The notes beneath the pieces were generated by a model. The model did no database searches and had not been told where the DNA came from. It worked only from the letters and a program-made list of their open reading frames with translations. Positions 1 through 64,000 of a DNA stretch of 64,000 nucleotides are shown here, piece after piece (the first letter of the stretch is position 1; the number at the start of each line of letters is the position of its first letter). The DNA comes from Microlunatus panaciterrae. Lineage in GTDB: Bacteria > Actinomycetota > Actinomycetes > Propionibacteriales > Propionibacteriaceae. Position numbers and translations under genes: made by a program. The DNA lies in contig NZ_JAFBCF010000001.1 in NCBI RefSeq assembly GCF_016907535.1, positions 3,782,001 through 3,846,000 on the forward strand. Reading direction: 5' to 3'.

Positions 1-65
1 CACCCCAGACGGGCCCTCAAGCTGACCGTATCGTCCGCGCTGCCGCGCCGGGGCTGGCTACCTGG

Positions 66-121
66 CGTTCAAATATCTAAACGGTTGGGGCCTTTCAGGG
101 CCCCGTTTGCCTATTTGAACG
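66..121. repeat. Long imperfect palindrome upstream of the giant repeat protein
   Basis: The arms CGTTCAAATA (66-75) and TATTTGAACG (112-121) are perfect inverted complements. A nested inner stem (AAACG against CGTTT, GGGGCC against GGCCCC) closes around a TTTCA-like loop. Transcribed RNA would form one long interrupted hairpin. It lies about 95 bp before the GTG start of the next gene. It could be the terminator of a gene left of the window, a 5'-UTR structure, or a protein-binding palindrome; the sequence alone does not decide. Confidence 0.55.
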
Positions 122-215
122 CTGAACGGTCTTTGGGTGCGTCCGTGGCCCATATGGTTCTCGGCGGGGGAGCTCAACGGGGGGCTCACGGTCGTACCGG
201 GGGGCACGAGACATC

Positions 216-3200
216 GTGATCGGATCAAAGAAGCAGACACGGGGGGCCACGCGCGCCTCGAGGACTTTCCGCAAGGTGGCGCTGCTCGCAGCCGTGGTCA
301 CCGCTATCGGCCCAGTTAACGCGCCACCCGCCATGGCCTCCAGCGTGGCCTCTGTCGTCCTCACTGGTGGCACGGGCACGGCGACCGTAGGTGGGACGTT
401 GTACGCCAAGCAGGGTGCCGCGGTGACGCTGACCGTCAACACCAGCAGCGACACTGAATGTGTGGACGTGGCGGGCGCCATCACTGGGCATCAGCAGTCC
501 GCCACACCGAAGTCCTCCTGGACATTCACCACCACGGCGCCAGCCGGCAACGGGGCGCAAGCCGTCACGGCCATCGCCTCCGTCAAGTTCAACAGCAACA
601 ACGTTTGCTCGGGCTCTTCCGGGTCCCTTCAAGGCTCCTACACATTGGACAACACCGGCCCGGTCGTGACCTCTGCGCTGACCCCGGCCGCGAACGCAGC
701 CGGCTGGAGCAACACCGACACGACCGTCAAGTGGACTGCGACGGACGCCGGCTCCGGCGTCACGGCCGCGCAGCCGTTCAAGACCGACTCTGTGAACGCG
801 AACGGCATCGTGACCCTGACCGCGCCGGCGCAAACAGACCGCCTGGGCAACACCGGCGCGGCTGGCTCCGTCACCGTTCGCGTGGACAAGGCCAAGCCGA
901 GCATCACAGCGGCGCAGACCAAGAATGCCGACGGCACCACAACGGTGACCTTCAACTGCGCCGACGGTGGCGGTTCGGGCATCGCCAGTTGCGTTGCCGA
1001 CGCCACCAGCCCGGCGAGCAGCTCCAAGACAGTCGGTCCGAATGTCACGGTAACCGGCACGGCAATCGACGTCGCCGGCAATACGACCACCGCGACCTCC
1101 ACCACTCCTCCGGCTGACGCCACCGCGCCGACCATCACCCACGCCGTATCGCCGGCCGCCAACGCGGCCGGCTGGAACAAGACCGACGCCACAGTGACCT
1201 TCACCTGCGCCGACGAGACCGGCGGTTCGGGCATCAAGACCTGTCTCGCCGACGGCACCACGGTGGCTTCGAAGACGGTCAGCATCGAGACCAACGGCAC
1301 TCTGGTCGGTGGCACCGCCACTGACAACGAGGGCAACACCGCTAGGGACTCGGTGACGGTCAAGCTTGACAAGACCGCGCCGACCGCTGCCGCGACCCGC
1401 GCCCCGGCAGCCAACGCCGCCGGCTGGAACAACACCAACGTCACGGTCAGCTTCGCCGGCACCGACACAGCTTCGGGGGTGGCCAGTACCACCGGCGACA
1501 AGGTCCTCACGGAAGGGGCCGATCAGAGCGCGAGCGGCACGGTCACCGACGCCGCCGGCAACAGCGCAACCGCCTCGGTTACCGGTGTCAACGTCGACAA
1601 GACGGCGCCGTCGCTGAGCGGCTCGTTCTCGTCCGGCTGGCACACGGGTGACGTGACCGTGGCTTGGAACTGCATTGACACGCTGTCCGGCCCGGCCACC
1701 CAGCCGGCCGACACCAAGGTGACCGGCGAGGGCGCCAACCTGTCCGCCACCGCCACCTGTACCGACAAGGCCGGCAACACGACCACCAAGACGGTCAGCG
1801 GCATCCAGATCGACCGCACCAACCCGACCACCGGGATCAGCGGCACCTCCAACGACTGGGCCAACGGCGAGGTCACCGTCACCCTCAGCGCTGCGGACAA
1901 CCTGTCCGGCGTCGACTCGACCAGCTACACCGTCGACGGCGGAGCAGCCCAGAGCGGCACGAGCTTCACGCTGTCGACCGAGGGCGACCACACCGTCACC
2001 TTCCGCAGCACGGACACCGCCGGCAACGTTGAGGCCGTGCAGACCGCGCAGGTCAAGATCGACAAGACGGCGCCGACGATCAGCCACGCTTTCACGCCGC
2101 TGGCCTACAAGAACGGCGCCTGGACCAACAAGGACGTCACTGTGACGTTTACCTGCGCCGACCAGGGCGGCTCTGGCGTTGCGAGCTGCACCGAGCCGGT
2201 CACCAAGAGCGCTGAGGGAGAGCACACCGTCACCGGCACCGCGACCGACGGGGCCGGCAACTCCGCCACCGACAGCGCGAGCGTCCGGATCGACACCACC
2301 AAGCCGACGATCACCGCGAAAGCCGACCGGGCGGCCAACGCTGACGACTGGTACAACAACGACGTCACCGTCAGCTATACGGCCACCGACGCGCTCTCCG
2401 GAGTCAGCGGCACCCTGGCCAGCGGCGTCCTGAGTGAGGGCGCCAACCAGAGCGCCAGCGCCACCGTCACCGACGAAGCCGGGAACACCGCGAGCGCCGG
2501 CGTGACCGGGATCAACGTCGACAAGACCAACCCGGTGCTCAGCGGCACCTTCTCGGACGGCTGGCACACCGGCGACGTGACCGTGCACTGGTCCTGCACC
2601 GACGCCCTGTCCGGCCCGGCTGCACAACCGGCCGACGACACGGTGACCGGTGAGGGCGACGACCTGTCCTCAACCGCCACCTGCACCGACAAGGCCGGCA
2701 ACACCTCAACCAAGACGGTGGACGGCATCAAGATCGACCGCACCGATCCGGCCACCGGCGTCACCGTGACCGGTGAGACCAACAACGGCTGGTACAGCAA
2801 GGGGACGACGGTCAGGCTGAGCCCCAGCGACAACCTCTCGGGTGTCGACAAGACGTACTACTCCGTCGACGGCGGCGCCGCTGAGGTCTACTCCGCGACC
2901 GTCTCCATCACCGAGGACGGCACCCACACCTTCACCTACTGGAGCACCGATGTCGCCGGCAACATCGAGAACACGACCGGCAACAGCGTCACGCTGAAGC
3001 TGGACAAGACGCCGCCGACGCTGACCGGAGCAGCCAAGACCGCTCCTGATGGCACCAATGGCTGGAACACCGGCGACGTAGTCGTCGGCTGGACCTGCTC
3101 CGATGCCACGTCCGGCGTCGACGGCACTTGCCCTGCCGACAGCACGATCACCGGTGAGGGCGAGAACCTGGGCGCCAGCGCCTCGGTGAGCGACCTGGCC

Positions 3201-5882
3201 GGCAATGCGACGAACAAGACCGTGGGCGGCATCAAGATCGACCGCACGGACCCCACCACGCAGGCGAAGGTCGCGGATCCGAACGGCGACGGCTGGTACG
3301 GCGACGCCGTCCAGGTCAACCTCATTGGCTCGGATAACCTGTCCGGGATCGCTGCCACCATGTACTCGGTCGACGGTGGGGCTGCCCAGGATTACAGCCG
3401 CACCTTCTCCTTCGGGACCGAGGGCACGCACAAGATCTCCTTCTGGAGCACGGACGGCGCTGGCAACGTCGAGACCGCCGGTGCGCCGATCACCTTGAGC
3501 ATCGACAAGACCGCGCCGACCACGACGGTCATCAACCCGATCTCGCCCGCCAGCGGCTGGTTCGTCTCGAGCGGCATCCCGTTCGCGTTCGACGCGAACG
3601 ACGCCACCTCCGGGATCAAGGCCACCTACTACACGGTCGACGGTGGCGCCCGGCAGACCTACGGCGAGCCGTTCACCGCGGACCTGTCGACCGGCGAGCA
3701 CACGGTCGTCTACTGGAGCGTCGACCTCGCCGGTAACGAGGAGGCTCACGCCACCACGAACACCATCGAGGTGAAGGTCGACACGCTCGCCCCGACGATC
3801 GACGCCACCCGCATGCCGGCGGCCAACTCGTTCGGCTGGAACCGCACCGACGTCAAGGTGGCCTTCACCTGCACCGACGCCGACTCCGGCATCCCAAGCG
3901 ACGTCACCGACGGGATCGCGGGCTGCGGCCCCGACCAGACGGTCGCCAGCGAGGGCCTGGACCAGTCCGTCCAAGGCGACACCCAAGACGTCGCCGGCAA
4001 CAAGAGCTCGGTAACGGTCGACAAGATCAGCATCGACAAGACCGCCCCCTTCCTGACGGGCGCCCCCACGGGTGACTCCAACGGTGGCGAGTGGTACCGC
4101 GGCGATGTCTCGATCGCGTGGAGCGGTGATGACGTCCTTTCGGGTATCGACCTGGCCACCCAGCCGGCCAACAGCACGGTCAACGGCGAGGGCCGCAACT
4201 TGGGCGCCTCAGCCAGCATCAAGGACAAGGCCGGCAACACCGGCACCAGTTCGTATGCCGGTATCAACATCGACCGCACCCCGCTGGGCATCACCGCCCA
4301 GTTGCCCGCCGGCAAGAATGCCGTCGGCTGGTACCGCGGCGCCGTGACCGTCGGCTTCACCTGCACCGACCCGGCCCTGGCCGACGGGAGCGCTGGCTCC
4401 GGCGTGGGCAGCTGCCCCTCCGACGCAGTGCTCTCGGGCGACGGCGCCAACCAGAGCGTCAGCAGCAGCGAGGCGAAGGATGTGGCGGGCAACACCAGCA
4501 CCAAGACCGTGACCGGCATCAACATCGACGGCCACGAGCCGCAGACCACCGCAGACAACCAGTGCACGAACACCAACGGCTTCTGCACCGGCGGCACCGC
4601 CACGGTCGTGCTGAACGCGACCGACGTCGGCCCGTCCGGTGTCCAGGAGATCCGCTACACCATCAACGGCGGCACGGAGCAGGTTGCGGCGGGCGCTAGC
4701 AAGTCGGTCAGCGTCCCGCTGTCCGGCACCGGTACGGCGACTGTGAAGTACTACGCGGTCGACGTGGCCGGCAATACGGAGCCGGCCAACCAGGTCGCGC
4801 TCACGTACGACAACATCGCCCCGACGGTGACTCACACGGTCAACCCGAAGGCGAACGCGTCGGACTGGAACAACAGCGACACCACGGTGCACTTCGACGC
4901 CAAGGACACCGACCCTGGCTCCGGGGTTGTAGCCGGCAGCGCCACCCCTGACCAGGTGATCAGCACCGAGACCAGCGCCAAGGGCCTTGTGGTGAACGGC
5001 TCGGCGAAGGACGCAGCGGGCAACACCGGCAGCGACTCAGTGACGATCAAGCTCGACAAGACCAAGCCGACCATCAACGGAGCCATCACCGGTGGCACCC
5101 TGGGCAGGAACGGCTGGTACGTCAGCCCCGTGAAGACCCACTTCACCTGCTCCGACACGCTGTCCGGTCTCGCCTCCTGCCAAGACGACGTCACCGTGTC
5201 GACCAACGGGGCGGCTCAGTCGGCCAACGGCTCGGCCAAGGACCTCGCTGACAACGTCGGCACGGCTTCGGTCTCCGGCATCAACATCGACAACGAGAAC
5301 CCGACCATCACCAACGTCAACGTCGCCGGCGGCTTCTACAAGGCCGGTGCCGCTCCAGCGGCGACCTGCACCGCGACCGACAGCTTCTCCGGCCTCGACA
5401 CCTGCAAGGTGACCGTGACCGGTGGTACGGCCAACGGGGTCGGGACCTTCACCTGGACCGCGGCGGCGATCGACAAGGCCGGCAACACGAGCACCCAGAC
5501 CGGAACCTACAAGGTGACCTACCGGTTCGACGGGTTCCTGCAGCCGATCAACGACACCGCGCACCAGACCGGGCTGACCACGAGCGTGTTCAAGGCCGGA
5601 AGCACCATCCCGGTGAAGTTCCAGCTGAGGAACTCTGCTGGCACGATCGTTGAGTCGGCCACCGCGCCGGTGTGGCTGAGCCCGGTGCTCGGCGCCAAGA
5701 TGACCATGCCGGTCGACGAGACGGCGGTCACCGTGTCGGCGGACACCGGCTCGACCTTCCGGTACGACTCGGGTCAGTACATCTACAACTGGAAGACCCC
5801 GAGCACGGGTGGTAACTACTACCAGATCGGGGTGAAGCTCGACGACGGCCAGATCTACTACGTGAACATCGGTCTGCGCTGA
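216..5882 (+). CDS. Giant secreted Ig-like repeat protein with C-terminal PxKF-type domain
   Basis: 1,888 residues. The GTG start lies just before a basic N-region, a hydrophobic stretch (about residues 20-40) and an Ala-x-Ala cleavage site near residue 41, so export is expected. From about residue 150 to 1765 there are roughly 20 repeats of about 85 residues. Each has a G-W-x-N/T/G-x-D-V-T-V strand, a C/A-x-D-x-x-S-G turn, a D-x-A-G-N motif and an I-D-K/R-T-x-P linker, which is the pattern of bacterial Ig-like/OmpL47-type beta domains. Many units carry a Cys pair that could form a disulfide outside the cell. The C-terminus has the G-S-T-I-P-V-K-F motif of PxKF domains. No LPxTG or transmembrane anchor is visible. 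It is probably an extracellular or surface adhesin-like protein; its ligand is unknown. The many minus-strand open frames inside it are compositional shadows. Confidence 0.85.
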   Translation: MIGSKKQTRGATRASRTFRKVALLAAVVTAIGPVNAPPAMASSVASVVLTGGTGTATVGGTLYAKQGAAVTLTVNTSSDTECVDVAGAITGHQQSATPKSSWTFTTTAPAGNGAQAVTAIASVKFNSNNVCSGSSGSLQGSYTLDNTGPVVTSALTPAANAAGWSNTDTTVKWTATDAGSGVTAAQPFKTDSVNANGIVTLTAPAQTDRLGNTGAAGSVTVRVDKAKPSITAAQTKNADGTTTVTFNCADGGGSGIASCVADATSPASSSKTVGPNVTVTGTAIDVAGNTTTATSTTPPADATAPTITHAVSPAANAAGWNKTDATVTFTCADETGGSGIKTCLADGTTVASKTVSIETNGTLVGGTATDNEGNTARDSVTVKLDKTAPTAAATRAPAANAAGWNNTNVTVSFAGTDTASGVASTTGDKVLTEGADQSASGTVTDAAGNSATASVTGVNVDKTAPSLSGSFSSGWHTGDVTVAWNCIDTLSGPATQPADTKVTGEGANLSATATCTDKAGNTTTKTVSGIQIDRTNPTTGISGTSNDWANGEVTVTLSAADNLSGVDSTSYTVDGGAAQSGTSFTLSTEGDHTVTFRSTDTAGNVEAVQTAQVKIDKTAPTISHAFTPLAYKNGAWTNKDVTVTFTCADQGGSGVASCTEPVTKSAEGEHTVTGTATDGAGNSATDSASVRIDTTKPTITAKADRAANADDWYNNDVTVSYTATDALSGVSGTLASGVLSEGANQSASATVTDEAGNTASAGVTGINVDKTNPVLSGTFSDGWHTGDVTVHWSCTDALSGPAAQPADDTVTGEGDDLSSTATCTDKAGNTSTKTVDGIKIDRTDPATGVTVTGETNNGWYSKGTTVRLSPSDNLSGVDKTYYSVDGGAAEVYSATVSITEDGTHTFTYWSTDVAGNIENTTGNSVTLKLDKTPPTLTGAAKTAPDGTNGWNTGDVVVGWTCSDATSGVDGTCPADSTITGEGENLGASASVSDLAGNATNKTVGGIKIDRTDPTTQAKVADPNGDGWYGDAVQVNLIGSDNLSGIAATMYSVDGGAAQDYSRTFSFGTEGTHKISFWSTDGAGNVETAGAPITLSIDKTAPTTTVINPISPASGWFVSSGIPFAFDANDATSGIKATYYTVDGGARQTYGEPFTADLSTGEHTVVYWSVDLAGNEEAHATTNTIEVKVDTLAPTIDATRMPAANSFGWNRTDVKVAFTCTDADSGIPSDVTDGIAGCGPDQTVASEGLDQSVQGDTQDVAGNKSSVTVDKISIDKTAPFLTGAPTGDSNGGEWYRGDVSIAWSGDDVLSGIDLATQPANSTVNGEGRNLGASASIKDKAGNTGTSSYAGINIDRTPLGITAQLPAGKNAVGWYRGAVTVGFTCTDPALADGSAGSGVGSCPSDAVLSGDGANQSVSSSEAKDVAGNTSTKTVTGINIDGHEPQTTADNQCTNTNGFCTGGTATVVLNATDVGPSGVQEIRYTINGGTEQVAAGASKSVSVPLSGTGTATVKYYAVDVAGNTEPANQVALTYDNIAPTVTHTVNPKANASDWNNSDTTVHFDAKDTDPGSGVVAGSATPDQVISTETSAKGLVVNGSAKDAAGNTGSDSVTIKLDKTKPTINGAITGGTLGRNGWYVSPVKTHFTCSDTLSGLASCQDDVTVSTNGAAQSANGSAKDLADNVGTASVSGINIDNENPTITNVNVAGGFYKAGAAPAATCTATDSFSGLDTCKVTVTGGTANGVGTFTWTAAAIDKAGNTSTQTGTYKVTYRFDGFLQPINDTAHQTGLTTSVFKAGSTIPVKFQLRNSAGTIVESATAPVWLSPVLGAKMTMPVDETAVTVSADTGSTFRYDSGQYIYNWKTPSTGGNYYQIGVKLDDGQIYYVNIGLR

Positions 5883-5900
5883 ACGAACTTGTGACCACGA

Positions 5901-5930
5901 AGCCCCGCACCCCGTCAGGTGCGGGGCTTT
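5901..5930 (+). terminator. Rho-independent terminator of the giant repeat protein gene
   Basis: AGCCCCGCACC (5901-5911) and GGTGCGGGGCT (5918-5928) form a perfect 11-bp stem with a 6-nt loop. A short T run follows, 18 nt after the stop codon. Confidence 0.85.
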
Positions 5931-6245
5931 GCGGGTCCTGGGTGCGGAGCGCCGGCGTGGCTGTGGCCGGTGAGGCTCGTGCCCCCTAATCCGACAGTTG
6001 TTGGAAGAACCGGGCAAGGTCTCACTCGACCAGACGGACCTTCGGCGGCGTCGACGCGATGAAGCTGCGATGTTTCGGTCACAATGTTCGCCCCGGCGGT
6101 CACCGTGGTCTCTGGCGCGACGAGCGGTTCACTGCCCCGTTGAGGCGGCCCCTCCGCGTTCGAATCCCGGAACACCTGTGTCGGGTCGGCGGCTGTGCTG
6201 CGGGCACACCCGTCCTGGCTATGCGTACGCCTTGGCCCTTATAGG
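5931..6245. other. Intergenic region with no recognised gene
   Basis: About 315 bp between the terminator and the histidine kinase. I see no convincing coding frame. A GTTCGAATCCC string near 6160 looks like a tRNA T-loop, but no acceptor or anticodon arm pairs with it. The kinase promoter probably lies here but has no clear -35/-10. Confidence 0.5.
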
Positions 6246-7688
6246 ATGACGGGCATGTGCCCCGAGGAGGTGTCCGGAGGAGCACGGGCACGCCTGCGGC
6301 TGGCCCGCCCCGGCGTCTGGGTGACGGCGGCGGGCTGGGTGGTGGGTCTGATCGTCACGGCGATGATCCTGTGGAGCCCGTACCTGTCGTCGGGCTTTCG
6401 CAGCCCGTCGCTGCACCTGATGCTCGACACGGCTGACGCCTGCATCGCCCTGCTCGTCGCTTATCTGGTGCACGCACGCTTCGCCCGCCGCTACTGCTGG
6501 CAGGACGGCTTGCTCGCGCAGGGTCTTGTCCTGCTCGCCGTGGCCGGCTTCGGTCTGGGAACCGCCACCGAGGCCCTGCCTGGGGTGCGGGGAGGAACGC
6601 TCGACATCTGGCTCCCGCTCGCGGTCCGGCTTTCGGGCGCTCTCCTCATCCTCGTGGCGGCGCTCGTCGCCGATCGGCGGATACGCCATCCCCTCGCACA
6701 CCGGCATGCGTGGCTGCTGCCGTCGGCCATCGTCCTGCTGGCGTCCTCGGTCCTGTGGAGCGTCCGGTCCAATCTTCCGGTGGCATTCGACAGCGCCTCG
6801 ATCCAGGGCTCTGCCGGGCATCCGCTGCTGACCGCGCATCCGGCGCTGCTGGTGGCGCAGGCCTTCTCCGCCGCTTGTTTCCTCATCGCTTCTATCGCCT
6901 TCACCTTTCAGTCGGCCCGCCGCGACGACGAGTTGCTGCGCTGGCTCGGTCCGGCCTTCGCCCTCGTGGGCTTCGCCCGCGTCAACTATCTGCTCTTTCC
7001 CTCGCTCTATACCGACTGGTTGTACACGGGCGACCTGCTGCGCACCGGCTGCTACCTGCTGCTCCTGGTTGGGGCCGGCCGTGAACTCAAGGCGTACTGG
7101 ACGTCTCAGTCGCGGGCCGCCGTGCTCGAGGACCGGCGCCGGCTGGCCCGTGAGTTGCACGACGGGGTGATTCAGGAGATCGGCTTCATCCGTGCGGAGA
7201 GCTTCGCGCTGCCGGCCGACCTGCCGGCGGGTGATCGCATCATCGCCGCTTGCGATCGCGGGTTGGACGAGGCGAGGGCGGCGGTCCAGGCCCTGGGCCG
7301 CCCCGCGGACGAACCGCTGGGCTTCGTGCTTCACCGGGCGGCGCGGGAGTTAGCCGAGCGCTACCAAGTTGACCTCGAAGTGGAGGTCGACGACTCCATC
7401 AGCGTCCAACCCGATCAGCAGCACGCCTTGATGCGCATCACCCGCGAAGCGGTTTCGAATGCAGTCCGCCACGGCAAGGCGGGGCGGGTTCACGTCACAC
7501 TCAGCCGAACAGGCGACTGCCGGCGCCTTCTCATCCAGGACAACGGGCAGGGCTTTGATGTCGGGTGTGCGGTGACGAGCGCCGGATATGGCCTCGTCAG
7601 CATGCGGGACCGGGCCCGGAATCTACCGGGGACCTTCGACGTCGACGGCCAAGGTGGAGGGGGAAGTCTTGTGACGGTGACGTGGTGA
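6246..7688 (+). CDS. NarL-family two-component sensor histidine kinase, membrane-bound
   Basis: 480 residues. The N-terminal half has six to seven hydrophobic segments, an integral-membrane sensor with no obvious extracellular domain. A HisKA_3 dimerisation helix follows, with phosphoacceptor His305 in the motif R-E-L-H-D-G-V-I-Q. The ATPase domain has Asn405 in E-A-V-S-N-A-V-R-H and Asp432 in D-N-G-Q-G-F, then a glycine-rich lid. It autophosphorylates on His and passes phosphate to the regulator encoded next, whose GTG start overlaps this stop by 4 nt. I chose ATG 6246; ATG 6255 is also possible, and an upstream in-frame ATG at 6195 would add a poorly conserved leader. The stimulus is unknown. 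Confidence 0.85.
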   Translation: MTGMCPEEVSGGARARLRLARPGVWVTAAGWVVGLIVTAMILWSPYLSSGFRSPSLHLMLDTADACIALLVAYLVHARFARRYCWQDGLLAQGLVLLAVAGFGLGTATEALPGVRGGTLDIWLPLAVRLSGALLILVAALVADRRIRHPLAHRHAWLLPSAIVLLASSVLWSVRSNLPVAFDSASIQGSAGHPLLTAHPALLVAQAFSAACFLIASIAFTFQSARRDDELLRWLGPAFALVGFARVNYLLFPSLYTDWLYTGDLLRTGCYLLLLVGAGRELKAYWTSQSRAAVLEDRRRLARELHDGVIQEIGFIRAESFALPADLPAGDRIIAACDRGLDEARAAVQALGRPADEPLGFVLHRAARELAERYQVDLEVEVDDSISVQPDQQHALMRITREAVSNAVRHGKAGRVHVTLSRTGDCRRLLIQDNGQGFDVGCAVTSAGYGLVSMRDRARNLPGTFDVDGQGGGGSLVTVTW

Positions 7689-8350
7689 CGGGGAAGCCGA
7701 TACGGCTGGTGATGGCCGACGACAACGCCCGGGTCCGGGGCCAGATCCGTCTGGCGCTCGAGGCAGGTGGCTGCGAGGTCTGTGCGGAGGGGGCCAATGC
7801 GGAGGAGGCAATCGCGCTCGTGATGCAGCATCGGCCCGAGGTCGTGCTCCTGGACATCCACATGCCGGGCAACGGGATTCGGGCCGCCCAGCAGATCAGC
7901 CGCAGCCTGCCGCAGACCGCCATCGTGATGCTGACTCAGTCGAACGAGGATGACGACCTCTTCGACTCCCTTCGTGCGGGGGCCTCCGGTTATCTGCTGA
8001 AGGACGCCGACCCGGCGACTCTGCCTGCTGCGCTGCGGGGCGTCCTTGCCGGTGAGGCAGCCATGCCGCCCCGGCTGGTGACGCGGATCCTGCAGGAGTT
8101 CCGCGGGCCGTCCCGTCGGCGCTTCCTGCGGAAGTCTGCGGCGGCGGACAAGCTCAGCGCGCGGGAATGGGAGGTGATGGAGATGTTGAGCCAGGGTCAC
8201 TCGACCGAGGAAGCGGCGGGTCGGCTGTTCGTCTCACCCACCACGGTCCGAGTTCACGTCTCTGCCGTGCTGCGCAAGCTGCGGGTCAAGGACAGGGAGA
8301 CTGCGTTCGGGCTGTTGAGCGGCCGGGATGACCCCCTCGCCGGGGAATAG
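7685..8350 (+). CDS. NarL/LuxR-family response regulator
   Basis: 221 residues. The receiver domain (about 5-120) has an acidic pair near the N-terminus (A-D-D-N), phosphoacceptor Asp57 in L-L-D-I-H-M-P, Thr84 and Lys106 (Y-L-L-K-D). A LuxR-type helix-turn-helix follows (about 155-215), with S-A-R-E-W-E-V and T-V-R-V-H-V-S-A-V-L-R-K-L. The GTG start at 7685 shares GTGA with the kinase stop, so translation is probably coupled and the two form a pair. It is a DNA-binding regulator. The next gene, encoding a flavodoxin-domain protein, is a possible target because a DosR-like box lies between them. Confidence 0.9.
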   Translation: MTGKPIRLVMADDNARVRGQIRLALEAGGCEVCAEGANAEEAIALVMQHRPEVVLLDIHMPGNGIRAAQQISRSLPQTAIVMLTQSNEDDDLFDSLRAGASGYLLKDADPATLPAALRGVLAGEAAMPPRLVTRILQEFRGPSRRRFLRKSAAADKLSAREWEVMEMLSQGHSTEEAAGRLFVSPTTVRVHVSAVLRKLRVKDRETAFGLLSGRDDPLAGE

Positions 8351-8839
8351 TCAAGGCCGGCGGGGTTAGTGACGCCAGGTCCGCGGAGCACGCCACTGTC
8401 CTTCGGCGTTTGGGCATTCAAGCGCCTGGAGCGGCGAACAGTCGGGCTCCCCGCCCTATTGTTAGGTGGAGGTCGGGCGGACTCCGCCAGCAAGAGACCG
8501 CTTAACGGGTGGATCGTGGAACACCGAAAGCGACGCGGGTCCTGAGCGAGGGTCAACGTGTCCTGATCGACGATCCTTACCGTTTAGGCGGCGTCATGGT
8601 GACCGTGTGGACGAGCAAGTGGGGCGTTACACCCGCGAGGCGACAGGTAGGTGACGAGTGATCATCGATATGAACGGGCATCCGCGACGGCACCGGACCG
8701 GCGCGGCTACTGGACGGGCGAGGTGACTTTCGCCCCTGCAACGAACCGTTCGGGGCTGACAGATTCTCAGGAGGGCGTCTGCGCTGCCCTTTGAGCGGCC
8801 CTACGGCGTCTCAGGTCGCAAACTATCTGGGAGGAGTAG
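8351..8839. other. Long leader region before the flavodoxin gene
   Basis: About 490 bp with no open frame that looks coding. It contains the possible regulator-binding box at 8723-8736 and a strong ribosome-binding site (GGAGGAG, 8830-8836) for the next gene. Nothing else was recognised. Confidence 0.5.
8723..8736. promoter_or_regulatory. Possible DosR/NarL-type regulator box
   Basis: GTGACTTTCGCCCC matches the known DosR core GGGACTWWAGTCCC at 11 of 14 positions by eye. It lies about 100 bp upstream of the flavodoxin-domain gene and downstream of a NarL-family regulator gene. A single imperfect match in GC-rich DNA is weak evidence. Confidence 0.3.
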
Positions 8840-9397
8840 ATGATGGCCAAGATCTTCATCCCTTACGGGACCACCGAAGGGCAAACCGCCAAGATTGCCG
8901 ACTACATCGCCGACGTGATCCGCCATTACGGCCATGAGGCGGAACTGGCAGACCTCAACGAGTCGCCGGATCGGATACCGGACGGTTACGACGGCGTGAT
9001 CGTCGGGGCCTCCATCCACATGGGCGAACACAACAAGCGCGTGGTGGAATTCGTGCAGAAGAACCGCGACACCCTCCAGCGGCTCCCGTCGGCGTTCTTC
9101 TCCGTCAGCCTCGCCGCTCACGGCGACACCGAGGAGGCTGAGGGGTACGTCGAGCACCTGGAGGAGGAGACGGCGTGGCGTCCGGCGAGGGTCGGTCTGT
9201 TCGGTGGTGCCCTCCTTTACACCCATTACGGGTTCGTCAAACGCCACATGATGAAGAGGATCGCTCGGAACAAGCCAGGCCACCTCGGGACAGACCTTTC
9301 ACGCGACTACGTGTACACCGAGTGGGATGGCGTGACGAGGTTCGCCGAGGATTTCTTGGACTACCTCGCTGCTGGAACGGCCACGACCAGCGGCTAG
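8840..9397 (+). CDS. Flavodoxin-domain protein (HemG-like flavodoxin_5 family)
   Basis: 185 residues. The N-terminus has the flavodoxin phosphate-binding pattern: beta strand I-F-I-P-Y-G followed by T-T-E-G-Q-T-A-K-I-A. It continues with a second strand ending G-V-I-V-G-A-S-I-H, as in the flavodoxin_5/protoporphyrinogen oxidase (HemG-like) group. The middle segment S-V-S-L-A-A and the F-G-G-A-L-L-Y strand fit FMN binding. It is a probable cytoplasmic FMN electron-transfer protein or oxidoreductase. Two ATG codons are adjacent (8840 and 8843) behind GGAGGAG. It stands alone on the plus strand; stress or redox control by the upstream two-component pair is an inference. Confidence 0.75.
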   Translation: MMAKIFIPYGTTEGQTAKIADYIADVIRHYGHEAELADLNESPDRIPDGYDGVIVGASIHMGEHNKRVVEFVQKNRDTLQRLPSAFFSVSLAAHGDTEEAEGYVEHLEEETAWRPARVGLFGGALLYTHYGFVKRHMMKRIARNKPGHLGTDLSRDYVYTEWDGVTRFAEDFLDYLAAGTATTSG

Positions 9398-9641
9398 CCC
9401 ATCGGCGGCGCCAGGTGCGGGTCGTCGGAGCCGTCGATACTGTGCAGCTTCATCGACGGTCGCCATATTGCGCGGAAACGATGCGGGCGCTCCTTCGCCG
9501 CTTGTGGGTGTGGGTGTTGGACGTAGAAAGATCAGTGCTGCGTGCCTCTGGGAAGGCCTGAGCGGCTGAACGCTGTCTGGTCTCTATGGGTGTGACGCCT
9601 CTCTTGTGACGCCGGGGCCAGTGCGCCGCGCAGCACGGTGG

Positions 9642-10595
9642 TTAGGGAGCGGTGACCTGGGGGATCGTGCCGAACTTGAAACCGCGTTTTTTCAGCGTGT
9701 CGGTGATGCAGGGGAGGGCGTTGGCGTCCCGGGACTGGGAGCCCACGTGGAACAGCAGGATGTAGCCGTTGCCGCCGTTGCTCGCCGCGCTCATCGAGTC
9801 GACGACGCGGTCGCAGATCTGGGCCGCGGTCAAGCCCTTCCAGCCCCACGAGTCCAGGGTCCACAGGGTGGTGCGGCTGAACCGGTTCGCCCCGGCGTCG
9901 CGCAGGACCCCGCTGTTGTAGTCGCCGTAGGGCGGACGGAAGTACGGCCTGGTGGTGTGCCCGGTCAGGCCGCGGATCTTGTTGTTCGCCCGGATCAGCT
10001 CCTCGGTCCGCCGCGCTGGGGTCAGGGCCGCCTTCCCAGTGGAGAAACCGGTGAAGGATTTGTGGTCCCAGGTGTGGTCGAAGATGAGGTGGCCTTCGCC
10101 GAATATCCGTTTCACGTAGGTGGGGTGGGCCGCTGCCCACGTCCCGGTCAGGCCGAAGCCGGCTTTGATGTTGCGGTTCTTGAGGAAGTCGAGGATCTTC
10201 CCGGTGTTGCCGAGGTCGGAGCCCGCGTCGAAGGTGTAGGCGACCATCTTCCGGCTCGTGTTGCCCCGGCGGAGCGTCTTTGACGGGGTCCCCTGCAGCA
10301 CGGTGTAGCGCGAGTGCACCCAGCCGGTCGCGCCCCGGTAGCTCGTCTTGAACCAGTCACCGGAGGCCGCGGTCAGGGTCAGCAGCGTACCGTGCGGGAC
10401 GCTCCTGAGCACCGTGCAGCTTGTTGACGCGCAGGACCGCAGGTTCAAGGTGCTGTACGGGGTGCGCGTCTTCGCGGTCAGGTTGGCGACCCCGACGGCC
10501 GCCGCCTGGCTCGGGTGCCCGAGACCGAGAAAGCCCCAGAGCAGGGCCACGAGCACACCCATCAGGACTGCCATCTGCCTATGCTTGCCAGTCAC
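9642..10595 (-). CDS. Secreted polysaccharide deacetylase with SH3-like domain
   Basis: 317 residues from a GTG start behind GGGGGTAGG; longer in-frame starts exist but lack support. An N-terminal hydrophobic segment (about residues 8-30) ends in an A-x-A-like site. An SH3b-type domain follows (L-N-L-R-S-C ... G-W-V-H-S-R-Y). The NodB/CE4 catalytic domain has T-F-D-A-G-S-D (metal and catalytic Asp), D-H-T-W-D-H-K-S (metal His pair), R-P-P-Y-G-D-Y, L-D-S-W-G-W and L-L-F-H-V-G-S. It should remove acetyl groups from peptidoglycan or another N-acetylated wall or extracellular glycan. The family's usual D-D in motif 1 reads D-A here, as in several divergent members. Confidence 0.85.
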   Translation of the reverse strand: MTGKHRQMAVLMGVLVALLWGFLGLGHPSQAAAVGVANLTAKTRTPYSTLNLRSCASTSCTVLRSVPHGTLLTLTAASGDWFKTSYRGATGWVHSRYTVLQGTPSKTLRRGNTSRKMVAYTFDAGSDLGNTGKILDFLKNRNIKAGFGLTGTWAAAHPTYVKRIFGEGHLIFDHTWDHKSFTGFSTGKAALTPARRTEELIRANNKIRGLTGHTTRPYFRPPYGDYNSGVLRDAGANRFSRTTLWTLDSWGWKGLTAAQICDRVVDSMSAASNGGNGYILLFHVGSQSRDANALPCITDTLKKRGFKFGTIPQVTAP

Positions 10596-10689
10596 GACCA
10601 CACCTACCCCCACCAGCTCTGCTTCTTCACGCCACGCTATGCGGACAGCTGACGTCGCAGCAGGGCTGAAAGTCCTGACTTCCGACCTG

Positions 10690-11150
10690 GTGACAGAGCG
10701 GACCGCGGAGTCACACGCGGACGTCGCCGGGCTCAACTACGCCGAGCAGCGCGACCTCTCGGATGACCGATGGCTTCCCCACCGGGTGGTGCTGGGCACC
10801 GAGACCAGCCAACCTGCGGGAACATCGACATCATCTGGCAGTTGGGGCTGGACAGCCCTTCAGAGCACACTTTGAGGCGCCGTACCAACCGGGGACGCTG
10901 ACAGCTGTCGGCTACTGCGGTGGGGTGGAACAGGCGTGGACGTCGCTGACGACAGCGGGCGATGGGAGGCTGGCAGCTCAGACGGATCGGCAGCTGCTCG
11001 ATGCCGATGCGGTGATGGTGCCTTCGTCGCCGTCGAACTTCAGGACGAGGACGGCCACGTCGCCACGGCAACGGACCGTGTCGTGTTCGTCGAGGTCACC
11101 GGTCCGGGAACCCTTCAGGCGCTCGGAAGTGCCGCAGACACCGACCGGGC
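10690..11150 (+). pseudogene. Shredded GH2 beta-galactosidase remnant
   Basis: Three short stretches in different plus-strand frames match the C-terminal third of glycoside hydrolase family 2 enzymes. These are D-V-A-G-L-N-Y ... R-V-V-L-G-T-E-T (about 10725-10815), F-E-A-P-Y-Q-P-G-T-L-T-A-V-G-Y (from 10871) and V-E-L-Q-D-E-D-G ... V-T-G-P-G-T-L-Q-A-L-G (11014-11148). The order is right, but the segment between the first two is largely missing and two frameshifts separate the blocks. The catalytic domain is absent, so no product is expected. It suggests a former galactoside-use function near the deacetylase. Confidence 0.7.
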
Positions 11151-11212
11151 GGGGGTGCAGCGGCCCCACTCCGCCCCGATCACCTGTCAACAGCTGTCAG
11201 AGGCCCTGAGTG

Positions 11213-11987
11213 TCAGAGGGGGAGCCGGAAGTTGTCTCTGATCTGGGCTGCGACGGACTGGAGAAAGGGGGCGATGCGGGGTACGTCTTCCATGGTGAGT
11301 CGACCGCTGGGACCGGAGACTGAGATGGCTGCGAGGAAGGGTAGGCCGGTGAGGGGTACGGCGACGCAGCGGACCCCCAATTCCTGCTCGCCGTCGTCCA
11401 GGGCGTAGCCGAGGTCTCGGGCCTGCGCGAGCTCGGTGAGCATGGCGTCGATGCTCACGAGGGTGTTCTCGGTCCGCGGTGGCATCCCCGTTCGAGCCAG
11501 CAGGCGCGCCGCCTGCTCGTCGCTGAGCATGGACAGGATGGCTTTGCCGACGCCGGTGCAGTGCGGCATCACGACGCGGCCGACTTCCGTGAACATGCGC
11601 ATGGACTGCGGGGAGGGGACTTGCGCCACATAGATGCAGGAGTCACCCTCGAGCATCGCCATGTTGGTCGTCTCGCCGAACTCCTCGACCGGGCTCGCCA
11701 GGTACGGTGTCGCCCACGAGCCAAGTCCGCGGCTGGCGGACTGTCCAAAGCGGATCATCCGCAGCCCGAGGGCATAACGCTTAGAGGGTTCCTGGCGTAC
11801 ATAGCCCTCGCTCATCAAGAAGCGCAGCAGCCTGTGGATGGTGGGACGGCACGTCGGTGAGTTGGGCAAGTTCGGAAAGCGACAGCGGACCGTCAGCGTC
11901 AGCGAGCCGTTCGAACAGGGTGAGGACGCGGTCGACGGACTGCACGCGCTCGGGGCTTCGGAGCTTATCGGCTTTTGCTTCCATCAT
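11213..11987 (-). pseudogene. IclR-family regulator split by a frameshift
   Basis: The N-terminal part reads from ATG 11987 with a typical IclR start (V-Q-S-V-D-R-V-L-T-L-F) and the first helices of the winged HTH, S-L-S-E-L-A-Q-L-T-D-V-P. Near 11847 the continuation P-T-I-H-R-L-L-R-F-L lies in another frame, which then runs to the stop at 11213 through a complete IclR effector domain (Y-A-L-G-L-R ... V-A-V-P-L-T ... A-A-I-S-V-S-G-P). A single-base deletion or a sequencing error in the recognition helix explains it. If real, the regulator is dead. It is divergent from the malic enzyme gene, which it probably controlled. Confidence 0.75.
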
Positions 11988-12030
11988 GCGGAAAGCATAA
12001 CCGCTCTCATCAAGGAGGAAACCTCTTGTT

Positions 12031-12047
12031 ATTCCAGAAAGCAGAAT
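12031..12047. promoter_or_regulatory. Possible IclR operator between the regulator and malic enzyme
   Basis: ATTCCAGAAAGCAGAAT has near-palindromic ends (ATTCC, and AGAAT whose complement is ATTCT) in the 105-bp divergent gap. Its size and A/T-rich ends resemble sites bound by IclR-type dimers. This is an inference from position and symmetry only. Confidence 0.35.
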
Positions 12048-12092
12048 CTAGTATCCACTACACGGAAGCAGCTTAAGATCGAGAGGAACTTC

Positions 12093-13475
12093 ATGTCACG
12101 TCCCACCCCAGGTCACGCCATCACCATGAGGGTGGCAGCCCCCGCGGGGTTCAGCGCCACTTCAGAATTGACTGCAGCTGCTGCCTCAGCGGGCGCCGAG
12201 ATCACCGCCCTCGACGTGATCGAGTCCACCCATCAGAACCTGGTGGTGGACATCACCTTCAACACCTCCGGGGAAGAGCACGCCGGTCGGGTCTCTGCTT
12301 CCGTGGACGCGCTGGACGGCTTTGAGGTGCGCAAGCTCAGCGACCGGACGTTCCTGATGCACCTGGGCGGAAAGCTATCGGTGGAGTCGAAGGTAGAGCT
12401 CCGCAACCGCGACGACCTTTCCCGGGCCTACACCCCCGGGGTGGCCCGGGTCTGCCTGGCGATCGCGGCAAATCCGGCTGACGCCCGTCGGCTGACGATC
12501 AAGCGGAACACGGTGGCTGTGGTGACCGACGGGACCGCGGTCCTCGGGCTGGGTGACATAGGTCCCGAGGCCGCGCTCCCGGTGATGGAGGGCAAGGCCG
12601 CCTTGTTCAAACGATTCGCCGACGTCGACGCGTGGCCGGTCTGCCTCGACACCACCGATACCGAGGAGATCATCATGATCGTCAAGGCGCTAGCCCCGGT
12701 CTACGGCGGGATCAACCTGGAAGATATCGCCGCACCGCGCTGTTTCGAGATTGAGCGGCGGCTGCGTGCAGAACTCGACATCCCTGTCTTCCACGACGAC
12801 CAGCACGGCACCGCCATCGTGGTCCTTGCGGCATTGATCAACGCGCTTCGCGTCGTATGCAAGAACATGCATTCGGTGAAGATTGTTGTCAATGGGGCAG
12901 GAGCGGCTGGGCACGCGATCATCCGCCTGCTGCACGCCCAGGGTGCGGCGAACATCGTGGCCTGTGACCGCTCGGGCGCGCTACACCGCGGTGCCACCTA
13001 CGCCGACGAGCACCGCCAGTGGATCGCGGACAACACTAACCCGGCGCGGCAGGACGGCAACCTCCACGATGTGCTGGTCGCCGCTGACGTGTTCATCGGT
13101 GTCTCCGGGCCAAACATCCTCGGCGCCGAGCACGTTGCGACGATGGCGGCGGGCGCGATCGTTCTGGCCCTGGCCAACCCAGATCCCGAGATCCACCCCC
13201 TTGAGGCAGCGAAGCACGCCGTAGTGGTGGCCACCGGGCGTAGTGACTTTCCCAACCAGATCAACAACGTGCTGGCCTTTCCCGGCCTGTTCCGCGGGCT
13301 TCTCGACGCCGCCGCACGTGACATCACCACCCCCATGCTCGTGGCGGCCGCCGAGGCGATCGCGGCTTGTGTCAGCGCCGACGAGCTCAACGCCAGTTAC
13401 ATCGTGCCCAGCGTCTTCGACCCGCGGGTCGCTCCGGCCGTGGCTGAGGCGGTTGTCGCCTCGGCCAGCCTCTGA
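12093..13475 (+). CDS. Malic enzyme (NAD-dependent type) with N-terminal ACT-like domain
   Basis: 460 residues. ATG 12093 follows GAGAGG at 12081-12086. Residues 1-90 resemble an ACT-like regulatory fold. The catalytic part has Y-T-P-G-V-A (catalytic Tyr113), the D-G-T-A-V-L-G-L-G-D-I-G motif, N-L-E-D-I-A-A-P and the H-D-D-Q-H-G-T-A divalent-metal site. The Rossmann loop is G-A-G-A-A-G, then S-G-P-N and L-A-N-P-D-P-E-I. It oxidatively decarboxylates malate to pyruvate in the cytoplasm. A decayed malate synthase follows and a broken IclR gene lies upstream, suggesting a former C2/C4-acid metabolism module of which this is the intact survivor. Confidence 0.92.
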   Translation: MSRPTPGHAITMRVAAPAGFSATSELTAAAASAGAEITALDVIESTHQNLVVDITFNTSGEEHAGRVSASVDALDGFEVRKLSDRTFLMHLGGKLSVESKVELRNRDDLSRAYTPGVARVCLAIAANPADARRLTIKRNTVAVVTDGTAVLGLGDIGPEAALPVMEGKAALFKRFADVDAWPVCLDTTDTEEIIMIVKALAPVYGGINLEDIAAPRCFEIERRLRAELDIPVFHDDQHGTAIVVLAALINALRVVCKNMHSVKIVVNGAGAAGHAIIRLLHAQGAANIVACDRSGALHRGATYADEHRQWIADNTNPARQDGNLHDVLVAADVFIGVSGPNILGAEHVATMAAGAIVLALANPDPEIHPLEAAKHAVVVATGRSDFPNQINNVLAFPGLFRGLLDAAARDITTPMLVAAAEAIAACVSADELNASYIVPSVFDPRVAPAVAEAVVASASL

Positions 13476-13689
13476 CCCGAACCGGCATGTCGATAGGGCT
13501 GGTTCGGCGCCGAGCGTGAGCGTAGCTTCCGCCCTTCGCGAGACCAGAGTCCTGGCGTCGGGGGTGTCCAAGACCATGGTGATGACGAGGTCGTCGTGCC
13601 GGCTCGGCCGCGCTGTTTGTGCAGTTCGAGGATCTGCCGCGGCATCTGTTTGGTGAGCACGCCCTTGGCCGCGATACGAGATTGTCCGA

Positions 13690-13835
13690 ATTCCAGGTGA
13701 GCACCGGGATATCCGCCCCAGATTGATGGAGAGCAACGGCGCCAACGCGTCGAGCTGCCGCACCCAAACGTGAACGTTCGCAGGAACAAACCCAACTTCG
13801 ACGGGGCGTGGGCGCGGGCGAAGAACCGCGGTAGT
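13690..13835 (-). mobile_element. IS1380-like transposase remnant
   Basis: Minus-strand frames give [18 protein letters not shown] and, after a frame change, V-R-Q-L-D-A-L-A-P. Together they resemble the N-terminal conserved region of IS1380-family transposases. The rest of the transposase and both inverted repeats are missing. It sits at the broken 5' edge of the malate synthase relic. The surrounding 13476-13690 region holds nothing else I can name. Confidence 0.5.
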
Positions 13836-14677
13836 GGCCGATCCGACCGCGGCATACCGCAGCCCATCTTCCTCGACCGGACGGGCGACGAGATCCACAC
13901 GTCGATGGAAGCCGGGGTGATGGTCCGCAAGGCCGAAATGAAGAACCAGCCCTGGATCAAGGCTACGAGGACAACAACGTCGACACGGGACTCGGCGCCG
14001 GCATGCACGGCCGCGCCCAGATCGGCAAGGGCATGTGGGCCATGCCGGACCTGATGGCCGATATGCTCGAGCAGAAGATCGCGCACCCCCTGGCCGGTGC
14101 CAGCACCGCCTGGGTGCCCTCGCCGACCGCCGCCGTGCTGCATGCGTTGCACTATCACCAGGTGGACGTCCGCGAGCGTCAGAACGAGCTGGCTGGACGA
14201 CGCAGAAGCTCCCTCGGCGACCTCCTGACCATCCCTTTGGCCCCCTCCACCGATTGGTCCACTTCGGAGAAACAGAAGGAACTGGACAATAACATCCAGT
14301 CGATTTTGGGCTACGTCGTCCGTTGGATAGATCAGGGCGTCGGCTGCTCCAAAGTTCCCGACATCGACGACATCGCCCTCATGGAGGACCGCGCCACGCT
14401 ACGTATCTCCAGCCAGATGGTGGCCAACTGGCTACGCCACGGGGTGGTCAGCGAGGAGCAGGTCACCCACAGCCTGCACAAGATGGCTGGGGTCGTCGAC
14501 CGGCAGAACGCCGGCGATCCGAACTACCGGTCGATGAGCGACGATCCAGGTTCGAACATTGCGTTCAACACCGCGCGTGAGTTGATCATCGAGGGCACTC
14601 GGCAGCCGAACGGTTACACCGAACCCATCCTCCATCGGCGCCGACGCGAATACAAAGCGTCCATCTCCAGCGGCTGA
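13836..14677 (+). pseudogene. glcB: Truncated, frameshifted malate synthase G
   Basis: [16 protein letters not shown] (from 13869) and, after a one-base loss near 13965, [17 protein letters not shown] then [17 protein letters not shown] are hallmark malate synthase G sequence. The C-terminus ends naturally with [14 protein letters not shown]. The N-terminal half of the enzyme is absent, cut at the IS1380-like remnant. Malate synthase condenses glyoxylate with acetyl-CoA; this copy cannot. A functional copy may exist elsewhere. Confidence 0.85.
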
Positions 14678-14785
14678 GAGCTCACCGCCGGAAGTCGCAG
14701 TGAGCAGCGGCTGCCGCGCGATCGCCTGGAGCCCAGTCGGGTCCTCCGGACGGTTGGTGTGCCGCCGCTGGACCGCCTTCGTCAC

Positions 14786-15874
14786 CTAGAGGAAGGACGT
14801 CTGCCGCTCCCACTGCTGCAGGATCGAGCTTTGGACCTCGACACCCCATCCGGGCGCGTCGGACAGGACGAACTCGCCGTCGCGGGCCACCGGGAACGGC
14901 TCGTAGACGTGCATGTCCGATGCGTCCTCGATGGTCCACTCGTGGAAGAGGCTGCACGCTGGCATCGCCGTCACCAGGTGGGCGGTGAAGATCGCAGTCA
15001 GCGACCGTCCCGAGGAGTGGGGTACGCACGGGATCCCGGCCAGATCGGCCATCTCGGCAACCTGCCGTGCGCGGGTGATACCCCCGATGTAGCCGACGTC
15101 CGGCTGGATGATGTCGACCGCGCCGTCGTTGACCAGTCGGCGCATGTTCTCGAGGGAGAACTCCTGCTCTCCGACTCCAACGAGGATGTCGAGGGTGTCG
15201 GTCACTCGCTTGGCGTTGTCGTGCTCCCAGAAGGGCACGGGCTCTTCGAAGTGCAGGTAGTCCTGGTGCTCCAGCATGCGACCCACCCGGACCGCCTGGC
15301 CGGGAGAGTAGGCGCCGTTGCCGTCGGCGCTCAGCTCGATGTCGTCGCCGAGCTCTTGGCGGAGCAGGGGCACTAGTTTCGACGTGCGTCCGTTGCTAGG
15401 TTCGGAATCGCGGCCGTTGCGCTCGCCGATCTTGATCTTGACTGCGCGGAAGCCGTGCTCGGCCACCGCCTTCACCATCCGGTCCACCTCCTGCTCCGGC
15501 GTCGTGTCGCGGCGCATGCTGGAGCCGTACAGCGGTACCAACGTCCGCGCCTTGCCTCCGAGCAGCTGGTAGACGGGCTGGCCCTTCGCCTTGCCGACCA
15601 GATCCCACAGGGCCGTGTCGACCCCGGCCAGGGCCCGGAACAGAAAGCTGCCCAACACCTTGTACTCGGCCCGGGCGCACTCCGCAGCCAGCGTCATGAC
15701 GTCGAACGGATCGCGGCCGAGGTAGTTGCGGGCGACCAGTCTGTGCAGCACCATGGCGGTGATCTGCGCCTCGGAGTGTGCAGTCTGACCGTAGCCCTCC
15801 AAGCCGTCGTCGGTGCACACCCGCACGATGCAGCCGTGACCCGAGAACGTCTCAATGGACACGATCTTGGTCAT
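14786..15874 (-). CDS. Enolase-superfamily enzyme (mandelate racemase/muconate lactonising type)
   Basis: 362 residues; GGAGG precedes the ATG. The N-terminal capping domain runs to about 115, then a barrel. Catalytic residues visible: Lys146 and Lys148 (V-K-I-K-I-G), metal ligands Asp184 (S-A-D-G-N-G), Glu210 (H-F-E-E-P) and Glu236 (G-V-G-E-Q), Asp259 (Q-P-D-V) and His286 (V-P-H-S-S-G). This is the mandelate racemase-type set (Lys plus His/Asp dyad), usual for acid-sugar dehydratases and racemases. It is the last gene of the 26.7-14.8 kb operon, so its substrate probably derives from the compound imported by the ABC system. Substrate not predictable from sequence. Confidence 0.88.
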   Translation of the reverse strand: MTKIVSIETFSGHGCIVRVCTDDGLEGYGQTAHSEAQITAMVLHRLVARNYLGRDPFDVMTLAAECARAEYKVLGSFLFRALAGVDTALWDLVGKAKGQPVYQLLGGKARTLVPLYGSSMRRDTTPEQEVDRMVKAVAEHGFRAVKIKIGERNGRDSEPSNGRTSKLVPLLRQELGDDIELSADGNGAYSPGQAVRVGRMLEHQDYLHFEEPVPFWEHDNAKRVTDTLDILVGVGEQEFSLENMRRLVNDGAVDIIQPDVGYIGGITRARQVAEMADLAGIPCVPHSSGRSLTAIFTAHLVTAMPACSLFHEWTIEDASDMHVYEPFPVARDGEFVLSDAPGWGVEVQSSILQQWERQTSFL

Positions 15875-15908
15875 GGCTGGCCTCCGGCGTCACCTCGCAT
15901 GGGTAGGC

Positions 15909-17012
15909 TCACGCGGCCCGCGCGGGCAGACCGTAGAAGGCTCTGGCGTTCTCGGTGTAGATCTTGTCGCGGTGCCCCGCTGGCAGCCTGACCTGGAACG
16001 CGTGGGCCGGGTGGTCGAAGTCCCAGTGCGGGTAGTCCGTGGAGAACATGACCTTGTCCACACCACCCAGATGCTCGAAGACCTTGTGCAGGTCCGCGCT
16101 CCGGTGTGGCTCCTCGATTGGCTGCGTGGTCACCCAGAAGTGGTCGCGGATGTATTCGGATGGCTTCCGCCGCAGGTGTGGGACCTCGGACTTGAAGCGA
16201 TGCCACTGCTTGTCCATCCGCCACGCCAGGGACGGCAGCCAGGCGAAGCCCCCCTCGATCAGGGCGATCCGAAGGTCGGGGATGTGCTCGAACACGCCCC
16301 CGAACACCATGCTGGCCACATGCGCCTGGAAGGCAGCCGACATCCCCGTGTGGTCCTCGATGTAATACGAGGGCCAGCCCGCGGAGCTTATGGGAACGCC
16401 GCGGACACCTCCGCCGTAGTGGATGCCGACCGGAAGGTTGTGTCGGGTCGCCGCCTCGTACAGCTTCCAGTATTTTCGGTCGCCGAGCGGCGCCGAGCTT
16501 CTGGCGACCAGCAGCACCTGTACGAAGCCGGGGTGGCCGGCCAGCCGCTCGATCTCCGCGACAGCCTGCTCGCTGTGCTCGGCGGGGACGATCAGCCCCG
16601 CCCGCAGCCGGGGTTCGGGCTCCAGCCATTCCGCGATCTGCCAGTCGTTCGTCGCTGCCGACAACGCGGCGGCGTAGTCCGGGTCGAGCTGGCTGCCGGC
16701 CGGACTGAGGCAGCCGAGGATCCCGAACTCGACGTTGAGCGCATCCAAGTGCTGCTGCTGCATGAAGCTCAGATCGGCGCCCGGCGCCAGCCCGGATGGA
16801 GGGAACGCGTCCCACCGGGCCGGCGAACCCTTGGGGTACACCGACCCTGAGTGCTGACGGGACCCGAAGGCGCGTTGGTGCTGCAGCCATCGGTTGGGCA
16901 GGAACGGGTCGAGCGACTTTGGTGACATCACGTTGTGGATGTCACAGTCGATGATCATCTGCTTGACGCGCGGGCCGGCCTTGGCCCTGGGTTCCATGAT
17001 CGTGTCAGTCAT
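15909..17012 (-). CDS. ACMSD-like amidohydrolase family 2 protein (copy 1)
   Basis: 367 residues. Strand 1 has D22-x-D24-x-H26 (D-C-D-I-H), strand 5 has His198 in G-I-H-Y-G-G, His231 lies in F-Q-A-H, and strand 8 has Asp326 in S-T-D-Y-P-H-W-D. This is the metal-site layout of amidohydrolase_2 proteins, which include decarboxylases of carboxylated aromatics and C-C or ester hydrolases. No signal peptide, so cytoplasmic. It closely resembles the next upstream gene, implying duplication. The gap to that gene is 97 bp. The reaction is unknown; decarboxylation or hydrolysis of a ring-derived carboxylate is the family-based guess. Confidence 0.85.
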   Translation of the reverse strand: MTDTIMEPRAKAGPRVKQMIIDCDIHNVMSPKSLDPFLPNRWLQHQRAFGSRQHSGSVYPKGSPARWDAFPPSGLAPGADLSFMQQQHLDALNVEFGILGCLSPAGSQLDPDYAAALSAATNDWQIAEWLEPEPRLRAGLIVPAEHSEQAVAEIERLAGHPGFVQVLLVARSSAPLGDRKYWKLYEAATRHNLPVGIHYGGGVRGVPISSAGWPSYYIEDHTGMSAAFQAHVASMVFGGVFEHIPDLRIALIEGGFAWLPSLAWRMDKQWHRFKSEVPHLRRKPSEYIRDHFWVTTQPIEEPHRSADLHKVFEHLGGVDKVMFSTDYPHWDFDHPAHAFQVRLPAGHRDKIYTENARAFYGLPARAA

Positions 17013-17109
17013 TGTTTGGTCTCCTTTGCACTGCTCGTTGATGCGCGTGGGCCAGTCAGCACGGCAACTCCTCCGCTGCTGAGCCCAGGGGGCGGACGCC
17101 TGGCCACAC

Positions 17110-18234
17110 CTACGCCGGCTTCCGTGCCGGCAACCGGTAGAAGGCGCGTGCGTTCTCGGAGTAGATCTGCTCCTTCTGCGCTGTGGGGATCCGCTCCTGG
17201 AAGGCGTGGGTGGGTGAGTCGAAGTCCCAGTGCGGGTAGTCGGTGGAGAACATCACCTTGTCGACGCCGCCCATGTGCTCGAACACCTTGGCCAGGTCAC
17301 CGCGCCGGTGCGGCTCCTCGATGGGCTGGGTGGTGAACCAGAAATGATCACCGATGTAATCGCTGGGGCGGCGCCTCAGGGCGGGGACTTCTGAACGGAG
17401 CCGCTTCCACTGCTTGTCCAGCCGCCAGGTCAAGGACGGGAGCCACGCGAAGCCGCCCTCGATCAGGGCGATCCTCAGGTTGGGCAGCCGATCGAAGATC
17501 CCCGACAGCACCAGGCTGGTGACGTGGGCCTGGAAAGCCGTGGACATCACCGCGTGGTCCTCCAGGTAGTACGACGGCCAGCCGGCAGCGGTCACCGGCA
17601 CTCCTCGGGCCCCGCCACCGAAGTGCACGCCGACCGGTAGGTCGTGACGGGACGCCGCCTCGTAGATCTTCCAATACCTCCGATCACCCAGCGGAGCGGA
17701 GGTCCGGGCGACCAGCAGGACCTGGATGAAGGCGGGATTGTCGGCCCGGCGCTCGATCTCGCGAGCGGCCAGGTCGCCGTCCTCCATGGGCACCACGATC
17801 CCGCCGCGCAGGCGGTCGTCCTGGTCCATCCACTCGTCGACCTGCCAGTCGTTGGTGGCGCTCGCCAGGGCCGCCCCGTACTCCACGTTCAGCTGGCCCG
17901 AGGCGGCCCCGAGGCAGTTCAGGACGCCGAACTCGACGCCCATCGGGTCCAGGTGCTGCTGTTGCATGAACCCGAGGTCAGCGCCGGCCGCCAGCCCTGA
18001 CGGCGGCGACGCGTCCGCACGGGCGGCCCCCGGTGAGCCCTTGGGATACATGGCCCCCGTGTGCTGGCGGCTGCCGTAGGTGCGGTGGTGCTGCAGCCAC
18101 CGGTTGGACAGGTACGGATCCAGGGACCCGGGGGAGATCACGTTGTGGATGTCGCAGTCGATGATGGGGAACCGCGGGGTGCGGTCCTTGGCACGTCCCT
18201 CGTCCAGCACGGTGTTGGTCATGGTGTCCGTCAC
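17110..18234 (-). CDS. ACMSD-like amidohydrolase family 2 protein (copy 2)
   Basis: 374 residues, the closest paralogue of the protein encoded at 15909-17012: the same D-C-D-I-H strand 1, G-V-H-F-G-G strand 5, F-Q-A-H and S-T-D-Y-P-H-W-D motifs, and the same M-Q-Q-Q-H-L-D block. All predicted metal and catalytic residues are present. Its ATG overlaps the stop of the third copy by 4 nt (ATGA), so the two are translationally coupled and may form hetero-oligomers. Two such similar active copies in one operon suggest two successive or alternative substrates. Confidence 0.85.
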   Translation of the reverse strand: MTDTMTNTVLDEGRAKDRTPRFPIIDCDIHNVISPGSLDPYLSNRWLQHHRTYGSRQHTGAMYPKGSPGAARADASPPSGLAAGADLGFMQQQHLDPMGVEFGVLNCLGAASGQLNVEYGAALASATNDWQVDEWMDQDDRLRGGIVVPMEDGDLAAREIERRADNPAFIQVLLVARTSAPLGDRRYWKIYEAASRHDLPVGVHFGGGARGVPVTAAGWPSYYLEDHAVMSTAFQAHVTSLVLSGIFDRLPNLRIALIEGGFAWLPSLTWRLDKQWKRLRSEVPALRRRPSDYIGDHFWFTTQPIEEPHRRGDLAKVFEHMGGVDKVMFSTDYPHWDFDSPTHAFQERIPTAQKEQIYSENARAFYRLPARKPA

Positions 18235-19325
18235 TTGAACCGGTAGGTGGCGAGCGCATTGCCTGCCATGATCTTGCTCTGCAGCTCGGCCGAGAGCCCT
18301 CGTGGCATGGACTCGACCGGCTCGTCGAAGTGCGCGTGGGGGTAGTCGGTCGAGAACATCAGCATCTCGTCGCAGAGCAGCTGGTCGATGACGTCAACCA
18401 GGAACTCCGGTGTTTCGGGGTCGTCCAGTGGCTGGATGGTCATCCGGACGTGGTCGCGGATCACCTCCGATGGTGGGCGGCTCACCCAGGGGACTTCACG
18501 CCGCAGACCCTTCCAGTCCTTATCGAACCGCCACATCAGCGGCGGCAGCCAGGCGAAGCCGCCCTCGATCGTGGCCACCTTCAACTCAGGGAACTCGACG
18601 AAAACACCCTCGGCGACGAGGCTGAGCAACTGGGCCTGGAAGGCCAGCGGCACGTCGACGTAGTCCTCGATGAAGTAGGTCGGCCAGCCCACCGGGGTGA
18701 GGGGGTTGCCGCTGATCCCACCCGCCTGGATCCCGACGACCAGCCCTGCCGCCTGCGCAGCCCGATAGATGGGCCAGAAACCTCGCCGGCCCAGTGGTTC
18801 ACGGGAGCGCGAGGGCACTGTCACCTGGACGAACTCGCTGAATTGGGAGGCCCACTCCACCTCGGCGGCGGCCATGTGCGGGTTCTGCAGCGGGAGAACC
18901 GCCGATCCGCGAAGCCGGGAGTCCTGCTGCAGCCACTCCTCGAGCTGCCACCGGTTGATCGCCCGGGCCAGTGCCGCAGCCAGGTCGTCGTTGTGCACCG
19001 AGTCGACGCCGTAAGTGCAGTTCAGGACGGCGTACTGCAGCTTCCAGGGGTCGAGGAGCTGGCTGCGGAGCAGGTCGAGGTTGGAACCGGCCGGCCCCTT
19101 TTCCGGCCGTGACCCCTCTAGATAAAGGTTAGGTACGTTGGCGGGGTAGAGGTCGGACGCCAACCCACCCATCCCTGACTCGACGATGTAGTCGCGCCAG
19201 CGCAGCTCGAGGTAGGGGAACAGCGTGGAGAGGCTGTCTAGGTTGAGGTGCACGTCGGTGTCCACCAGCGGCGCACCGTCCCACTCGGCAGGGCGGGCGT
19301 AGTTACGCAGTGCGAGTGTGTCCAT
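18231..19325 (-). CDS. Divergent ACMSD-like amidohydrolase (copy 3), altered active site
   Basis: 364 residues. Same fold and the same strand-1 motif (D-T-D-V-H, residues 22-26) and strand-8 S-T-D-Y-P-H as its two paralogues. But the strand-5 His is replaced by Gln200 (G-I-Q-A-G-G), the F-Q-A-H His is Gln232 (F-Q-A-Q), and the I-E-D-H His is Tyr. Expected metal and catalytic positions are therefore lost. It may be a non-catalytic partner of the coupled copy 2 or catalyse a different reaction without the usual metal. It is read before copies 2 and 1 in the operon. Confidence 0.82.
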   Translation of the reverse strand: MDTLALRNYARPAEWDGAPLVDTDVHLNLDSLSTLFPYLELRWRDYIVESGMGGLASDLYPANVPNLYLEGSRPEKGPAGSNLDLLRSQLLDPWKLQYAVLNCTYGVDSVHNDDLAAALARAINRWQLEEWLQQDSRLRGSAVLPLQNPHMAAAEVEWASQFSEFVQVTVPSRSREPLGRRGFWPIYRAAQAAGLVVGIQAGGISGNPLTPVGWPTYFIEDYVDVPLAFQAQLLSLVAEGVFVEFPELKVATIEGGFAWLPPLMWRFDKDWKGLRREVPWVSRPPSEVIRDHVRMTIQPLDDPETPEFLVDVIDQLLCDEMLMFSTDYPHAHFDEPVESMPRGLSAELQSKIMAGNALATYRFK

Positions 19326-19427
19326 GGCTGCTTCTCACTTTCGTCGCTATCACGAGCCACGCCGGCTCGTGTCGTTCTGGGGTTCGGTGTGCTGAGAAGG
19401 GTGTACCGGCCGGGCCGCGTTGCGCTG

Positions 19428-20381
19428 TCACAGGTCGAGCACCAGCCTCGGGGTCAACGAACGGGAGACACAGATCATCATCGTGTCGTTCGACGCCCGC
19501 TCGTCCTCGTCCAGGATCGAATCGCGGTGATCTGGCAGCCCGCCGAGCACCGTGGTCTGGCAGGTCCCGCACGTACCCTCCTCGCAGTTGGACAGGACGT
19601 AGATTCCCGCTTGGTCGACCACCTCGAGGATGGACATGTCCGGCGGCACCATCAGGACGGCATCGCTGTCGACCAGCTCGATCTCGAACGGTCCGTTCAG
19701 GACCGGGCCGGTGGCGGGACGTGGCGCGAACCGCTCGACGTGCAGCGTGCCCGGTGGCCAGTGGCGGCTCTTGGCCTCCACCGCGGCGATCAGCGGCTCC
19801 GGTCCGCAGCAATAGATCAGGGTGTCCGGCTCTGGGCGCCCCAGCAGACCGTCCAGATCGATCAGCCCGCACCGGTCCTGGGGCCACTCCAGCACCCGAT
19901 CCGGGTCGGCGCTCCGGAGCTCCGTTCGGTAGGCCATCGACGCCTCCGTCCGCCCCCCGTAGACCAGCCGCCAGTCGGCACCTGCCGCCCGAGCTAGCGC
20001 GATCATCGGGATGATCGGGGTGATGCCGATGCCTCCGGCGATGAAGAGGTAACGCGGCGACGGCTGCAGCTCGAAGTGGTTACGCGGGCCCGTGGCCAGC
20101 AGGACGTCACCGACCTGCACCCGCTCGCACAGGGCAGCCGAACCTCCGCGGCTCTGTGGCTCGCGGAGCACCGCGATCCGCCAGCGGCCCCGGTCGTCGG
20201 TCGATCCACACAGTGAGTACTGGCGGACCAGGTCAGGGCCCAGCTGGAGGTCGATGTGGCTGCCCGCCTGCCAACTGGGCAGGGGTCCTCCCTCGACGTT
20301 CTCCAGGACGAGCTCGGTGATTCCTGCGGCGACAGAGCGCAACGACGTCACCGTCAGCGGCGTGGTGCACTCTCCATGCAT
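19428..20381 (-). CDS. Flavin/2Fe-2S oxidoreductase (phthalate dioxygenase reductase type)
   Basis: 317 residues. FMN/FAD-binding domain with R-Q-Y-S-L-C (53-58), an NAD(P)-binding domain with G-G-I-G-I-T-P (116-122) and C-C-G-P (191-194), then a C-terminal plant-type ferredoxin domain with Cys266, Cys271, Cys274 and Cys304. This domain order is that of phthalate dioxygenase/vanillate demethylase reductases. It moves electrons from NAD(P)H through flavin to 2Fe-2S and onward to an oxygenase. It is read just after the Rieske protein gene, 15 bp apart. No oxygenase large subunit is visible in the window, so the final acceptor is unknown. Confidence 0.9.
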   Translation of the reverse strand: MHGECTTPLTVTSLRSVAAGITELVLENVEGGPLPSWQAGSHIDLQLGPDLVRQYSLCGSTDDRGRWRIAVLREPQSRGGSAALCERVQVGDVLLATGPRNHFELQPSPRYLFIAGGIGITPIIPMIALARAAGADWRLVYGGRTEASMAYRTELRSADPDRVLEWPQDRCGLIDLDGLLGRPEPDTLIYCCGPEPLIAAVEAKSRHWPPGTLHVERFAPRPATGPVLNGPFEIELVDSDAVLMVPPDMSILEVVDQAGIYVLSNCEEGTCGTCQTTVLGGLPDHRDSILDEDERASNDTMMICVSRSLTPRLVLDL

Positions 20382-20396
20382 GACTGCTCCCGGACG

Positions 20397-20843
20397 TCAG
20401 AGGTTGACGATGACGTAGTCGCGGTCGACCTCGACCTGATACGTCTCACTCGCATAGGGGCCAGGCTCGTACCCAGCGGCCGTCAACTCGGGGTTGCGGG
20501 CCAGACTCTCGCCCGACTCGACCGCAGTCGGGTAGGCGCGGACCTTCGTCTTCGCCGGATCGAACCAGGACTGGCCAGTCGCGATCTCGAACTCCCAGCC
20601 GTGCCAGGGGCAGCGGATGATTTCCCCGCGCATGATGTAGTCATACGTGCCGGGGCTGTCGGAGCGCACCAGGCCCGAGGTCACACCTTCGCACATCGGC
20701 CCCCCGGCGTGCGGGCACTGGTTGCGGATCGCGTAGTACTTCCCCTTGACGTTGAACACGCCCACTGAGCGCTGGGCGATCTGGACCACCTTCCGCTGGC
20801 CCGGTGGGATCTCGTCCACGGTGGCCACCACATACTTGGTCAA
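20397..20843 (-). CDS. Rieske 2Fe-2S ferredoxin-like protein
   Basis: 148 residues. It starts at TTG (20843), preceded by GAAGAGGAG and overlapping the upstream stop as TTGA. The Rieske ligands are Cys43-x-His45 (C-P-H-A-G-G) and Cys78-x2-His81 (C-P-W-H-G). The spacer between the two boxes is longer than in small Rieske ferredoxins, and a C-terminal extension follows (about 95-148). It lacks the mononuclear iron domain of an oxygenase alpha subunit. It is a probable electron carrier, paired with the reductase encoded next. Confidence 0.88.
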   Translation of the reverse strand: MTKYVVATVDEIPPGQRKVVQIAQRSVGVFNVKGKYYAIRNQCPHAGGPMCEGVTSGLVRSDSPGTYDYIMRGEIIRCPWHGWEFEIATGQSWFDPAKTKVRAYPTAVESGESLARNPELTAAGYEPGPYASETYQVEVDRDYVIVNL

Positions 20844-22030
20844 GGTTTGTCTCCTCTTCTCCGGACGGTCTTGCTGACCGCCTTCATCTGTGTCCTCGCC
20901 TCGCTCGGCGCGAGTTCCTCGGTATAGACGACTCCATCGGCGCCGGCCGCCTGTGCCAACTCGACGTCAGCAGGACTGCCAACGTGGACATAGGTCCACG
21001 GCGGACCTCCCCGGCCCTCCTGCGGCTCGGCCGGGCTCAAGCCCGCAACGGTGGCGCCGAGTGCGTCGGAGGCGAAAGCGTCGGCGGTGCGAGCCGTGAG
21101 GCCCAGCACGGGCCGTGTGACCGGATTCCGCCGGACCGTGGCGTGGCACAGGAAGTCGGTGAAGCGCGACCGCTCCACGAGCGGGTCCAGAGCGCGGCGG
21201 AGCGGCGACGACGCATACTGCTCCGAGAGCAGCCAGCCCACCGACACCTGCGGGGCCACCGCCTTCACCGTGCCGAACAGCTGCTGCTGCAGGCCGAGGT
21301 AGCCCTGCATCCACAACTGTTCCCAAGCAGCAATCTCGGGGAAGCGCAGCAGGATCCGGAACACCACCACGGCCGGGTTCTCCCCACCGGCCACTGCCGC
21401 GGCCGTCGGCCCGGCGGGGTCGAGCAGCTGGCGGTAGCCCTCGCGGGCCCGATCGACGTCGATGCCCTGCCGGTCGGCCTGGGCCTGGCAGAACGGGCAG
21501 AAACACGAGGGCGTGCAGTGCCGAGCTGGGTCGCCGACGGCCACAGCACTCAGGAAGTGGGTGAGTGGGGTGGCGCGGTCCAGCGCGAAGCAGATGCCGG
21601 CTACGGGGTAGTTCTTGACCTGGTCCTCGGCGATGCTCAGCCACAGGTTGCGGTAGTCGGGGTTGCGGAAGCAGGGGTCATCGCCGCGGCGACCGAACAC
21701 GTCGACCTCGAGCACGTTGACCCAGCCGGGGACCCGTCGGGCCTGGTCGGGGCCGGTCGTCTCGCTGAGGGCCGAATAGACCGCCATCTCGCGCACTGCC
21801 GCCTCTCGCAGCCACTGTTGCAGGGCGTCACCGCGGCCCACGGGTGGGCCGAGCAGTGTGTTCGCGTAGTAACGCGAGTGTGGGGTGGCGGCATAGCCGA
21901 CCGTCGACCAAGTGGTGACGAACACCGTGTCGACCCCGCCGTCCTCCCGCCAACGGTCGAGGGTCGCTCCCAGCCCACCCTTGCCGATCTCGACGCGCGG
22001 GGCGTGGATGCCAACCAGCGTCCGCGGCAT
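20840..22030 (-). CDS. Unrecognised TIM-barrel-like protein with Cys motif (paralogue B)
   Basis: 396 residues from ATG 22030, preceded by GGGAGGAGG and sharing one base with the upstream stop (TGATG). I do not recognise the family with certainty. It shares with the next upstream gene V-D/E-V-x-G-R-R-G-D-x-P-C ... N-P-D-Y-R (residues 109-127 here), a C-F-C-x2-C-Q motif (Cys176, 178, 181) and W-E-Q-L-W. These resemble uncharacterised glycosyl-hydrolase-like barrels. Cys172 adds a fourth possible ligand. No signal peptide. Its position between the importer and the redox genes implies action on the imported substrate. Confidence 0.75.
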   Translation of the reverse strand: MPRTLVGIHAPRVEIGKGGLGATLDRWREDGGVDTVFVTTWSTVGYAATPHSRYYANTLLGPPVGRGDALQQWLREAAVREMAVYSALSETTGPDQARRVPGWVNVLEVDVFGRRGDDPCFRNPDYRNLWLSIAEDQVKNYPVAGICFALDRATPLTHFLSAVAVGDPARHCTPSCFCPFCQAQADRQGIDVDRAREGYRQLLDPAGPTAAAVAGGENPAVVVFRILLRFPEIAAWEQLWMQGYLGLQQQLFGTVKAVAPQVSVGWLLSEQYASSPLRRALDPLVERSRFTDFLCHATVRRNPVTRPVLGLTARTADAFASDALGATVAGLSPAEPQEGRGGPPWTYVHVGSPADVELAQAAGADGVVYTEELAPSEARTQMKAVSKTVRRRGDKP

Positions 22031-23460
22031 CACTGTCCTCCTCCCGGCGCGATCAGGCCGTCCCGCGCGGCCCGGTCGATGGCGGCCCCGACGGCGCACA
22101 AGTTCTCCAGCCGCATCTCGTCGTACTCGCGGGACACCAGGAGACCAGCGGCACCCGCCTCGAACGCGCGATAGACGGCCTGGGACACCCCCTCGGGCGT
22201 GCTGCGAATCGGGTTGCCGTTGGTCGGCACGTCGAACCCCACCCCCGCGTACACCGGGGTGCTCCCACCCAAGCTGTGGACACAGCGGCGGACCTCGCGC
22301 CAGACATAGTTGGCCGACATGCCGCTGGTCGGCAGGTCCTGATAGGACGCCTCCCGGTCAGGGTCGTAGCCGAGCACCTCGAATAACAGGGTGCGCACCG
22401 CCGGCGGCGTCAGGTCGGAGAAGACCGTTCGGGCCAGCTGGTCGCAGACGATCTGAATTCGGACCCCGGCGATGTCGTGGTAGACGACGGGCTTGACCCA
22501 GTCGGAATACGTCGCCATCCGCGCGTAGTCCATCTCGGCCTGATAGAAGGGATCGAAGGTGACTCCGTGCCAAACGTGCCAGCCGACCCGGGCGGCCGGC
22601 TGCACGGCCTTGATCGTCCCGTACATCTCCTGGGCGCCGGAGTCCATCGCCTCGTGCCACAGCTGCTCCCAGGCGAAGACTTCGGGATACCGCAGCAGCA
22701 GCCGGACCAGCGACACGAAGGCCCCGTCCGCGGGTCGGTCGCCGCGGGCACACCGTTCGCAGAGCTCGTGTACAGCCCGAAAGCCCTGCATGGCCCGGTC
22801 GACCGAGATGCCGCGGGTGACCGCTAGCGTCTGGCAATGCTCGCAAAAGCAGCCAGGCGCCTTGAGGTTGAGGAACATTTGCGAGAGCGGCCCGCTGCGC
22901 TCCGCACCGTACTTGAAGCCCGCTAGTTGGTGGGTGGCGAAAACGTCGGTGACGGTGGCGGTCATCCAGCTTCGGTAGTCGGGGTTGTTCCAGCAGGGGA
23001 CGTCCCCCCGACGTCCGTACACGTCGACCACCAGAATCTGAGGCCAGTTGATGATGGCCCGGGCGAGGAACTCCTCGTGTCCCTCAAGCATCCGCCCGAA
23101 CACGGCCACACCCCGTTCCCGAGCAGGCTCGGCCAGCTCGTCGAAGATGTCGCGATCGGCGTAGACGGTGCCAGAGTTGTCGGCGTGCCGCAGCACGGTC
23201 GCCCGGTAGTACTCCTCGTGCGCCGGCACCCAGCGGTAGCCGAGTTCCCGGTCCTTGTTTCCGACGCCCTGACCGTGGTCAACCAGGCCTTCCGCGGGAC
23301 GGTTCTTCATGAAGTTCTGATAGGCGTGGCTGTAGACGAACACGGCATTGACATGTGCTGTCTCCTGCAGGGTGTCTAGCACATGCTCCACACCCTCATC
23401 GAAGACGCTGTGCGAACCCAGCTGCACGCCGACGAACGGCTCTGCCGACTGGTCCGCCAT
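22030..23460 (-). CDS. Unrecognised TIM-barrel-like protein with Cys motif (paralogue A)
   Basis: 476 residues. A barrel-like pattern of short hydrophobic strands (I-L-V-V-D-V-Y-G, G-F-K-Y-G) is followed by C-F-C-E-H-C-Q (Cys204, 206, 209) and an R-G-D-V-P-C-W-N-N-P-D-Y-R block around Cys156. The C-terminal G-A-A-G-L-L-V-S-R-E-Y strand resembles the end of glycoside hydrolase barrels. The three Cys plus a nearby His could bind a metal. No export signal. It is read 2 nt after the ABC permease stop, so it is part of the same operon. Two diverged copies side by side suggest a two-subunit enzyme or two related reactions. Confidence 0.75.
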   Translation of the reverse strand: MADQSAEPFVGVQLGSHSVFDEGVEHVLDTLQETAHVNAVFVYSHAYQNFMKNRPAEGLVDHGQGVGNKDRELGYRWVPAHEEYYRATVLRHADNSGTVYADRDIFDELAEPARERGVAVFGRMLEGHEEFLARAIINWPQILVVDVYGRRGDVPCWNNPDYRSWMTATVTDVFATHQLAGFKYGAERSGPLSQMFLNLKAPGCFCEHCQTLAVTRGISVDRAMQGFRAVHELCERCARGDRPADGAFVSLVRLLLRYPEVFAWEQLWHEAMDSGAQEMYGTIKAVQPAARVGWHVWHGVTFDPFYQAEMDYARMATYSDWVKPVVYHDIAGVRIQIVCDQLARTVFSDLTPPAVRTLLFEVLGYDPDREASYQDLPTSGMSANYVWREVRRCVHSLGGSTPVYAGVGFDVPTNGNPIRSTPEGVSQAVYRAFEAGAAGLLVSREYDEMRLENLCAVGAAIDRAARDGLIAPGGGQ

Positions 23461-23462
23461 GG

Positions 23463-24383
23463 CTACTTGATCCCCGTCATCGCGATGCCGCGAGTGAAGT
23501 ACTTCTGCGCGAACACGAAGACCACGACCGTCGGGATGATGGCCAGCGTCGCGCCGGCCATCAATGGGCCGTACTGCGTGCTATCGGAGGTCTGAAAGAA
23601 GGCAAGACCGACGGGGACGGTGAACTTGTCGAGATCGTTGAGGTAGATCAGCGGACCGAAGAAGTCGTTCCACACGTTGACGAAGGTGAGCACGCCCAGT
23701 GTGGCGAGGGCCGGTTTCGACAGGGGCAGGATGATGCTGGCGAAGATGCGGAAGTGGCTGGCCCCGTCGACGAGGGCCGCCTCGTCGTACTCCTTCGGGA
23801 TGGACATGAAGAACTGCCGCAGCAGGAACGTGCCGAAGGTGTTCGCGACGATGGGCGGGATGATGAGCGGGAAGTGTGTGTTGATCAGGCCGAGCTTGAC
23901 GTAGGCCGAATACAGCGGCAGCACCATCAGCATGTCGGGGATCATCAGGGAGCCGAGCAATAGGGCGAAGGCGAAGTCGCGACCCCGGAACTCCAACCTG
24001 GCAAAGCCGTAGGCGCCCAGGGCGCAGACGAAGAGCCGACCGATGATGACGAGAATCGTGATGTAGGCGCTGTTGCCGAAGAACCGGACGAACGGCAGGA
24101 TCCCGTTGTTGAACAGATAGGCGTAGTTCTCCAGGGTGAAGGGCTGCGGTATCAGCCGCGGGGTCAAGCTGATCACGTCCTCGGGCAGCTTGAACGAGCT
24201 CGACACCATCCAGATGAAGGGTCCGATAGCGATCGCTGCCATCACGACGCAGCCGAGGTAGGTGGCGGTGGATGCCGCAATCTTGCTTGGGCGCCTGCGG
24301 AGGGTGTCCTCCTGCGAGCCGGCGGGATCTGCTGCTTCCGACCCGTCGTGCTCGGTCCTCGCGATGGTCCCTTGAGCTGTCAC
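23463..24383 (-). CDS. ABC transporter permease, carbohydrate type (MalG/UgpE-like)
   Basis: 306 residues from GTG 24383, which shares GTGA with the stop of the other permease; earlier in-frame starts would overlap that gene extensively. Six transmembrane segments, and the cytoplasmic EAA loop reads E-A-A-L-V-D-G-A-S near residue 205. The C-terminus T-R-G-I-A-M-T-G-I-K is typical of MalG-type CUT1 permeases. It forms the membrane channel with the neighbouring permease. No ATPase gene is present in the locus, so a shared MsiK-type ATPase elsewhere is likely, as is usual for CUT1 importers in actinobacteria. Confidence 0.92.
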   Translation of the reverse strand: MTAQGTIARTEHDGSEAADPAGSQEDTLRRRPSKIAASTATYLGCVVMAAIAIGPFIWMVSSSFKLPEDVISLTPRLIPQPFTLENYAYLFNNGILPFVRFFGNSAYITILVIIGRLFVCALGAYGFARLEFRGRDFAFALLLGSLMIPDMLMVLPLYSAYVKLGLINTHFPLIIPPIVANTFGTFLLRQFFMSIPKEYDEAALVDGASHFRIFASIILPLSKPALATLGVLTFVNVWNDFFGPLIYLNDLDKFTVPVGLAFFQTSDSTQYGPLMAGATLAIIPTVVVFVFAQKYFTRGIAMTGIK

Positions 24384-25321
24384 TGGTAGAACACCCATCT
24401 CTTGGAGAGCCGGTTCTGGATCATCGTGATCAGCACCAGCATGGCCAGAAGGACGACAGCCATCGCCGAGGCGTACCCCATCTTGCGCAGTGTGAAGGCC
24501 TCGTACCAGAGGTGGTAGATGTAAACGTAGGTACCGTCTCCCGGTCCACCGCTGGTCATGACGAGGATGAGGGCGAAGACCTGGAACGAGCCGATCGTCT
24601 GCAGGATGGTGAGCAGGAAGATCGTGGGAGTGAGGAACGGGACCGTCACGTGCAGGAACCGAGCGAGTGGGCCCGCGCCGTCGAGTGTGGCCGCCTCGAC
24701 GAGCGACTCGGGTACGCTCTGCAATCCAGCCAGGATGACGATCATGTTGAAGCCCATGTTGGCCCAGATGGCCGTGATGATGACGGCTGCCATCGCCCAT
24801 GACCGCTCGCCCAACCAGTGTGGACCGGTGACGCCCAGTTGCCCGAGCACCCCGTTGATCACGCCGTACTGGTCACTAAACACCCACCGGCCCACGATGC
24901 CCACGGCCACGAGCGACGTCACGTACGGGAGGAAGATCAGCGCCCGGAAGACGGCCATTCCACGAAGCCGGTTGTTCACGAGGACCGCCAGTCCGATGCC
25001 CACAATGATGCCGATGGGCACGTAGCCGGCGGTGTAGATGATGGTGTTCACCAGGCTGCGCGAGAAGAGCGGATCGGCCCCGCTGAACATCTCCCGGTAG
25101 TTGTCCAGCCCGATGAAGCTCGGAGCGGTCAGGCCGTTCCAGTCCGCGAAGCTTGCCACCAGGGTGGGAATGATGGGAATCACGTTGAACAGCAGGGTGC
25201 CCAGCACGACCGGGCCGATGAACATCCACCCTCGGAGGTTTCGCCGCGACTTGCCGCGACGTGGGCGCGGACCAGGACTGGCCGACGATGCCACCTCGCC
25301 CTGCATGCCCTCAGCGATCAC
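24380..25321 (-). CDS. ABC transporter permease, carbohydrate type (MalF/UgpA-like)
   Basis: 313 residues if the GTG at 25321 is used; it shares GTGA with the stop of the binding-protein gene, the same arrangement as at the next junction. ATG 25306 is an alternative 15 nt in. An Arg/Lys-rich N-terminus precedes six transmembrane segments. The EAA loop reads E-A-A-T-L-D-G-A-G. It pairs with the MalG-like permease to import the substrate delivered by the lipoprotein. Confidence 0.92.
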   Translation of the reverse strand: MIAEGMQGEVASSASPGPRPRRGKSRRNLRGWMFIGPVVLGTLLFNVIPIIPTLVASFADWNGLTAPSFIGLDNYREMFSGADPLFSRSLVNTIIYTAGYVPIGIIVGIGLAVLVNNRLRGMAVFRALIFLPYVTSLVAVGIVGRWVFSDQYGVINGVLGQLGVTGPHWLGERSWAMAAVIITAIWANMGFNMIVILAGLQSVPESLVEAATLDGAGPLARFLHVTVPFLTPTIFLLTILQTIGSFQVFALILVMTSGGPGDGTYVYIYHLWYEAFTLRKMGYASAMAVVLLAMLVLITMIQNRLSKRWVFYQ

Positions 25322-26718
25322 TTGAGCACTTTCGTGTCCGGATCGGTGAGCGATCCCCCCTTTTCCAGCAGCGTCTTTCCCTGGCTGACGTCCCAATTGC
25401 GCTTCTTGATCTCCGCGTTCACCGCAGCCCGACCGATCTTGATGTAGTCGGCAGTCGACAGCTTGCCGCTCATCAAACCGTTAGCGTTCACACCCTCCAC
25501 AAACGAGTCCGCCAGCGCTGTGCCGATCGGGCCGCGCGGGAACGGGATGTCGACCGAACGGTCCTTGACGTTGCCCAGCGTCTCCGCCCAGACGCTCGGC
25601 GTGGTGGGGTAGGGATGGTCGGTGAAAGCCGAACCCTTGGCGACCTCGGTCAGGGCCGGCACGGCGAACTGAGCTTTGGCCATGACCTCGGAGGCGGCCT
25701 TACCGCTGAGTGCCTTCAGGGCGAGGAAGGCGGCCTGCGGATCCTTGGCCGTCTTGGGGATAACCCAGGTGCGGGCATAGTTCTTGGTCATCGCGAACAG
25801 CGGCGTCTTGGGCCAAGGCATAATGTCCCATTCGACGCTCTTGCTGATCTTCGCTCCCAGATCCATCCCCTGCCAGGTCATGGCCAGCTTCCCCGCATTG
25901 AACAGCGGCAGGAAGTCCACATCCACCGTGGGGGCGTAGCCCTCACGGATGTAGGAAACCTGCTTATCGATCGCCTCCAGGGTCTCGGGCTTCGAGTAGC
26001 CGCACTCGGTCTGCTCGGCATTGAGCGCGACGTCGCCGGCACCGTAGGCCGTGGCCTGGATCGTGTTTACCGCGAACTGCACACCGTAGACATCGGTCCG
26101 GTTGCCGGACTTCTTGGTGAGCTTCTTGACCGCGGCGTCGAACTCGTCCCAGCTCCACGCCTCGCTCCACGACGTCGGCGCGGTGAGGCCCGCGTCATTG
26201 AACAGCTTCTTGTTGTAGTAAAGAACGTTGGCGCTCATAGCCGGGGTGACGGAGAATTGGTATCCCTCGACGGCAACCTTGGTGGCGAAGCTCGGACTGT
26301 ACTTTGAGAGGTCGAAGCCCAGGCTCGGGTCGAGCATCATCTTGTCCAGCTGCAGGATCTTCCCGCTTGTCGCTAGGTCGTAGACCCGGTCATCGTCGAT
26401 CCGCTGGATGTCCGACGTCGTGCCGGAGGCGAACTGCAGCATGACGCTGGCCCAGTCGTCGCCGGGAGCCGGCTTCCAGACGATCTTGATCTTCTGCTCG
26501 TCCAGGCTCTCCTTCTGCGCGGCCGCGATCATGTCCTTGAACATCTTCTGTGCGGTCGTGTCGCCGATAGAGCTGAACGTCACCTCAGTAAAACCCTTGG
26601 GCGTCTGAGCGGAGGAGCTCGAACCGCAGGCGGACAATCCGCCGCCGAGGACGCCGGCGGCGATTCCTAGACCGCCCTGCAAAAGTCGTCGGCGCGGAAA
26701 GTGCAAACCAGACGTCAT
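25318..26718 (-). CDS. ABC transporter substrate-binding lipoprotein
   Basis: 466 residues; AAGGAG precedes the ATG. The N-terminus combines a Tat-like R-R-R-L-L-Q-G-G with a lipobox L-S-A-C (Cys31), so it is probably exported folded and lipid-anchored on the outer face of the membrane. The body is a typical family-1 extracellular binding protein, with T-F-S-S-I-G-D and Y-Y-N-K-K-L-F-N-D-A-G-L-T-A-P-T-S-W, the usual sugar-binding-protein signature. It is the first gene of the minus-strand operon and captures the substrate. The ligand need not be a sugar: downstream enzymes suggest a more complex glycoside or aromatic-linked compound. Confidence 0.92.
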   Translation of the reverse strand: MTSGLHFPRRRLLQGGLGIAAGVLGGGLSACGSSSSAQTPKGFTEVTFSSIGDTTAQKMFKDMIAAAQKESLDEQKIKIVWKPAPGDDWASVMLQFASGTTSDIQRIDDDRVYDLATSGKILQLDKMMLDPSLGFDLSKYSPSFATKVAVEGYQFSVTPAMSANVLYYNKKLFNDAGLTAPTSWSEAWSWDEFDAAVKKLTKKSGNRTDVYGVQFAVNTIQATAYGAGDVALNAEQTECGYSKPETLEAIDKQVSYIREGYAPTVDVDFLPLFNAGKLAMTWQGMDLGAKISKSVEWDIMPWPKTPLFAMTKNYARTWVIPKTAKDPQAAFLALKALSGKAASEVMAKAQFAVPALTEVAKGSAFTDHPYPTTPSVWAETLGNVKDRSVDIPFPRGPIGTALADSFVEGVNANGLMSGKLSTADYIKIGRAAVNAEIKKRNWDVSQGKTLLEKGGSLTDPDTKVLK

Positions 26719-26985
26719 GCTGATGGCTCCTTTGGCTCTTGATGTCGCGGGGGGACCTGGCGAAGGTTCAACGACGGTTCACGCCGGCTGACCAGCGCTT
26801 CTCTGTCCCAATCCCTCATCGGGGCCTCTGGCCGCCTCTTTGTCTTCAATAGTCTTCGCCGCCAGGACCGCCCTGTCAAGCAATTTTGGAAATTGAGTTC
26901 CGATGGGCGAAAACGGTGAGGGTGACCGTCGATCTGGAGGCAGGAAGGTGGATGCGCAGGTGACGCCGCGTGCCCACATGGTGCG
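26719..26985. promoter_or_regulatory. Upstream region of the importer/catabolic operon
   Basis: About 270 bp between the binding-protein start and the IS481-like remnant. The operon promoter should lie here, reading leftward. I find no obvious operator palindrome or regulator gene adjacent; the closest regulator is the broken IclR at 11-12 kb. Confidence 0.35.
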
Positions 26986-26989
26986 TGAC

Positions 26990-27490
26990 GCGGTGGACCA
27001 CCGACGTCCACGGGCACCGGGCCATCGCCGCCGGAAGGAAGCTGCGGACGCTGTAAGAGGACGCACCGTGACCCGGGCGGCTGCACCGTCTCGGCCTGTC
27101 GCAGCACCGGTTCCTCGACCGGTGCGGGATCCCAACCGCAGACGGGGCCACATCACCGCCCGCTGGCCCGGCCACATGCCCACCTGACCGGACGAAGGTG
27201 GGGCGGATCGCCGATGGCGGCGGCTGGCAGGGCCACGGCCGCGCCTCCAGCCAACACCGGCAGCAAACCGCGCCAAGAACGGCGGCGTCCGGCGCGGCTA
27301 CGTCCACCTGCACTCGATCGTTGTCGACTTCTCCCGGCACGCCTACACCGAACCCTGCCCGACGAGAAGGAAACCAAAGCCGCGGCGCTCCTGGGCCCCG
27401 GGTGAAGGTCTCGTTCGCCGTCCACGGCATCACCCACCTTCACCGGATCGTGACCGACAGCGGCACCCGCTACCGTTCCGGACATCACCG
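26990..27490 (+). mobile_element. IS481-family transposase remnant
   Basis: Scattered plus-strand frames match IS481 transposases in order: R-I-A-D-G-G-G-W (27197 on), R-R-G-Y-V-H-L-H-S-I-V (about 27290), Y-T-E-P-x-P-D-E-K (27345), and H-G-I-T-H-L-H-R-I-V-T-D-S-G-T (27425-27470). The last holds part of the DDE catalytic core. At least three frameshifts break it, and no inverted repeats were found. Not functional. Confidence 0.7.
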
Positions 27491-27499
27491 AATGGGAAG

Positions 27500-27750
27500 G
27501 TCGCGATGGCATGGTGCTACACCTTCTCCCTCGTGGCCGACGTGTTCTCCCAGCGCATCCTCGGCTGGGCCGTCGCAGCGACCATGATCGACCGGCTGGT
27601 CCAGGGCCACCCAATCGGCGAACGACTGATTCACCACGGCGACGACGGATCATGATCTTCGTCAATGAGGTCGGGGAGTCTCTGGCACACAACGGAATCC
27701 TGACCTCAATCGGCTCCGCCGAGCGGCCCGATCCCGTGACTGATCGCGGG
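27500..27750 (+). mobile_element. IS3-family transposase (OrfB) remnant
   Basis: The frame W-C-Y-T-F-S-L-V-A-D-V-F-S-Q-R-I-L-G-W (27509-27565), followed after a frame change by I-H-H-G-D-D-G-S and N-G-I-L-T-S-I-G-S, matches the integrase core of IS3-type OrfB. It is truncated on both sides and directly joined to the IS481 relic, so one element landed in or recombined with the other. Confidence 0.65.
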
Positions 27751-27871
27751 CATCCAGAGAGATGGGATGTCAACCCCACCGTTGATCTGACACTTCTCTC
27801 GCGGTGGGGGAGTGGCGTGCTGATGCGATCCTTGACACACTTTCGTTAGCTTTCTCAGGAGGGGACTGGCC

Positions 27872-29212
27872 ATGGTGCAGCAGCAAGCTCATTGGTTCGA
27901 TTCGGCAGGTCTGGGAGTGTTCCTCCACTGGGACGCGGCCAGCCAGGCCGGGTGGGAGATCTCTTGGCCCATGGTCGGTGGCGTGTTCTCGTTGCCCAAT
28001 GGTCAGCAGGTCGGCGCCGAGGAGTACCACGCGCTGAGCAGGACGTTCTCCCCAGAGAGATGGGACGCCCGTGCAGTTGCTCGGCTGCTGGTGGAGTGGG
28101 GGGCAGGGTATGCGGTGTTGACGGCTAAGCATCACAACGGCTTCGCCCTTTTCGACACGCGACTGTCCGACCATTCCATCATGCAGGCGCCATACGGCCG
28201 TGACATCGTTCGGGAGTTCGTCGAGGCACTCCGCGCCGAGGGTCTCCGTGTCGGGCTCTACTTCTCCTTGTCCGACTGGCACCACCCTGACTATCCAGCC
28301 TGGCGGGACGACATGCGGCCCTACGTTTTGGGTGAATCACCGCCCCGTCCTGATCCCGAGGCCTGGCGCCGCTACCGGACCTTTATGCACGGTCAAGTCC
28401 GCGAGCTGTTGTCAAACTACGGCCAGATCGACCTGCTGTGGTTCGACGGTCAGTGGGAGCGGACGCCGGAGGAGTGGGATGTGGATGGCCTCAATGCCAT
28501 AATTCGCCAGTTACAGCCGAACATCCTGGTGAACGATCGCCTGCCCCTTCACGGCGACTATGCAACCCCCGAACAGTTCGTCCCGAGCGTGCCGTTGGAC
28601 GGACGATGGGAGACGTGCATGACCATGAATGAGTCCTGGGGCTATAACCCCACCGATACCGACTACAAGTCCGTTGCCGAGATCCTGAGAACCCTGGTCG
28701 AAACCCGGTCGCGCGGGGGCAACCTGCTGCTCAATCTCAGCCCGACGGGGGACGGTTCGCTGCCCAGTGAACAAGTGGAGCGAATGACGGCGGTCGCTGA
28801 GTGGATGTCCAGCAACGGGGAGTCAGTCCGTGACGTCAGGCCGGGGCTGCAGCCGTGGCAGTTCTATGGTCCCTCAACGCAGTCGGGCTCGAAGACGTAC
28901 GCGTTTCTTGTGATGCATCCTGTGGACAAGGTGACGGTCCGCGGAGTGCGTACCAGCAAGGTCAGTTCAGTCACGGAACTGGCGTCTGGCCGGGAGCTGG
29001 CGTGGGGTGTTCGACTGCCTATCCTCGAGCAGCGGGTCCCCGATCCGGTCGGTGAGCTGGTGATCACCGTGCCCAAGGATGTGCTGAACCCGTACGTCAC
29101 CGTCGTCGTTATCGAGGGCGACCAGGCGTGTAGTCCCCGCGATCCGCGGGACGAGAAGCGGATACTTTCGACAGATCATGGCACGTCCGCCGACGCCGGT
29201 TCAGGTGTGTAG
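27872..29212 (+). CDS. Alpha-L-fucosidase, GH29
   Basis: 446 residues. AGGAGGGG lies 8 nt before the ATG. The GH29 hallmark segments are G-V-F-L-H-W (15-20), K-H-H-N-G-F-A-L-F (86-94) and L-L-W-F-D-G-Q-W, in which Asp192 is the expected nucleophile. N-E-S-W-G-Y and G-G-N-L-L-L-N follow. No signal peptide or anchor, so it acts inside the cell on imported fucosides. It is on the opposite strand from the ABC locus and separated from it by IS relics; whether they share a substrate is unknown. Confidence 0.92.
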   Translation: MVQQQAHWFDSAGLGVFLHWDAASQAGWEISWPMVGGVFSLPNGQQVGAEEYHALSRTFSPERWDARAVARLLVEWGAGYAVLTAKHHNGFALFDTRLSDHSIMQAPYGRDIVREFVEALRAEGLRVGLYFSLSDWHHPDYPAWRDDMRPYVLGESPPRPDPEAWRRYRTFMHGQVRELLSNYGQIDLLWFDGQWERTPEEWDVDGLNAIIRQLQPNILVNDRLPLHGDYATPEQFVPSVPLDGRWETCMTMNESWGYNPTDTDYKSVAEILRTLVETRSRGGNLLLNLSPTGDGSLPSEQVERMTAVAEWMSSNGESVRDVRPGLQPWQFYGPSTQSGSKTYAFLVMHPVDKVTVRGVRTSKVSSVTELASGRELAWGVRLPILEQRVPDPVGELVITVPKDVLNPYVTVVVIEGDQACSPRDPRDEKRILSTDHGTSADAGSGV

Positions 29213-29722
29213 CAGGAGATGCGTTGGCGCGTCAGGTCGATGAGCCGAATCCCTCCTCGCTCACGGTCACGCACGAGGACTTCGTCGTTGTGACTCGCAG
29301 GATTGAACTTTCAGCCAGGGGGTGGGGCATGGCAGGTATCTCGACCGTAGTGTGACGCTCAGTGTTGGCGTGGCTGCTGGCTGGCGCGATCCCGTTCGTC
29401 GGGTGTCCTGTGGGGGCCGTCGGGCGATCATGACCCTGCACGGTGGCGTGTTGATTCGCTTGGCCAGGCGCGCCGAGACGATCAGAGGCGGTAGACCGAC
29501 GTCACGCTGAACCTCAGTACACGAGCCGCATGATGACCAGTCGATGCCGGCCGATGCGGAGGACGTTCACGATGAGGCCGGTGACGGCTCGGCCAGATCA
29601 TCGTCGTCACCCCATCGAGAAAGCGGGCGCTGGCGACTTCGCGTTGATGCCCGCGCCGGGACTTTCGACCCTGTCCGACTGGCTGCTGTCGCAGCAGGCT
29701 GGGTTGAGAAGGGAGATCGGCG
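29213..29722. other. Intergenic region with no recognised gene
   Basis: 510 bp between the fucosidase and the DDN-like gene. Short plus-strand frames have poor composition and no family resemblance. I see no terminator hairpin with a T run. Confidence 0.5.
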
Positions 29723-30133
29723 ATGGTCTATCGGAAGCCACCGGTCCTCACCCGGCGTCTGGTCAATCCGCTCGTGAGCCGTCTGCATCCGCGGGGAGTG
29801 GAGACCCTCACTGTGAGGGGACGCCGGACCGGCCGCGCGCATCGAGTGCCTGTTCTCCCGGTGCAGATCGGCATTCGGCGCTACCTGGTCGCGCCGTACG
29901 GCGAGAGCGACTGGGTGCGCAACCTGCGGGCGTGCGGCGAGGGCGAGCTCACTAGTCCTCATGGTCGTGCGTCCTTTCGTGCTCATGAGGTGCCCTTAGA
30001 AGAGCGAGCGGCCGTCATCGAGGCCTACCGGCGCAAGGCGGGGCTTACCGTAGATCGTCTCTTTCGCGCGATGCCCGACCCCGGGTCGCACCCCGTATTC
30101 GTCCTCGACACCTCCAACGAGGCCCCCGCGTAG
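29723..30133 (+). CDS. Deazaflavin (F420)-dependent nitroreductase-like protein (DDN family)
   Basis: 136 residues; AGAAGGGAG precedes the ATG. The split-barrel pattern L-T-V-R-G-R-R-T-G-R-x-H-R-V-P-V-L-P followed by R-Y-L-V-A-P-Y-G-E-S-D-W-V-R-N-L is the F420-binding signature of the DDN family. It probably uses F420H2 to reduce quinones, nitro compounds or other electrophiles. This fits the F420 biosynthesis gene at 52.5 kb. It stands alone on the plus strand. Confidence 0.88.
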   Translation: MVYRKPPVLTRRLVNPLVSRLHPRGVETLTVRGRRTGRAHRVPVLPVQIGIRRYLVAPYGESDWVRNLRACGEGELTSPHGRASFRAHEVPLEERAAVIEAYRRKAGLTVDRLFRAMPDPGSHPVFVLDTSNEAPA

Positions 30134-30616
30134 GCGTCACTGAATCATGTCCTTGCTGCGTGTGGTGGAGCATCAGCATGTGGCGCTAAAGGGCGCTCTG
30201 TGACCGTGTCTCGCAGCGCTCCGGCGACCGTCCCGATGTGCGGCGCGGGCTGTCGGTTCAACGGACTCTTAAGACTGTGCTGAGCCGCATCAGCGGCTCA
30301 TCCTCCAGGTCGCTGTTACGGGGCCCAGATCCTCCTGATGATCGACTCGCATCAGGTGGATACGGCCCGATGTCCCGAATCAGACGACCTACTCCACGCA
30401 TGGACGTGTCGGGCCGCTAATAGAGTCCGCATAAGAGCCAGTCACAGAGAACAGTGGCGAAAGCTGCAGTTCTCTGAGCGGCGGTCGGGGCGAAGCGCCG
30501 CTTAATGGAGAAGAGTCCGCCCGGCGATCTCGCCTTGAGATGTGCGTGAGTGGGGGAGCAGTACCTAGTTGATCTCGGGCCCATGCGTCTAGATAGGACT
30601 GTGACAGACTGGTCGA
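30134..30616. other. Intergenic region, one small hairpin
   Basis: 483 bp without a credible gene. TGAGCCGC-ATCA-GCGGCTCA (30281-30300) is a perfect 8-bp hairpin without a T run. Otherwise nothing recognised. Confidence 0.45.
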
Positions 30617-31243
30617 ATGCCTGATGAGACTCCAGGCGTGACGCTTTCCGATGGCGTGGTCACACTGCGGCCTTGGTCGAGAGACGACGCCTGGTTCATG
30701 GCGGAAGCCCACGCGGACCCGGCAATCCAACGCTACAACGGTAGCCACGACCGACTTGGATACCCGACTCCGCAGATGACGATCAAAGACGCGGAGATCA
30801 TCATCGACCAACTCGTGTTGAGTTGGCAGGCGTTCGCTGCGACTGGGACACCCTCCGTTGCGTTCGCAATCCAGGACACGGGATCTGGCGAATTGCTCGG
30901 CGCCTGCGGCGTCGACGACTGGACCGCAGAGGATGTAGCACAGTTCGGCTACTGGATCGCACCAAGTGCGAGAGGACGCGGCTACGCGACTCGTGCGGCC
31001 ATCCTCCTTACGCGCTGGTTGTTCGAGCGGGGAGCAGCTCGCGTCTTCTTAACGGTCGTCGCCGGCAATCAGAGTTCAGTGGCTGTGGCTCGCCGAGCCG
31101 GGTTTGTGTATGAAGGAACGATGCGGGCCCAGAGCGTCTGGCAGGGCCAGCGCCATGACGTGATGTGGTTCGCGGCGCTGCCGCTTGAGTGGGCAATGCG
31201 CCCACCGGACGAGAACACCGCGCGCGACAAGCCCTCGCAATAG
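30617..31243 (+). CDS. GNAT family N-acetyltransferase (RimJ/RimL-like)
   Basis: 208 residues. The strand V-T-L-R-P-W-S, the acceptor part, and the acetyl-CoA pyrophosphate loop A-R-G-R-G-Y-A-T-R-A are visible, followed by V-V-A-G-N-Q-S-S-V-A-V-A-R-R-A-G-F, the typical RimL C-terminal motif. It acetylates an amino group of a protein, peptide or small molecule. The ribosome-binding site is weak. Single gene; substrate unknown. Confidence 0.85.
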   Translation: MPDETPGVTLSDGVVTLRPWSRDDAWFMAEAHADPAIQRYNGSHDRLGYPTPQMTIKDAEIIIDQLVLSWQAFAATGTPSVAFAIQDTGSGELLGACGVDDWTAEDVAQFGYWIAPSARGRGYATRAAILLTRWLFERGAARVFLTVVAGNQSSVAVARRAGFVYEGTMRAQSVWQGQRHDVMWFAALPLEWAMRPPDENTARDKPSQ

Positions 31244-31437
31244 GGCGAGTCTCGGCCTGAGCCTGATGGTTGCAGGGGACGCAGGTGAGGACGTCTGGCC
31301 CGCCTGAGTACAGCCGGCCGTAGCGGCGTGGGATCACGGTCCAGCCGGTCAAGTCGGCCCCGGGCAGCCCGTCAGTGGGGCGCGAGAACTGTCAGCTGCC
31401 GGTTTGGCTGCTTGCAGGTTCATTCGCCTGCCGAGCG

Positions 31438-32169
31438 TTATCCCTCCCAGATACGACCGCCGCCGAGCAGTTGCCGACGGTCGCCGGTTGCCCGCTCGAC
31501 GAGCTCCGCGGCCGGCCGGTACCCCTCCCACGGCTGCACCCAGCTGGGACCGTAGTTGAAGTACATGTTGGCCCGGACTCGTCCGCTCTGGTTGAGGTTG
31601 CCGGCGTGCAGGCAGGCTTCGCTGAACACGAGCAGATCACCTGCCTCGACGATCACCTCCTGCGTTCCTGGTGGCCCGGCTTGCTCGCTGTAGCTCGGCG
31701 GCTCGATCAGAGACTTGTGGCTGCCTGGGACGATGCGAGTGGGGCCGTCGCCGGGCCCGCAGTCGGTCAAGTACCAAATGCACTTGACCATGGTGCAGTG
31801 AAAGCCGGCAGCGTCGAGCGCATAACCGTAGGTGCCGATCCCACGGTGCCAGCCTTGCACCTTGTTGTTGCGAGGCGTGAGTTCGACGTCGTTGTCGATG
31901 AGGATGCCCGGCTCGCCGACAATTTCCTGCACCAGCGGAAGGCTGACCGGATGGTCGACGAGCTCGAGAAACATTGGGTCGCGGTTGATCGCCTGCACGC
32001 GGATCTGATCGAGCGGCTCACCGTCGCTGGTCCAGCGTTCGGCGGGAAGATCTTGCCGGGCAAGTCGGTAGATTCCGTCGCGGTAGCGAGCCACCTCCTC
32101 GGCTGTCAGGGCGGATCGGACGACAATAAAGCCGTTGAGATCGAACAGGAATCGCTGTTCGTCGGTCAT
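31438..32169 (-). CDS. Phytanoyl-CoA dioxygenase (PhyH)-like protein with HxG motif
   Basis: 243 residues from the ATG at 32169, chosen because M-T-D-E-Q-R-F-L-F-D-L-N-G is the usual family start; ATG 32196 and an upstream start at 32310 are possible. The cupin core has W-H108-R-G110, Y-L-T-D-C-G-P-G-D-G, V-P-G-S-H-K-S, the distal His188 (C-L-H-A-G-N) and Arg (R-V-R-A-N). In classic Fe(II)/2-oxoglutarate enzymes the first box is H-x-D/E; here it is H-x-G, so one iron ligand is missing. It may be a halogenase-like or otherwise altered enzyme. Not in an operon. Confidence 0.82.
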   Translation of the reverse strand: MTDEQRFLFDLNGFIVVRSALTAEEVARYRDGIYRLARQDLPAERWTSDGEPLDQIRVQAINRDPMFLELVDHPVSLPLVQEIVGEPGILIDNDVELTPRNNKVQGWHRGIGTYGYALDAAGFHCTMVKCIWYLTDCGPGDGPTRIVPGSHKSLIEPPSYSEQAGPPGTQEVIVEAGDLLVFSEACLHAGNLNQSGRVRANMYFNYGPSWVQPWEGYRPAAELVERATGDRRQLLGGGRIWEG

Positions 32170-32452
32170 GGCCTGGGTGAGCTCGTTAGCCGGCATGCGT
32201 GCGAAGATACCATCGGTGCGGGCGCTCGCTTTAGCGGGCAAACTCGGCTTCAGCGGTCCTGTCACTTCGAGGTTGACGTCACCAGGAAAACCGGGCCCGA
32301 CGGTCGCCAACCGTGTGTCACCCCGACCGCTTCATCGATGGCAGCACCGTCCCAGCTTAGGCAGGACCTTCGTCCCTCCCGAGATGCGCATCTGGACCTG
32401 CATCCTGAGGAACACAGTTCCTCAAACAACCACCAAGCAGCCAGGAGTGATC

Positions 32453-32665
32453 ATGAACAAGCCCACAGTCCTCTCGACGGTCGTTGTGAGGGCCACCGCC
32501 GCCCTGGTGCTGTTGGCGTCACCTGCGGCCACTGCCCAAGCTGAGCAGACCGGCCGGGACTTCGGTCACCACGTCGCCGGCTGTGCCCAGACACTGGGCA
32601 TGAGTGGATCCCACAACCCCGGAATGCACCAAGGACTCTCAGACTGGGACGGGATGCCCTGCTGA
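32453..32665 (+). CDS. Small secreted Cys/His-rich protein
   Basis: 70 residues; AGGAGT precedes the ATG. A clear signal peptide (K-P-T ... hydrophobic core ... A-T-A-Q-A cleavage near residue 30). The mature part of about 40 residues is rich in Gly, His and Met, with two Cys that could form a disulfide (G-C-A-Q-T-L-G and the C-terminal D-G-M-P-C). The H-N-P-G-M-H-Q-G motif recalls small exported actinobacterial proteins of unknown function. Confidence 0.7.
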   Translation: MNKPTVLSTVVVRATAALVLLASPAATAQAEQTGRDFGHHVAGCAQTLGMSGSHNPGMHQGLSDWDGMPC

Positions 32666-33409
32666 GGAAGGGCTACCCCTGGCCACTCACCGGTTCGGTG
32701 CCATGAGGAACGCTCAGTGTCTGATTTGGCCAACTTCGGAGTCACCCTTGATTCCGATACTCGGACCCGCACGCACGACCCCCCGACCTGCGGTCTGCCT
32801 GGGGTCGCCCAGCAGAACGTCGCTACTGCCCTTGTCAGGGATGAAGAGCCGGTATCGCACAGGTCCGCGCTTGAGATCACCCCGGACGCTGGCTGAACCT
32901 TGCAGAGCTCTGGCTCGAGATCATGACCTCGAGCCGTCCCGGTTGCACTTTCAGCTCCCTCCGCGATTTCATCATCAGGGACCGGAAATTCATCGGCGGC
33001 TGGAAGGGCCCCAATCAACTGCCGGGCCGGGGCCTGAGGCTGGGCGCTGGGATGGTGACAGCGCGACCACGACTGTGCGTTTGCCTGCGGCACCGGTCGG
33101 AATCATGTCGACGGCGCTGACTTCGACCCGCATCGTGGTGGCGCCTGCGGCGGTCAGTGCTGCCTGGATTGCACTTCGCGTCGCCGCCCAGTCAAATCTC
33201 CCGTCCGGGGATGCGACCAACAGATGTAGGTGGTGTTGTCGTGTCGGGGCCGCCGACGAGTACCACGCGCGCCAAGACGTGCTAGGAAGCGCCCACAGGA
33301 TTCGACGCTAGGACGCCTCCGTGGGTTGGGTCTCATCGACGCTGTCCACAACATTCCGGGCGGCGCAGCCGAAGGCCGTTTCACAACGGAGCTCGCGACG
33401 CTCTGGTGC
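32666..33409. other. Decay zone between the small secreted protein and the CPBP protease
   Basis: 744 bp with no intact gene. A plus-strand F-I-I-R-D-R-K-F string near 32970 vaguely recalls an IS integrase core. The minus-strand fragment at 32990-33235 is listed separately. Confidence 0.4.
32990..33235 (-). pseudogene. Possible C-terminal fragment of an adenylate-forming enzyme (phenylacetate-CoA ligase/F390 synthetase-like)
   Basis: A minus-strand frame reads H-L-H-L-L-V-A-S-P, F-D-W-A-A-T-R-S-A-I-Q-A-A-L, then V-R/E-V-S-A-V-D-M-I-P ... G-A-A-G-K-R-T-V-V-V-A. This resembles the final domain of phenylacetate-CoA ligase/coenzyme F390 synthetase-type proteins (I-P-R-T ... G-G-K). No start, no catalytic part. 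Could also be chance. Confidence 0.3.
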
Positions 33410-34315
33410 TCATCGGCTGACCCGAGCCCGCATCCTGAGGTGATCGAACCCGGATCGTGAGCGCCCTCTGGGATTGGCCGCTGCGACCGCGGCCACGAGG
33501 ACCCACAGCGTGGCCCCGAAGACCAGGTTGAAGATCAAATCGGGTACCCCCACCATCGCCGAGGAGCTGGCAAGCAGGGCGCTGGTGGTGATCGGTAGGT
33601 GCATCAGCATTGCCATCAGCACGCTTTGGGTACGGTCGTAGACCCAGACCATGAGCACCCGGTAGGGCAGCAGAATCGAGAAGGTCATGACGGGCAGGTA
33701 GAGCGCCAGCGGGATAGCGCCCCGGTCGGTTGCCAGGTAGATCGGTGAGTGCAGCAGGCACCATGGCAGCCCGACGAGGAGTCCAGTGGCTAGCAGTCCA
33801 TGCCGCTCGCGGTGTTCATGAGTGGCGAACCCCGTCCAGCCAATCTCTTCGAAGAAGGCGGCGACAATTCCCGCCAGGAGAGCGGCCATCAGCAGGCTCG
33901 CCTTGTCCTGCGCTGTAAGGATGTCGGGAAGGAAGGCCTCTGTGGTGAGCCAGAACGGCAAGAGGATCGCCGTCTGCAGAAGGGGGGCGGTCAGTAGTGC
34001 CACGGCATACCAGCGAAGGCCCACCCGCCACCGGAACGACCGCGATCGGAGGTCGCGCAGGCCCGCCTTTCCGAGGGCGACGGCGATCACCACGATGCCG
34101 GCCAGGGCGTAGCAGACTGGACCGGCCAGGACGTTGGTCACATACATGATGGGACCCATCTCTGCCGGGGAGGTCACCTGGGCGCCACTGCCGCTGCCCA
34201 GCAGGGCAATCGGCACGGGGACGAGTGTGAGCAGAGCCAACACCAGAACGTAGAAGGTCAGCACTGTATGCCTCTGAATGAAGGCACGCACGGATCGATA
34301 AGTCCTTGTCACCAT
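33410..34315 (-). CDS. CPBP family intramembrane metalloprotease
   Basis: 301 residues from ATG 34315; a longer in-frame start at 34570 would add an unlikely 85-residue leader. About eight transmembrane segments. The CPBP (Abi/Rce1-like) motifs are F-F-E-E-I-G-W-T-G-F (double Glu box), L-L-H-S-P-I-Y-L and M-L-M-H-L-P-I-T. Members cleave prenylated or other membrane substrates, or serve in bacteriocin self-protection. The substrate is unknown and no bacteriocin gene is seen nearby. Confidence 0.85.
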   Translation of the reverse strand: MVTRTYRSVRAFIQRHTVLTFYVLVLALLTLVPVPIALLGSGSGAQVTSPAEMGPIMYVTNVLAGPVCYALAGIVVIAVALGKAGLRDLRSRSFRWRVGLRWYAVALLTAPLLQTAILLPFWLTTEAFLPDILTAQDKASLLMAALLAGIVAAFFEEIGWTGFATHEHRERHGLLATGLLVGLPWCLLHSPIYLATDRGAIPLALYLPVMTFSILLPYRVLMVWVYDRTQSVLMAMLMHLPITTSALLASSSAMVGVPDLIFNLVFGATLWVLVAAVAAANPRGRSRSGFDHLRMRARVSR

Positions 34316-34608
34316 GGCTGCGAACCTGCCTTTCCCTATCCCCTTCGCGTCACCAGTGGCCGGCGTAGCCGATCCCTGCACCCGTCGGGTTCCGGATGCC
34401 GACGTTTCTTCCTGTAGGTAGCACTTTGGAGCGATCCACCTGATCATTCGTTGGGCCTCAAGGGAGGGCGACTCATCGAAGTCTGTACCGATGCTGGCGA
34501 GTTTCTTCCCGCGTTCCCAGGGGCCAAAGGTCCCAGAGCGAGAATGCCGGTGATTGTCTGGCCGCGACATCGTGCCGCGGACTGTGACTGCTCCACTTCA
34601 GACACGCT

Positions 34609-34917
34609 TCAACCGGGCGGAATTGCTGGACATCCGGTCTTGGCTGCAATGGCGGTGGTTCTCGATCTGGCTCTAGCGGCGAAGGTACTGAGCCGGCGGC
34701 TTGCGACATGGGCGCGCAGGGCGGCGTACACCATGATGCGCTGGTTCGCGCTGGTACCGATGTCGGTTGCCGCCTTCGGCGCTGGTTCAACGATGCCGAC
34801 ATCCTCAACCCATGATCGACGATAGGACTGTCCGCCGATCCGAGTGCCATGACGCGTCCAGGTCACGGTCTCGGGGCCGCGAGCGCCCGGCCCGAGGTCG
34901 CGGATCGTGACGGCCAT
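34609..34917 (-). CDS. Short hypothetical protein, probably a truncated gene
   Basis: 102 codons starting 15 nt after the restored stop of the frameshifted toroid protein. The first 25 codons (M-A-V-T-I-R-D-L-G-P-G-A-R-G-P-E-T-V-T-W) have the strong G/C third-position bias of native genes here; the rest does not. I read it as the 5' remnant of the next gene of that former operon. Family not recognised. Confidence 0.3.
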   Translation of the reverse strand: MAVTIRDLGPGARGPETVTWTRHGTRIGGQSYRRSWVEDVGIVEPAPKAATDIGTSANQRIMVYAALRAHVASRRLSTFAARARSRTTAIAAKTGCPAIPPG

Positions 34918-34932
34918 GGTTCGCGGTTCTGC

Positions 34933-35942
34933 CTACGGCTGGGCGTCGATGGACCGGCCGGCGGCGCTCAGCACAACGGCCGCCCGAGCGCTGATCCATG
35001 GGTTCATCCGTCGACGGCTGACACCGCCCAGTCCACCAACGACCGCTGGCTCGGCACCATGGCTCGCGTTGCCCTGTAGTAGCGGTGCTCGGCCGGAAAG
35101 CCGCCGTCGGGGAGGCGCTTGCTCTCCAACAGCTCAAGGGCCTCGCTGCACCGATCATCCCGGACCCGACCCGCCTCAGCGACCACGACGAGCGCGAACA
35201 AGATGTCGTAGTGCCAGTAGCAGGGGTAGTGAAGTTCGACAAATGACGGGTGGATGATCGCACCGTCGCCAATGCGGCGGTACAGCCGTCGCCGCAGAAA
35301 CATGGCTAGTGCCCGCTCCACCACCGCCAACGATCGCGGATCGGACCGCGTTCGGTTGTGCAGGGACAGCGCCCGGAGCGGGATGAGCGACTCGGTGAAC
35401 GAGGAGCACCGGCCGCTTGCATTCCGGTCGCAGTTCCATCCGCCGTCGGGCCACTGCGCCTGACGCAGTCGCTCGACGAGTGTCTCCACGCGTTCGTCGG
35501 CCAATCCCAATGTCAGAAGGGCCCACACGGCGTTTCCTTCAATTGACCCGTGCAGGCGAGGCAGGCCGTGGATCTTGCCTAGGCTGTCGAGGTACTCGGC
35601 AGAGAACAGCCATTGAAGGGTCTGTTCGCGCAGTGGGGTCAGGCTGTCATCGCCGGCGGGGTAGCCCAACTCGGCCAGCGTGACCAGCGTCCAGTGAGCC
35701 CCGTACCACTTCGCCCGGTAAGGGTGGGCGTCGATGGTGCCGTCCGCGCGTCGCTCTGATAACAGGGTGGCGACGCGTGGCGAGGCGCGAACCAGCTCCT
35801 GGAGCCCGGCAACTTCAGCCCCTTCGGCACCCTGCACCCCGGCGCGAACCTGCAGTCGGATCGATGGTTCGTCCGATCGCAGCAACACATCCAGCAGGCC
35901 GACTGCGCGGGGACCGTCCTCTTCAGCAGATGCCGACGACAT
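34933..35942 (-). pseudogene. Alpha/alpha-toroid (squalene-cyclase/prenyltransferase-like) protein with C-terminal frameshift
   Basis: The open frame from ATG 35942 to a stop at 35004 gives about 312 residues of helical repeats with W-P-D-G-G-W and L-P-D-G-G-F motifs, C-Y-W-H-Y-D and G-S-I-E-G-N. This is the terpenoid cyclase/protein prenyltransferase alpha-barrel pattern. At about 35020 the frame breaks after S-L-V-D-W: one base later the sequence continues G-V-S-R-R-R-M-N-P-W-I-S-A-R-A-A-V-V-L and stops naturally at 34933. So one base was lost near the end, or it is a sequencing error. The truncated form may still fold. No cyclase catalytic D-x-D-D seen; probably a non-terpene toroid protein. 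Confidence 0.65.
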
Positions 35943-36126
35943 GGCCCTCCGTCGTCCTGCCAGTGTGGCCCGCATCCACTTCTGCAACTTCCGGGGACGC
36001 TGGGAATCGATCTGAACGGGCCAGGGCACTCGTCGGCCGCGGAAACCGCATCCAGCTCTGGGACGACTCCGCGGCCGAGGTACAACTGCCTTGGCTCTGA
36101 CACCGAGACGCAATGGCCCACTGTAA

Positions 36127-37281
36127 TCAGGACTTGATCGTCCATACCCGGTACCTGGCATTGAAGATCGCCTCGGAACCCCACAGGCCATTACTGCAGA
36201 TCCAACCCGTGACCTTCACCGCATTGTCGCCGTCGGGCTGGTAGTCGTAGGCCATGAGACTCCTCTCGGCCTGGCGATTCATTTCCAGTGAGATCTGCGT
36301 TACGCCGGCGTGCCCCGGATCACCCTTGTCGCGGTCGATCTGCCAACCGGGCTGCAAGCGATGCTCGTTCAGGATCGTGACACAGTGGCCCCCCGAGCCC
36401 GCATCGGCATGGGCAGAGACGGTGAAGTCCTCGCTGCCCGTCACAGCCGGTGGCGGCAAGGTGACACTCACTTGATGTGCCGCCGTTGCTCGGAGTTTCC
36501 CGTCGCCCACGGTGAGGGTGACGGTGTAGGAGCCCGGGTGTGCGTAGGTGTGGGTGGCTTTTGGCTCATGCGCAGCAGGTTGTTGGTCGCCCCAGTCGAT
36601 GGTGTAGGTCCGGATGGCTGTGTCGTCAGTCGAAGCCGATCCATCGGCTGTCAGAGTCTCGCCCACCGTCAGTGATGTCGCCGATACGACGAGGTGGGCC
36701 GTCGGTGGCTGGTTGGGATGGCGCAGACCCAACGCCAAGGCGATCGCCAGTCCAGTGAGAATGAGTGCCCCAGCACCAATCGCCATGATCGCCCACGGAA
36801 GGTGGTGCGCATTCCTTGGGCCGCTGTCGGCGGGGACGGTGAAGGCCACGGATTGCCCGATCACCGGCCTCTCGGTGTCGTCTTCAGCCACAACCTCGAG
36901 CACCAGCGTGTACGGTCCGGCTCCGATGTCCGTGGGGACGGCGATTCTGACATTGACGGTCGCCGTGGCGCCCATCCCCATCGGCACCTCTGCCATCGGT
37001 ACCTCGGCTGTACCGACCAGGACCGACATCCAGTCATCTTTGGCGCCGTCTCGTCCCCGCGGCATCATCCGGACTCGTACTGGGCGACCGGTCAGGTTGG
37101 TCACGGTGAAAGCTGCCTCACCTCGTCGATTCGGCCCCAACAAGATTTCGGGCGCCGACGCGGTGACCGCAAATGGATCGGCCGCATTCACCGACGGGTC
37201 AGCGCCCAGGTCCTCCGGTCCCGCCGCCGTCCGAGGCACATCCCCTGGGCCAAGTTCACACCCCTTGGCGGAACCATCCAT
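36127..37281 (-). CDS. Single-pass membrane protein with extracellular PKD domain
   Basis: 384 residues from ATG 37281 (GGAG seven nt upstream); an upstream TTG at 37293 is less likely. Residues about 35-155 form a beta-rich domain resembling an NEW3/COG1470-like region, followed by one transmembrane helix (about 165-190). Then comes a PKD domain with T-I-D-W-G-D-Q and T-H-T-Y-A-H-P-G-S-Y-T-V-T-L. The last 100 residues are a Cys-containing domain I do not recognise. Possibly a surface-associated binding protein. It is followed on the same strand by no partner; the gene at 37315 precedes it by 33 bp and may be co-transcribed. Confidence 0.75.
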   Translation of the reverse strand: MDGSAKGCELGPGDVPRTAAGPEDLGADPSVNAADPFAVTASAPEILLGPNRRGEAAFTVTNLTGRPVRVRMMPRGRDGAKDDWMSVLVGTAEVPMAEVPMGMGATATVNVRIAVPTDIGAGPYTLVLEVVAEDDTERPVIGQSVAFTVPADSGPRNAHHLPWAIMAIGAGALILTGLAIALALGLRHPNQPPTAHLVVSATSLTVGETLTADGSASTDDTAIRTYTIDWGDQQPAAHEPKATHTYAHPGSYTVTLTVGDGKLRATAAHQVSVTLPPPAVTGSEDFTVSAHADAGSGGHCVTILNEHRLQPGWQIDRDKGDPGHAGVTQISLEMNRQAERSLMAYDYQPDGDNAVKVTGWICSNGLWGSEAIFNARYRVWTIKS

Positions 37282-37314
37282 GGTGCTCTCCAACCCGCCT
37301 CATCTTCTCGGCCA

Positions 37315-37692
37315 TCAGGCCGACTTGACCAAATCCGCCTGACAGCTGGACGAGATGAGATTGATCTTGAAGCCAGCCTCGGCACTGACATCGAAGGTGA
37401 GCACCGTTCCCTGGTCGTCTTCCGTCAGGTAGCAGCGCTTCGCGTCGGCGGTTTCGTAGACGCCTTTCTGCGGTCCCTCCACGACCTCGACGCGCACGCT
37501 CCATCGATCGAATCCGGTGAACAATCCGGTTTCGTAGTGGACCGTAAGAGGCTCACCACTCTGCCCGCCCGTCAAGCCCTCCCAAGTCTTGACCTCCGGC
37601 GGTTCGTCTCCGAACCTGTGATGCAGGGTGATGTTCGCTCGGCCGCCAAAATGATTCGTCACAGCAACCTGAGTACTCCGCTTATCGCTCAT
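37315..37692 (-). CDS. Hypothetical 125-residue beta-rich protein
   Basis: 125 residues behind a strong GAGGGAAG site. No signal peptide or membrane segment. Alternating hydrophobic strands (V-A-V-T-N-H-F-G-G-R-A-N-I-T-L and W-S-V-R-V-E-V-V-E) suggest a beta-sandwich, and two Cys occur near residues 87 and 117. It is likely co-transcribed with the PKD-domain membrane protein. Function not recognised. Confidence 0.65.
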   Translation of the reverse strand: MSDKRSTQVAVTNHFGGRANITLHHRFGDEPPEVKTWEGLTGGQSGEPLTVHYETGLFTGFDRWSVRVEVVEGPQKGVYETADAKRCYLTEDDQGTVLTFDVSAEAGFKINLISSSCQADLVKSA

Positions 37693-38407
37693 CGTTCTTC
37701 CCTCGGTTGGTGCACAACTCGCCGATACATGAGGTTACGAAGACAAAATAACCAGAAAATGAATGACTGAGGCAGAGACCTAAGTCCCTGGATATGGCGA
37801 CTTCAGACCTCTCATGGCTCTTGGGGATTTGGAAAGGCTGCCGCGTGAACGGTGCTCTGACCACACGGCATGGGCCGGTCAATTCCCACCCATCCGTATC
37901 CCACCAGGGACTCCTGGAAGTGGCACCGATTGCAGGATCCTGAAGCTCAGAGCGGTTGTAGGCTGCGTCGTGCTTTGGTCAAGAGTCAAGGCCAACTCGG
38001 CGGCCTGATGAGTGGCGAGGAGATGCCTACCCCGGACGGCTAGTCCGACCCGAGCATCAACAGATCACAGCAGGTCCACCCCCGACCGGCTCACGCTGGA
38101 GAAGGATGGCTGGACGACCATCCCTTCCGCCGCAATACTCCTTGCGGGCACGAAGGCGGGACAGGTCGTGGGCACTTCGCCCGGCATTTTTCGCATTTCG
38201 CCCGGTTCGGATGGCTGCGGTTTAGGCTGTACGTGTCAGCGTGACAGGTGTCGAAACCTGCCACTGTTCGGGGGAGGCGGTCAGCACGTACTTTTGTTGC
38301 GCAGTCAGGCGCTTCAGGAGCCCATCCACATGGCAGCACAGCGTTCTGGATGCTGGGCACCGAGCGCCGATGTTCGCCCTCACCCAAGAGGTTGAGGGAG
38401 GTGGGCG
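37693..38407. other. Long intergenic region with no recognised gene
   Basis: 715 bp between divergent genes. It starts with an AT-rich stretch (37720-37790), unusual for this GC-rich chromosome, which could hold promoters. Short plus-strand frames around 38012-38395 lack ribosome sites and family features. Confidence 0.45.
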
Positions 38408-39016
38408 ATGGAGCATCCGGTAGCCAGGCACGCGGCGATTTCGGAGCGCGCCACTCGCCCTGTCGAAGCGCTGGCGGTGCGTGATCTGCGACCTCGCCAT
38501 GCGCAAGCCCTGGCCGATTCGCGGCAACGGAAGGCAAAGAGTCCTGGTGGCATTTTTGCGCTGGCTGCGGCCGTGCTCCTCGTCATCATTTCGCTGGCCG
38601 TCGTCTGGCTGATCAGCCGGCCGGCGTCAACCGGTGTCTCGGCCCCGATTGCGGGCACTGCCGAAGCTCCAAGGTCGGCGACTGCGCGGACGACCTCCGA
38701 CGGCGGCAACGCCTCGGGAGACCCCGTCTCGACGGGGGCAGCGTCCTTCCAGTTGACGGATCCGGTCGACTCGGCGAAGCCCTTCCAAGTCGTTCCGATT
38801 CGTGGCGTACACCTGGGTGGGACCAACACCGTTCTCCAGGTCCAGCGCATGGATCGGGGGAGGTGGGTGTCCTTCCCGGTGCCCACAGTGACCGACGAAT
38901 CAGGCCACTTCGCAACCTACGTGGAGCTGGGTAAGCCCGGACGTTATTCGCTACGAGTGCTGGATCCTGCGTCGGGCGCCGCGTCACGACCGTTTGTTCT
39001 CGTGATCAAGGGCTAG
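38408..39016 (+). CDS. Single-pass membrane protein of unknown function
   Basis: 202 residues with GAGGGAGGTGGG before the ATG. A cytoplasmic head of about 47 residues rich in Arg is followed by one strong transmembrane helix (A-L-A-A-A-V-L-L-V-I-I-S-L-A-V-V-W-L), a Ser/Thr/Ala-rich linker and a C-terminal beta-rich domain (residues 125-202) with S-G-H-F and P-G-R-Y-S-L-R-V, as in surface Ig-like domains. It lies beside a sortase gene on the other strand. Probably an exposed accessory wall protein. Confidence 0.65.
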   Translation: MEHPVARHAAISERATRPVEALAVRDLRPRHAQALADSRQRKAKSPGGIFALAAAVLLVIISLAVVWLISRPASTGVSAPIAGTAEAPRSATARTTSDGGNASGDPVSTGAASFQLTDPVDSAKPFQVVPIRGVHLGGTNTVLQVQRMDRGRWVSFPVPTVTDESGHFATYVELGKPGRYSLRVLDPASGAASRPFVLVIKG

Positions 39017-39042
39017 CGAGGTTTGACCGTACGGTCACGAGG

Positions 39043-39750
39043 TCAACGAACCGTCGAAAGCCTGGCAAAGACGACGACGTTGTCCAAGTAGCGGTGCCGA
39101 GACGAATCGTAGGTTCCCCCACAGGTGATCAGTCGTAGCCCGGCATGATCGATTGGTCCGTAGACCGCCTTTGTGGGGAAGCGGGCCTTCGCGAATCGGG
39201 ACACCCGGACGACGGTGAAGACGGCCGTCTTGCCATCACTCCGCCTGACACTCACGTGATCACCGCGCCGCAGACTGCCTAGTCGGTAGAACACGGCTGG
39301 AGCACGGTTCCAGGTCACGTGCCCGGCTATGATGGCCGGCCCGAGCGCACCTGGAGCGGCCCCTCCGATGAACCAGCCGGGCTGGGCCGGGTCGTGGGGT
39401 ACCTCAAGTTCTCCACGCGCATCGAGACCCAAGCGGACCAGTGTGGTGCGGACACCGAGCCGCGGTATCGCGACCGACACGGGATCTGACTCGGGGAGGA
39501 CCGGTCCCGTGATCCGATCACGCACGTCGGGTTGGTCCCTGTGCGTGCTGGCTCGTTCCACCGGGGGTTTCGGCCTCGTCGAGGTTGCTGACGGTGCACC
39601 CTGCCTGTCCGCCGACGCGGCGAGCGCTGGCTCAGCAGGGGACTGTCGTCCGACCGCTCCCCAGATCAACAGCACGCCGACGATGGCCAACCCGAGGGCG
39701 ATGCAGGCCCTTATGAGTCGGCTGCGGTCCACGGGCGATGGCCTGAGCAT
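39043..39750 (-). CDS. Class F sortase
   Basis: 235 residues; GGAGG precedes the ATG. N-terminal membrane anchor (14-34), a Pro/Thr/Arg-rich linker, then a sortase beta-barrel. Catalytic His144 (A-G-H-V-T-W), Cys210 (L-I-T-C-G-G) and Arg in S-R-H-R-Y-L-D-N are present. Class F enzymes of actinobacteria attach or process surface proteins. The upstream gene in the same direction, 108 bp away, encodes an exported CHRD protein with a membrane tail that is a likely partner, although it lacks a canonical LPxTG. Confidence 0.9.
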   Translation of the reverse strand: MLRPSPVDRSRLIRACIALGLAIVGVLLIWGAVGRQSPAEPALAASADRQGAPSATSTRPKPPVERASTHRDQPDVRDRITGPVLPESDPVSVAIPRLGVRTTLVRLGLDARGELEVPHDPAQPGWFIGGAAPGALGPAIIAGHVTWNRAPAVFYRLGSLRRGDHVSVRRSDGKTAVFTVVRVSRFAKARFPTKAVYGPIDHAGLRLITCGGTYDSSRHRYLDNVVVFARLSTVR

Positions 39751-39858
39751 CAGCCTCCGCGTGACTCCGGGGCAGCGGACTGGACCGGCCTCTCCTGAAG
39801 CATGGCAGGGCCTCCCAGATCGTGCCCTCCAGAAGAGATAGTGCCGCGGCGGTGCCGC

Positions 39859-40665
39859 CTAGCTGTCATCGGACCGCACCGGTGATCGGCGACGCCTTCG
39901 CCAGGGACGCGCGACAGCCGCAGATAGGAGCAAGAGCGCACCTCCGACCGCGGCAGTCGGTCCGTTCGCGCCGAGCGGCGGGGCACCGCCGGTCTCGGCT
40001 CCGTGCCGGGCCGGCTCGGCAGCACCGGCCCCAGTCACCACGCCGCAGCTTGCCGGGTCAGTTGCCTCCTCCGGTATGCCATGCAGTCCGAGGCGCTCCG
40101 CGAAAGTCGAGACTCCGAGGGCTGCCACGTCGTACTTGCCGTTGTGGTTGACGTCGATGCCGTGCTGCACGACGTGCAATGCCGACAGGTGCTCGCGCAG
40201 ACCAGGGGGAATCATGGCGGCGGGGAAGGCTCGGTCGTAGTTGATTCGGCCCTTCGAGTCGGCGACCGGCATGCGTTTGACGTCGAGCCCGTCGTGCGGG
40301 GTCACGCCGCCGCTGGTCGTCAACGCGAAGAAGATGGTCCCGTACTCACCCATCGCCTCCTCGTTGGTCAGGATGCCGTCATGGTTCTTGTCGTTCATCT
40401 TCAGTGTGGGACAGCCGAAGTGCCCGCCCTCCGCGGACCCGTGAAGGTGCTGGGCGTGAGGCTGGTTCGGCACCAGACCCTGCGAATGAATGACCACCCG
40501 AAGGCCACCGTTGCTGAGTGCCGTCAGGGTCGCCGTACCAGTGGCGCCGCTGTGGTTCTGTTCCAGCAACGTACCTTTCACGGTCGTGTCAGCGGCAGCG
40601 CTCATCGGGGCGAGCATCAGTGCGACCGTGACGGCCAGCATCGCTGAGTAGCGCAACGCGGTCAT
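39859..40665 (-). CDS. Exported CHRD-domain protein with EF-hand-like loops and C-terminal membrane tail
   Basis: 268 residues. Signal peptide 1-25 (A-A-A-D cleavage). The CHRD domain has H-L-H-G-S-A-E-G-G-H-F-G-C-P. A 12-residue loop (Asp92, Asn94, Asp96, Glu103) and a second loop (Asp171, Asn173, Asn175, Asp179) look like calcium-binding EF-hand/dockerin loops. The C-terminus has G-G-A-P-P-L-G-A-N-G, a hydrophobic stretch and R-R-R-R-R, the architecture of a cell-wall sorting signal without LPxTG. It is co-directional with the class F sortase and a probable substrate or partner. Confidence 0.82.
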   Translation of the reverse strand: MTALRYSAMLAVTVALMLAPMSAAADTTVKGTLLEQNHSGATGTATLTALSNGGLRVVIHSQGLVPNQPHAQHLHGSAEGGHFGCPTLKMNDKNHDGILTNEEAMGEYGTIFFALTTSGGVTPHDGLDVKRMPVADSKGRINYDRAFPAAMIPPGLREHLSALHVVQHGIDVNHNGKYDVAALGVSTFAERLGLHGIPEEATDPASCGVVTGAGAAEPARHGAETGGAPPLGANGPTAAVGGALLLLSAAVARPWRRRRRSPVRSDDS

Positions 40666-40939
40666 CTGATCACTGCCTCACCTTGACGAGACAACGCAAA
40701 ACCGTGGCGACCTCGAAGTCTGACCGCGTTCGCATCCATCATTGGAACCCCCTGATCGACCATCGATGTCCGCAATGGTGATCGTACCGGTCACCGGCCA
40801 GCAGATCAGGCTCTTTGCCGAACTATCTCGGTTCAGTGAACTGAGGCTGACGGCTGCATCGAGTGGCCGCTCGACTTGATCGCGACCACGTTCTGTGCGG
40901 AACGCCTCATGATCACGACCCACCTGCGAGGATGCTCCT

Positions 40940-41494
40940 GTGAAGGTGCGAGCGGCGGTGGTCGGTGACGCCGAGCGGATCGCCGCCCTCAACGCGGCGG
41001 GGTGGCGCGCCGGGTTCCGCGGCTTGATCAGCGACGCCTACCTGACGGGCTACGACGGGCTCCCCGAATTGCGCCACCGAACGCTGGCCGAACCCGCAGA
41101 TGACGACCTCCAGCTGGTGGCCGTCGACGGGGAGGAGATTGTCGGCTGGGTCGCAGGCGGCTCGGCGCACGAGGACGATCTCGGGCCCGGGGCCTACCAG
41201 GTCCGGGCCTGCTACGTGGACCCCGATCGCTGGCGCACCGGGATCGGGCGCCGGCTGCTGACAGCGCTGATCGACCATTTGGACCCGGGGCGATGGACTC
41301 ACCTGGTGCTCTGGACGCTGCGGGATGCGGCGCCGACCAACGCGTTCTACAGCTCGCTCGGGATGGTGCGCGACGGCCGGGAAGCGCTGCTCGAACGGGG
41401 CGGTCCCGTGCCGCTGGTGCGCTTCTCCGCCCCGCTCACGCACCTGCGGACCGAGCCGCGTGTGCCGCAGTCCAATGGGAACTCGGGCGAGTAG
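40940..41494 (+). CDS. GNAT family N-acetyltransferase
   Basis: 184 residues from GTG 40940 (GCGAGGA upstream). The GNAT core has V-R-A-A-V-V-G-D-A-E-R-I, G-W-R-A-G-F-R-G-L-I-S, then C-Y-V-D-P-D-R-W-R-T-G-I-G-R-R-L-L, which is the acetyl-CoA loop, and N-A-F-Y-S-S-L-G-M-V. It resembles acetyltransferases of small amines or drugs. Substrate unknown; stands alone. Confidence 0.85.
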   Translation: MKVRAAVVGDAERIAALNAAGWRAGFRGLISDAYLTGYDGLPELRHRTLAEPADDDLQLVAVDGEEIVGWVAGGSAHEDDLGPGAYQVRACYVDPDRWRTGIGRRLLTALIDHLDPGRWTHLVLWTLRDAAPTNAFYSSLGMVRDGREALLERGGPVPLVRFSAPLTHLRTEPRVPQSNGNSGE

Positions 41495-41609
41495 GTCCCT
41501 CCCAAGACCGGCCCGAGGAAGAATTCTCCTGAGCGTCGGGTTGGAACACCTCGTCAGGCTTGCACCGAAGCGACACTCAGGTAACAGCCGTTGTCCCGGA
41601 GCATCGCGA

Positions 41610-41936
41610 TCACTCCAGCGGGTCTGGCTTGCGCCGGCCTTTCACACCTGCAGCCTCGAGTCGCTTCTTGACCGTCACGAGCTTGTAGACGAAGACCGCA
41701 GCGGCCGTGGCTGCACCCGCATCGTCGAGGAGGCCGATCGGTCCCAGCACCACCTCAGGTAGCACGTCGACCGGGCTCGCCAGGTAGACCAGGGCCCCGA
41801 TCATGGCGATCAGCCCGCGCGGCGGCATGCGGTATCGCCACATGAGGAATCCGATCACGGCCACCCCCAGCAGGGACAGGACGCCGAGGAGCACCAGCAC
41901 CGGAGTCAGCAGATCGGACAAGTTCATGGCGTCCAC
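41610..41936 (-). CDS. YkvA/DUF1232 family membrane protein
   Basis: 108 residues from GTG 41936 (GAGG upstream); ATG 41927 is an alternative. One N-terminal transmembrane helix, then the DUF1232 signature Y-L-A-S-P-V-D-V-L-P followed by G-P-I-G-L-L-D-D. The tail is basic. Function of the family is unknown. Single gene. Confidence 0.8.
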   Translation of the reverse strand: MDAMNLSDLLTPVLVLLGVLSLLGVAVIGFLMWRYRMPPRGLIAMIGALVYLASPVDVLPEVVLGPIGLLDDAGAATAAAVFVYKLVTVKKRLEAAGVKGRRKPDPLE

Positions 41937-42084
41937 TGTGCCTCATGCGCCAGCGAACGGACTCAATTCCCGAGGCTCGGCGTGGCTGGCGACGAGCGAA
42001 AGGGGTGGGGAATCAGGGCGCAGCCATTGTCCAGGGGGACTGGACACCATTCGCACCCGCCATAGGGGAGTAGTGCGGTTGCGG

Positions 42085-42133
42085 GCTGATCAGGGCTGCC
42101 TTCGACAGCGCTGATCAGGGCTGCCTTCGGCAG
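42085..42133. repeat. Tandem 24-bp duplication upstream of corA
   Basis: A 24-bp unit starting GCTGATCAGGGCTGCCTTCG occurs twice (42085-42108 and 42110-42133) with one mismatch and one base between. Each copy holds a TGATCA palindrome. It ends about 15 bp before the likely CorA start, so it lies in the 5' leader or promoter. Confidence 0.8.
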
Positions 42134-42147
42134 TGGATACTTGTCAG

Positions 42148-43119
42148 ATGACGCGGAGCCGCTGTTACCGCGAGGGGGTCCTCACCGACGAGGGGTTCTC
42201 GCTCGCCGACGTGTCCGAGCATCTGGAAGACGAGTCCGCAGTCGTCTGGGTGGACCTGTGCGCACCAAAGCCCGAGGAGCTTCAGGTCCTTGCCGATGAG
42301 CTCCAGCTCCATACGCTCGCGGTGGAGGCCGCAGCGAGCGGCCGCCAGCGACCGAAGTTTGACCGTTTTCCCGGCCACGACTTCCTCACCGCCTATGTGG
42401 TCCGCCTTGACGTAACCACCGGTGAACTGGTGACCGGCGAGATCGCCGCGTTCATCACCTCGAACGCCCTGGTCACGGTCCGCAAGGACGACGAGTTTCA
42501 GGTGGACGGGTTGGTGGCCCGCTGGGACGACAAGGCGGACATCAACAAGCACGGCGTTGGTGCCCTCGTGCACGGTCTGTTGGACTTCATCGTCGACGGA
42601 CACTTCGAGGCCGTGGAGTCCCTCGACGATCAAATCGAGCTGCTCGAGGATCTACTTTTCGACACTCGGCCGCACGACCGCGATGTGGAACGCCGCAGCT
42701 TCGAGCTGCGGAAGAGCCTCGTACTTCTTCGCCGAGTCGTGCTGCCGATGCGCGAGGTCGTGAACTCGATGATGCGCCGCGACGTCGGCTTGGTCCCCGA
42801 GCAGTTGATGCCGCACTTCCAAGACGTCTACGACCACGTCCTCCGCGCCACGGAGTGGACCGAGAGCTTGCGCGACCTTGTCACTACCATCCTTGAGACG
42901 AACCTGACGATCCAGGGAAACCGGCTCAACATCATCACCAAGAAGGTCACCAGCTGGGCGGCAATCATCGCGGTACCGACCGCGATCACCGGCTTCTACG
43001 GGCAGAACGTGCCCTACCCAGGCTTCGCCCACGAGTCGGGCTTCATCGTGTCGTCGGTGCTCATCGCGCTGATGTCGGGGACCCTCTACCTCACCTTCAA
43101 GCGCAAGGACTGGCTGTGA
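42148..43119 (+). CDS. corA: CorA-family divalent cation (magnesium) transporter
   Basis: 323 residues from ATG 42148, the start that fits the family (M-T-R-S-R-C-Y-R-E-G); a GTG at 42133 is also in frame. The long cytoplasmic alpha/beta and helical funnel is followed by two C-terminal transmembrane helices. The pore motif, normally G-M-N, reads Y-G-Q-N here. The C-terminal K-R-K-D-W-L follows the last helix. G-Q-N may shift ion choice. Stands alone; a 24-bp tandem repeat lies just upstream. Confidence 0.9.
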   Translation: MTRSRCYREGVLTDEGFSLADVSEHLEDESAVVWVDLCAPKPEELQVLADELQLHTLAVEAAASGRQRPKFDRFPGHDFLTAYVVRLDVTTGELVTGEIAAFITSNALVTVRKDDEFQVDGLVARWDDKADINKHGVGALVHGLLDFIVDGHFEAVESLDDQIELLEDLLFDTRPHDRDVERRSFELRKSLVLLRRVVLPMREVVNSMMRRDVGLVPEQLMPHFQDVYDHVLRATEWTESLRDLVTTILETNLTIQGNRLNIITKKVTSWAAIIAVPTAITGFYGQNVPYPGFAHESGFIVSSVLIALMSGTLYLTFKRKDWL

Positions 43120-43433
43120 CCTCCCGCCTGCGGCGCACGTTGGTCGGGCATCAAACAAGGGCGGGCAGTCCCCTCGGCGACAGCTCAGGGTCGCCTCACC
43201 GTTAGCGACGGCCTTGCTTGGCATCTGGTCCGTGAGGATCCGTCCTCGCTGGAAGGAAGCTTTCCCCAGCAGTTCAGGCATGCCGTGGTTGCTGTCGCCG
43301 GAAGGGGTGAGCCTGCGGATCTTTGATCAGTCATGGGTGTCCCTTCGAGAAACGGAGGGTCGCCTTCAGCGGGACACGTGCTGCCCCTGTCCCAGCAGGG
43401 TGCCCCAGAGGAGCTTCACTACTGATGACGTGG
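43120..43433. other. Intergenic region with no recognised gene
   Basis: 314 bp between convergent genes. No clear terminator hairpin followed by T residues. Nothing else recognised. Confidence 0.45.
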
Positions 43434-44174
43434 TCACAGCGTTGTCTTCTCGATGGACGCCAGCGGTGGTGCGACGCCCGGACGAGAGGGTCGCGGGAGC
43501 CGGAGGAGTGAGATGCCGACGGCTCCGAACCAGACCCACAGCAACGGCCCGTAGGCGGCATAGAGCGTGGGGGCGGCAAACCGCATGGCTTCGCTGACGA
43601 GGCCGAGGGCCCCGGTCGCGAGGCCCAGCCAGCCAACCCAGTGCGGGAGAGGGCCTCGGAGGAGGGGCAGCGAGATCAGCAGGATGCCCAGCGGAGTAAG
43701 GGCTCCGGCGAGGGAGACGGTGTTGTTCTCGGCCACGAATGCCTCGGCGGCGGCGACGAACGAGGGGCGGACGGCCTCGGTCGCGGCGGCGTACCGGTCG
43801 CTGAGATAGACGAGGGAGAGCGTTCCCTCGCTGGTGACGGGCACAGCGAGCAGTGCTGTCCAGGAGGCCCCGCCGACGACGAAGCCGAGCACAGTGAGGG
43901 TGGGGCTGTCGGGCAACAGGGCCACCAGGAGGGCGGTGAAGACGATCAGCCCGAACAGCGACGGGACGAGCCACAGCAGCTGCTGTGCGATGTAGGTCAT
44001 CCTGTGAGCCGCGATGAAGCGCAACGTCGCCTCACCCCCCGACACGGGCGGCGGGTCCGCTGCGTAGAGAACAAGGGCCGCCATCCCCGAGAGTACGAAG
44101 AGGAGCGCCGATATGCCACCAGTACGGTACAGAACCCTCCAGCTGTTGGGCGGCGGCACTGACCATGGGGACAT
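43434..44174 (-). CDS. DUF4386-like multi-spanning membrane protein
   Basis: 246 residues. Five to six hydrophobic helices with an A-A-H-R-M-T-Y-I-A-Q-Q-L-L-W motif after the first loop. The end of the protein is Arg/Pro-rich. It resembles the DUF4386-type proteins encoded at 44611-46184 in length and helix layout but is more diverged. Function unknown. Confidence 0.65.
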   Translation of the reverse strand: MSPWSVPPPNSWRVLYRTGGISALLFVLSGMAALVLYAADPPPVSGGEATLRFIAAHRMTYIAQQLLWLVPSLFGLIVFTALLVALLPDSPTLTVLGFVVGGASWTALLAVPVTSEGTLSLVYLSDRYAAATEAVRPSFVAAAEAFVAENNTVSLAGALTPLGILLISLPLLRGPLPHWVGWLGLATGALGLVSEAMRFAAPTLYAAYGPLLWVWFGAVGISLLRLPRPSRPGVAPPLASIEKTTL

Positions 44175-44344
44175 GCCTCGATGCTAGGGGCGAAGGCCGC
44201 GGTGCGGCCCGGGCCGAATGGCCTATTTTGCTCGTGTTTCGCCGTTCTGGTTGCTATGGGAAGTGTGGCAGACGAGACACTCCAGTAAGGCCGAGGACTC
44301 TATGCATCGCAGCTCCATGGTGGTCCGCCCAGCTCTTCACTGCC

Positions 44345-44555
44345 CAGGACCCCCGAAGCACGTCGTCCAACCTGATGGGGAACGAGACGCTGGCACAGGT
44401 CGGCATCGCCTTGGAGCTGGGCATCGTGCTGGCTCAGGCGTTGACCGCAGTGGCGTTCTACCGCCTGTCCCCGCGGCCATCGGCGAGATATGGATGATGG
44501 GCTACCTGATCATCGTCGGCACCCACGACCGAGCCTCGGCGTCCACGACCATGGA
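44345..44555 (+). pseudogene. Decayed DUF4386 gene with internal deletion
   Basis: One plus frame gives N-L-M-G-N-E-T-L-A-Q-V-G-I-A-L-E-L-G-I-V-L-A-Q-A-L-T-A-V-A-F-Y-R-L (44372-44470), an N-terminal DUF4386 segment. An overlapping frame gives I-G-E-I-W-M-M-G-Y-L-I-I-V-G (about 44478-44520), which matches the last helix of the same family. The middle of roughly 120 residues is missing and the frame changes at the joint. Not functional. The rest of 44175-44610 holds nothing I recognise. Confidence 0.6.
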
Positions 44556-44610
44556 TGGACCCCCTGCCAAGGACCGCCGCCGTTGCACGGACTCCGGCGA
44601 CATCACCGAG

Positions 44611-45327
44611 TCAGGTCTTGATCAGAGTGGCTTGGTCGCTCCGCTGATCATCGGCATCGAGCGTCACCGGGTTGAACCCTTTGACGAGCAACCACACCGC
44701 CATGACCATCTCTTGCAGACCGATCGGGATGTTGAGCACAGTGTTGACGGTTGAGAAGCCGAAGTCCTGGGTGAAACCGGAGTAGAGGGTGGCGCCCAAG
44801 GCCAAGGCTACGGCGGCAAGACCCCAGCCCGAGAGCCACCGGGGGAGGAGTCTGGCGCTGTAGAGCACGTAGTAGTACATCGAGGCGCCGGTGAGAAAGG
44901 CGAGCAGCCCGACAAACCCATGCACCCAATCGCGTGTGGCAAGCAACGCTTCCCTGGTGAACGCAGGAACTGCAGTTCCTGCTGCCAGCGCGCCCTGGCT
45001 CACGGTCAGCAGCACCAGCAGGCTGAGGGTCCCGGCCAGGATCACCACCCCCTCGGCCACCCTGCCGGCGACAGATCCCAGCGCCAGAGCGCGGTTGTGC
45101 CTTCTAAGGACCGGATACAGCCCGATCGCGATGCCGGCGCCGGTCGCAGCCCAGACGAACTCGATGAGCGCCGTCAGCACGACGCGATTGCTGTTTCCCG
45201 CCAGCTTGTTCAGGTAGTCGGGACCATCCAGCAGTGAGCCCAGCGGGGCCGCGCTGAGCACACTGCTCACGGTGCAGGCGATGAGCAGCACTCCAACCGC
45301 AGTCGCGTTTCCTCGGTAGGTTTTCAT
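44611..45327 (-). CDS. DUF4386 family membrane protein
   Basis: 238 residues from ATG 45327, with GGGAG upstream; a longer in-frame start at 45459 would overlap the next gene. Six transmembrane helices; the helix V-V-L-T-A-L-I-E-F-V-W-A-A and the loop Y-P-V-L-R-R-H-N-R-A-L-A-L-G are typical of DUF4386. Function unknown. It belongs to a run of three related intact genes and one relic, implying local duplication. It is read after the gene at 45456, about 130 bp apart. Confidence 0.75.
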   Translation of the reverse strand: MKTYRGNATAVGVLLIACTVSSVLSAAPLGSLLDGPDYLNKLAGNSNRVVLTALIEFVWAATGAGIAIGLYPVLRRHNRALALGSVAGRVAEGVVILAGTLSLLVLLTVSQGALAAGTAVPAFTREALLATRDWVHGFVGLLAFLTGASMYYYVLYSARLLPRWLSGWGLAAVALALGATLYSGFTQDFGFSTVNTVLNIPIGLQEMVMAVWLLVKGFNPVTLDADDQRSDQATLIKT

Positions 45328-45455
45328 GGTTTCGATCTCCCGTTCTGAATACCGCCCGTTCGCCTGTCCGTTCAGGATGCAAGGCCTTGCCTTCACGAAG
45401 CAGGACGACTGGTTCACGTTGGCACGCAGCTGCGGTTGGTGGGTAGGGGCGAAGG

Positions 45456-46184
45456 TCACTCGCCGTACGAACGCTTTGACTTGCTTGCGGTGCTGGCTCC
45501 GGCGTGCTTGACGCCTCCGATGAGAAGCCAGAGCGCCAGGCCGACTTCGGCGACGAAGCTGACAGCCAGGCCCGGATAGGTGATGGCGTGCTGGTCGGGC
45601 AGCAGCAGGCCCTGGAGGAACCAGATCAGGTCGGCGACGCCGTCAAGGGCCAGCAGGACGCCCAGGAACCGCGGAAGGAAGCCTGACTTGTAGACCACGT
45701 AGCCGAGCGGGAACAACCAGGTGCTGAAGAACAGCTGGGCGGCGACGAAGCCGGTCTTGTAGACGGTGATGAACAGGTGCGCCATCCCCTCCACCTGCTC
45801 CCCGGAGTATCCCGGGAGGTTGTCGGGGCTGGCTCCGAGCAGCATCGCGGCGATCAGGGGGAGCATGCTCGCGCACTGGAGCGCGACGCCCACGGTGTTG
45901 AGCAGTAGGAAGAGCAGCGCCAGGCTATCGGCGACGGTGCGGAGCAGGACATAGAGGCTCCAGGCGGCCAGAAGGAAGAGCCAGGCGGAGCCGAAGGCGA
46001 TGACAAGGCCCAGCCGGAACGACGGGTTGTTCACGAGGATGGCTCGATAGACATCATCCACTGAGCCCATGCCGATGTGTCCTAGGGCGTCCGCGAGCAC
46101 TGAGGACAGGATGAAGCCCAGGTAGAACCCGCCCGCTAGCCTGGCCAGCTTGTCCGGGGCAATCCTCTCGCTGCGTGACGACAC
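45456..46184 (-). CDS. DUF4386 family membrane protein
   Basis: 242 residues from GTG 46184 (CGAGGAG upstream). The N-terminus A-R-L-A-G-G-F-Y-L-G-F-I is a family hallmark, then six helices; S-F-R-L-G and G-Y-V-V-Y-K-S-G-F-L-P-R-F-L-G also fit. Function unknown. Paralogous to the proteins encoded at 44611-45327 and 43434-44174. Confidence 0.78.
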   Translation of the reverse strand: MSSRSERIAPDKLARLAGGFYLGFILSSVLADALGHIGMGSVDDVYRAILVNNPSFRLGLVIAFGSAWLFLLAAWSLYVLLRTVADSLALLFLLLNTVGVALQCASMLPLIAAMLLGASPDNLPGYSGEQVEGMAHLFITVYKTGFVAAQLFFSTWLFPLGYVVYKSGFLPRFLGVLLALDGVADLIWFLQGLLLPDQHAITYPGLAVSFVAEVGLALWLLIGGVKHAGASTASKSKRSYGE

Positions 46185-46250
46185 GGTTTCACTGCTCCTC
46201 GGTCACGCGTCGACTTCGGGAAGTCCCTTCACGAACACTCGACGTGGTCC

Positions 46251-46796
46251 TCACTGTCGTGCACCCTTGATGTGGCGGCTCCACCCGTAACCGACGGCAA
46301 CTCCCAGGGCCAGGATCCTGAGCGCGTTGAAGGCGATAGCGATGAGGAAGTAGCGCCAAGGGTCGTTCACCGACGACGTGAAGAACTTCGCTGGGATATC
46401 GATCACCGCTGTCAGGGTCAGGAGGACGACGAAACTGATCACCAGAGACTTCGCTAGCGGGTTTCTGGTGGCAATCCAGCCAGGGGAAAGCATCATGACC
46501 CAGCTCACGAAGACAGCGATGAACAAGCCCCCGACTGCAGCCTCAACCAACATGGGTGCATATGCGATCGACAGCGCAGCCCGGTACTCAGCAGCGAGGG
46601 GAGTCAAGGAGATGGCGAAGTTGACCACCCAGAACGCGGCCGCCCCCGGAAGGGCCAGCAGGACGGTCGGTCTCCAGACGCTTATTGATCTCGTCACCTT
46701 GCGCGGTTTGTCGGCGGGCGGCGACGGGGTGACTGCTTGCTGGTTCGTCGCGGAAGTCGGGCTTGAACCGCGCCATCTGCTCGCCGGTGCGATCAC
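46251..46796 (-). CDS. Hypothetical four-helix membrane protein
   Basis: 181 residues from GTG 46796, sharing GTGA with the stop of the gene upstream, so translation is probably coupled. A Pro/Ser-rich N-terminal tail (about 40 residues) precedes four transmembrane helices. No motif that I recognise. Its neighbour is a DUF6326-like membrane protein, so the two probably act together. Confidence 0.65.
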   Translation of the reverse strand: MIAPASRWRGSSPTSATNQQAVTPSPPADKPRKVTRSISVWRPTVLLALPGAAAFWVVNFAISLTPLAAEYRAALSIAYAPMLVEAAVGGLFIAVFVSWVMMLSPGWIATRNPLAKSLVISFVVLLTLTAVIDIPAKFFTSSVNDPWRYFLIAIAFNALRILALGVAVGYGWSRHIKGARQ

Positions 46797-47290
46797 TGCC
46801 GACTCTTCGGCAGATCAGCAGGCTCGATGTGCGCTGGTTCTGTCGGCTCGGCGGCGTCGATCCGAGTCGGTGAGGAATGCCAGAACCAGGCGGCAGCGGC
46901 GATGGTCAGCAGCAGCAGAACCTCGACGACGCTGCCGATGACGTAGTAGGCCCAGGTCTCGCCGATTACGGCGGCGACCACTGACACGGCGTACAAGAGG
47001 CTGACGATCACATTGATCGGCCTGTTGATCCGCGCCGGTGCCATCAGCGAGAACGTCACCATGATGCTCGGGACGAGGATGTAAAGCGTCGTGAGTGTGA
47101 GGAACACCTGGCTGATCTCAACACCACCTGGGACCCTTCCGTGCAGGGCGCCATAGATCACGTCGGCGCGCCAGAAGCCGAAGATGTCAACGTAGGCGAA
47201 GACGAAGAGCATCGAGACCCACAAGCCGCTGAGCACCACCTTCACGTTGACCTTCGGGTCATCGCGGCTGCTGATCCGGTCAGCGTTCAT
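46793..47290 (-). CDS. DUF6326-like membrane protein
   Basis: 165 residues; AAGGAG precedes the ATG. Four transmembrane helices; the start V-K-V-V-L-S-G-L-W-V-S-M-L-F-V-F-A-Y-V-D-I-F is characteristic of DUF6326-type proteins. The C-terminus is an acidic, Pro/Glu-rich tail. Coupled by a 4-nt overlap to the downstream membrane protein gene. Function unknown. Confidence 0.7.
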   Translation of the reverse strand: MNADRISSRDDPKVNVKVVLSGLWVSMLFVFAYVDIFGFWRADVIYGALHGRVPGGVEISQVFLTLTTLYILVPSIMVTFSLMAPARINRPINVIVSLLYAVSVVAAVIGETWAYYVIGSVVEVLLLLTIAAAAWFWHSSPTRIDAAEPTEPAHIEPADLPKSRQ

Positions 47291-47908
47291 TGATCTACTC
47301 CTTGGTATGGGCCTGGCTTCTCGATCTCATGGGCTGGGTTGCGGCCGTCCTGGGTGGATCGAAGTCGTGAACTTGGTCGCTGCATCACCTCATCCCCTGA
47401 GAAGGGAACTCCTGCCGCGAGCATCCAACCCCCGCGCGGCGCGGTGGCAGAGGCGAAAGTCCCCCTGTGATCCGATCGGGCCAGTGAAGCGGGATGCCGA
47501 GCTGCATCGGCGGCAGTGTGCGGACCTCACGTCGGCTGACGGTGGAACGAGTCACCGTGGCGCGCCGCCGGCACGTGGGCACTGGGACTTAAGACATCGC
47601 TGCGACTGGTGGAGCGATTTGAGGATGATCAAACGGCGAGCACTTGAGTCAGCGCGATGATGGTCGCGCCAACCAGCGTCTGGAGGACGCTGACGGCGGC
47701 TGCCTGACGACGGCCCCTAGATCAGGGGTCGACGGCCGAAGGGGTAGGGCGTCATCGCCGCCCCGGAGGTCGGAGTGCGCGCGTACCTTCCCTGCCCCAT
47801 CTCCTGACACGGTCGCTCCCGCTGCTCCCGCACGCACCCAAACCACCCGGGGCTCCTTGCAGGGCCTCACCGGATTCCCCGCCGGTGTGTAGGACGGCTG
47901 GGGAGGAT
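47291..47908. other. Intergenic region with no recognised gene
   Basis: 618 bp. Open frames on both strands lack ribosome sites and family features, and composition does not favour any one. No clear relic was identified. Confidence 0.45.
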
Positions 47909-48250
47909 TCAGCTCATCGGGGAATACGGCGCAGCCGTCAGAAAAACCGACTCGGTCTTCTCGACCACGGTTCCGTTCGCCTCCGAGGCAGCCTTGACCT
48001 GCTGCCACTCCGGGTCCGCGCGGAACGCGGTCCAGGCTGCTTCTGCCGCCTCCCGGCTCTCGAAGCCGAGAAGATAGATGAGGGTGTCCTCGGTGTTCGC
48101 GCCATCGGTAGGTGAGAAGAACGCAAGCGGCTCCATGTTGTGCTTCCTGAAGATGCGCAGGGTGTGGTCACGAAACCGGGTATGCATCCGCGACCCCATT
48201 CCGGGTGCGGCTTGGTAGGTGCGAAGTTCGAAGACTCGACTCGTTGACAT
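47909..48250 (-). CDS. NIPSNAP family protein
   Basis: 113 residues from ATG 48250 (GGAG seven nt upstream); an ATG 18 nt earlier is less likely. The start V-F-E-L-R-T-Y-Q-A-A-P-G and the ferredoxin-like alpha/beta pattern with E-A-A-E-A-A-W-T-A-F-R-A-D-P-E-W are NIPSNAP hallmarks. These dimeric alpha/beta-barrel proteins are often found with small-molecule enzymes. It is divergent from another alpha/beta-barrel protein (ABM) at 48404. Function unknown. Confidence 0.85.
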   Translation of the reverse strand: MSTSRVFELRTYQAAPGMGSRMHTRFRDHTLRIFRKHNMEPLAFFSPTDGANTEDTLIYLLGFESREAAEAAWTAFRADPEWQQVKAASEANGTVVEKTESVFLTAAPYSPMS

Positions 48251-48403
48251 GGGATGCTCCAATGGCACTCGGTATCCGGGTAATGATGGTCAGAAGGTAT
48301 CGGTAGCCTTACGCTGGGCTTCCCAAGGCCTGGCGCACACCGGCTGCACGTCGACCGCCTCGGCGTACGAAGACAACCGATCTCGATCTAAAGGAGCCGA
48401 CGA

Positions 48404-48715
48404 ATGTTCGCTCTCGTAGTGCGCTTTGACCTGCTGGACGAGTCCGCTGCGCGGGCTTTCGATGCGCTGCTTGCCGAGGCGCTGCCCAAGATCACCGCAG
48501 AGCCCGGCACCCTTGTCTACCTGACGCACAGCGTTGAGGACGCGCCCCTGTCGCGGATCTTCTACGAGGTGTACGAGGACCGCGACGCGCACGCCAAGCA
48601 CCAGAGCTATGAGCACACCAGCCTTTTCCTGACCGAGAAGGACCAGTACCTCAAGGGTTCCAGGGTCGAGTTCCTGGACGACCCGACCGGCAAGGGTGTG
48701 CCCCAGCTCGGTTGA
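48404..48715 (+). CDS. Antibiotic biosynthesis monooxygenase (ABM)-domain protein
   Basis: 103 residues; AAAGGAG precedes the ATG. ABM fold: F-A-L-V-V-R-F-D-L, E-P-G-T-L-V-Y, and F-Y-E-V-Y-E-D-R-D-A-H-A-K-H-Q-S. These small dimers include quinol or haem monooxygenases, but many have no proven activity. Divergent from the NIPSNAP gene. Confidence 0.85.
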   Translation: MFALVVRFDLLDESAARAFDALLAEALPKITAEPGTLVYLTHSVEDAPLSRIFYEVYEDRDAHAKHQSYEHTSLFLTEKDQYLKGSRVEFLDDPTGKGVPQLG

Positions 48716-48745
48716 CCGTTGTGGGGCAGCCGCGCCGGCGGCGGT

Positions 48746-49468
48746 CTACTCCGAGCCGGTCCGCCGCAGCACCTCGCTGAGCCGTTCGGCGGCCGCGATC
48801 ACGGCTGGGGCGTGCAGCCGACCAGGTTGGCGGGACAGCCGCTCGATCGGCCCGGAGACGCTGACCGCCGCGATCACCTTGCCGGAGGGGGAGCGGACCG
48901 GCGCCGAGACCGAGGCCACTCCAGCCTCGCGCTCACCCACCGAATGTGCCCAGCCACGCCTCCTGACAGCGGCCAGCGCGACTGCGGAGTAACGGGAGCC
49001 GCGCAGCCCGCGCTGCATCCGGTCGGGTTCCTCCCAGGCGAGCAGAATCTGCGCGGCAGACCCTGCGCTCATGGTCAGCTGGGTCCCGACCGGGACGGTG
49101 TCGCGCAGGCCGGACATGCGCTCTGCGGTGGCCACACAGATCCGATAGTCACCTTGACGCCGGAACATCTGCGCCGACTCCCCAGTGATGTCACGCAGCC
49201 GTGCCAAAACGGGTCCCGCAGTGGCGAGCAGCCGGTCCTCACCGGCGGCCGAGGCGAGCTCGCCCAGTCGGGGGCCGAGGATGAAGCGGCCCTGCAGGTC
49301 GCGGCTGACCAGGCGATGATGTTCGAGCGCCACAGCCAGCCGGTGGGCCGTCGGCCGGGCCAGCCCGGTGGCAGCCACCAGCCCGGCCAGTGTGGTCGGT
49401 CCCGTCTCCAGGGCCCCCAGAACGAGGGCGGCTTTGTCGAGAACGCCAACACCGCTAGAGTTGTCCAT
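48746..49468 (-). CDS. IclR-family regulator (NdgR/LeuR-like)
   Basis: 240 residues. Winged HTH at 8-70 (V-L-D-K-A-A-L-V-L ... G-L-A-R-P-T-A-H-R-L), then a ligand-binding domain with S-A-G-S-A-A-Q-I-L-L-A-W. It is divergent from leuC, the conserved actinobacterial arrangement of NdgR, which controls leucine and related amino-acid genes. The 100-bp gap is the expected binding region. Function assigned by position and family together. Confidence 0.85.
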   Translation of the reverse strand: MDNSSGVGVLDKAALVLGALETGPTTLAGLVAATGLARPTAHRLAVALEHHRLVSRDLQGRFILGPRLGELASAAGEDRLLATAGPVLARLRDITGESAQMFRRQGDYRICVATAERMSGLRDTVPVGTQLTMSAGSAAQILLAWEEPDRMQRGLRGSRYSAVALAAVRRRGWAHSVGEREAGVASVSAPVRSPSGKVIAAVSVSGPIERLSRQPGRLHAPAVIAAAERLSEVLRRTGSE

Positions 49469-49547
49469 GCCTTGATACTGCCGTCTCGGATGCTGGAAGG
49501 CAAGTCAGAATGCGGCAATCATAGGAAAAACCTGAGAACGGGAAATC

Positions 49548-49560
49548 ACGCTAGGGAAAG
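49548..49560. promoter_or_regulatory. 13-bp motif before leuC, mirrored before hup
   Basis: ACGCTAGGGAAAG lies 8 nt before the leuC ATG. The exact reverse complement is at 51678-51690, in front of the HU gene. The GGGAAAG part may serve as the leuC ribosome-binding site. An IclR-type site is conceivable but unproven. Confidence 0.4.
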
Positions 49561-49568
49561 AGTGGGTC

Positions 49569-50966
49569 ATGGGCAAGACATTGAGTGAGAAGGTGTGGGA
49601 CGCTCACGTCGTTCGATCGGCGGAATCCGAGCCGGACCTGCTCTTCATCGACCTTCACCTGGTTCACGAGGTCACCAGCCCGCAGGCCTTCGATGGTCTG
49701 CGTCAGTCGGGCCGTCGCGTGCGGCGCACTGACCTGACGTTGGCGACCGAGGACCACAACACCCCGACCCTCAACATCGACCAGCCGATCGCCGACCCGG
49801 TGTCTCGTACGCAGGTCGACACCCTGCGCAACAACGCCAGGGAGTTCGGCGTCCGGATCCACAGTCTCGGTGATCTTGACCAGGGTGTCGTGCACATCAT
49901 CGGCCCCCAGCTCGGCCTGACCCAGCCCGGCATGACCGTCGTCTGCGGCGACTCGCACACCTCCACCCACGGTGCCTTCGGGGCGATCGCCTTCGGCATC
50001 GGCACCTCTGAGGTCGAGCACGTGCTGGCCACCCAGACGCTGCCGCAGGCAAAGCCGAAGACGATGGCAGTCAACGTCAACGGCGACCTTCCGCCGGGCG
50101 TCACCGCCAAGGATCTGGTGCTGGCCCTGATCGCCAAGGTCGGCACCGGCGGAGGGCAGGGCTACATCGTGGAATACCGCGGCTCCGCCATCGAGGCCCT
50201 GTCGATGGAAGGCCGGATGACCATCTGCAATATGAGCATCGAGTGGGGCGCCAAGGCCGGCCTGATCGCTCCGGACCAGACGACCTTCGACTACGTCCAG
50301 GGCCGTCCACACGCACCGCAGGGTGCCGACTGGGATGCAGCGGTGGAGTACTGGAAGACGCTCAAGTCCGACCCGGACGCTGTCTTCGATGCCGAAGTTG
50401 ATCTTGAGGCGGCCGAGCTGACGCCGTTCGTCACCTGGGGGACCAACCCCGGTCAAGGCGTCCCGTTGGCCGGCTCGGTGCCCGACCCGGCTGAGTTCGC
50501 TGCTGAGCAGGACCGTACGGCGGCGGCCAAGGCGCTCGACTACATGGCTCTGACGCCGGGCCAGAAGATGCGCGATATCGCCGTAGACACAGTGTTTCTC
50601 GGCTCCTGCACGAACGGGCGGATCGAGGACCTGCGGGCCGCGGCCGATGTGATCAAGGGCCGCCACGTGGCGGAGAACGTCCGGATGCTGGTGGTTCCCG
50701 GCTCGGCCCGGGTCCGGCTGCAGGCGGAGAGCGAAGGGCTCGACGTCGTGTTCAAGGAGGCGGGTGCCGAATGGCGTGCTGCAGGGTGCTCGATGTGCCT
50801 CGGCATGAACCCGGACCAGCTGGCCCCGGGGGAACGGGCAGCCTCCACGTCCAACCGCAACTTCGAGGGCCGGCAGGGCAAGGGTGGCAGGACCCACCTG
50901 GTCTCACCCCCGGTCGCCGCCGCAACCGCCGTCGTGGGCAAGCTCAGCGCGCCCGCGGATCTGTGA
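49569..50966 (+). CDS. leuC: 3-isopropylmalate dehydratase large subunit
   Basis: 465 residues, the normal length. Aconitase-family motifs: [20 protein letters not shown] (first cluster Cys), and C-S-M-C-L-G-M-N (the two further 4Fe-4S Cys), ending with [10 protein letters not shown]. With LeuD it isomerises 2-isopropylmalate to 3-isopropylmalate in leucine synthesis. LeuD follows 14 bp downstream in the same operon; a likely NdgR-type regulator is divergent. Confidence 0.98.
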
Positions 50967-50980
50967 GGAGAGAAAGAGCC

Positions 50981-51595
50981 ATGGAGAAGTTCAGCACCCA
51001 CACCGGCACCGCGGTGCCCCTGCGTCGCAGCAACGTCGACACCGACCAGATCATCCCGGCGGTCTACCTCAAGCGGGTGACAAAGACAGGTTTCGAGGAC
51101 GGACTGTTTGCCGCCTGGCGCAACGACCCGGATTTTGTTCTGAACAAGCCGGAGTATGACTCGGCGACGATCTTGATCCCCGGTCCTGATTTCGGCACCG
51201 GCTCATCTCGAGAGCACGCGGTGTGGGCCCTGGAGAACTATGGCTTCCGGGTGGTGATCGGCTCCCGGTTCGGTGACATCTTCCGCAGCAACTCGGGCAA
51301 GGCGGGCCTGTTGATCGCTGTTGTGGACCAGGAATCCGTCGAACGACTCTGGGACCTGGTCGAGGCGTCGCCAGACACCGAGCTCACCGTCGATCTGAGA
51401 GCGAAGAGGATCACGGCACCGGGCAAGATCGACATTCCGTTCCAGATCGACGACTACACCCAGTGGCGACTGCTTGAGGGCTTGGACGACATCGGCCTCA
51501 CCCTGCGGCACGTCGACGCCATCGATGCCTACGAGGCGAAGCGCCCGGGGTTCCTGCCGCGAACCCTGCCGGCGAAGGTGGAGTCGAACCGCTGA
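50981..51595 (+). CDS. leuD: 3-isopropylmalate dehydratase small subunit
   Basis: 204 residues from ATG 50981, behind GAGGAGAGAAAG. Motifs [20 protein letters not shown] and S-R-F-G-D-I-F are the swivel-domain signature that carries the catalytic Ser/Arg loop. It forms the active LeuCD heterodimer. An 11-bp palindrome follows, possibly a terminator. Confidence 0.98.
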
Positions 51596-51646
51596 GAGTT
51601 GGCGTTTAGCACCAGCTTTTCCCTTTTTCCTTACGACACGCGGAGA

Positions 51647-51676
51647 ATGGGCTGCAGGTAATTGTCTGCAGCCCAT
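51647..51676. terminator. Perfect 11-bp hairpin between leuD and hup
   Basis: ATGGGCTGCAG (51647-51657) and CTGCAGCCCAT (51666-51676) form a perfect stem with an 8-nt loop. No T run follows, so it may be a weak terminator or a protein-binding palindrome; it is immediately adjacent to the 13-bp motif shared with leuC. Confidence 0.5.
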
Positions 51677-51677
51677 A

Positions 51678-51690
51678 CTTTCCCTAGCGT
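51678..51690. promoter_or_regulatory. Mirror copy of the leuC-upstream motif, before hup
   Basis: CTTTCCCTAGCGT is the exact reverse complement of ACGCTAGGGAAAG at 49548-49560. It lies next to a TTGACT string (51690-51695) that could be a -35 element, although no good -10 sits 17 bp further on. Confidence 0.4.
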
Positions 51691-51761
51691 TGACTCTGCA
51701 GTCGTACAGTGCGGTTGCTGGGAGCCCTTGAGGCTGAGGAAATGTTCGGAGAAGGGAAGCT

Positions 51762-52415
51762 GTGAACAAGGCTGAGTTGATTGAGGCACTGTCGGTGCAC
51801 TACGACGGCAGTAAAGCGGAAGCATCCAGGGCGCTCAATGCGGTGGTGGAGACCATCACGTACAAGACCGCACAGGGGGAAAAGGTCTCGATCACCGGGT
51901 TCGGTGTCTTTGAGAAGGTCCACCGTTCCGCGCGTATGGTGCGCAACCCTCGTACGGGTGAGCGTAAGCGAGCCAAGGCCACGGCCGTCCCGAGGTTTCG
52001 TGCTGGCTCGGATCTGAAGGCCTACGTGTCCGGCGCCAAGAAGGTGCCCAAGGCGACCAAGAAGGCGGCCGCGGCCAAGGCCTCTGCGACCAAGTCCGCC
52101 GCCACCAAGTCCGCTGCCACCAAGTCCGCCGCCAAGGCGGCACCGGCCAAGAAGATCGTCGCCAAGGCTCCGACTAAGGCTGCGGCCACCAAGGTCGCCG
52201 CCACGAAGAAGGCCAGCACGAGCAAGGCTGCTCCGGCCAAGAGGGCGACTGCCACTAAGGCTCCGGCCAAGGTTGTTGCCAAGAAGACGACGGCCAAGAA
52301 GGCTCCGGCGAAGAAGGTGGCACCCGCCAAAACGGTCGCGGCCAAGAAGACCGTGGCCAAGAAGGCTCCAGCGGCGAAGAAGACCGCCACCAAGAAGGCT
52401 GCAGCCAAGCGCTGA
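51762..52415 (+). CDS. hup: HU-family nucleoid protein with Lys/Ala-rich H1-like tail
   Basis: 217 residues from GTG 51762 (GGGAAGC upstream). Residues 1-92 are the HU dimer fold ([24 protein letters not shown]), with the DNA-binding beta arm. Residues 95-217 consist of A-x-K/K-K-A type repeats, like histone H1 and mycobacterial HupB. It compacts DNA and often responds to stress. The tail length varies between strains because of repeat slippage. Stands alone, with its own terminator. Confidence 0.97.
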
Positions 52416-52462
52416 TCACGGCACGCGCACGAGGTGGTGCCGCCGCAACTCGGGCGGCACCA

Positions 52463-52503
52463 GAGCAGGGCCCGGACACGGTCGAGGTGTCCGGGCCCTG
52501 CTC
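52463..52503. terminator. Strong bidirectional terminator between hup and cofC
   Basis: GAGCAGGGCCCGGACAC (52463-52479) and GTGTCCGGGCCCTGCTC (52487-52503) form a perfect 17-bp stem with a 7-nt loop, followed by T-rich ATTCTTCTT. It lies between convergent genes and can stop transcription from both sides. Confidence 0.9.
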
Positions 52504-52524
52504 ATTCTTCTTGCCGCGAACGCC

Positions 52525-53412
52525 TCAGAGCCAGGCGGAGAGCACCTGTCCGCCGGCCAGTACCGCATGCAGGCGCTGGCCGGGGTGCAGGACGCGCAGC
52601 GACTCGGTGAGTGCGGTGCCGGCCATCGACATCCGGTGGCCGCTGGAGCTGATCACTATCCAGCCGTCGTCGCCCCGGTCCAGTGCAACGGTGATCGTCG
52701 TGTACCTGGCCAGCAATCCAGTCGCTGGGTCGACCAGGGAGCTCGAGTAGCGTCCGAGGCCGAGCGCGCAGGCCGCACTCAGGTCCACCTCGGTGTCGAC
52801 GTCGCGCCGAGCATCTGGCACAGGAGTTCCGATCAGCTCGTCGGTGAGGGAGAGGGCACCGGAGGAGTGGTGGGCGGCGGCTGAACGGCCCTGGAACCGC
52901 GGATCCAGGTCCCCTCCGTTCGCGATCACCATCGTGGTCCCGATTCCGGAGGCGTCGGCGACGAAGGACCGAGGTGCCGTGCTCGCCGCGAGAATGAGCC
53001 GCAGGGACGAGGGACGCAGGGCCGGCAGATCACCGACGCAGGCCACCACCCTCCGGTAGCCCTGCCGCTGCAGCTCGACTGCACCATGCTGCAGCGCCGG
53101 GTTGAGGCCGGCCCGGCGGGACTCAGCCAGCACCTGCAGCTGCAGCCCGTACCGGTTCAGGGTGGTCTGCAACGACGGCTGGTCACTGACGACGACGACA
53201 TGATCAACGACTGCTGCCAGGCTGGCCAGGGTGTCCAGGGCCATCGACCAGGCCAGTCTGCGGCGCAGCGGCGCAGGGACGGTGTCCACCCGGGATTTGG
53301 CGAAGACCAAGGGTTTCAATGCCAGCACTGCCCCGACCCGGTCTCGGTGTGGTGCGGTCGGGTCGGTCCGGGGTGCGGCCTGTTCGCTGTTCATCGCTAC
53401 CGATGCTGTCAT
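52525..53412 (-). CDS. cofC: Phospho(enol)pyruvate/lactate guanylyltransferase of F420 synthesis, with C-terminal extension
   Basis: 295 residues. Residues 25-225 fit CofC/FbiD: L-A-L-K-P-L (nucleotide-binding start), K-S-R, V-V-V-S-D, V-G-D-L-P-A-L, G-T-T-M, F-Q-G-R-S-A-A-A-H, R-D-V-D-T-E-V-D-L. In coenzyme F420 synthesis this enzyme activates phosphoenolpyruvate or 2-phospholactate with GTP. Residues 227-295 are an added domain I cannot name, and the protein is about 70 residues longer than usual. Other fbi genes are not in the window. Divergent from plsC. Confidence 0.9.
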   Translation of the reverse strand: MTASVAMNSEQAAPRTDPTAPHRDRVGAVLALKPLVFAKSRVDTVPAPLRRRLAWSMALDTLASLAAVVDHVVVVSDQPSLQTTLNRYGLQLQVLAESRRAGLNPALQHGAVELQRQGYRRVVACVGDLPALRPSSLRLILAASTAPRSFVADASGIGTTMVIANGGDLDPRFQGRSAAAHHSSGALSLTDELIGTPVPDARRDVDTEVDLSAACALGLGRYSSSLVDPATGLLARYTTITVALDRGDDGWIVISSSGHRMSMAGTALTESLRVLHPGQRLHAVLAGGQVLSAWL

Positions 53413-53477
53413 GAGGGCTTAGGGTGAAGCCACCTCGTCCATCGGGGCGTGAACTGTTGACGACGTGTGAGGCGGAG

Positions 53478-54305
53478 ATGTCCGACGACCCAGCAACCGG
53501 TGATCCCACCCCGGGCCGGACCAGCCGGCCCGTCGACCGCCGCAAAAACGTGCGGCTGCGGCCGCTGCGGAAGGTCATCAGCGAGCCGGCAGAACCGACG
53601 CTGTTCTGGGTTGTCTGGCTCCTCAACGAGGGTCTGAAGAGGTTCACTCTGCGGGACTGGCGCAATCAGGAGAAGATCCCGAAGACTGGTGGCGCGGTGC
53701 TGGTCGTCAACCACGTCTCCAACATCGACCCGGTCGTCTTCGGGCAGTACCTCGTCTACGCCGGCCGCTGGCCGCGTTTCCTCGGGAAGGCGTCGCTGTT
53801 CAGGATCCCGGTCATCGGCCGTATCATCACCGCCTGCGGGCAGATTCCGGTCGAACGGGACACCCGCAACGCCGCTGTGGCACTGCAGCAGGCGGTCGTG
53901 GCGGTGCTCGCCGGCAAGTGCGTCTCGATCTATCCAGAAGGCACGATCACGCTCGATCCGGATCTGTGGCCGATGACTGGGCGGCATGGTGCCGCCCGGA
54001 TCGCCTTCGCCACCGGCTGTCCGGTGATTCCGGTGGGGCAGTGGGGATCGCAGGAGATCATGTACGGCAAGCAGATCCACTTCCCCAAGCTGCTGCCTCG
54101 CAAGACGTTGATCTTGAAGGCGGGCGATCCGGTCGACCTCGACGACCTGCGCGAGCAGCAGCTCAGCACCGCCGTGCTCGACGAGGCCACCGACCGCATC
54201 ATGAATGCGATCACCGCAATCGTCGCCGAACTGCGCGGCGAGGAACCACCACCGGTCCGTTTCGACGCCCGCCGCCAGCGCCGGACGAAAGGACAGGACC
54301 GATGA
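53478..54305 (+). CDS. plsC: 1-acyl-sn-glycerol-3-phosphate acyltransferase (PlsC-like)
   Basis: 275 residues from ATG 53478 (GAGG upstream); an earlier GTG at 53424 is also in frame. Motif I is N-H79-V-S-N-I-D84 (catalytic H-x4-D), motif III Y-P-E-G-T, and motif II and IV strands are visible. It adds the second acyl chain to lysophosphatidate in membrane lipid synthesis. It overlaps gpsA by 4 nt (ATGA), a coupled pair of successive steps in glycerolipid metabolism. Confidence 0.93.
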
Positions 54306-55297
54306 GCAAGGTCGCCGTGATGGGCTCCGGATCATGGGGGACCGGGTTCGCCCTGACTCTGTGCGACGCCGGCAACGAGGTGACCATGTGGGCCCGGCGG
54401 GCTGAGCTGTGCGACGCGATCAACACCCAGCACCGCAACGTGGACTACTTTCCGACCATCGAGCTGCCACCCTCGTTGAGAGCGGTCACCGACCCCCAGG
54501 AGGCGATGTCGGGGGCCGACTTCGTCGTGCTGGCGGTGCCCTCACAGTCGCTGCGAGAGAACCTCCGGGTCTGGAGGATCCCCGAGAACGCGGTCGTCGT
54601 CAGCCTGGCGAAGGGGATCGAGCTGGGTACCGGTCTGCGGATGAGTCAGGTGATAGCCGAGGTCGCGGGCATCCCGCCCTCGAGGATCGCCGTGGTCACC
54701 GGGCCCAACCTGGCCAGGGAGATCGCCGAACGCAAGCCGTCGGCCAGCGTCGTCGCGAGCACCTCGATCGAGACTGCGGAGGCGCTGCAGGCGATCTGCC
54801 ATACCCGCAGCTTCCGTCCGTACACCAACACCGACGTGATCGGCTGCGAACTGGGCGGGGCCACCAAGAACGTGATCGCCCTCGCTGTCGGGATGGCGAT
54901 CGGGATCGGTCTTGGTGACAACGCAACGGCCTCGGTGATCACCCGTGGTCTGGCGGAGATCACCAGGCTCGGTCAGGCGCTGGGTGCCGACCCGTACACC
55001 TTTTCCGGGCTGGCCGGGCTGGGGGACCTGGTCGCCACCTGCTCGTCACCGCTGTCGCGGAACCGGACGTTCGGCGAGCAGCTCGGCAAGGGCAGAACGG
55101 TGTCTGAGATCACCGCCTCCACCCGGCAGGTCGCCGAGGGGGTCAAGTCCTGTGCGTCGATCCAGGCGCTGGCGGCGGCGCACGGGGTGGAGATGCCGAT
55201 CGTCGACGCGGTGGCTGCAGTGATCGCCGAGAAGATGACGCCGACGGAGATGATCACCGCACTGCTGTCCCGGTCCGCCAAGCCGGAACGCTACTAG
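54302..55297 (+). CDS. gpsA: NAD(P)-dependent glycerol-3-phosphate dehydrogenase
   Basis: 331 residues. N-terminal Rossmann motif [21 protein letters not shown]; catalytic Lys in G-A-T-K-N-V-I-A-L; substrate loop [12 protein letters not shown]; and [12 protein letters not shown]. It reduces dihydroxyacetone phosphate to sn-glycerol 3-phosphate, the backbone for PlsC-type acylation. Translationally coupled with plsC. It meets the convergent PLP enzyme gene only 22 bp away. Confidence 0.97.
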
Positions 55298-55319
55298 GAG
55301 CCACCGTACGAGCCGGCGG

Positions 55320-56477
55320 TCAGGCGGCTGGCGTCCTTGATGCAGTGAGCGCCTGCTCGAGGTCCTGCCACAGGTCCTCGAGATGCTCGATGCCGACGGA
55401 CATCCGGACCAGGCCGGGCGGCACCGTCACCAGCTCGGACGGCCATCGGCGTCGCCGCTCGAAGGTGGACTCGACTCCGCCGAGGCTGGTCGCATGGACC
55501 CAGAGCCTGGCGGCGGCCACGAAGGCGTCCGCAGCGTCGGCCGAGCCGAGATCGATCGACAGCAGCGACCCGAACCCCGTCATCTGGGCGGCTGCGACCT
55601 GGTGCCCGGGGTCGGTGTCCAGACCGGGGTAGTGCACAGCCACGACCGATGGATGGCGCTGCAGCCGGTGGGCCAGCTCGCTCGCGGTGGCCTGCGCCTG
55701 CTGCAGCCGGACATGCAGGGTGCGGATGCCGCGCAGCACGAGATAGGACTCCAGCGCGCCCGGGGTGGCGCCGTGCAGCCGCCGGGTGGTATCCAGTCGG
55801 CTGAGGCGGTCGGTGTCGGTGTCATGCACCACCGCCACCCCCAGCAGGGCGTCCGAGTGGCCGGACAGGAACTTGGTCGCCGAGTGCAGCACCACGTCCG
55901 CGCCGAAGCCGAACGGCCGCTGCAGCAGCGGGGTGGCGAAGGTGTTGTCCACGACGAAGGTGCAACCGGTGCCGCGCAGCCCGGCGCCGATGGTAGCCAG
56001 GTCCGCGATCTCCATCATCGGGTTGGTCGGCGACTCGAGCCACACCATGTCGGCGCCAGCACCGGCCTCCAGCACCGCGGCCGGACTGGTCAGGTCCACC
56101 ACCCGCACCGTCAGCGCCCCCCGGTCTTGCAGCTGGCCGGCCAGAGCGGCCACGCCCAGGTAACAGTGTCGGGGCAGCACCACAGTCCCACCCGGTGGAA
56201 CAAGCTCGAGGATGGCGTGCACGGCGGCCATCCCGGAGGCGAAGCTGATGGCCCTGCCACCCTCCAGCGCTCCGACGGTCGACTCGAGGGCCGTCCAGCT
56301 CGGGTTGCCGTAGCGTCCGTAGCCGGTGTCGCCGCCGCCCACGTAGGTGGAGGCGAGCACCGGCGGCTGGTTCAGCGGGGCGTCCGGCGCCCGCTCCGGA
56401 CGTCCGGCGGTGACCGCCGTCGTCTGAGGCCGCTCCGACCTGTGCGGCTGGATCGGTGGGACGGGGTCTGGGCTCAT
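55320..56477 (-). CDS. Cys/Met metabolism PLP-dependent enzyme (cystathionine gamma-synthase/lyase family)
   Basis: 385 residues from ATG 56477 (TGGAG upstream). Start of domain with Y-G-R-Y-G-N-P, L-E-G-G-R-A-I-S-F-A-S-G-M-A-A, E-S-P-T-N-P, V-D-N-T-F-A-T-P and the PLP Lys202 in S-A-T-K-F-L-S-G-H. The C-terminus has S-L-G-G-V-E-S and R-M-S-V-G-I-E. Handles the transsulfuration or elimination of homoserine/cysteine derivatives. Gamma-synthase or gamma-lyase cannot be separated by eye. Convergent with gpsA and divergent from ddl. Confidence 0.9.
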   Translation of the reverse strand: MSPDPVPPIQPHRSERPQTTAVTAGRPERAPDAPLNQPPVLASTYVGGGDTGYGRYGNPSWTALESTVGALEGGRAISFASGMAAVHAILELVPPGGTVVLPRHCYLGVAALAGQLQDRGALTVRVVDLTSPAAVLEAGAGADMVWLESPTNPMMEIADLATIGAGLRGTGCTFVVDNTFATPLLQRPFGFGADVVLHSATKFLSGHSDALLGVAVVHDTDTDRLSRLDTTRRLHGATPGALESYLVLRGIRTLHVRLQQAQATASELAHRLQRHPSVVAVHYPGLDTDPGHQVAAAQMTGFGSLLSIDLGSADAADAFVAAARLWVHATSLGGVESTFERRRRWPSELVTVPPGLVRMSVGIEHLEDLWQDLEQALTASRTPAA

Positions 56478-56600
56478 GTGCTCCAGTGTCGCGCGTCGAC
56501 ACCGACGGCACGCACCCGCCCGGGTAGGGTCGGAGGTCGGATGAGGCGACCCAAGGGGGTCGCGTGAGGCACAGAGTCGTGTGAGGCGGAGAGTGGTGGC

Positions 56601-57776
56601 ATGACGGAACTGGCCAGCGGCAGCGGCGCCGGGCAGCAGCGCGGTGACCAGCCGGCGACCCCGCCAAACGGCAGGCCGCGGGTTGCGGTGGTCTTCGGTG
56701 GCACCAGCAGCGAGCACGGCGTCTCCTGCCTCACGGCGGCCGGTGTGCTCAGCGCCATCGACCGGGACCGCTATGACGTGGTCGGCATCGGCATCACCCC
56801 CAGTGGGCGTTGGGTGCTGGTGGAGCCTCAGGTGCTGGACCAGCTCGGCGTCGTCGACGGCCGACTTCCGCAGCTCACTGAGGAGGCCCTGGACGCGGTG
56901 CTGCTCCGGGCCGAGACCGGTACCTCCGTCGCACGCCGCGAGTCCGCTGAGCTGTCGGCGATCGGGCACCTTGATGTCGCCTTCTCGCTGCTGCATGGAC
57001 CGTTCGGCGAGGACGGCACCATCCAGGGCCTGTTCGAGATGATGGGCACCCGCTACGTCGGTGCCGGTGTGCTGGCGAGCGCGGTCGGGATGGACAAGCA
57101 CTTCATGAAGATGGTGCTGGCAGCCTCGGGTCTGCCGGTGGGGGCGTTCACGGTGATCAGACCCCAGGACTGGGTTCGCGACCGGGTCGCCTGCCTGGAC
57201 GCCGCCAACTCGCTGCACTACCCGTTGTACGTCAAGCCCGCCCGCGGCGGCTCGAGTATGGGAATCACCCGGGTCGAGGACGTCTCCAAGCTCGAGGCTG
57301 CGGTGGAGTACGCCCAGGGCTTCGACCCGAAGGTGATCGTCGAGGCCGGGTTCACCGACGCCCGGGAGGTGGAGTGCGGGGTGCTGGAGTCGCTCGACGG
57401 CGGCCCGCCGGACACCAGCGAGGTGGCCGAGATCCGGGTGCACACCGAGTCCGGCTTCTACGACTTCGAGGCCAAGTACCTGCCGGAGGAGCAGGTCGAC
57501 CTGGATGTGCCGGCCGACATCGAACCGGAGATCGCCGCCGAGGTGCAGGACCTGGCGCGACGTACGTTCGAGGCCATCGGCTGCGAAGGCCTGGCCCGGG
57601 TGGATGTCTTCGTGACCCACGACAACAGGGTCGTGGTCAATGAGATCAACACGATGCCCGGCTTCACCGAGCACTCGATGTTCCCGCGGATGTGGGCGCA
57701 CAGCGGACTGCCGTACCCGCAGCTGGTCGACCGACTGATCCAGCTGGCCCTCCGCCGCCCGGTGGGCCTGCGCTAG
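56601..57776 (+). CDS. ddl: D-alanine-D-alanine ligase
   Basis: 391 residues. N-domain V-A-V-V-F-G-G-T-S-S-E-H; central H-G-P-F-G-E-D-G-T-I-Q-G; ATP-grasp core with D-K-H-F-M-K, Y-V-K-P-A-R-G-G-S-S-M-G-I; metal-binding R-V-D-V-F and N-E-I-N-T-M-P-G-F-T. It joins two D-alanines for peptidoglycan precursors in the cytoplasm. GGAGAG lies before the ATG. An intergenic repeat field follows the stop. Confidence 0.97.
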   Translation: MTELASGSGAGQQRGDQPATPPNGRPRVAVVFGGTSSEHGVSCLTAAGVLSAIDRDRYDVVGIGITPSGRWVLVEPQVLDQLGVVDGRLPQLTEEALDAVLLRAETGTSVARRESAELSAIGHLDVAFSLLHGPFGEDGTIQGLFEMMGTRYVGAGVLASAVGMDKHFMKMVLAASGLPVGAFTVIRPQDWVRDRVACLDAANSLHYPLYVKPARGGSSMGITRVEDVSKLEAAVEYAQGFDPKVIVEAGFTDAREVECGVLESLDGGPPDTSEVAEIRVHTESGFYDFEAKYLPEEQVDLDVPADIEPEIAAEVQDLARRTFEAIGCEGLARVDVFVTHDNRVVVNEINTMPGFTEHSMFPRMWAHSGLPYPQLVDRLIQLALRRPVGLR

Positions 57777-57800
57777 CCGTGGTGGCGCTGAAACGGCCGT

Positions 57801-57934
57801 CCGCGCTCTGAGCTTGTCGCATCCGCGCTCTGGGCTTGTCGAAGAGCCTCGCGCATCCGCGCTCGGAGCCCGTCCGCGCTCTGAGCTTGTCGAAAGAGCC
57901 TCGCGCATCCGCGCTCTGAGCTTGTCGAAGAGCC
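57801..57934. repeat. Cluster of REP-like elements (CGCGCTCTGAGCTTGTCGAAGAGC type)
   Basis: Five complete or partial copies of a 20-25-bp unit occur at 57801-57819, 57823-57847, 57856-57871 (degenerate), 57873-57899 and 57909-57934. The outer GCTCT and AGAGC can pair, so each full copy can fold as a short hairpin. This family of GCTCTTCGACAAGCTC palindromes is common in high-GC actinobacterial intergenic DNA. It lies after ddl. Confidence 0.85.
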
Positions 57935-57987
57935 CTTCGCCCGGTTCAGGCACGCTTGCTTCATTGCACAGGGCGCTTCCCCAATAG

Positions 57988-58211
57988 TCGCGTTCTGTTG
58001 AGTTTTCGGCCCCGGTCGGCCGGATCCGGGTCGAAATGTCGCGTTCTGTTAAGTTTTCGGCCGCGATCGGCCCGATCGGTCGAAATGTTGCGTTCTGTTG
58101 AGTTTTCGGCCGCGATCGGCCCGATGCGGTCGAAATGTTGCGTTCTGTTGAGTTTTCGGCTCCGATCGGCCCGATCCGCCTCGAAATGTCGCGTTCTGTT
58201 GAGTTTTCGGT
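57988..58211. repeat. Tandem ~50-bp repeat array, five units
   Basis: Units start at 57988, 58039, 58088, 58138 and 58189 (periods 51, 49, 50, 51). The common part is T(C/T)GCGTTCTGTTGAGTTTTCGG, followed by a GATCGGCC-rich stretch and TCGAAATGT. CGAAA and TTTTCG flank each core as short inverted arms. The variable parts resemble each other, so these are diverged tandem copies and not spacers. The end of the last unit is truncated. Confidence 0.9.
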
Positions 58212-58244
58212 CTGGCGGGGCTTAACCAGGCTCAGTGCAGCGGC

Positions 58245-58269
58245 CGCACTCTGAGCTTGTCGAAGAGCA
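58245..58269. repeat. Further REP-like element after the tandem array
   Basis: CGCACTCTGAGCTTGTCGAAGAGCA is another copy of the unit seen at 57801-57934, so the tandem array is bracketed by REP-like elements. It lies 18 bp before the stop of the DUF3515 gene on the other strand and could end its transcription. Confidence 0.75.
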
Positions 58270-58286
58270 CTGCCGTTTCAGGGCCG

Positions 58287-58733
58287 TCAGGCGCAGGGTT
58301 GCTGCACCGGGTCGTGGGCCTGGATCGCCGCCGCGACGTCAACCAGGGCGTTGGCCTCCGGTGCATAGGCGTCGGGGACACCCAGCTCGACCAGGGCCGG
58401 ACGACCGATGGTGGTGAACAGGAAGCCACCCTTGCCCTCCTCGGCGAGCCAGCCGACCCCGTTGACCTCGAAGCACTGGCTGGCCTGGGTCATGGCTGCC
58501 GGCTGCGGCACGCCGCAGCGGAGCACGATCGGCGGGTCGCCCCAGGCGGCGCTGAGCACACCGGGGTTGGTCTCCCGGCGGCTCGCGTCCAGGACCTGTC
58601 CGGGGAGGTCGGCCACGAGACCGGCGCAGATCCGGCGTACCTGGGCTGACGGGTCAGGCTCGTCCACCTTCACCGGTCCAGCACAGCCGGCCAGCACCAG
58701 CGCGAACGCCGGCATCAGCGCAGCGGCCCGCAA
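58287..58733 (-). CDS. DUF3515 family lipoprotein
   Basis: 148 residues. Lipoprotein signal with L-A-G-C (Cys17), then a single DUF3515 domain with P-G-V-L-S-A-A-W-G-D-P-P-I-V-L-R-C-G-V-P. The function is unknown. It is often found beside ddl and thiL in actinobacteria, as here. The AsnC-domain gene is 26 bp upstream on the same strand. Confidence 0.88.
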   Translation of the reverse strand: MRAAALMPAFALVLAGCAGPVKVDEPDPSAQVRRICAGLVADLPGQVLDASRRETNPGVLSAAWGDPPIVLRCGVPQPAAMTQASQCFEVNGVGWLAEEGKGGFLFTTIGRPALVELGVPDAYAPEANALVDVAAAIQAHDPVQQPCA

Positions 58734-58759
58734 CCGGGCCGGCCTCGGCTGCGTTCTGC

Positions 58760-58996
58760 TCAGATGTGCACGACCGGGCAGGTCACGGTGCGGGTGATGC
58801 CGGCCACCGACTGGACCCGGGCCACCACCAGCTGGCCGAGCTCGTCGACACTGGAGGCCTCCGCGCGGACGATCACGTCGTATGGGCCGGTGACATCTTC
58901 AGCCAGCGTGACCCCTTGGATCGCGCCGATGGCGGCAGCCACCTCAGCGGCCTTGCCGACGTTCGTCTGGACCAAGATGTATGCCTGTACGACCAT
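58760..58996 (-). CDS. Stand-alone Lrp/AsnC ligand-binding domain protein
   Basis: 78 residues from ATG 58996, behind GGAGG; a longer frame to 59077 lacks support. It is only the RAM/AsnC effector domain (A-Y-I-L-V-Q-T-N-V-G-K ... G-P-Y-D-V-I-V-R-A), without an HTH. Such domains bind amino acids or modulate full-length Lrp partners. Likely co-transcribed with the DUF3515 lipoprotein. Confidence 0.88.
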   Translation of the reverse strand: MVVQAYILVQTNVGKAAEVAAAIGAIQGVTLAEDVTGPYDVIVRAEASSVDELGQLVVARVQSVAGITRTVTCPVVHI

Positions 58997-59167
58997 GGAA
59001 CGTTTCCTCCAACTCAGTGACGCTGGCGGCGATGCCTCGCCTTGGGCTCGTCGTGTCCCGGCAGTACCGCGACGCACGAGAACTCGACCGCGTACGCTCG
59101 CGGTTGTGCGTCACGCTACAGGGTCGCCTTGGCTTTCGGCAGGCCCGCACCTGAATGGAAGGCTTCT

Positions 59168-60172
59168 GTGACCTTGAGCTCTGCCAGACCTCCCGCGCCG
59201 GGCGCGGCTCCCCAGACTCTGGGCGAGCTGGGTGAGTTCGCCCTGATCGCCGAGATCACCCGCGGTCTTCCGGCGGTTGACGAGGTGCTGCTCGGCCCCG
59301 GCGACGATGCGGCCGTGCTGGCCGTCGACGGACCGGTGCTGACGACCGTCGATGTGCTGGTCGAGGGGGTGCATTTCCGTCGCGACTGGTCGGAGCCATA
59401 TGACGTGGGCCGCAAGGCGATCGCTGTCAACGTCGCCGACATCGAGGCCATGGGCGGCCGGGCGGTCGGGGTCGTGGTCGGCTTCTCCGCCCCGGCCGAC
59501 ACGCCGCTGCGCTGGGCCCTCGAGTTCGCCCGGGGTCTGCGGGACGAGGCCACCACCGCCGGAGTGGCCCTGCTGGGTGGCGATGTCACCCGCGCCCGTG
59601 ACATCACCGTCTCGGTCACGGTCATCGGGGTGCTCGACGGGCGTCCGCCGGTCCGTCGTGACGGCGCCCGGCCCGGTCAGCTGGTCGCGATCTGCGGCCG
59701 GCTCGGTTGGGCCGCGGCCGGGGTCGCGGTACTCGGCCGCGGGTTCCGCTCGCCACGGGCAGTGGTCGAGGCGCAGCGCGTCCCTCAGGTCCCGTACGGC
59801 CAGGGAGCCGTCGCCGCCGGTGCGGGCGCCAGCGCGATGATCGACGTGTCCGACGGGCTGCTCGGCGACCTCGGCCATGTGGCCCGGGCGTCCGGGGTGG
59901 TGATCGACGTCGACTCGTCCCGCTTCGCCGTGCCCGACCCGCTGCAGGCGGTGGCGGCCGCCACCGGCTCCGATCCGCTGCGGCTCATCCTCACCGGCGG
60001 CGAGGACCATGCCCTGGCCGCCACCTTCGACTCCGACCGCACACTGCCCGACGGCTGGCAGGTCATCGGCACGGTCCGCGAACTGCCCGCAGGCGGTGAC
60101 CCGGTCGTCCTGGTCGACGGTGCCACCTGGGAGGGCGAGACGGGGTTCGACCACTTCGGACGGAGGTCCTGA
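59168..60172 (+). CDS. thiL: Thiamine-monophosphate kinase
   Basis: 334 residues from GTG 59168 (AAGG upstream). Motifs: [19 protein letters not shown] (metal/phosphate), [47 protein letters not shown]. ThiL phosphorylates thiamine monophosphate to thiamine diphosphate with ATP. thiD follows one base after this stop, so the pair is an operon. Confidence 0.96.
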
Positions 60173-60173
60173 G

Positions 60174-60998
60174 ATGTCCGCTGGGACCGGACTGACCAAG
60201 GTCGCACTGCCGACCGCCCGGGTGCTCACCATCGCCGGCTCCGACTCCGGTGGCGGTGCGGGCATCCAGGCAGACCTGAAGACGATGCTCGCCCATGGCG
60301 TACACGGGATGAGCGCGATCACGGCCGTCACCGCGCAAAACTCGGTCGGGGTGCAGGGGATCTGGTCGCTGCCCACCGAGGCGGTCGAGGCGCAGTTCCG
60401 CAGCGTCGTCGACGACATCGGCGTCGATGCGGTGAAGACCGGCATGCTCGGCAGTCGCGAGATGGTCGAATGCGTCGCGGGCCTGCTCGCCGGACTGGAC
60501 CCCGCCATCCCCATCGTCGTGGACCCGGTCTGCGCCAGCAAGCACGGCGACCCGCTGATCGATGAGGATGCGGTCGCGGCGCTGCGGTCGCGGCTGCTGC
60601 CGGTGGCCACCGTCGTCACCCCCAACCTCGGCGAGGCCGCCCTGCTCACCGGCACCGGGATGGAGACCCCGCCACCAGAGCTGGCCGCCCGGCTGTTGGC
60701 GTTCGGCTCCAGCTGGGTCCTGGTCAAGGGGGGACACAGCGTCGGCGACCCGGTCGACCACCTCACCGACGGTGTCGAGCAGCATGCGTTCGCCGCTCCG
60801 CGCGCCGACAACAGGCATACCCACGGGACCGGCTGCACCCTGGCCTCGGCGCTGGCCTGCCAGCTTGCACTCGGCCTTGACGTGGTGTCGGCCACGGCAG
60901 CCGCAAAGGACTACATCACCGGTGCGATCGCGGCCGGCTTCGCGCTGGGCTCCGGGATCGGTCCGGTGGACCATTTCTGGCGCCAGCGACACGGCTGA
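60174..60998 (+). CDS. thiD: Hydroxymethylpyrimidine (phosphate) kinase
   Basis: 274 residues from ATG 60174, one base after the thiL stop, with GGAGG 8 nt upstream inside thiL. Ribokinase-like motifs: [50 protein letters not shown]. It phosphorylates the pyrimidine half of thiamine. A terminator is not obvious in the 75-bp gap that follows. Confidence 0.96.
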
Positions 60999-61073
60999 CG
61001 CTCAGGCCGCTCCGGCCAGTGGGTCGGCGATGCCTGACCGGATTTCCGGGCCGGGTGTATTAGATTCGACGCC

Positions 61074-61769
61074 ATGAGCGAGCCGGTAGGGGAGGGAGCG
61101 GAGCAGTCCCTCTGGCAGCGGATCTGGCCACAGACGAAATGGCTTCGGCCCTCTCTGCTGGGGTTGGTGCTGCTCTCCTTCTTCCTGCCGTTCGTCACCG
61201 TCTCCTGTGACACCCCCGGCGGGTTCGGCCGCGTCGACGCCGGCGGCACCACCTCCTACAGCGGCTTCGACCTGGTCTTCGGTGGCGAGCCGGAACGCTC
61301 GGCAAGCCAGCTGCTGCCACCGGGCAAGGGCACCAGCGACCTCATCGGGGTGCAGCCGGTCGCCGTGGTGGGTCTGGCCCTGCTGCTGGCCGCCTTGGTC
61401 TGCTCGCTGGTGATCCGGCGGCCTGAACTCCGCAACGTGACGGTGGCGGCGCTCGGTGTGGCCACCGTGGTCGCGCTCAACATCTCCCAGCTGCTCGTCC
61501 ACCTCGAGCTGAGCCGGATGGTGGCGGCCCAGCTCGCCGGTCGTTCGGTGCCGCCGGGGGCCAGACCCGGCGACTATGTCCGTGCCGGTCAGGGCTTCGC
61601 GCTGGCCATGACCGGCCTCGGCCTGGTGGTGCTGGGGGAGTTCATCGTGCTCGGCCTGCGGATGCGCCGCGAGCAGGAGCTCGCCCGGCGCCAGACGGAC
61701 ACCGAGCTGGGAGGTCCCGAGGCGGCCGGTCCGGCACCAGGCTCCGAGACCGCCGGTCCCGCTGGCTGA
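61074..61769 (+). CDS. Hypothetical four-helix membrane protein
   Basis: 231 residues with GAC-GCC leader; no strong ribosome site. A transmembrane helix near 25-45 ends in V-T-V-S-C-D, then an exported Gly/Ser-rich loop of about 50 residues, three more helices and a Pro/Ala/Gly-rich cytoplasmic tail. Function not recognised. Its position between thiD and ftsK gives no strong clue. Confidence 0.7.
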   Translation: MSEPVGEGAEQSLWQRIWPQTKWLRPSLLGLVLLSFFLPFVTVSCDTPGGFGRVDAGGTTSYSGFDLVFGGEPERSASQLLPPGKGTSDLIGVQPVAVVGLALLLAALVCSLVIRRPELRNVTVAALGVATVVALNISQLLVHLELSRMVAAQLAGRSVPPGARPGDYVRAGQGFALAMTGLGLVVLGEFIVLGLRMRREQELARRQTDTELGGPEAAGPAPGSETAGPAG

Positions 61770-61947
61770 ACAGAATAATCGGCGAGTGATGCCTGCCGCG
61801 GCTGGCCGTCGTCCCCTGGGGGCGTGGTGACGAGCCGACGGGTCGTCAATGACGCGCTGATTGGGGTGTGCCGCTCGGTGCAGGAATGCCGTCGGCGGCG
61901 GCGTGTGCCGGACCCGTGGCCGAAGCCGATGGCGTAACCTCACCAGC

Positions 61948-64000
61948 ATGGCGACCCGCGCGTCTTCCCCACCGCGGACCCGAACCACTTCCAGTACCTC
62001 ACGTACCGGTTCGAATCCGCGGTCGTCCGGAAGCAACAAGACATCCCAGAACACCCGTGCCGCTGCGCCTCGTTCGGGCCAGCAGCGGCGCCCCCAGTCG
62101 CGCGGGAAGGCTCAACCCCGGAAGCGGCAGCCGGTCAGGCAGCAGCGACCGTCGGTACTGTCCTCGCTCGGCCGTGGCCTGGTCGCGGTCTGGCTGGGAA
62201 TCGCTCATGCTGTGGGTGCCGCCATCCGTGGGATCGGCAGCGGAGCCCGCGACCTCGACCCGGCACTGCGCCGGGACGGGGCCGGGCTGTTTCTGGTCGG
62301 GGCCGCCATCGTCGTCGCGGCCGAGTTCTGGTGGGGTCTGCCGGCGCCGGTCGGGCCGGCCATCCATATCGGTGTCACCAGCGTGATCGGCACCCTCGCG
62401 TTCGCCGCCCCGATCTTCCTCGGCGGGATGGCCTGGCGGACCCTGCGTCACCCCGACCGCAACGGTCCGGGCGGCCGGCAGGCGATCGGCTGGACGGCGG
62501 TCGCGCTCGGGCTGCTCGGACTGGTCAACATCGCCCACGGGCTGCCGCGCCCCGACGCTCCCGAGCAGCTGCGCAGCGCCGGTGGAGTGCTCGGCTTCAT
62601 CTCCTCCAGCCTGCTGGTGGACCTGCTGTCGCGCTGGGTCGCGGTGCCGCTGCTGGTGCTGATCCTGCTGTTCGGTCTGCTGGTCGTCGTCGGGATACCG
62701 CTGCACGAGATGCCGGAGCGGTTCCATGCGTTCCGTGACCGGTTGCCGCGCCGGCACCTGGTGATCGAGGGCGAGGTCGTCAACGAGCTCGAGTACGGCG
62801 TCGACGAGGCCTACGACACCCCGGTGGTGGAGGACAAGCCACGACGCAGGCGCAAGAGCCTGCCCAGCGGCAGCGTAGATGTTGAGCCGGCAGAGCAGAC
62901 CCCCACCGATCCGGCCGACACTGACGCCGCCGAGCTGACGCCGTTCGACAGCGCCGGCGGGGACGCCGACCTCGACGCGGACAGCGAGGTCGGTGGTCCG
63001 CGCAAGCCGATCACGGCCGGGCTGCCGCCGGGGGTCACTGTTCACGGCGAGAACGAGCCGCTCGAAGCGCCGATGCACACACCCATCCCGCAACGGGTCG
63101 AGCAGCTCCAGCTGTCGGGCGATGTCCAGTACACGCTGCCGGACGCCCTGCAGCTCAAGGAAGGCACCGTCCACAAGGCACGTACCGAGGCCTCCGACGC
63201 GGTGGTGCACCGACTCACCGGCGTGCTCGAGCAGTTCGAGATCGACGCCACCGTGACCGGCTACAGCCGTGGCCCCACCGTCACCCGCTACGAGGTCGAG
63301 CTGGGTCCGGCCGTCAAGGTCGAGAAGGTGACCGCGCTCAGCAAGAACATCTCCTACGCCGTGGCCAGCAACGAGGTTCGGATCCTGTCACCGATCCCGG
63401 GCAAGTCCGCGATCGGGATCGAGATCCCCAACACGGACAAGGAGGTGGTCTCACTCGGCGACGTGCTGCGCTCCAGCAAGGCCCGCAACGACCACCACCC
63501 GATGACCGTGGGCCTGGGCAAGGACGTCGAGGGCGGTTTCGTGGTGGCCAACCTGGCCAAGATGCCGCACCTGCTGGTGGCCGGTGCCACCGGTTCCGGC
63601 AAGTCCGTCTTCGTGAACTCCATGATCACCTCGATCATGATGCGGGCCACCCCCGACGAGGTGCGGATGCTGCTGGTCGACCCGAAGCGGGTGGAGCTGA
63701 CCGCGTACGAGGGCATCCCGCACCTGGTCACGCCCATCATCACCGCCCCGAAGAAGGCCGCCGAGGCGCTGCAGTGGGTGGTGCGCGAGATGGACATGCG
63801 CTACGACGACCTGGCGGCGTTCGGCTTCCGGCATGTCGATGACTTCAACAAGGCTGTCCGGGCCGGTTCGGTGAAACCGCCGGAGGGGTCGGAACGGGTA
63901 CTCGTGCCCTACCCGTACCTGCTGGTGATCATCGACGAGCTCGCCGACCTGATGATGGTGGCGCCTCGGGACGTGGAGGACTCCATCGTCCGGATCACCC
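61948..64000 (+). CDS. ftsK: FtsK/SpoIIIE DNA translocase (5' part; runs off the window)
   Basis: 684 codons are present; the C-terminus lies outside. A basic Ser/Arg/Gln-rich N-tail of about 75 residues precedes four to five transmembrane helices (about 80-265), an acidic linker (270-360) and the alpha/beta motor. Walker A is G-A-T-G-S-G-K-S at about 546-554 and Walker [10 protein letters not shown] near 663. The protein pumps chromosomal DNA through the closing division septum. The distal gamma domain that reads KOPS-like sites is not in the window. Confidence 0.95.

Follow-up and report, generated by a model that had tools for sequence, protein, structure and literature searches.

A gene cluster of Microlunatus panaciterrae very probably encodes an AibH1H2-type, three-component monooxygenase within a catabolic operon of carbohydrate type, as judged from sequence comparisons. 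The cluster lies in the window analyzed here, a stretch of 64,000 nucleotides to which all positions refer. It comprises eleven co-directional minus-strand genes, running from 26718 to 14786 (Table 1): a sugar-binding lipoprotein (SBP), two CUT1-type permeases, two barrel proteins (barrel1 and barrel2), a Rieske ferredoxin, an FNR/[2Fe-2S] reductase, three amidohydrolases (AH1–AH3) and an MR/enolase-type enzyme. We propose that the amidohydrolases form the oxygenase served by the two electron carriers.

Operon architecture and the conserved core

The intergenic gaps, in 5′ to 3′ order along the operon, are 11, −4, 2, −1, −4, 15, 102, −4, 97 and 34 bp. With all genes on one strand and no gap above 102 bp, the locus is likely to be one catabolic transcription unit, as originally predicted. 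The coordinates, strand and tight packing given in that prediction also hold, but its count of ten genes becomes eleven. The Pfam matches of the binding protein and the permeases agree with the CUT1 importer that it had named. The start of permease 1 was checked.

Table 1. Genes of the operon and the adjoining remnant
Feature	Position	Strand	Assignment or basis
CUT1-type ABC transporter sugar-binding lipoprotein (SBP)	25318..26718	-	PF01547, E 1.4e-20
ABC permease 1	24380..25306	-	PF00528, E 2.1e-17; start set at ATG 25306
ABC permease 2	23463..24383	-	PF00528, E 1.3e-17; GTG start, 4-nt overlap
barrel1	22030..23460	-	Predicted glycoside-hydrolase-fold protein; AlphaFold model, fold matches
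barrel2	20840..22030	-	Shorter paralogue of barrel1; alignments, residue table
Rieske-type [2Fe-2S] ferredoxin (AibG-like)	20397..20843	-	PF00355, E 1.2e-17
Flavin/NAD/[2Fe-2S] ferredoxin reductase (AibF-like)	19428..20381	-	PF00111, PF00175
AH1	18231..19325	-	Predicted H1-type (alpha-prime) oxygenase subunit; AibH1 match, ligand table
AH2	17110..18234	-	Predicted H2-type catalytic subunit, extra copy; ligand table
AH3	15909..17012	-	Predicted H2-type catalytic subunit; AibH2 match, ligand table
MR-subgroup enolase-superfamily enzyme	14786..15874	-	PF13378, E 4.6e-51
Malate synthase G remnant	13869..14677	+	Pseudogene, tail to tail with the operon

The ten-gene order that the original prediction proposed to seek elsewhere was not found in other genomes. 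Instead, a core of eight genes that lacks the barrels, SBP-permease-permease-Rieske-(reductase)-H1-H2-MR, occurs in ten other genomes (Kribbella, Actinopolymorpha and Microlunatus) at ∼73–89% identity, about 80%. The SBP orthologues are ∼80–82% identical, and the Rieske ferredoxin orthologues of the ten operons 83–87%. The reductase is absent from one of the ten, a Microlunatus, and the MR call is partial in another. Genes in the related loci were called with our own codon-usage script, so that starts and very short genes are approximate there. Sugar-importer or glycosidase genes also lie close to other sets of oxygenase and Rieske genes in the order. Sampling across the phylum yielded just three further genomes with such an oxygenase at E 1e-90 or better. 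Proteins of 835–931 residues recur near the related operons; Pfam gave no clear family for them.

A predicted dinuclear oxygenase

AH1–AH3 all belong to the Pfam family Amidohydro_2 (PF04909), a fold family that also includes decarboxylases, hydratases and hydrolases. They look like subunits of an amidohydrolase-related dinuclear oxygenase (ARO) of the AibH1H2 type. AibH1H2 and other ARO structures match them with E-values of 5e-52 to 2e-90; AH1 matches AibH1 at 5e-74, and AH3 matches AibH2 at 2.4e-90. Residues Asp24, His26, His198, Glu253, Asp326, His329 and Asp331 of AH3 correspond to Asp25, His27, His211, Glu265, Asp337, His340 and Asp342 of AibH2, the first six of which are metal ligands (PMC7782822). 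The seventh, Asp342, is an acidic second-sphere residue confined to dinuclear members of the family (PMC7782822). All six Mn/Fe ligands and the second-sphere acid are present in both AH2 and AH3, which are 69% identical, and the seven positions are also retained in all H2 orthologues from 16 further operons, apart from truncated ones.

The metal site of AH1 is degenerate. A glutamine replaces the β5 histidine (His201 of AibH1) and a histidine replaces the second-sphere acid, leaving the mononuclear site of AibH1 (Asp24, His26, His201, Glu255 and Asp328) incomplete. Relatives of AH1 carry Gln, Phe or Tyr at the position of His201, and some also have Arg or Gln at that of His26.

The original prediction had assigned the amidohydrolases to decarboxylation or hydrolysis of ring-derived acids. 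They would then be non-redox enzymes for aromatic acids, similar to ACMSD or γ-resorcylate decarboxylase, and the ferredoxin and reductase would serve some other enzyme. The shared Pfam family is consistent with this reading, as are matches to the γ-resorcylate, 5-carboxyvanillate and ACMSD decarboxylases. However, these matches reach 3e-14 or weaker, far below those of the ARO structures, and two residues of a dinuclear site, its sixth ligand and its second-sphere acid, are conserved. Moreover, a Rieske-oxygenase alpha subunit (PF00848) has no match across the whole 4.07 Mb genome, and the amidohydrolase pair stays together with the Rieske gene across the order, even where the reductase and MR genes are missing. 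We regard the non-redox reading as improbable, and placement of AH1–AH3 among the ACMSD or γ-resorcylate decarboxylases was rejected on the closer ARO structures and the predicted dinuclear ligands.

Assignment of the amidohydrolases as ARO subunits explains why electron carriers are found here with no apparent oxygenase. The lack of an oxygenase large subunit, pointed out in the original prediction, holds for the Rieske type throughout the genome, but AH1–AH3 probably supply an oxygenase with a different fold. The matches of AH1 and of AH2/AH3 to the AibH1H2 subunits also support its view that the carriers serve an oxygenase. A small Rieske gene adjoining the oxygenase gene is a published hallmark of AROs (PMC10401708; PMC10811679), and such a gene is present here, encoding a ferredoxin with the motif CxH...CxxH. 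The reductase motifs (RQYS, GGIGITP and Cx4Cx2C) are intact.

The closest characterized system is AibH1H2GF, the 2-aminoisobutyrate monooxygenase of Rhodococcus wratislaviensis (PMC7782822, PMC10401708), which likewise combines an H1/H2 pair, a Rieske ferredoxin and a reductase in one operon and shares the six dinuclear ligands and second-sphere acid in H2. The gene order ferredoxin-reductase-H1-H2 of the window differs from that of AibH1H2GF, H1 has lost a metal ligand and H2 has an extra copy. AibH1H2GF is accompanied by an amino-acid permease and amino-acid enzymes, whereas the window operon has a CUT1 sugar importer and an MR enzyme. SfbO and other AROs (PMC10811679) also pair a dinuclear PF04909 oxygenase with an adjoining small Rieske protein; the window operon additionally encodes an H1 partner and a reductase of its own. 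The natural substrates of those AROs are not readily inferred from genomic context (PMC10811679), whereas the gene context in the window points to carbohydrate uptake. PtmU3 of platensimycin biosynthesis is a distant match (E 1.4e-16) that shares the metal-site residues described in PMC7782822. It differs from the window system in being biosynthetic, in lacking an auxiliary H1 subunit and in acting on a CoA-linked diterpenoid (PMC7782822, PMC10401708).

The two barrel proteins

As far as Pfam and NCBIfam reach, the barrels are novel, as had been proposed: neither has a Pfam match at E 10 or an NCBIfam match at E 1, and a sequence search of the PDB with barrel1 gave nothing significant. The AlphaFold model of barrel1 (pLDDT 91, pTM 0.91) is a (β/α)8 barrel that matches PgaB, Cwp19, GH42 and GH164 with Z-scores of ∼21–25. 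On this model, barrel1 can be confidently predicted to be a glycoside-hydrolase-fold protein, yet its identity to GH42, the C-terminal domain of PgaB and Cwp19 is only ∼9–16%. Glu187 and Asp410 are candidates for the two catalytic carboxylates expected at the ends of β4 and β7; both fit, and 48 of 52 sequences conserve them. Barrel2 is 29% identical to barrel1 and keeps its four invariant cysteines (Cys156, Cys204, Cys206 and Cys209 in barrel1) but has lost many conserved pocket residues, and is possibly non-catalytic. Barrel1 marks a widespread family of glycosidase fold for which Pfam and NCBIfam hold no model.

The barrels had also been suggested as redox partners of the electron carriers, which would make them a new oxygenase or redox enzyme that takes electrons from the Rieske ferredoxin. 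They directly adjoin the Rieske gene, and the four cysteines could in principle hold a cluster; GH42 enzymes, however, have a Cys4 zinc site with similar spacing. We reject a redox role, which appears highly improbable, because of the modeled glycoside-hydrolase fold and because the ferredoxin occurs without barrels in all ten orthologous operons. In addition, a Rieske gene of this kind is found in only 5 of 94 clustered barrel loci.

Relative to the core operon, this lineage has gained the barrels by insertion, and their coupling to the oxygenase therefore rests on position. Barrel, ARO and Rieske genes are co-located in four other loci, one of which, in a Chloroflexi MAG, reads SBP-perm-perm-barrel-ARO-Rieske-nitroreductase-MR; barrel and ARO genes also co-occur in other phyla. 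Barrel and ARO are linked in 4 of the 80 loci, where about one would be expected by our own estimate, based on how densely ARO genes occur in ten of these genomes; support for an association is thus modest.

Proposed pathway and products

The MR enzyme carries the KxK motif, the Asp/Glu/Glu metal ligands and the Asp-His dyad in the alignment, and also matches PF02746. These MR-subgroup residues and the two Pfam domains agree with the acid-sugar enzyme originally predicted, likely a dehydratase or epimerase. Its nearest structures (3t8q, 3tcs, 3u4f and 3t9p; E 3e-81 to 8e-93) have the same catalytic layout; their PDB names give no function, and no literature naming one was found.

The malate synthase G remnant retains only residues 466–730, with a frameshift near 13961, and two further malate synthase genes are present in the genome. 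Malate synthase also adjoins the related operon in genomes G125, G140 and G011, which, together with the remnant in the window, suggests glyoxylate as a product. This link is seen at some operons, not every one, and the genomes concerned are related.

We propose that the importer would bring in a carbohydrate-like substrate. The glycosylated aromatic suggested in the original prediction is neither favored nor contradicted by these data. Electrons from NADH would reach the Mn/Fe (or Fe2) site of AH3 (or AH2) by way of the reductase and then the Rieske ferredoxin. This site would activate O2 and hydroxylate the substrate, while AH1 would act as a scaffold, probably with no bound metal. Hydroxylation perhaps occurs beside an ether oxygen, so that the substrate falls apart by O-dealkylation; we put forward this cleavage step tentatively. 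Barrel1 may trim a glycosidic substrate before or after hydroxylation, and the MR enzyme would dehydrate or epimerize the resulting sugar acid. The fragments could end partly as glyoxylate, to be converted to malate by malate synthase (decayed here, encoded elsewhere in the genome), a step that is equally tentative. The pathway in its fullest form, a first sugar-active ARO that cleaves an ether oxidatively at a Mn/Fe site to yield glyoxylate, with a metal-free H1 scaffold and an undescribed glycoside-hydrolase family, is possible but doubtful.

The same oxygenase could instead act as an O-demethylase of a methylated sugar or sugar acid, with formaldehyde as the product in place of the glyoxylate branch. 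This is a narrower form of the preferred explanation. The combination of sugar importer, oxygenase, electron carriers and acid-sugar enzyme would suit it, and there are precedents: a P450 system is described as demethylating the 6-O-methyl-galactose of porphyran (PMC10033563), and SfbO, of the same family as the window enzyme, oxidatively N-dealkylates a surrogate substrate (PMC10811679). However, a formaldehyde-detoxification gene is absent from the window operon and malate synthase suggests a fragment of two carbons, not one, making demethylation rather unlikely. Nothing useful emerged from the literature on the demethylation of 4-O-methylglucuronate or on AROs linked to sugars.

If the sugar-active monooxygenase proposed here is correct, Mn/Fe C–H oxidation would extend to carbohydrate catabolism. 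Here a conserved operon places an ARO beside a sugar importer and an acid-sugar enzyme, with a possible link to the use of glyoxylate; since the binding protein can be screened, candidate substrates can be put to the test.

Amidohydrolases and electron carriers of the operon

The host genome is a single contig of 4.07 Mb, with the window at positions 3782001–3846000. The original prediction of tightly packed minus-strand genes holds for strand and packing (intergenic distances of −4 to 102 bp), but the operon consists of 11 genes rather than ten. The three Amidohydro_2 proteins (AH1–AH3) are most similar to subunits of amidohydrolase-related dinuclear oxygenases (ARO). In structure-sequence matches, AH3 aligns with AibH2 (6m1w_B) with an E-value of 2.4e-90 and with the ARO structures 8sm6–8sm9 with E-values of 4e-57 to 2e-85, compared to 3e-14 or weaker for ordinary PF04909 decarboxylases. 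AH1 matches AibH1 (6m1w_A) with an E-value of 5e-74.

AibH1H2GF is a three-component monooxygenase consisting of a reductase, a Rieske ferredoxin and an H1/H2 hydroxylase, whose dinuclear site is formed by D25, H27, H211, E265, D337 and H340 and has the acid D342 in its second sphere (PMC7782822); Mn/Fe is the active metal pair (PMC10401708). The equivalent residues of AH3 are D24, H26, H198, E253, D326 and H329, with D331 as the second-sphere acid. AH2 and the H2 orthologues from 16 additional operons retain every one of these positions, except for one truncated extra copy that lacks the first two. In AH1 and its orthologues, the β5 histidine is replaced by Gln, Phe or Tyr and the acid at the last position is absent; the first histidine is additionally lost in H1 of the G011 genome copy and of a second type of operon. 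Since the site residues are kept in H2 and partly replaced in H1, H2 is predicted to be the catalytic subunit and H1 a degenerate partner; its degeneration goes further than in AibH1, where one metal is bound.

No Rieske-oxygenase alpha subunit was found across the whole host genome, as originally predicted for the operon. The carriers are therefore without a classical partner, and the ARO, which that prediction had missed, fills this place. The nearby PhyH-family dioxygenase is not a likely partner of the Rieske protein, because this family is not known to use a ferredoxin.

Location	Strand	Feature
Coordinates of the operon, neighboring genes and compared loci
Window 216–5882	+	1888-aa protein with Ig-like 'GNT...DKTAPT' repeats, apparently secreted
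Window 11213–11960	−	IclR-type regulator gene, frameshift near 11844
Window 13869–14659		Malate synthase G remnant (residues 466–730, frameshift), between operon and malic enzyme
Window 26718–14786	−	Operon: SBP_bac_1; BPD_transp_1 (two); two proteins without family (barrel1, barrel2); Rieske; Fer2/NAD_binding reductase; Amidohydro_2 (three); MR_MLE
Window 27872–29212	+	GH29 α-L-fucosidase-like gene, divergent from operon over about 1.15 kb
Window 31438–32310	−	PhyH-family dioxygenase gene, few kb upstream of operon
L033:10404–13437		Parabacteroides distasonis plasmid: barrel relative next to a hypothetical gene; SusC/SusD genes precede the pair, glycerate kinase and an SLC13 permease come after it
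L088:13506–14312		Microlunatus G007: second H2 (AH2 orthologue) without N-terminal part; reductase gene absent
L085:2826–5333; L099:3064–5655; L102:12055–14658; L103:7600–10395		Recurrent 835–931-aa proteins near ARO operons

Conservation of the core operon

Ten genomes of the order have AH3 orthologues (80–82% identity), and all of them group SBP-perm1-perm2-Rieske-(reductase)-H1-H2-MR together (the MR call in G125 is partial). The gene order of the original prediction was not recovered in full, as none of these ten operons contains a barrel. Since their perm2-Rieske interval is barrel-free, insertion of the barrels in the window lineage is the simplest reading. The second operon type, H1-H2-Rieske without reductase or MR, was found at five loci of the Actinopolymorpha family; further ARO-Rieske sets of the order have genes for CUT1 importers or glycosidase-like proteins nearby. 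The recurrent 835–931-aa proteins, for which no clear Pfam family was found, are possibly another undescribed glycosidase.

In Kribbella and Actinopolymorpha, relatives of the IclR-type regulator lie beside the orthologous operons, while the window gene is frameshifted; thus, regulation may have been lost here, or the frameshift base may be a sequencing error. The GH29 gene could share regulation with the operon.

In G125, malate synthase G lies directly upstream of the operon in the same direction; in G140 it is again upstream, accompanied by a GlcG-like gene (named by eye from sequence), and in G011 it lies within the cluster. Together with the window remnant and the Kribbella barrel operons, where GHL6 is directly followed by malate synthase A, this suggests a C2 product (glyoxylate), although the genomes are related and the host has two other malate synthases.

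Proposed reaction and role of the barrels

The components and conserved sites of a monooxygenase system are present at the sequence level. NADH electrons would pass through the reductase and Rieske ferredoxin to the AH3/AH2 dinuclear site, where activated O2 would hydroxylate an imported, probably carbohydrate-like, substrate. The ARO might thereby catalyze a dealkylation; SfbO of the same family dealkylates a surrogate oxidatively (PMC10811679). A sugar acid would be the next substrate, for the MR enzyme, with glyoxylate a putative product. Enzyme systems of this class are already known. What appears new within the literature searched, which covers few subscription journals, is the operon itself, the carbohydrate context and the metal-poor H1.

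Barrel1 and barrel2 share 29% identity. The barrel1 AlphaFold model (pLDDT 91, pTM 0.91) is structurally closest to PgaB, Cwp19, GH42 and GH164 (Z about 21–25), and places E187 and D410, conserved in 48 of 52 sequences, at the ends of β4 and β7. C156, C204, C206 and C209 are invariant and resemble the zinc site of GH42 enzymes. Barrel2 may be a non-catalytic partner, because it has lost E187, D410 and six further residues (D21, E22, H295, H298, K323 and Y327; barrel1 numbering).

When 84,980 species genomes were scanned with a pattern, 83 barrel relatives emerged, of which 80 were kept; they belong to Acidobacteria, Kribbella, Chloroflexi, rhizobia, Planctomycetes and Bacteroidetes. Barrel loci typically also contain CUT1 importers, GHL6 hydrolases and LacI regulators; the Parabacteroides context possibly indicates a glycerate-yielding glycoside. 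Barrel, ARO and Rieske genes co-occur in Chloroflexi (L137, plus MR), Thermomicrobiales (L154) and Rhodospirillales (L177; the ARO copy adjoining the barrel side is H1-like) MAGs, and in Caulobacter (L140), with a distant ARO. These four linkages among the 80, where ARO density predicts about one, modestly support a functional link. The MR enzymes of L137 and the window share only 27–29% identity. The L137 genome (G719) has 15 AibH2-like matches, an unusual expansion.

Follow-up and report, generated by a model that had tools for sequence, protein, structure and literature searches.

A putative catabolic operon of Microlunatus panaciterrae encoding two glycoside hydrolase-type barrels and AibH-like oxygenases

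Within a 64,000-nucleotide stretch of the Microlunatus panaciterrae genome (hereafter the window), two adjacent genes encode the paralogous barrel proteins A and B, and these genes are clustered with a sugar-type ABC importer and three AibH-like genes. The cluster is probably an operon for the catabolism of a modified glycoside taken up from outside, in which A would be a zinc-braced barrel of glycoside hydrolase (GH) type and B a defunct paralog, with AibH2-like oxygenation and an exit through an enolase-superfamily enzyme.

The gene pair and its operon

Barrel A (476 aa; 22030..23460) and barrel B (396 aa; 20840..22030) are encoded on the minus strand, as are all operon genes described below. 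The original prediction placed two adjacent paralogous genes at 20840-23460, with a one-base overlap and with RGDxPC, NPDYR and CFCxxCQ blocks in the same order, and each of these points is borne out. Both minus-strand ORFs are present, the TGA stop codon of A (22032-22030) shares one base with the ATG of B, which starts at 22030 (a TGATG junction), and the blocks run RGDVPC, NPDYR and CFCEHCQ in A and RGDDPC, NPDYR and CFCPFCQ in B. An alternative in-frame GTG start for B at 22033 would extend the overlap with A to four bases. The two proteins are 29% identical over 323 aa (BLASTP, E 5e-41), a similarity that, judged by sequence comparison, puts their paralogy far above chance. Both genes have a GC3 of 0.85, matching that of the neighbouring genes. 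A recent tandem duplication was considered as the origin of the pair and rejected, since the tree separates the two proteins: A groups with a barrel of Actinopolymorpha (L007; support 100/99), and B joins one of Micromonospora (L031) weakly, on a very long branch (2.63).

Upstream of the pair is an ABC importer comprising a solute-binding protein (SBP_bac_1, 25318..26718, by domain match) and two permeases, of which permease 1 (24380..25396) was identified by sequence similarity and synteny and permease 2 (BPD_transp_1, 23463..24380) has an approximate start. Downstream, domain matches identify a Rieske [2Fe-2S] ferredoxin with CPH...CPWH (20397..20843), a ferredoxin reductase with FAD, NAD and 2Fe-2S domains and a putative AibF-like role (19428..20381) and, beyond the three AibH-like genes, an enolase-superfamily (MR_MLE) protein resembling sugar-acid dehydratases (14786..15874). 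The full order reads sugar ABC importer, A, B, Rieske ferredoxin, reductase, three AibH-like genes and enolase-superfamily dehydratase, and from the shared strand and close spacing we infer a single transcript. The pair had been predicted to lie between importer and redox genes, and so it does; what escaped notice is that those redox genes are part of a dinuclear monooxygenase system of the AibH type. A divergent protein of the GH29 alpha-L-fucosidase family, encoded on the plus strand (27872..29212, domain match), possibly shares the function of the operon. Just past the operon, genes for malic enzyme and malate synthase occupy 11838-14677 on the plus strand, where 14003-14677 is read as the C-terminal part of malate synthase.

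Predicted fold and relatives of the barrels

AlphaFold yields confident barrel models for both A (pLDDT 92) and B (pLDDT 84). The closest solved folds to the A model are Cwp19 (GHL10-type; Z 24.4) and PgaB (GH153; Z 24.3), and further matches include the GH42 structures 6lvw (Z 23.4) and 1kwg (Z 21.5) as well as 6tvk (Z 22.9), which we take to be a GH151 alpha-L-fucosidase. The B model retrieves the same families in its top fold comparison, with Z about 22-25 across both proteins. Structure prediction of each barrel as a monomer, a check put forward with the original prediction, thus favours its description of the pair as GH-like: GHL10/GH153, GH42 and GH151 are the closest families, and the top matches are nearly all GH-related. 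Identity to the best structural matches, GHL10 (PF02638; Cwp19) and GH153 (the C-terminal domain of PgaB), is about 9-13%, and identity to 6tvk is 16%, with a sequence match absent. The Thermus GH42 A4 beta-galactosidase (1kwg) resembles the barrels in its fold and in having four cysteine zinc ligands, but the barrels, 16% identical to it, lack an in-register NE acid/base motif, an evident strand-7 glutamate and the trimerisation domain.

Neither A nor B matches any Pfam or NCBIfam model at an E threshold of 1, and the Glyco_hydro_42 profile matches none of A, B and 52 aligned relatives. GHL10 is matched weakly by 30 of these 52 relatives (best 5.7e-9), and GHL6 weakly by 17; A and B themselves give no match to either model and fall short of the curated cut-offs. 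A PDB sequence search with A alone as query returned chance-level matches only, and a PDB profile search gave a weak match to Cwp19 (E 0.0074). A designed repeat protein (8g8i) ranked above Cwp19 in the profile search and was discarded, its individual stretches being insignificant. Against GHL6/GH42M proteins encoded beside barrels in other genomes, the family profile reaches E 7.6e-13 with all four cysteines in register. Direct comparison with GH42 from the same genus is weak (E 1.6e-4 and 0.004), so that the link to GH42 runs through GHL6 as an intermediate, the 1kwg segment and the fold. The barrels align with GHL6 (PF14871)/GH42M proteins at the four cysteines, at the blocks flanking them and over the N-terminal half of the barrel, but they lack the C-terminal trimerisation-like part of these ~700-aa proteins and have conserved residues of their own. 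By model and profile comparison, A and B are predicted to share a fold with GHL10 and GHL6, and the family profile is homologous to theirs. A soil fucosidase matching GHL6 has been described (PMC4723247).

One scan of genome contigs returned 131 relatives, and the 80 top-ranking loci were retained. The relatives come from Actinomycetota, Acidobacteriota, Chloroflexota and its relatives, Pseudomonadota, Bacteroidota, Gemmatimonadota and other phyla. Some of them, mostly from Acidobacteria, carry what by eye are export-signal-like N-terminal extensions; A has none, and visual inspection of its N-terminus revealed no obvious signal peptide. A search for a full-length ortholog of B across the order, covering 293 genomes, gave matches in 31; outside the window genome these are confined to residues about 31-298 of B, and none was established as a B ortholog. 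In a Bacteroidota subgroup (L012 12391-13746, L086 4521-5918) the four cysteines and Glu187 are kept and D21, E22, H62, G63 and K323 are changed, possibly reflecting a different specificity. The barrel of L006 (genome G195; 9536-10720 and 9262-9438, minus strand) resumes in another frame past an early stop, which suggests a frameshift or a sequencing error. The barrel family is named in no paper that we found on GHL6 or on the oxygenase class, and we know of no activity for any enzyme of this subfamily. Given its spread over many phyla, its four invariant cysteines, its well-conserved active site and the absence of A and B from the searched Pfam and NCBIfam families, the barrel family is a candidate new glycoside hydrolase family.

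The four-cysteine site and the active site

Four cysteines of A are invariant in 86 relatives: Cys156 of RGDVPC (22993..22995, minus strand), the first ligand of the putative zinc site, and Cys204, Cys206 and Cys209 of CFCEHC (22834..22851, minus strand), which would supply the other three. Alignment places at the same positions Cys120 of RGDDPC (21671..21673, minus strand) and Cys176, Cys178 and Cys181 of CFCPFC (21488..21505, minus strand) of B. One GHL6/GH42M neighbour protein aligns to 1kwg at C106/C150/C152/C155, the zinc ligands of that enzyme, and all four cysteines of the barrels, GHL6/GH42M and 1kwg stay together in a joint alignment. This GH42-type site, a feature of only a subset of GH42, is by alignment also present in the barrels. 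Because all four cysteines fall on the zinc ligands of the GH42 A4 beta-galactosidase in profile alignment, they probably form one structural zinc site. The two Cys-rich sites of the original prediction accordingly become parts of a single site, and of the two occupants it allowed for, a metal agrees with the GH42 mapping and a redox cluster is unlikely. That A and B adjoin the Rieske and reductase genes might suggest an iron-sulfur cluster or redox metal acting in that electron chain; such a role is very improbable, as the matching GH42 cysteine cluster is a stabilising, structural zinc site (PMC8573354) and the four cysteines are invariant also where the detected neighbours of a relative include neither Rieske nor oxygenase genes.

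The conserved active-site set is intact in A. Its candidate acid/base, Glu187 (22900..22902, minus strand), lies shortly past the end of strand 4 (181-185) and occurs in 83 of 86 relatives (97%); D21, E22, D61-H62-G63, H295, K323, Y327, D410 and R444 are among the other conserved residues. Enzymes of clan GH-A carry their acid/base at strand 4, and the modelled position of Glu187 suits this role. Alignments to the GH42 profile give no clear placement of Glu187 relative to the GH42 acid/base. A nucleophilic glutamate in the style of clan GH-A was sought on strand 7 of A; none is evident, and Asp410 is found there.

B had been treated like A, but it lacks about half of the conserved set. Of the 62 columns with at least 90% conservation, B deviates at 28 and A at 6, and half of the listed conserved sites (20 of 40) are changed or missing in B, some of them as gaps because B is shorter. 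Among the losses (in A numbering) are D21, E22, D61-H62-G63, E187, K323 and Y327, with Asp151 of B (21578..21580, minus strand) at the position of Glu187; the four cysteines, E126, R188 and E260 are retained. Losing about half of the set while keeping all four cysteines marks B as a probable pseudoenzyme.

Two other assignments bear on these active sites. A may be a lyase, isomerase or transferase acting on the imported compound, its likeness to GH42/GHL6 being one of scaffold only. The missing strand-7 glutamate would fit such an enzyme, as would a polar set peculiar to the family (D21, E22, DHG 61-63, H295, K323, Y327, R444), and the GHL10 and GHL6 models themselves describe hydrolases that are hypothetical; yet almost all of the top structural matches are glycoside hydrolases or related proteins, and a highly conserved glutamate occupies the clan GH-A acid/base place, so that we regard a non-hydrolytic A as somewhat unlikely. 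B, for its part, would be active with altered specificity if Asp151 replaced Glu187, since an aspartate is able to serve as a general acid, and its ORF is intact with all four cysteines and a gene-like GC3. The change or deletion of about half of the listed sites, including the DHG loop, K323 and Y327, together with the long branch of B, makes this unlikely.

AibH-like oxygenases and the proposed pathway

AibH-type monooxygenases, a class defined by O2-dependent hydroxylation with a Mn/Fe or Fe2 cofactor, were discovered only recently, and their natural substrates are mostly unknown. The operon encodes three PF04909 proteins, AH1 to AH3, that match AibH1H2 and related oxygenase structures (E 1e-52 to 1e-90 for AibH1H2). 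The metal ligands of AibH2 are D25, H27, H211, E265, D337 and H340 (PMC10401708); all six (DHHEDH) are kept in the AibH2-like oxygenases AH2 (17110..18234) and AH3 (15909..17012), and five in AH1 (18231..19325; DHQEDH), an AibH-like protein of amidohydrolase fold with Gln for one His. With this ligand missing, AH1 is not classed among the dinuclear oxygenases; perhaps it is an AibH1-like partner. The three genes are consecutive (15909-19325), and AH2 and AH3 are 69% identical. Rieske neighbours have served to find AibH-like oxygenases (PMC10811679), and here the small Rieske gene (20397-20843) lies within three coding regions of AH1-AH3. The six ligands of AH2 and AH3 and the adjoining Rieske and reductase genes are common to the AibH1H2/SfbO dinuclear oxygenases with their Rieske protein AibG and reductase AibF (PMC10401708, PMC10811679), unlike which the present operon has three oxygenase-fold genes, a sugar-type importer and GH-like barrels. 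For four purified AibH-like oxygenases, natural substrates could not be inferred from gene neighbourhoods (PMC10811679).

In other genomes the barrel is most often accompanied by a GHL6/GH42M-type gene (~700 aa, for example L018 11446-13512), found near it at at least 33 loci, many from Kribbella, but not near A in the window. At no fewer than 24 loci, many likewise from Kribbella, the barrel and an ABC permease gene are separated by no more than 200 bp. An AibH-like oxygenase and a Rieske gene occur near the barrel at L006, L043 and L045, with a weaker pair at L033, and DHHEDH is present in the oxygenase neighbours of all four. Importer, barrel, AibH-like oxygenase and Rieske gene are combined at three loci from genomes other than that of the window, two of them in Thermomicrobiales. 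Strong AibH-like matches flank the barrel at three non-window loci against about 0.06 expected (P about 3e-5, an approximate value because the background was estimated on 99 genomes, all belonging to the window's phylum, and the loci span several phyla). Most relatives, from Kribbella, Acidobacteria and Rhizobium, have no AibH-like oxygenase detected nearby, and the barrel is therefore not dependent on such a neighbour. Their lack of such neighbours would also be expected if barrels and oxygenases were simply adjacent, two unrelated functions on one transcript; this is quite unlikely, considering the recurrence of the full combination at three other loci where about 0.06 is expected by chance and the uninterrupted row permease-permease-barrel-oxygenase-Rieske at L045.

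In the catabolic reading that we favour, the ABC importer would bring in a glycoside or modified sugar, on which A would act as a cytoplasmic GH-type barrel belonging to the GH42/GHL6/GHL10 superfamily; it would have a single structural four-cysteine zinc site and Glu187 as the likely general acid/base. B, a catalytically defunct paralog with a zinc-braced scaffold, would most likely bind A or the substrate of A. The AibH2-like dinuclear oxygenases may oxidise the imported compound at a C-H bond, by hydroxylation or oxidative dealkylation, with electrons passing from NADH through the reductase and the Rieske ferredoxin, and the product would enter sugar-acid metabolism via the enolase-superfamily enzyme. 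A more specific and decidedly tentative proposal is that A and B form a hetero-oligomer of an active and an inactive zinc-braced barrel, which, acting in series with Mn/Fe monooxygenases of the AibH type, would cleave an imported modified sugar oxidatively. If this were true, orphan AibH-class oxygenases would gain a carbohydrate substrate. The joint presence of a sugar importer, sugar-enzyme barrels and AibH-like oxygenases hints at what these oxygenases act on: the operon and its partial repeats in three other genomes point to imported sugars or glycosides, and would give a concrete list of compounds for testing.

Follow-up and report, generated by a model that had tools for sequence, protein, structure and literature searches.

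A class F sortase gene behind the gene for an exported protein with a G-x-x-T-G tail in Microlunatus panaciterrae, and the occurrence of such tails beside actinobacterial class F sortases

The window analysed here, a stretch of 64,000 nucleotides from Microlunatus panaciterrae, contains a class F sortase gene placed directly behind the gene for an exported protein whose C-terminal tail carries a conserved G-x-x-T-G element, here GAETG, ahead of a hydrophobic stretch and a run of arginines. The pair itself is ordinary, more than 100 like it having been seen in this analysis, and its tail type already has a database name. The interest lies in the rule: class F sortases are mostly found directly behind such a tail, and enzyme and motif are both off the standard, the motif by differing from LPxTG and the enzyme by an asparagine at the place of the catalytic arginine. 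We regard it as probable that the pair forms a two-gene surface-display unit, in which the class F sortase anchors the exported protein through GAETG.

The function or role of class F sortases is called unknown in passages of papers from 2020 and 2026 (PMC6998099, PMC13251363), and no class F motif other than LPXTG was found in the literature consulted, i.e. mostly titles and the beginnings of abstracts, with few subscription papers. The motif and the sortase-substrate gene pairs make class F substrate recognition directly testable. Many unnamed tailed proteins would become predicted wall proteins, a G-V-x-T-G tag could serve as an orthogonal peptide-ligation tag, and natural Arg/Asn variants are on offer for the question of the role of the sortase arginine.

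The gene pair and its tail

The features of the pair are collected in Table 1. The two genes are co-oriented, the one for the CHRD/SOD-like protein upstream and the one for the sortase downstream, with a GGAGG sequence 3 bases ahead of the sortase ATG, a short spacing. A promoter and terminator scan gave no terminator-like site in the 108 bp between stop and start, and no Rfam match at gathering scores was found within the window. Both flanking genes are on the opposite strand: an ORF (38408-39016) with a single membrane stretch and no Pfam match on one side, and a GNAT acetyltransferase (40940-41494) on the other. Elsewhere in the window, positions 36127-37692 (minus strand) encode a PKD-domain protein with one membrane stretch, beside a protein with a match to PUD1_2; this family was described from long-lived daf-2 worms. 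The host genome, one contig of 4.07 Mb, gave three sortase matches, one of class E and two of class F. The second class F sortase (176 bits) lies directly behind a paralogue of the CHRD/SOD-like protein, 45% identical to it and with the tail motif GGVETG.

Table 1. Positions of the features of the pair and of two loci used for comparison (window coordinates unless a locus is named)
Feature	Position	Strand	Basis
CHRD/SOD-like exported protein with sorting tail, presumed substrate, 268 aa	39859..40665	minus	ORF, homologues, fold search
Signal peptide by eye, residues 1-25, MTALRYSAMLAVTVALMLAPMSAAA	40591..40665	minus	sequence; model helix 2-17
EF-hand type loop DKNHDGILTNEE, residues 92-103	40357..40392	minus	conservation in 39 homologues
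Second, less canonical calcium-type loop, D171-x-N-x-N-G-x-Y-D179	40120..40155	minus	conservation in 39 homologues
Predicted sorting pentapeptide G-A-E-T-G, residues 222-226; predicted cut T225/G226	39988..40002	minus	conservation; disordered in model
L-G-A-N-G of the sequence-only reading, residues 231-235, not conserved	39961..39975	minus	alignment A2
Tail hydrophobic stretch, residues 238-252	39910..39954	minus	sequence; model helix 237-251
RRRRR, residues 256-260	39886..39900	minus	sequence
108-bp gap between the two ORFs	39751..39858	minus	sequence
Class F sortase, 235 aa; His144, Cys210, Asn224 at catalytic-Arg place	39043..39750	minus	NF033748, 192 bits
Asn-type sortase loci, same-family genus with LPxTG proteins	L157 1-1143 + 1222-1929; L161 2315-3370 + 1474-2157		

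That a class F sortase adjoins an exported protein, and that this protein has the layout of a sorting substrate, had both been proposed from the letters alone, and both hold. The sortase scores 192 bits against NF033748 (class F; curated cut-off 166), and the protein opens with what looks like a signal peptide and contains GGAPPLGANG followed by a hydrophobic stretch and RRRRR, with LPxTG absent. No match to the LPXTG anchor model TIGR01167 was listed for the protein or for its tail. The latter reads HGAETGGAPPLGANGPTAAVGGALLLLSAAVARPWRRRRR, followed by 8 further residues.

Homologues were searched in 196 genomes of the order, 20 of which (the host genome included) gave a match. The tailed ones carry P-x-G-G-[V/A/M]-x-T-G or something near it, then a spacer, a hydrophobic stretch and basic residues. 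GAETG aligns in register with their GVxTG; among 18 aligned homologues G222 and G226 never vary and T225 hardly does, and among 39 both T225 and G226 are invariant. The window protein has the G-x-x-T-G, the spacer, the hydrophobic stretch and the basic C-terminal end, and lacks the P-x-G at its usual place. G-x-x-T-G is the best-conserved part of the tail and sits in a disordered linker: in the predicted model residues 221-235 are below a pLDDT of 50, which fits the expectation for an exposed signal.

Tails of this type and class F sortases

A survey of the tails next to class F sortases, as the sequence-only reading had suggested, did bring out a common motif. Class F sortases over the cut-off are present in 162 of 394 genomes of the class Actinomycetes; the best listed site was taken for each of 74 genera, with 6 second sites, giving 80 loci. 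An upstream same-strand ORF with a hydrophobic-plus-basic tail was found in 66 of these, and none by these criteria in the other 14. A strict motif, P-x-G-x-[VAPMI]-x-[TAG]-G ahead of the hydrophobic stretch, was present in 45 of the 66 tails, where 500 shuffles gave 1.4 on average and never more than 5. Among 43 tails elsewhere in the survey loci it was present in three, two of which are further tails in two-tail loci. The 21 upstream tails that miss it comprise several G-V-P-[A/S]-G-like ones and others that are spurious ORFs. The survey took the longest upstream tail ORF; at L093 this one was spurious, and another ORF there has PSGGVATG. LPxTG-like strings were seen in 4 of the 66 tails, none of them convincing. 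The class F sortases of L137, L139 and L142-L147, which score under the NF033748 cut-off, have tails of the G-V-P-[A/S]-G kind or similar ahead of them; by its sequence, G-V-P-[A/S]-G in place of G-V-x-T-G is possibly a second sub-motif.

A tail profile built from 29 tails, the two of the host genome being left out, was compared with the C-terminal 75 residues of the ORFs, keeping the best domain per ORF. Of 30 class F loci, of which 25 belong to one family (f22), 26 had a motif-bearing tail by this profile; none of 30 class E loci did. Three of the test loci (L035, L047 and L062) are also survey sites, though outside the profile.

The database name of the tail type is that of the NCBI model NF058571, 'GVDTG sorting domain' (44 positions, cut-off 29 bits). 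It shares with window-type tails the P-x-G-G-V-x-T-G register, the spacer, the hydrophobic stretch and the arginines; the window tail differs by its GAETG and by having no Pro-x-Gly lead. The model name states no sortase class, and the link with class F comes from the present surveys. No literature tying this tail to class F was found, the papers containing the letters GVDTG being, by title, not on sortases. Across 75 genomes, 33 tails were over the NF058571 cut-off and 30 of these lay at most 1.5 kb from a listed class F sortase; the other three comprise two tails of genome G466 and, in G360, the second tail of a tandem locus. Among weaker matches, the proportion was 28 of 45 for those with the motif part and 0 of 38 for those without it. 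The class F neighbours that could be counted in this way were the sites among the best matches listed, plus the two of the host genome; one match, a second piece of an ORF already in the count, was dropped. It is the motif part, rather than the hydrophobic part, that tracks class F sortases.

Among these tails that of the window is divergent, and it is mainly through its homologues that it can be recognised. It is the exception among the 31 tails of alignment A4, 30 of which match NF058571 at E <= 1: the window protein gave no match even at E <= 10, and the paralogue reached 27.1 bits when its protein was compared and 31.5 bits when the genome was searched. In the profile built without the host genome the window tail scores E = 0.017 (Z = 1000) and the paralogue 1.5e-13, and it is on this score and on the missing NF058571 match that we call it divergent. 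The A4 profile, which includes the window and paralogue rows, was also run on the host genome, where it was scored against 150 of the 218 candidates of a first look. It brought out two motif-bearing tails, those of the paralogue (1.6e-14) and of the window (1.7e-9), all others being at 0.086 or above; there was no third such tail among these 150. All other A4 rows had been picked by the strict motif, so the invariant P, T and G of that alignment are partly a selection effect.

Independent of the tail, 80 loci (the best of 155) were collected by patterns of the ectodomain. A same-strand sortase is present in 76 of them, and the sortase domain starts -50 to +250 bp from the stop codon in 76 of the 79 rows that have a sortase. 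G-x-x-T-G follows the ectodomain in 74 of the 80 loci; five of the other six have G-[A/S]-[V/I]-E-T-G, and the remaining one, L192, looks frame-shifted. Among 113 homologue rows (7 of them repeating an earlier tail), 97 have tail and sortase, counting three with GAIETG, outside the search pattern; 6 have the tail only, 8 have neither and 2 have the sortase only. Two of the tail-only rows come from a tandem pair whose sortase lies beyond the stretch examined, as seen in L009, and another (L212) is near the end of its contig. One sortase-only row is the frame-shifted L192; the other (L218) is a second copy 3.3 kb off. At L192 (3956-4759) the tail is apparently in a shifted frame past the ectodomain, with the sortase still downstream; the shift may reflect an error of sequencing or a true loss. 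At L009 and L101/L222, two copies of the tailed protein stand ahead of one sortase, and at L009 their tails are identical.

That the tail is a membrane anchor alone, and the neighbouring sortase acts on other proteins, seems unlikely to us: its most conserved part is the G-x-x-T-G in the disordered linker, the proximity of class F sortases goes with the motif (30/33, against 0/38 for the hydrophobic part only), and in the stretch examined no same-strand sortase accompanies the eight homologues that lack the tail. Such a tail would by itself be enough for anchoring, though, and some observations would suit an anchor, namely the divergence of the window tail, which NF058571 does not match, the 17 of 45 weaker motif-bearing matches for which no listed class F sortase is close by, and three true exceptions among close homologues (L177, L178 and L179; 55-63% identical) which are tailed and have no same-strand sortase in the stretch examined. 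As for the other proteins, the sequence-only reading had named cleavage of nothing but LPxTG substrates elsewhere as a finding that would count against it, and the host genome offered no convincing substrate of this kind. The LPXTG model gave 14 matches there at E <= 10, of which the 3 over cut-off and 1 of the 11 others were inspected, and none of the 3 is a C-terminal sorting tail.

The sortase and its presumed mode of action

The predicted model of the window sortase has a sortase fold (pLDDT 89), and all 50 listed fold matches are sortases, the top ones being SrtE of Thermobifida fusca. By sequence, phmmer found no relative in the PDB at E <= 0.1. The class F profile matched other sortases of the PDB at 3.2e-6 or weaker, and 5UUS, named as a class F structure in a passage of PMC9520033, at 7e-4. 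His144 and Cys210 are invariant in the sortase alignment A6. The Cys-His-Arg triad of sortases is nevertheless incomplete: Asn224 stands at the place of the arginine, as asparagine does in 38 of 39 aligned class F sortases. In a profile alignment to class E, it falls on the class E arginine, directly past a five-residue gap. Asparagine was likewise read in 79 of 82 survey hits (the others being two Ser and one Asp) and in 80 of 80 hits from the homologue loci, a tally of hits above 60 bits from which class E enzymes are omitted, along with three of the four Arg-bearing relatives and one of the two Asn-bearing ones described below. By its score over the cut-off, its kept His and Cys and its Asn for Arg, the enzyme shows no marked difference from actinobacterial class F as modelled by NF033748. 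With class E sortases, which have LAxTG substrates, it shares the fold; class E differs by keeping the arginine in 32 of 33 alignment rows (the remaining one having a gap), and by its loci being free of GVxTG tails in the test above.

The asparagine swap is already in print for actinobacterial class F: it is stated in a passage of PMC6998099, citing Malik and Kim 2019. According to parts of PMC9520033, LPATA and LPATS, when bound, are contacted by the sortase arginine at their P4 and P3 carbonyls; also cited there is an evolved enzyme that recognises LMVGG and has a serine at the arginine place.

A contrast is provided by another genus of the window's family, where six genomes gave 10 sortase matches. 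Four weak class F matches (47-62 bits) bear arginine, as in SRVFFYA, and no sorting tail was seen beside them among neighbouring ORFs of more than 200 aa. One genome (G005) has no sortase match besides the Arg-bearing enzyme, and it encodes an LPRTG protein. Two sortases (52 and 71 bits) bear asparagine and lie behind ORFs ending in GGGIHTGDVPGG plus a hydrophobic stretch, i.e. tails of the GGIHTG type (GGGIHTG). The remaining sortases are of class C, class E-like or unclassified. LPxTG tails are readable in four of the six genomes; in G048 the neighbour of that tail is a class C sortase, and control genomes likewise give matches to the LPXTG model, which makes the LPxTG part of the contrast only suggestive. 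A tree places the Arg-bearing group within class F, though its branch is very long and the neighbouring forks are open. At the sequence level, the six enzymes of this one genus fit a scheme in which asparagine goes with GVxTG and arginine with LPxTG.

These observations lead us to a broader proposal, in which we place slightly less than even confidence: actinobacterial class F would be a separate code, made of dedicated pairs reading (P-x-G)-[G/A/S/H]-[V/A/P]-x-T-G, with the Arg-to-Asn and Leu-Pro swaps coupled, and the few Arg-bearing class-F-like enzymes would be LPxTG readers. One residue of the enzyme would then foretell the motif. The Arg-bearing enzymes may be kin of SrtF of Cutibacterium acnes, described in part of PMC13251363 as the first class F enzyme reported. 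The LPXTG passage of a review (PMC7913060, citing Di Girolamo 2019) has this SrtF acting much like SrtA of S. aureus; it shares the class F label with the window sortase and is set apart from it here on that description.

A nearer parallel, also by description, is found in Actinoplanes missouriensis. As related in portions of PMC13251363, deletion of all four of its class F sortases gave no visible phenotype, and SrtF1 and SrtF4 have neighbours (AMIS_11010 and AMIS_36440, respectively) with a signal peptide, a membrane stretch and a basic end. The authors suggest these as possible substrates and set them aside because a known pentapeptide is absent. Common to these pairs and to the window pair is a class F sortase beside an exported protein with a hydrophobic stretch and a basic end. 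The relatives of the window protein in several Actinoplanes species carry GGVxTG, and a class F sortase lies next to them.

For the window pair, we infer the following course from sequence and models. The product of the first gene would be secreted; it would have a Cu/Zn-superoxide-dismutase-like (CHRD-type) domain bearing EF-hand-type loops, and its C-terminal hydrophobic stretch and arginines would keep it in the membrane. The disordered G-A-E-T-G ahead of that stretch would be recognised by the class F sortase encoded next, whose Cys210 would cut between Thr and Gly, and the Thr would be joined to a cell-wall precursor. This group of sortases would read G-[V/A]-x-T-G rather than LPxTG, with Asn224 located where the arginine of other sortases holds the P4/P3 backbone. 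Counting against this course are the outlying window tail, the 14 survey loci with no upstream tail ORF and the 21 tails off the strict motif, the tailed homologues and weaker NF058571 matches away from a sortase, and the A. missouriensis deletion.

The enzyme might also cut the tail and mainly release or polymerise the protein instead of joining it to the wall. The tight pairing of one sortase with one tailed protein would equally be expected of dedicated pilus or release systems, and asparagine in place of arginine could change the second step; we nonetheless hold this to be improbable, as no pilin-like partner gene was seen adjoining the pair, and tail, membrane stretch and arginines are arranged as in ordinary wall sorting. 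Very improbable is recognition within GGAPPLGANG, as the sequence-only reading had it: L-G-A-N-G does lie close to the hydrophobic stretch and has an L-x-x-x-G outline, but it has no conserved counterpart in the alignment of 18 homologues, even a relative of the same genus having GVETGGTPVATAEPP at this place and GVETG at the motif place, where other relatives hold GVxTG. Of that earlier proposal, the departure from LPxTG is supported by the tail surveys, and the element becomes GAETG/GVxTG, the last Gly of which is the start of the string first singled out.

The cargo protein

The protein presumed to be displayed had been called a CHRD protein. By sequence this class was dropped, the CHRD domain PF07452 scoring 17.3 bits over residues 35-80 where Pfam needs 24.1 bits; the predicted model (mean pLDDT 83) nevertheless resembles Cu/Zn superoxide dismutases, which it matches in Foldseek. 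For 1jk9 the E-value is 1.2e-5, with a TM-score of 0.63 by target and 0.38 by query and an rmsd of 7.1. H73, H75, H168, C85 and C207 are invariant among 39 homologues.

The EF-hand-like loops, also pointed out beforehand, are conserved in the same number of relatives: in DKNHDGILTNEE, which agrees with the EF-hand loop consensus, G97 is invariant and D92 and E103 are at least 90% conserved, and in the second loop D171 is invariant and D179 nearly so. From the conservation of these loops the protein may be viewed as a putative binder of calcium; it may also bind Cu or Zn.

Some secreted homologues (L016-L021, L028 and L029) end soon past a conserved Cys-Gly and have neither a hydrophobic tail nor a same-strand sortase nearby; the family would then comprise free as well as anchored forms. 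A genome of the same genus (G113) has relatives at five loci (L006, L028, L032, L033 and L034), tailed and tail-less, of which L033 and L034 have an identical tail and an equal score.
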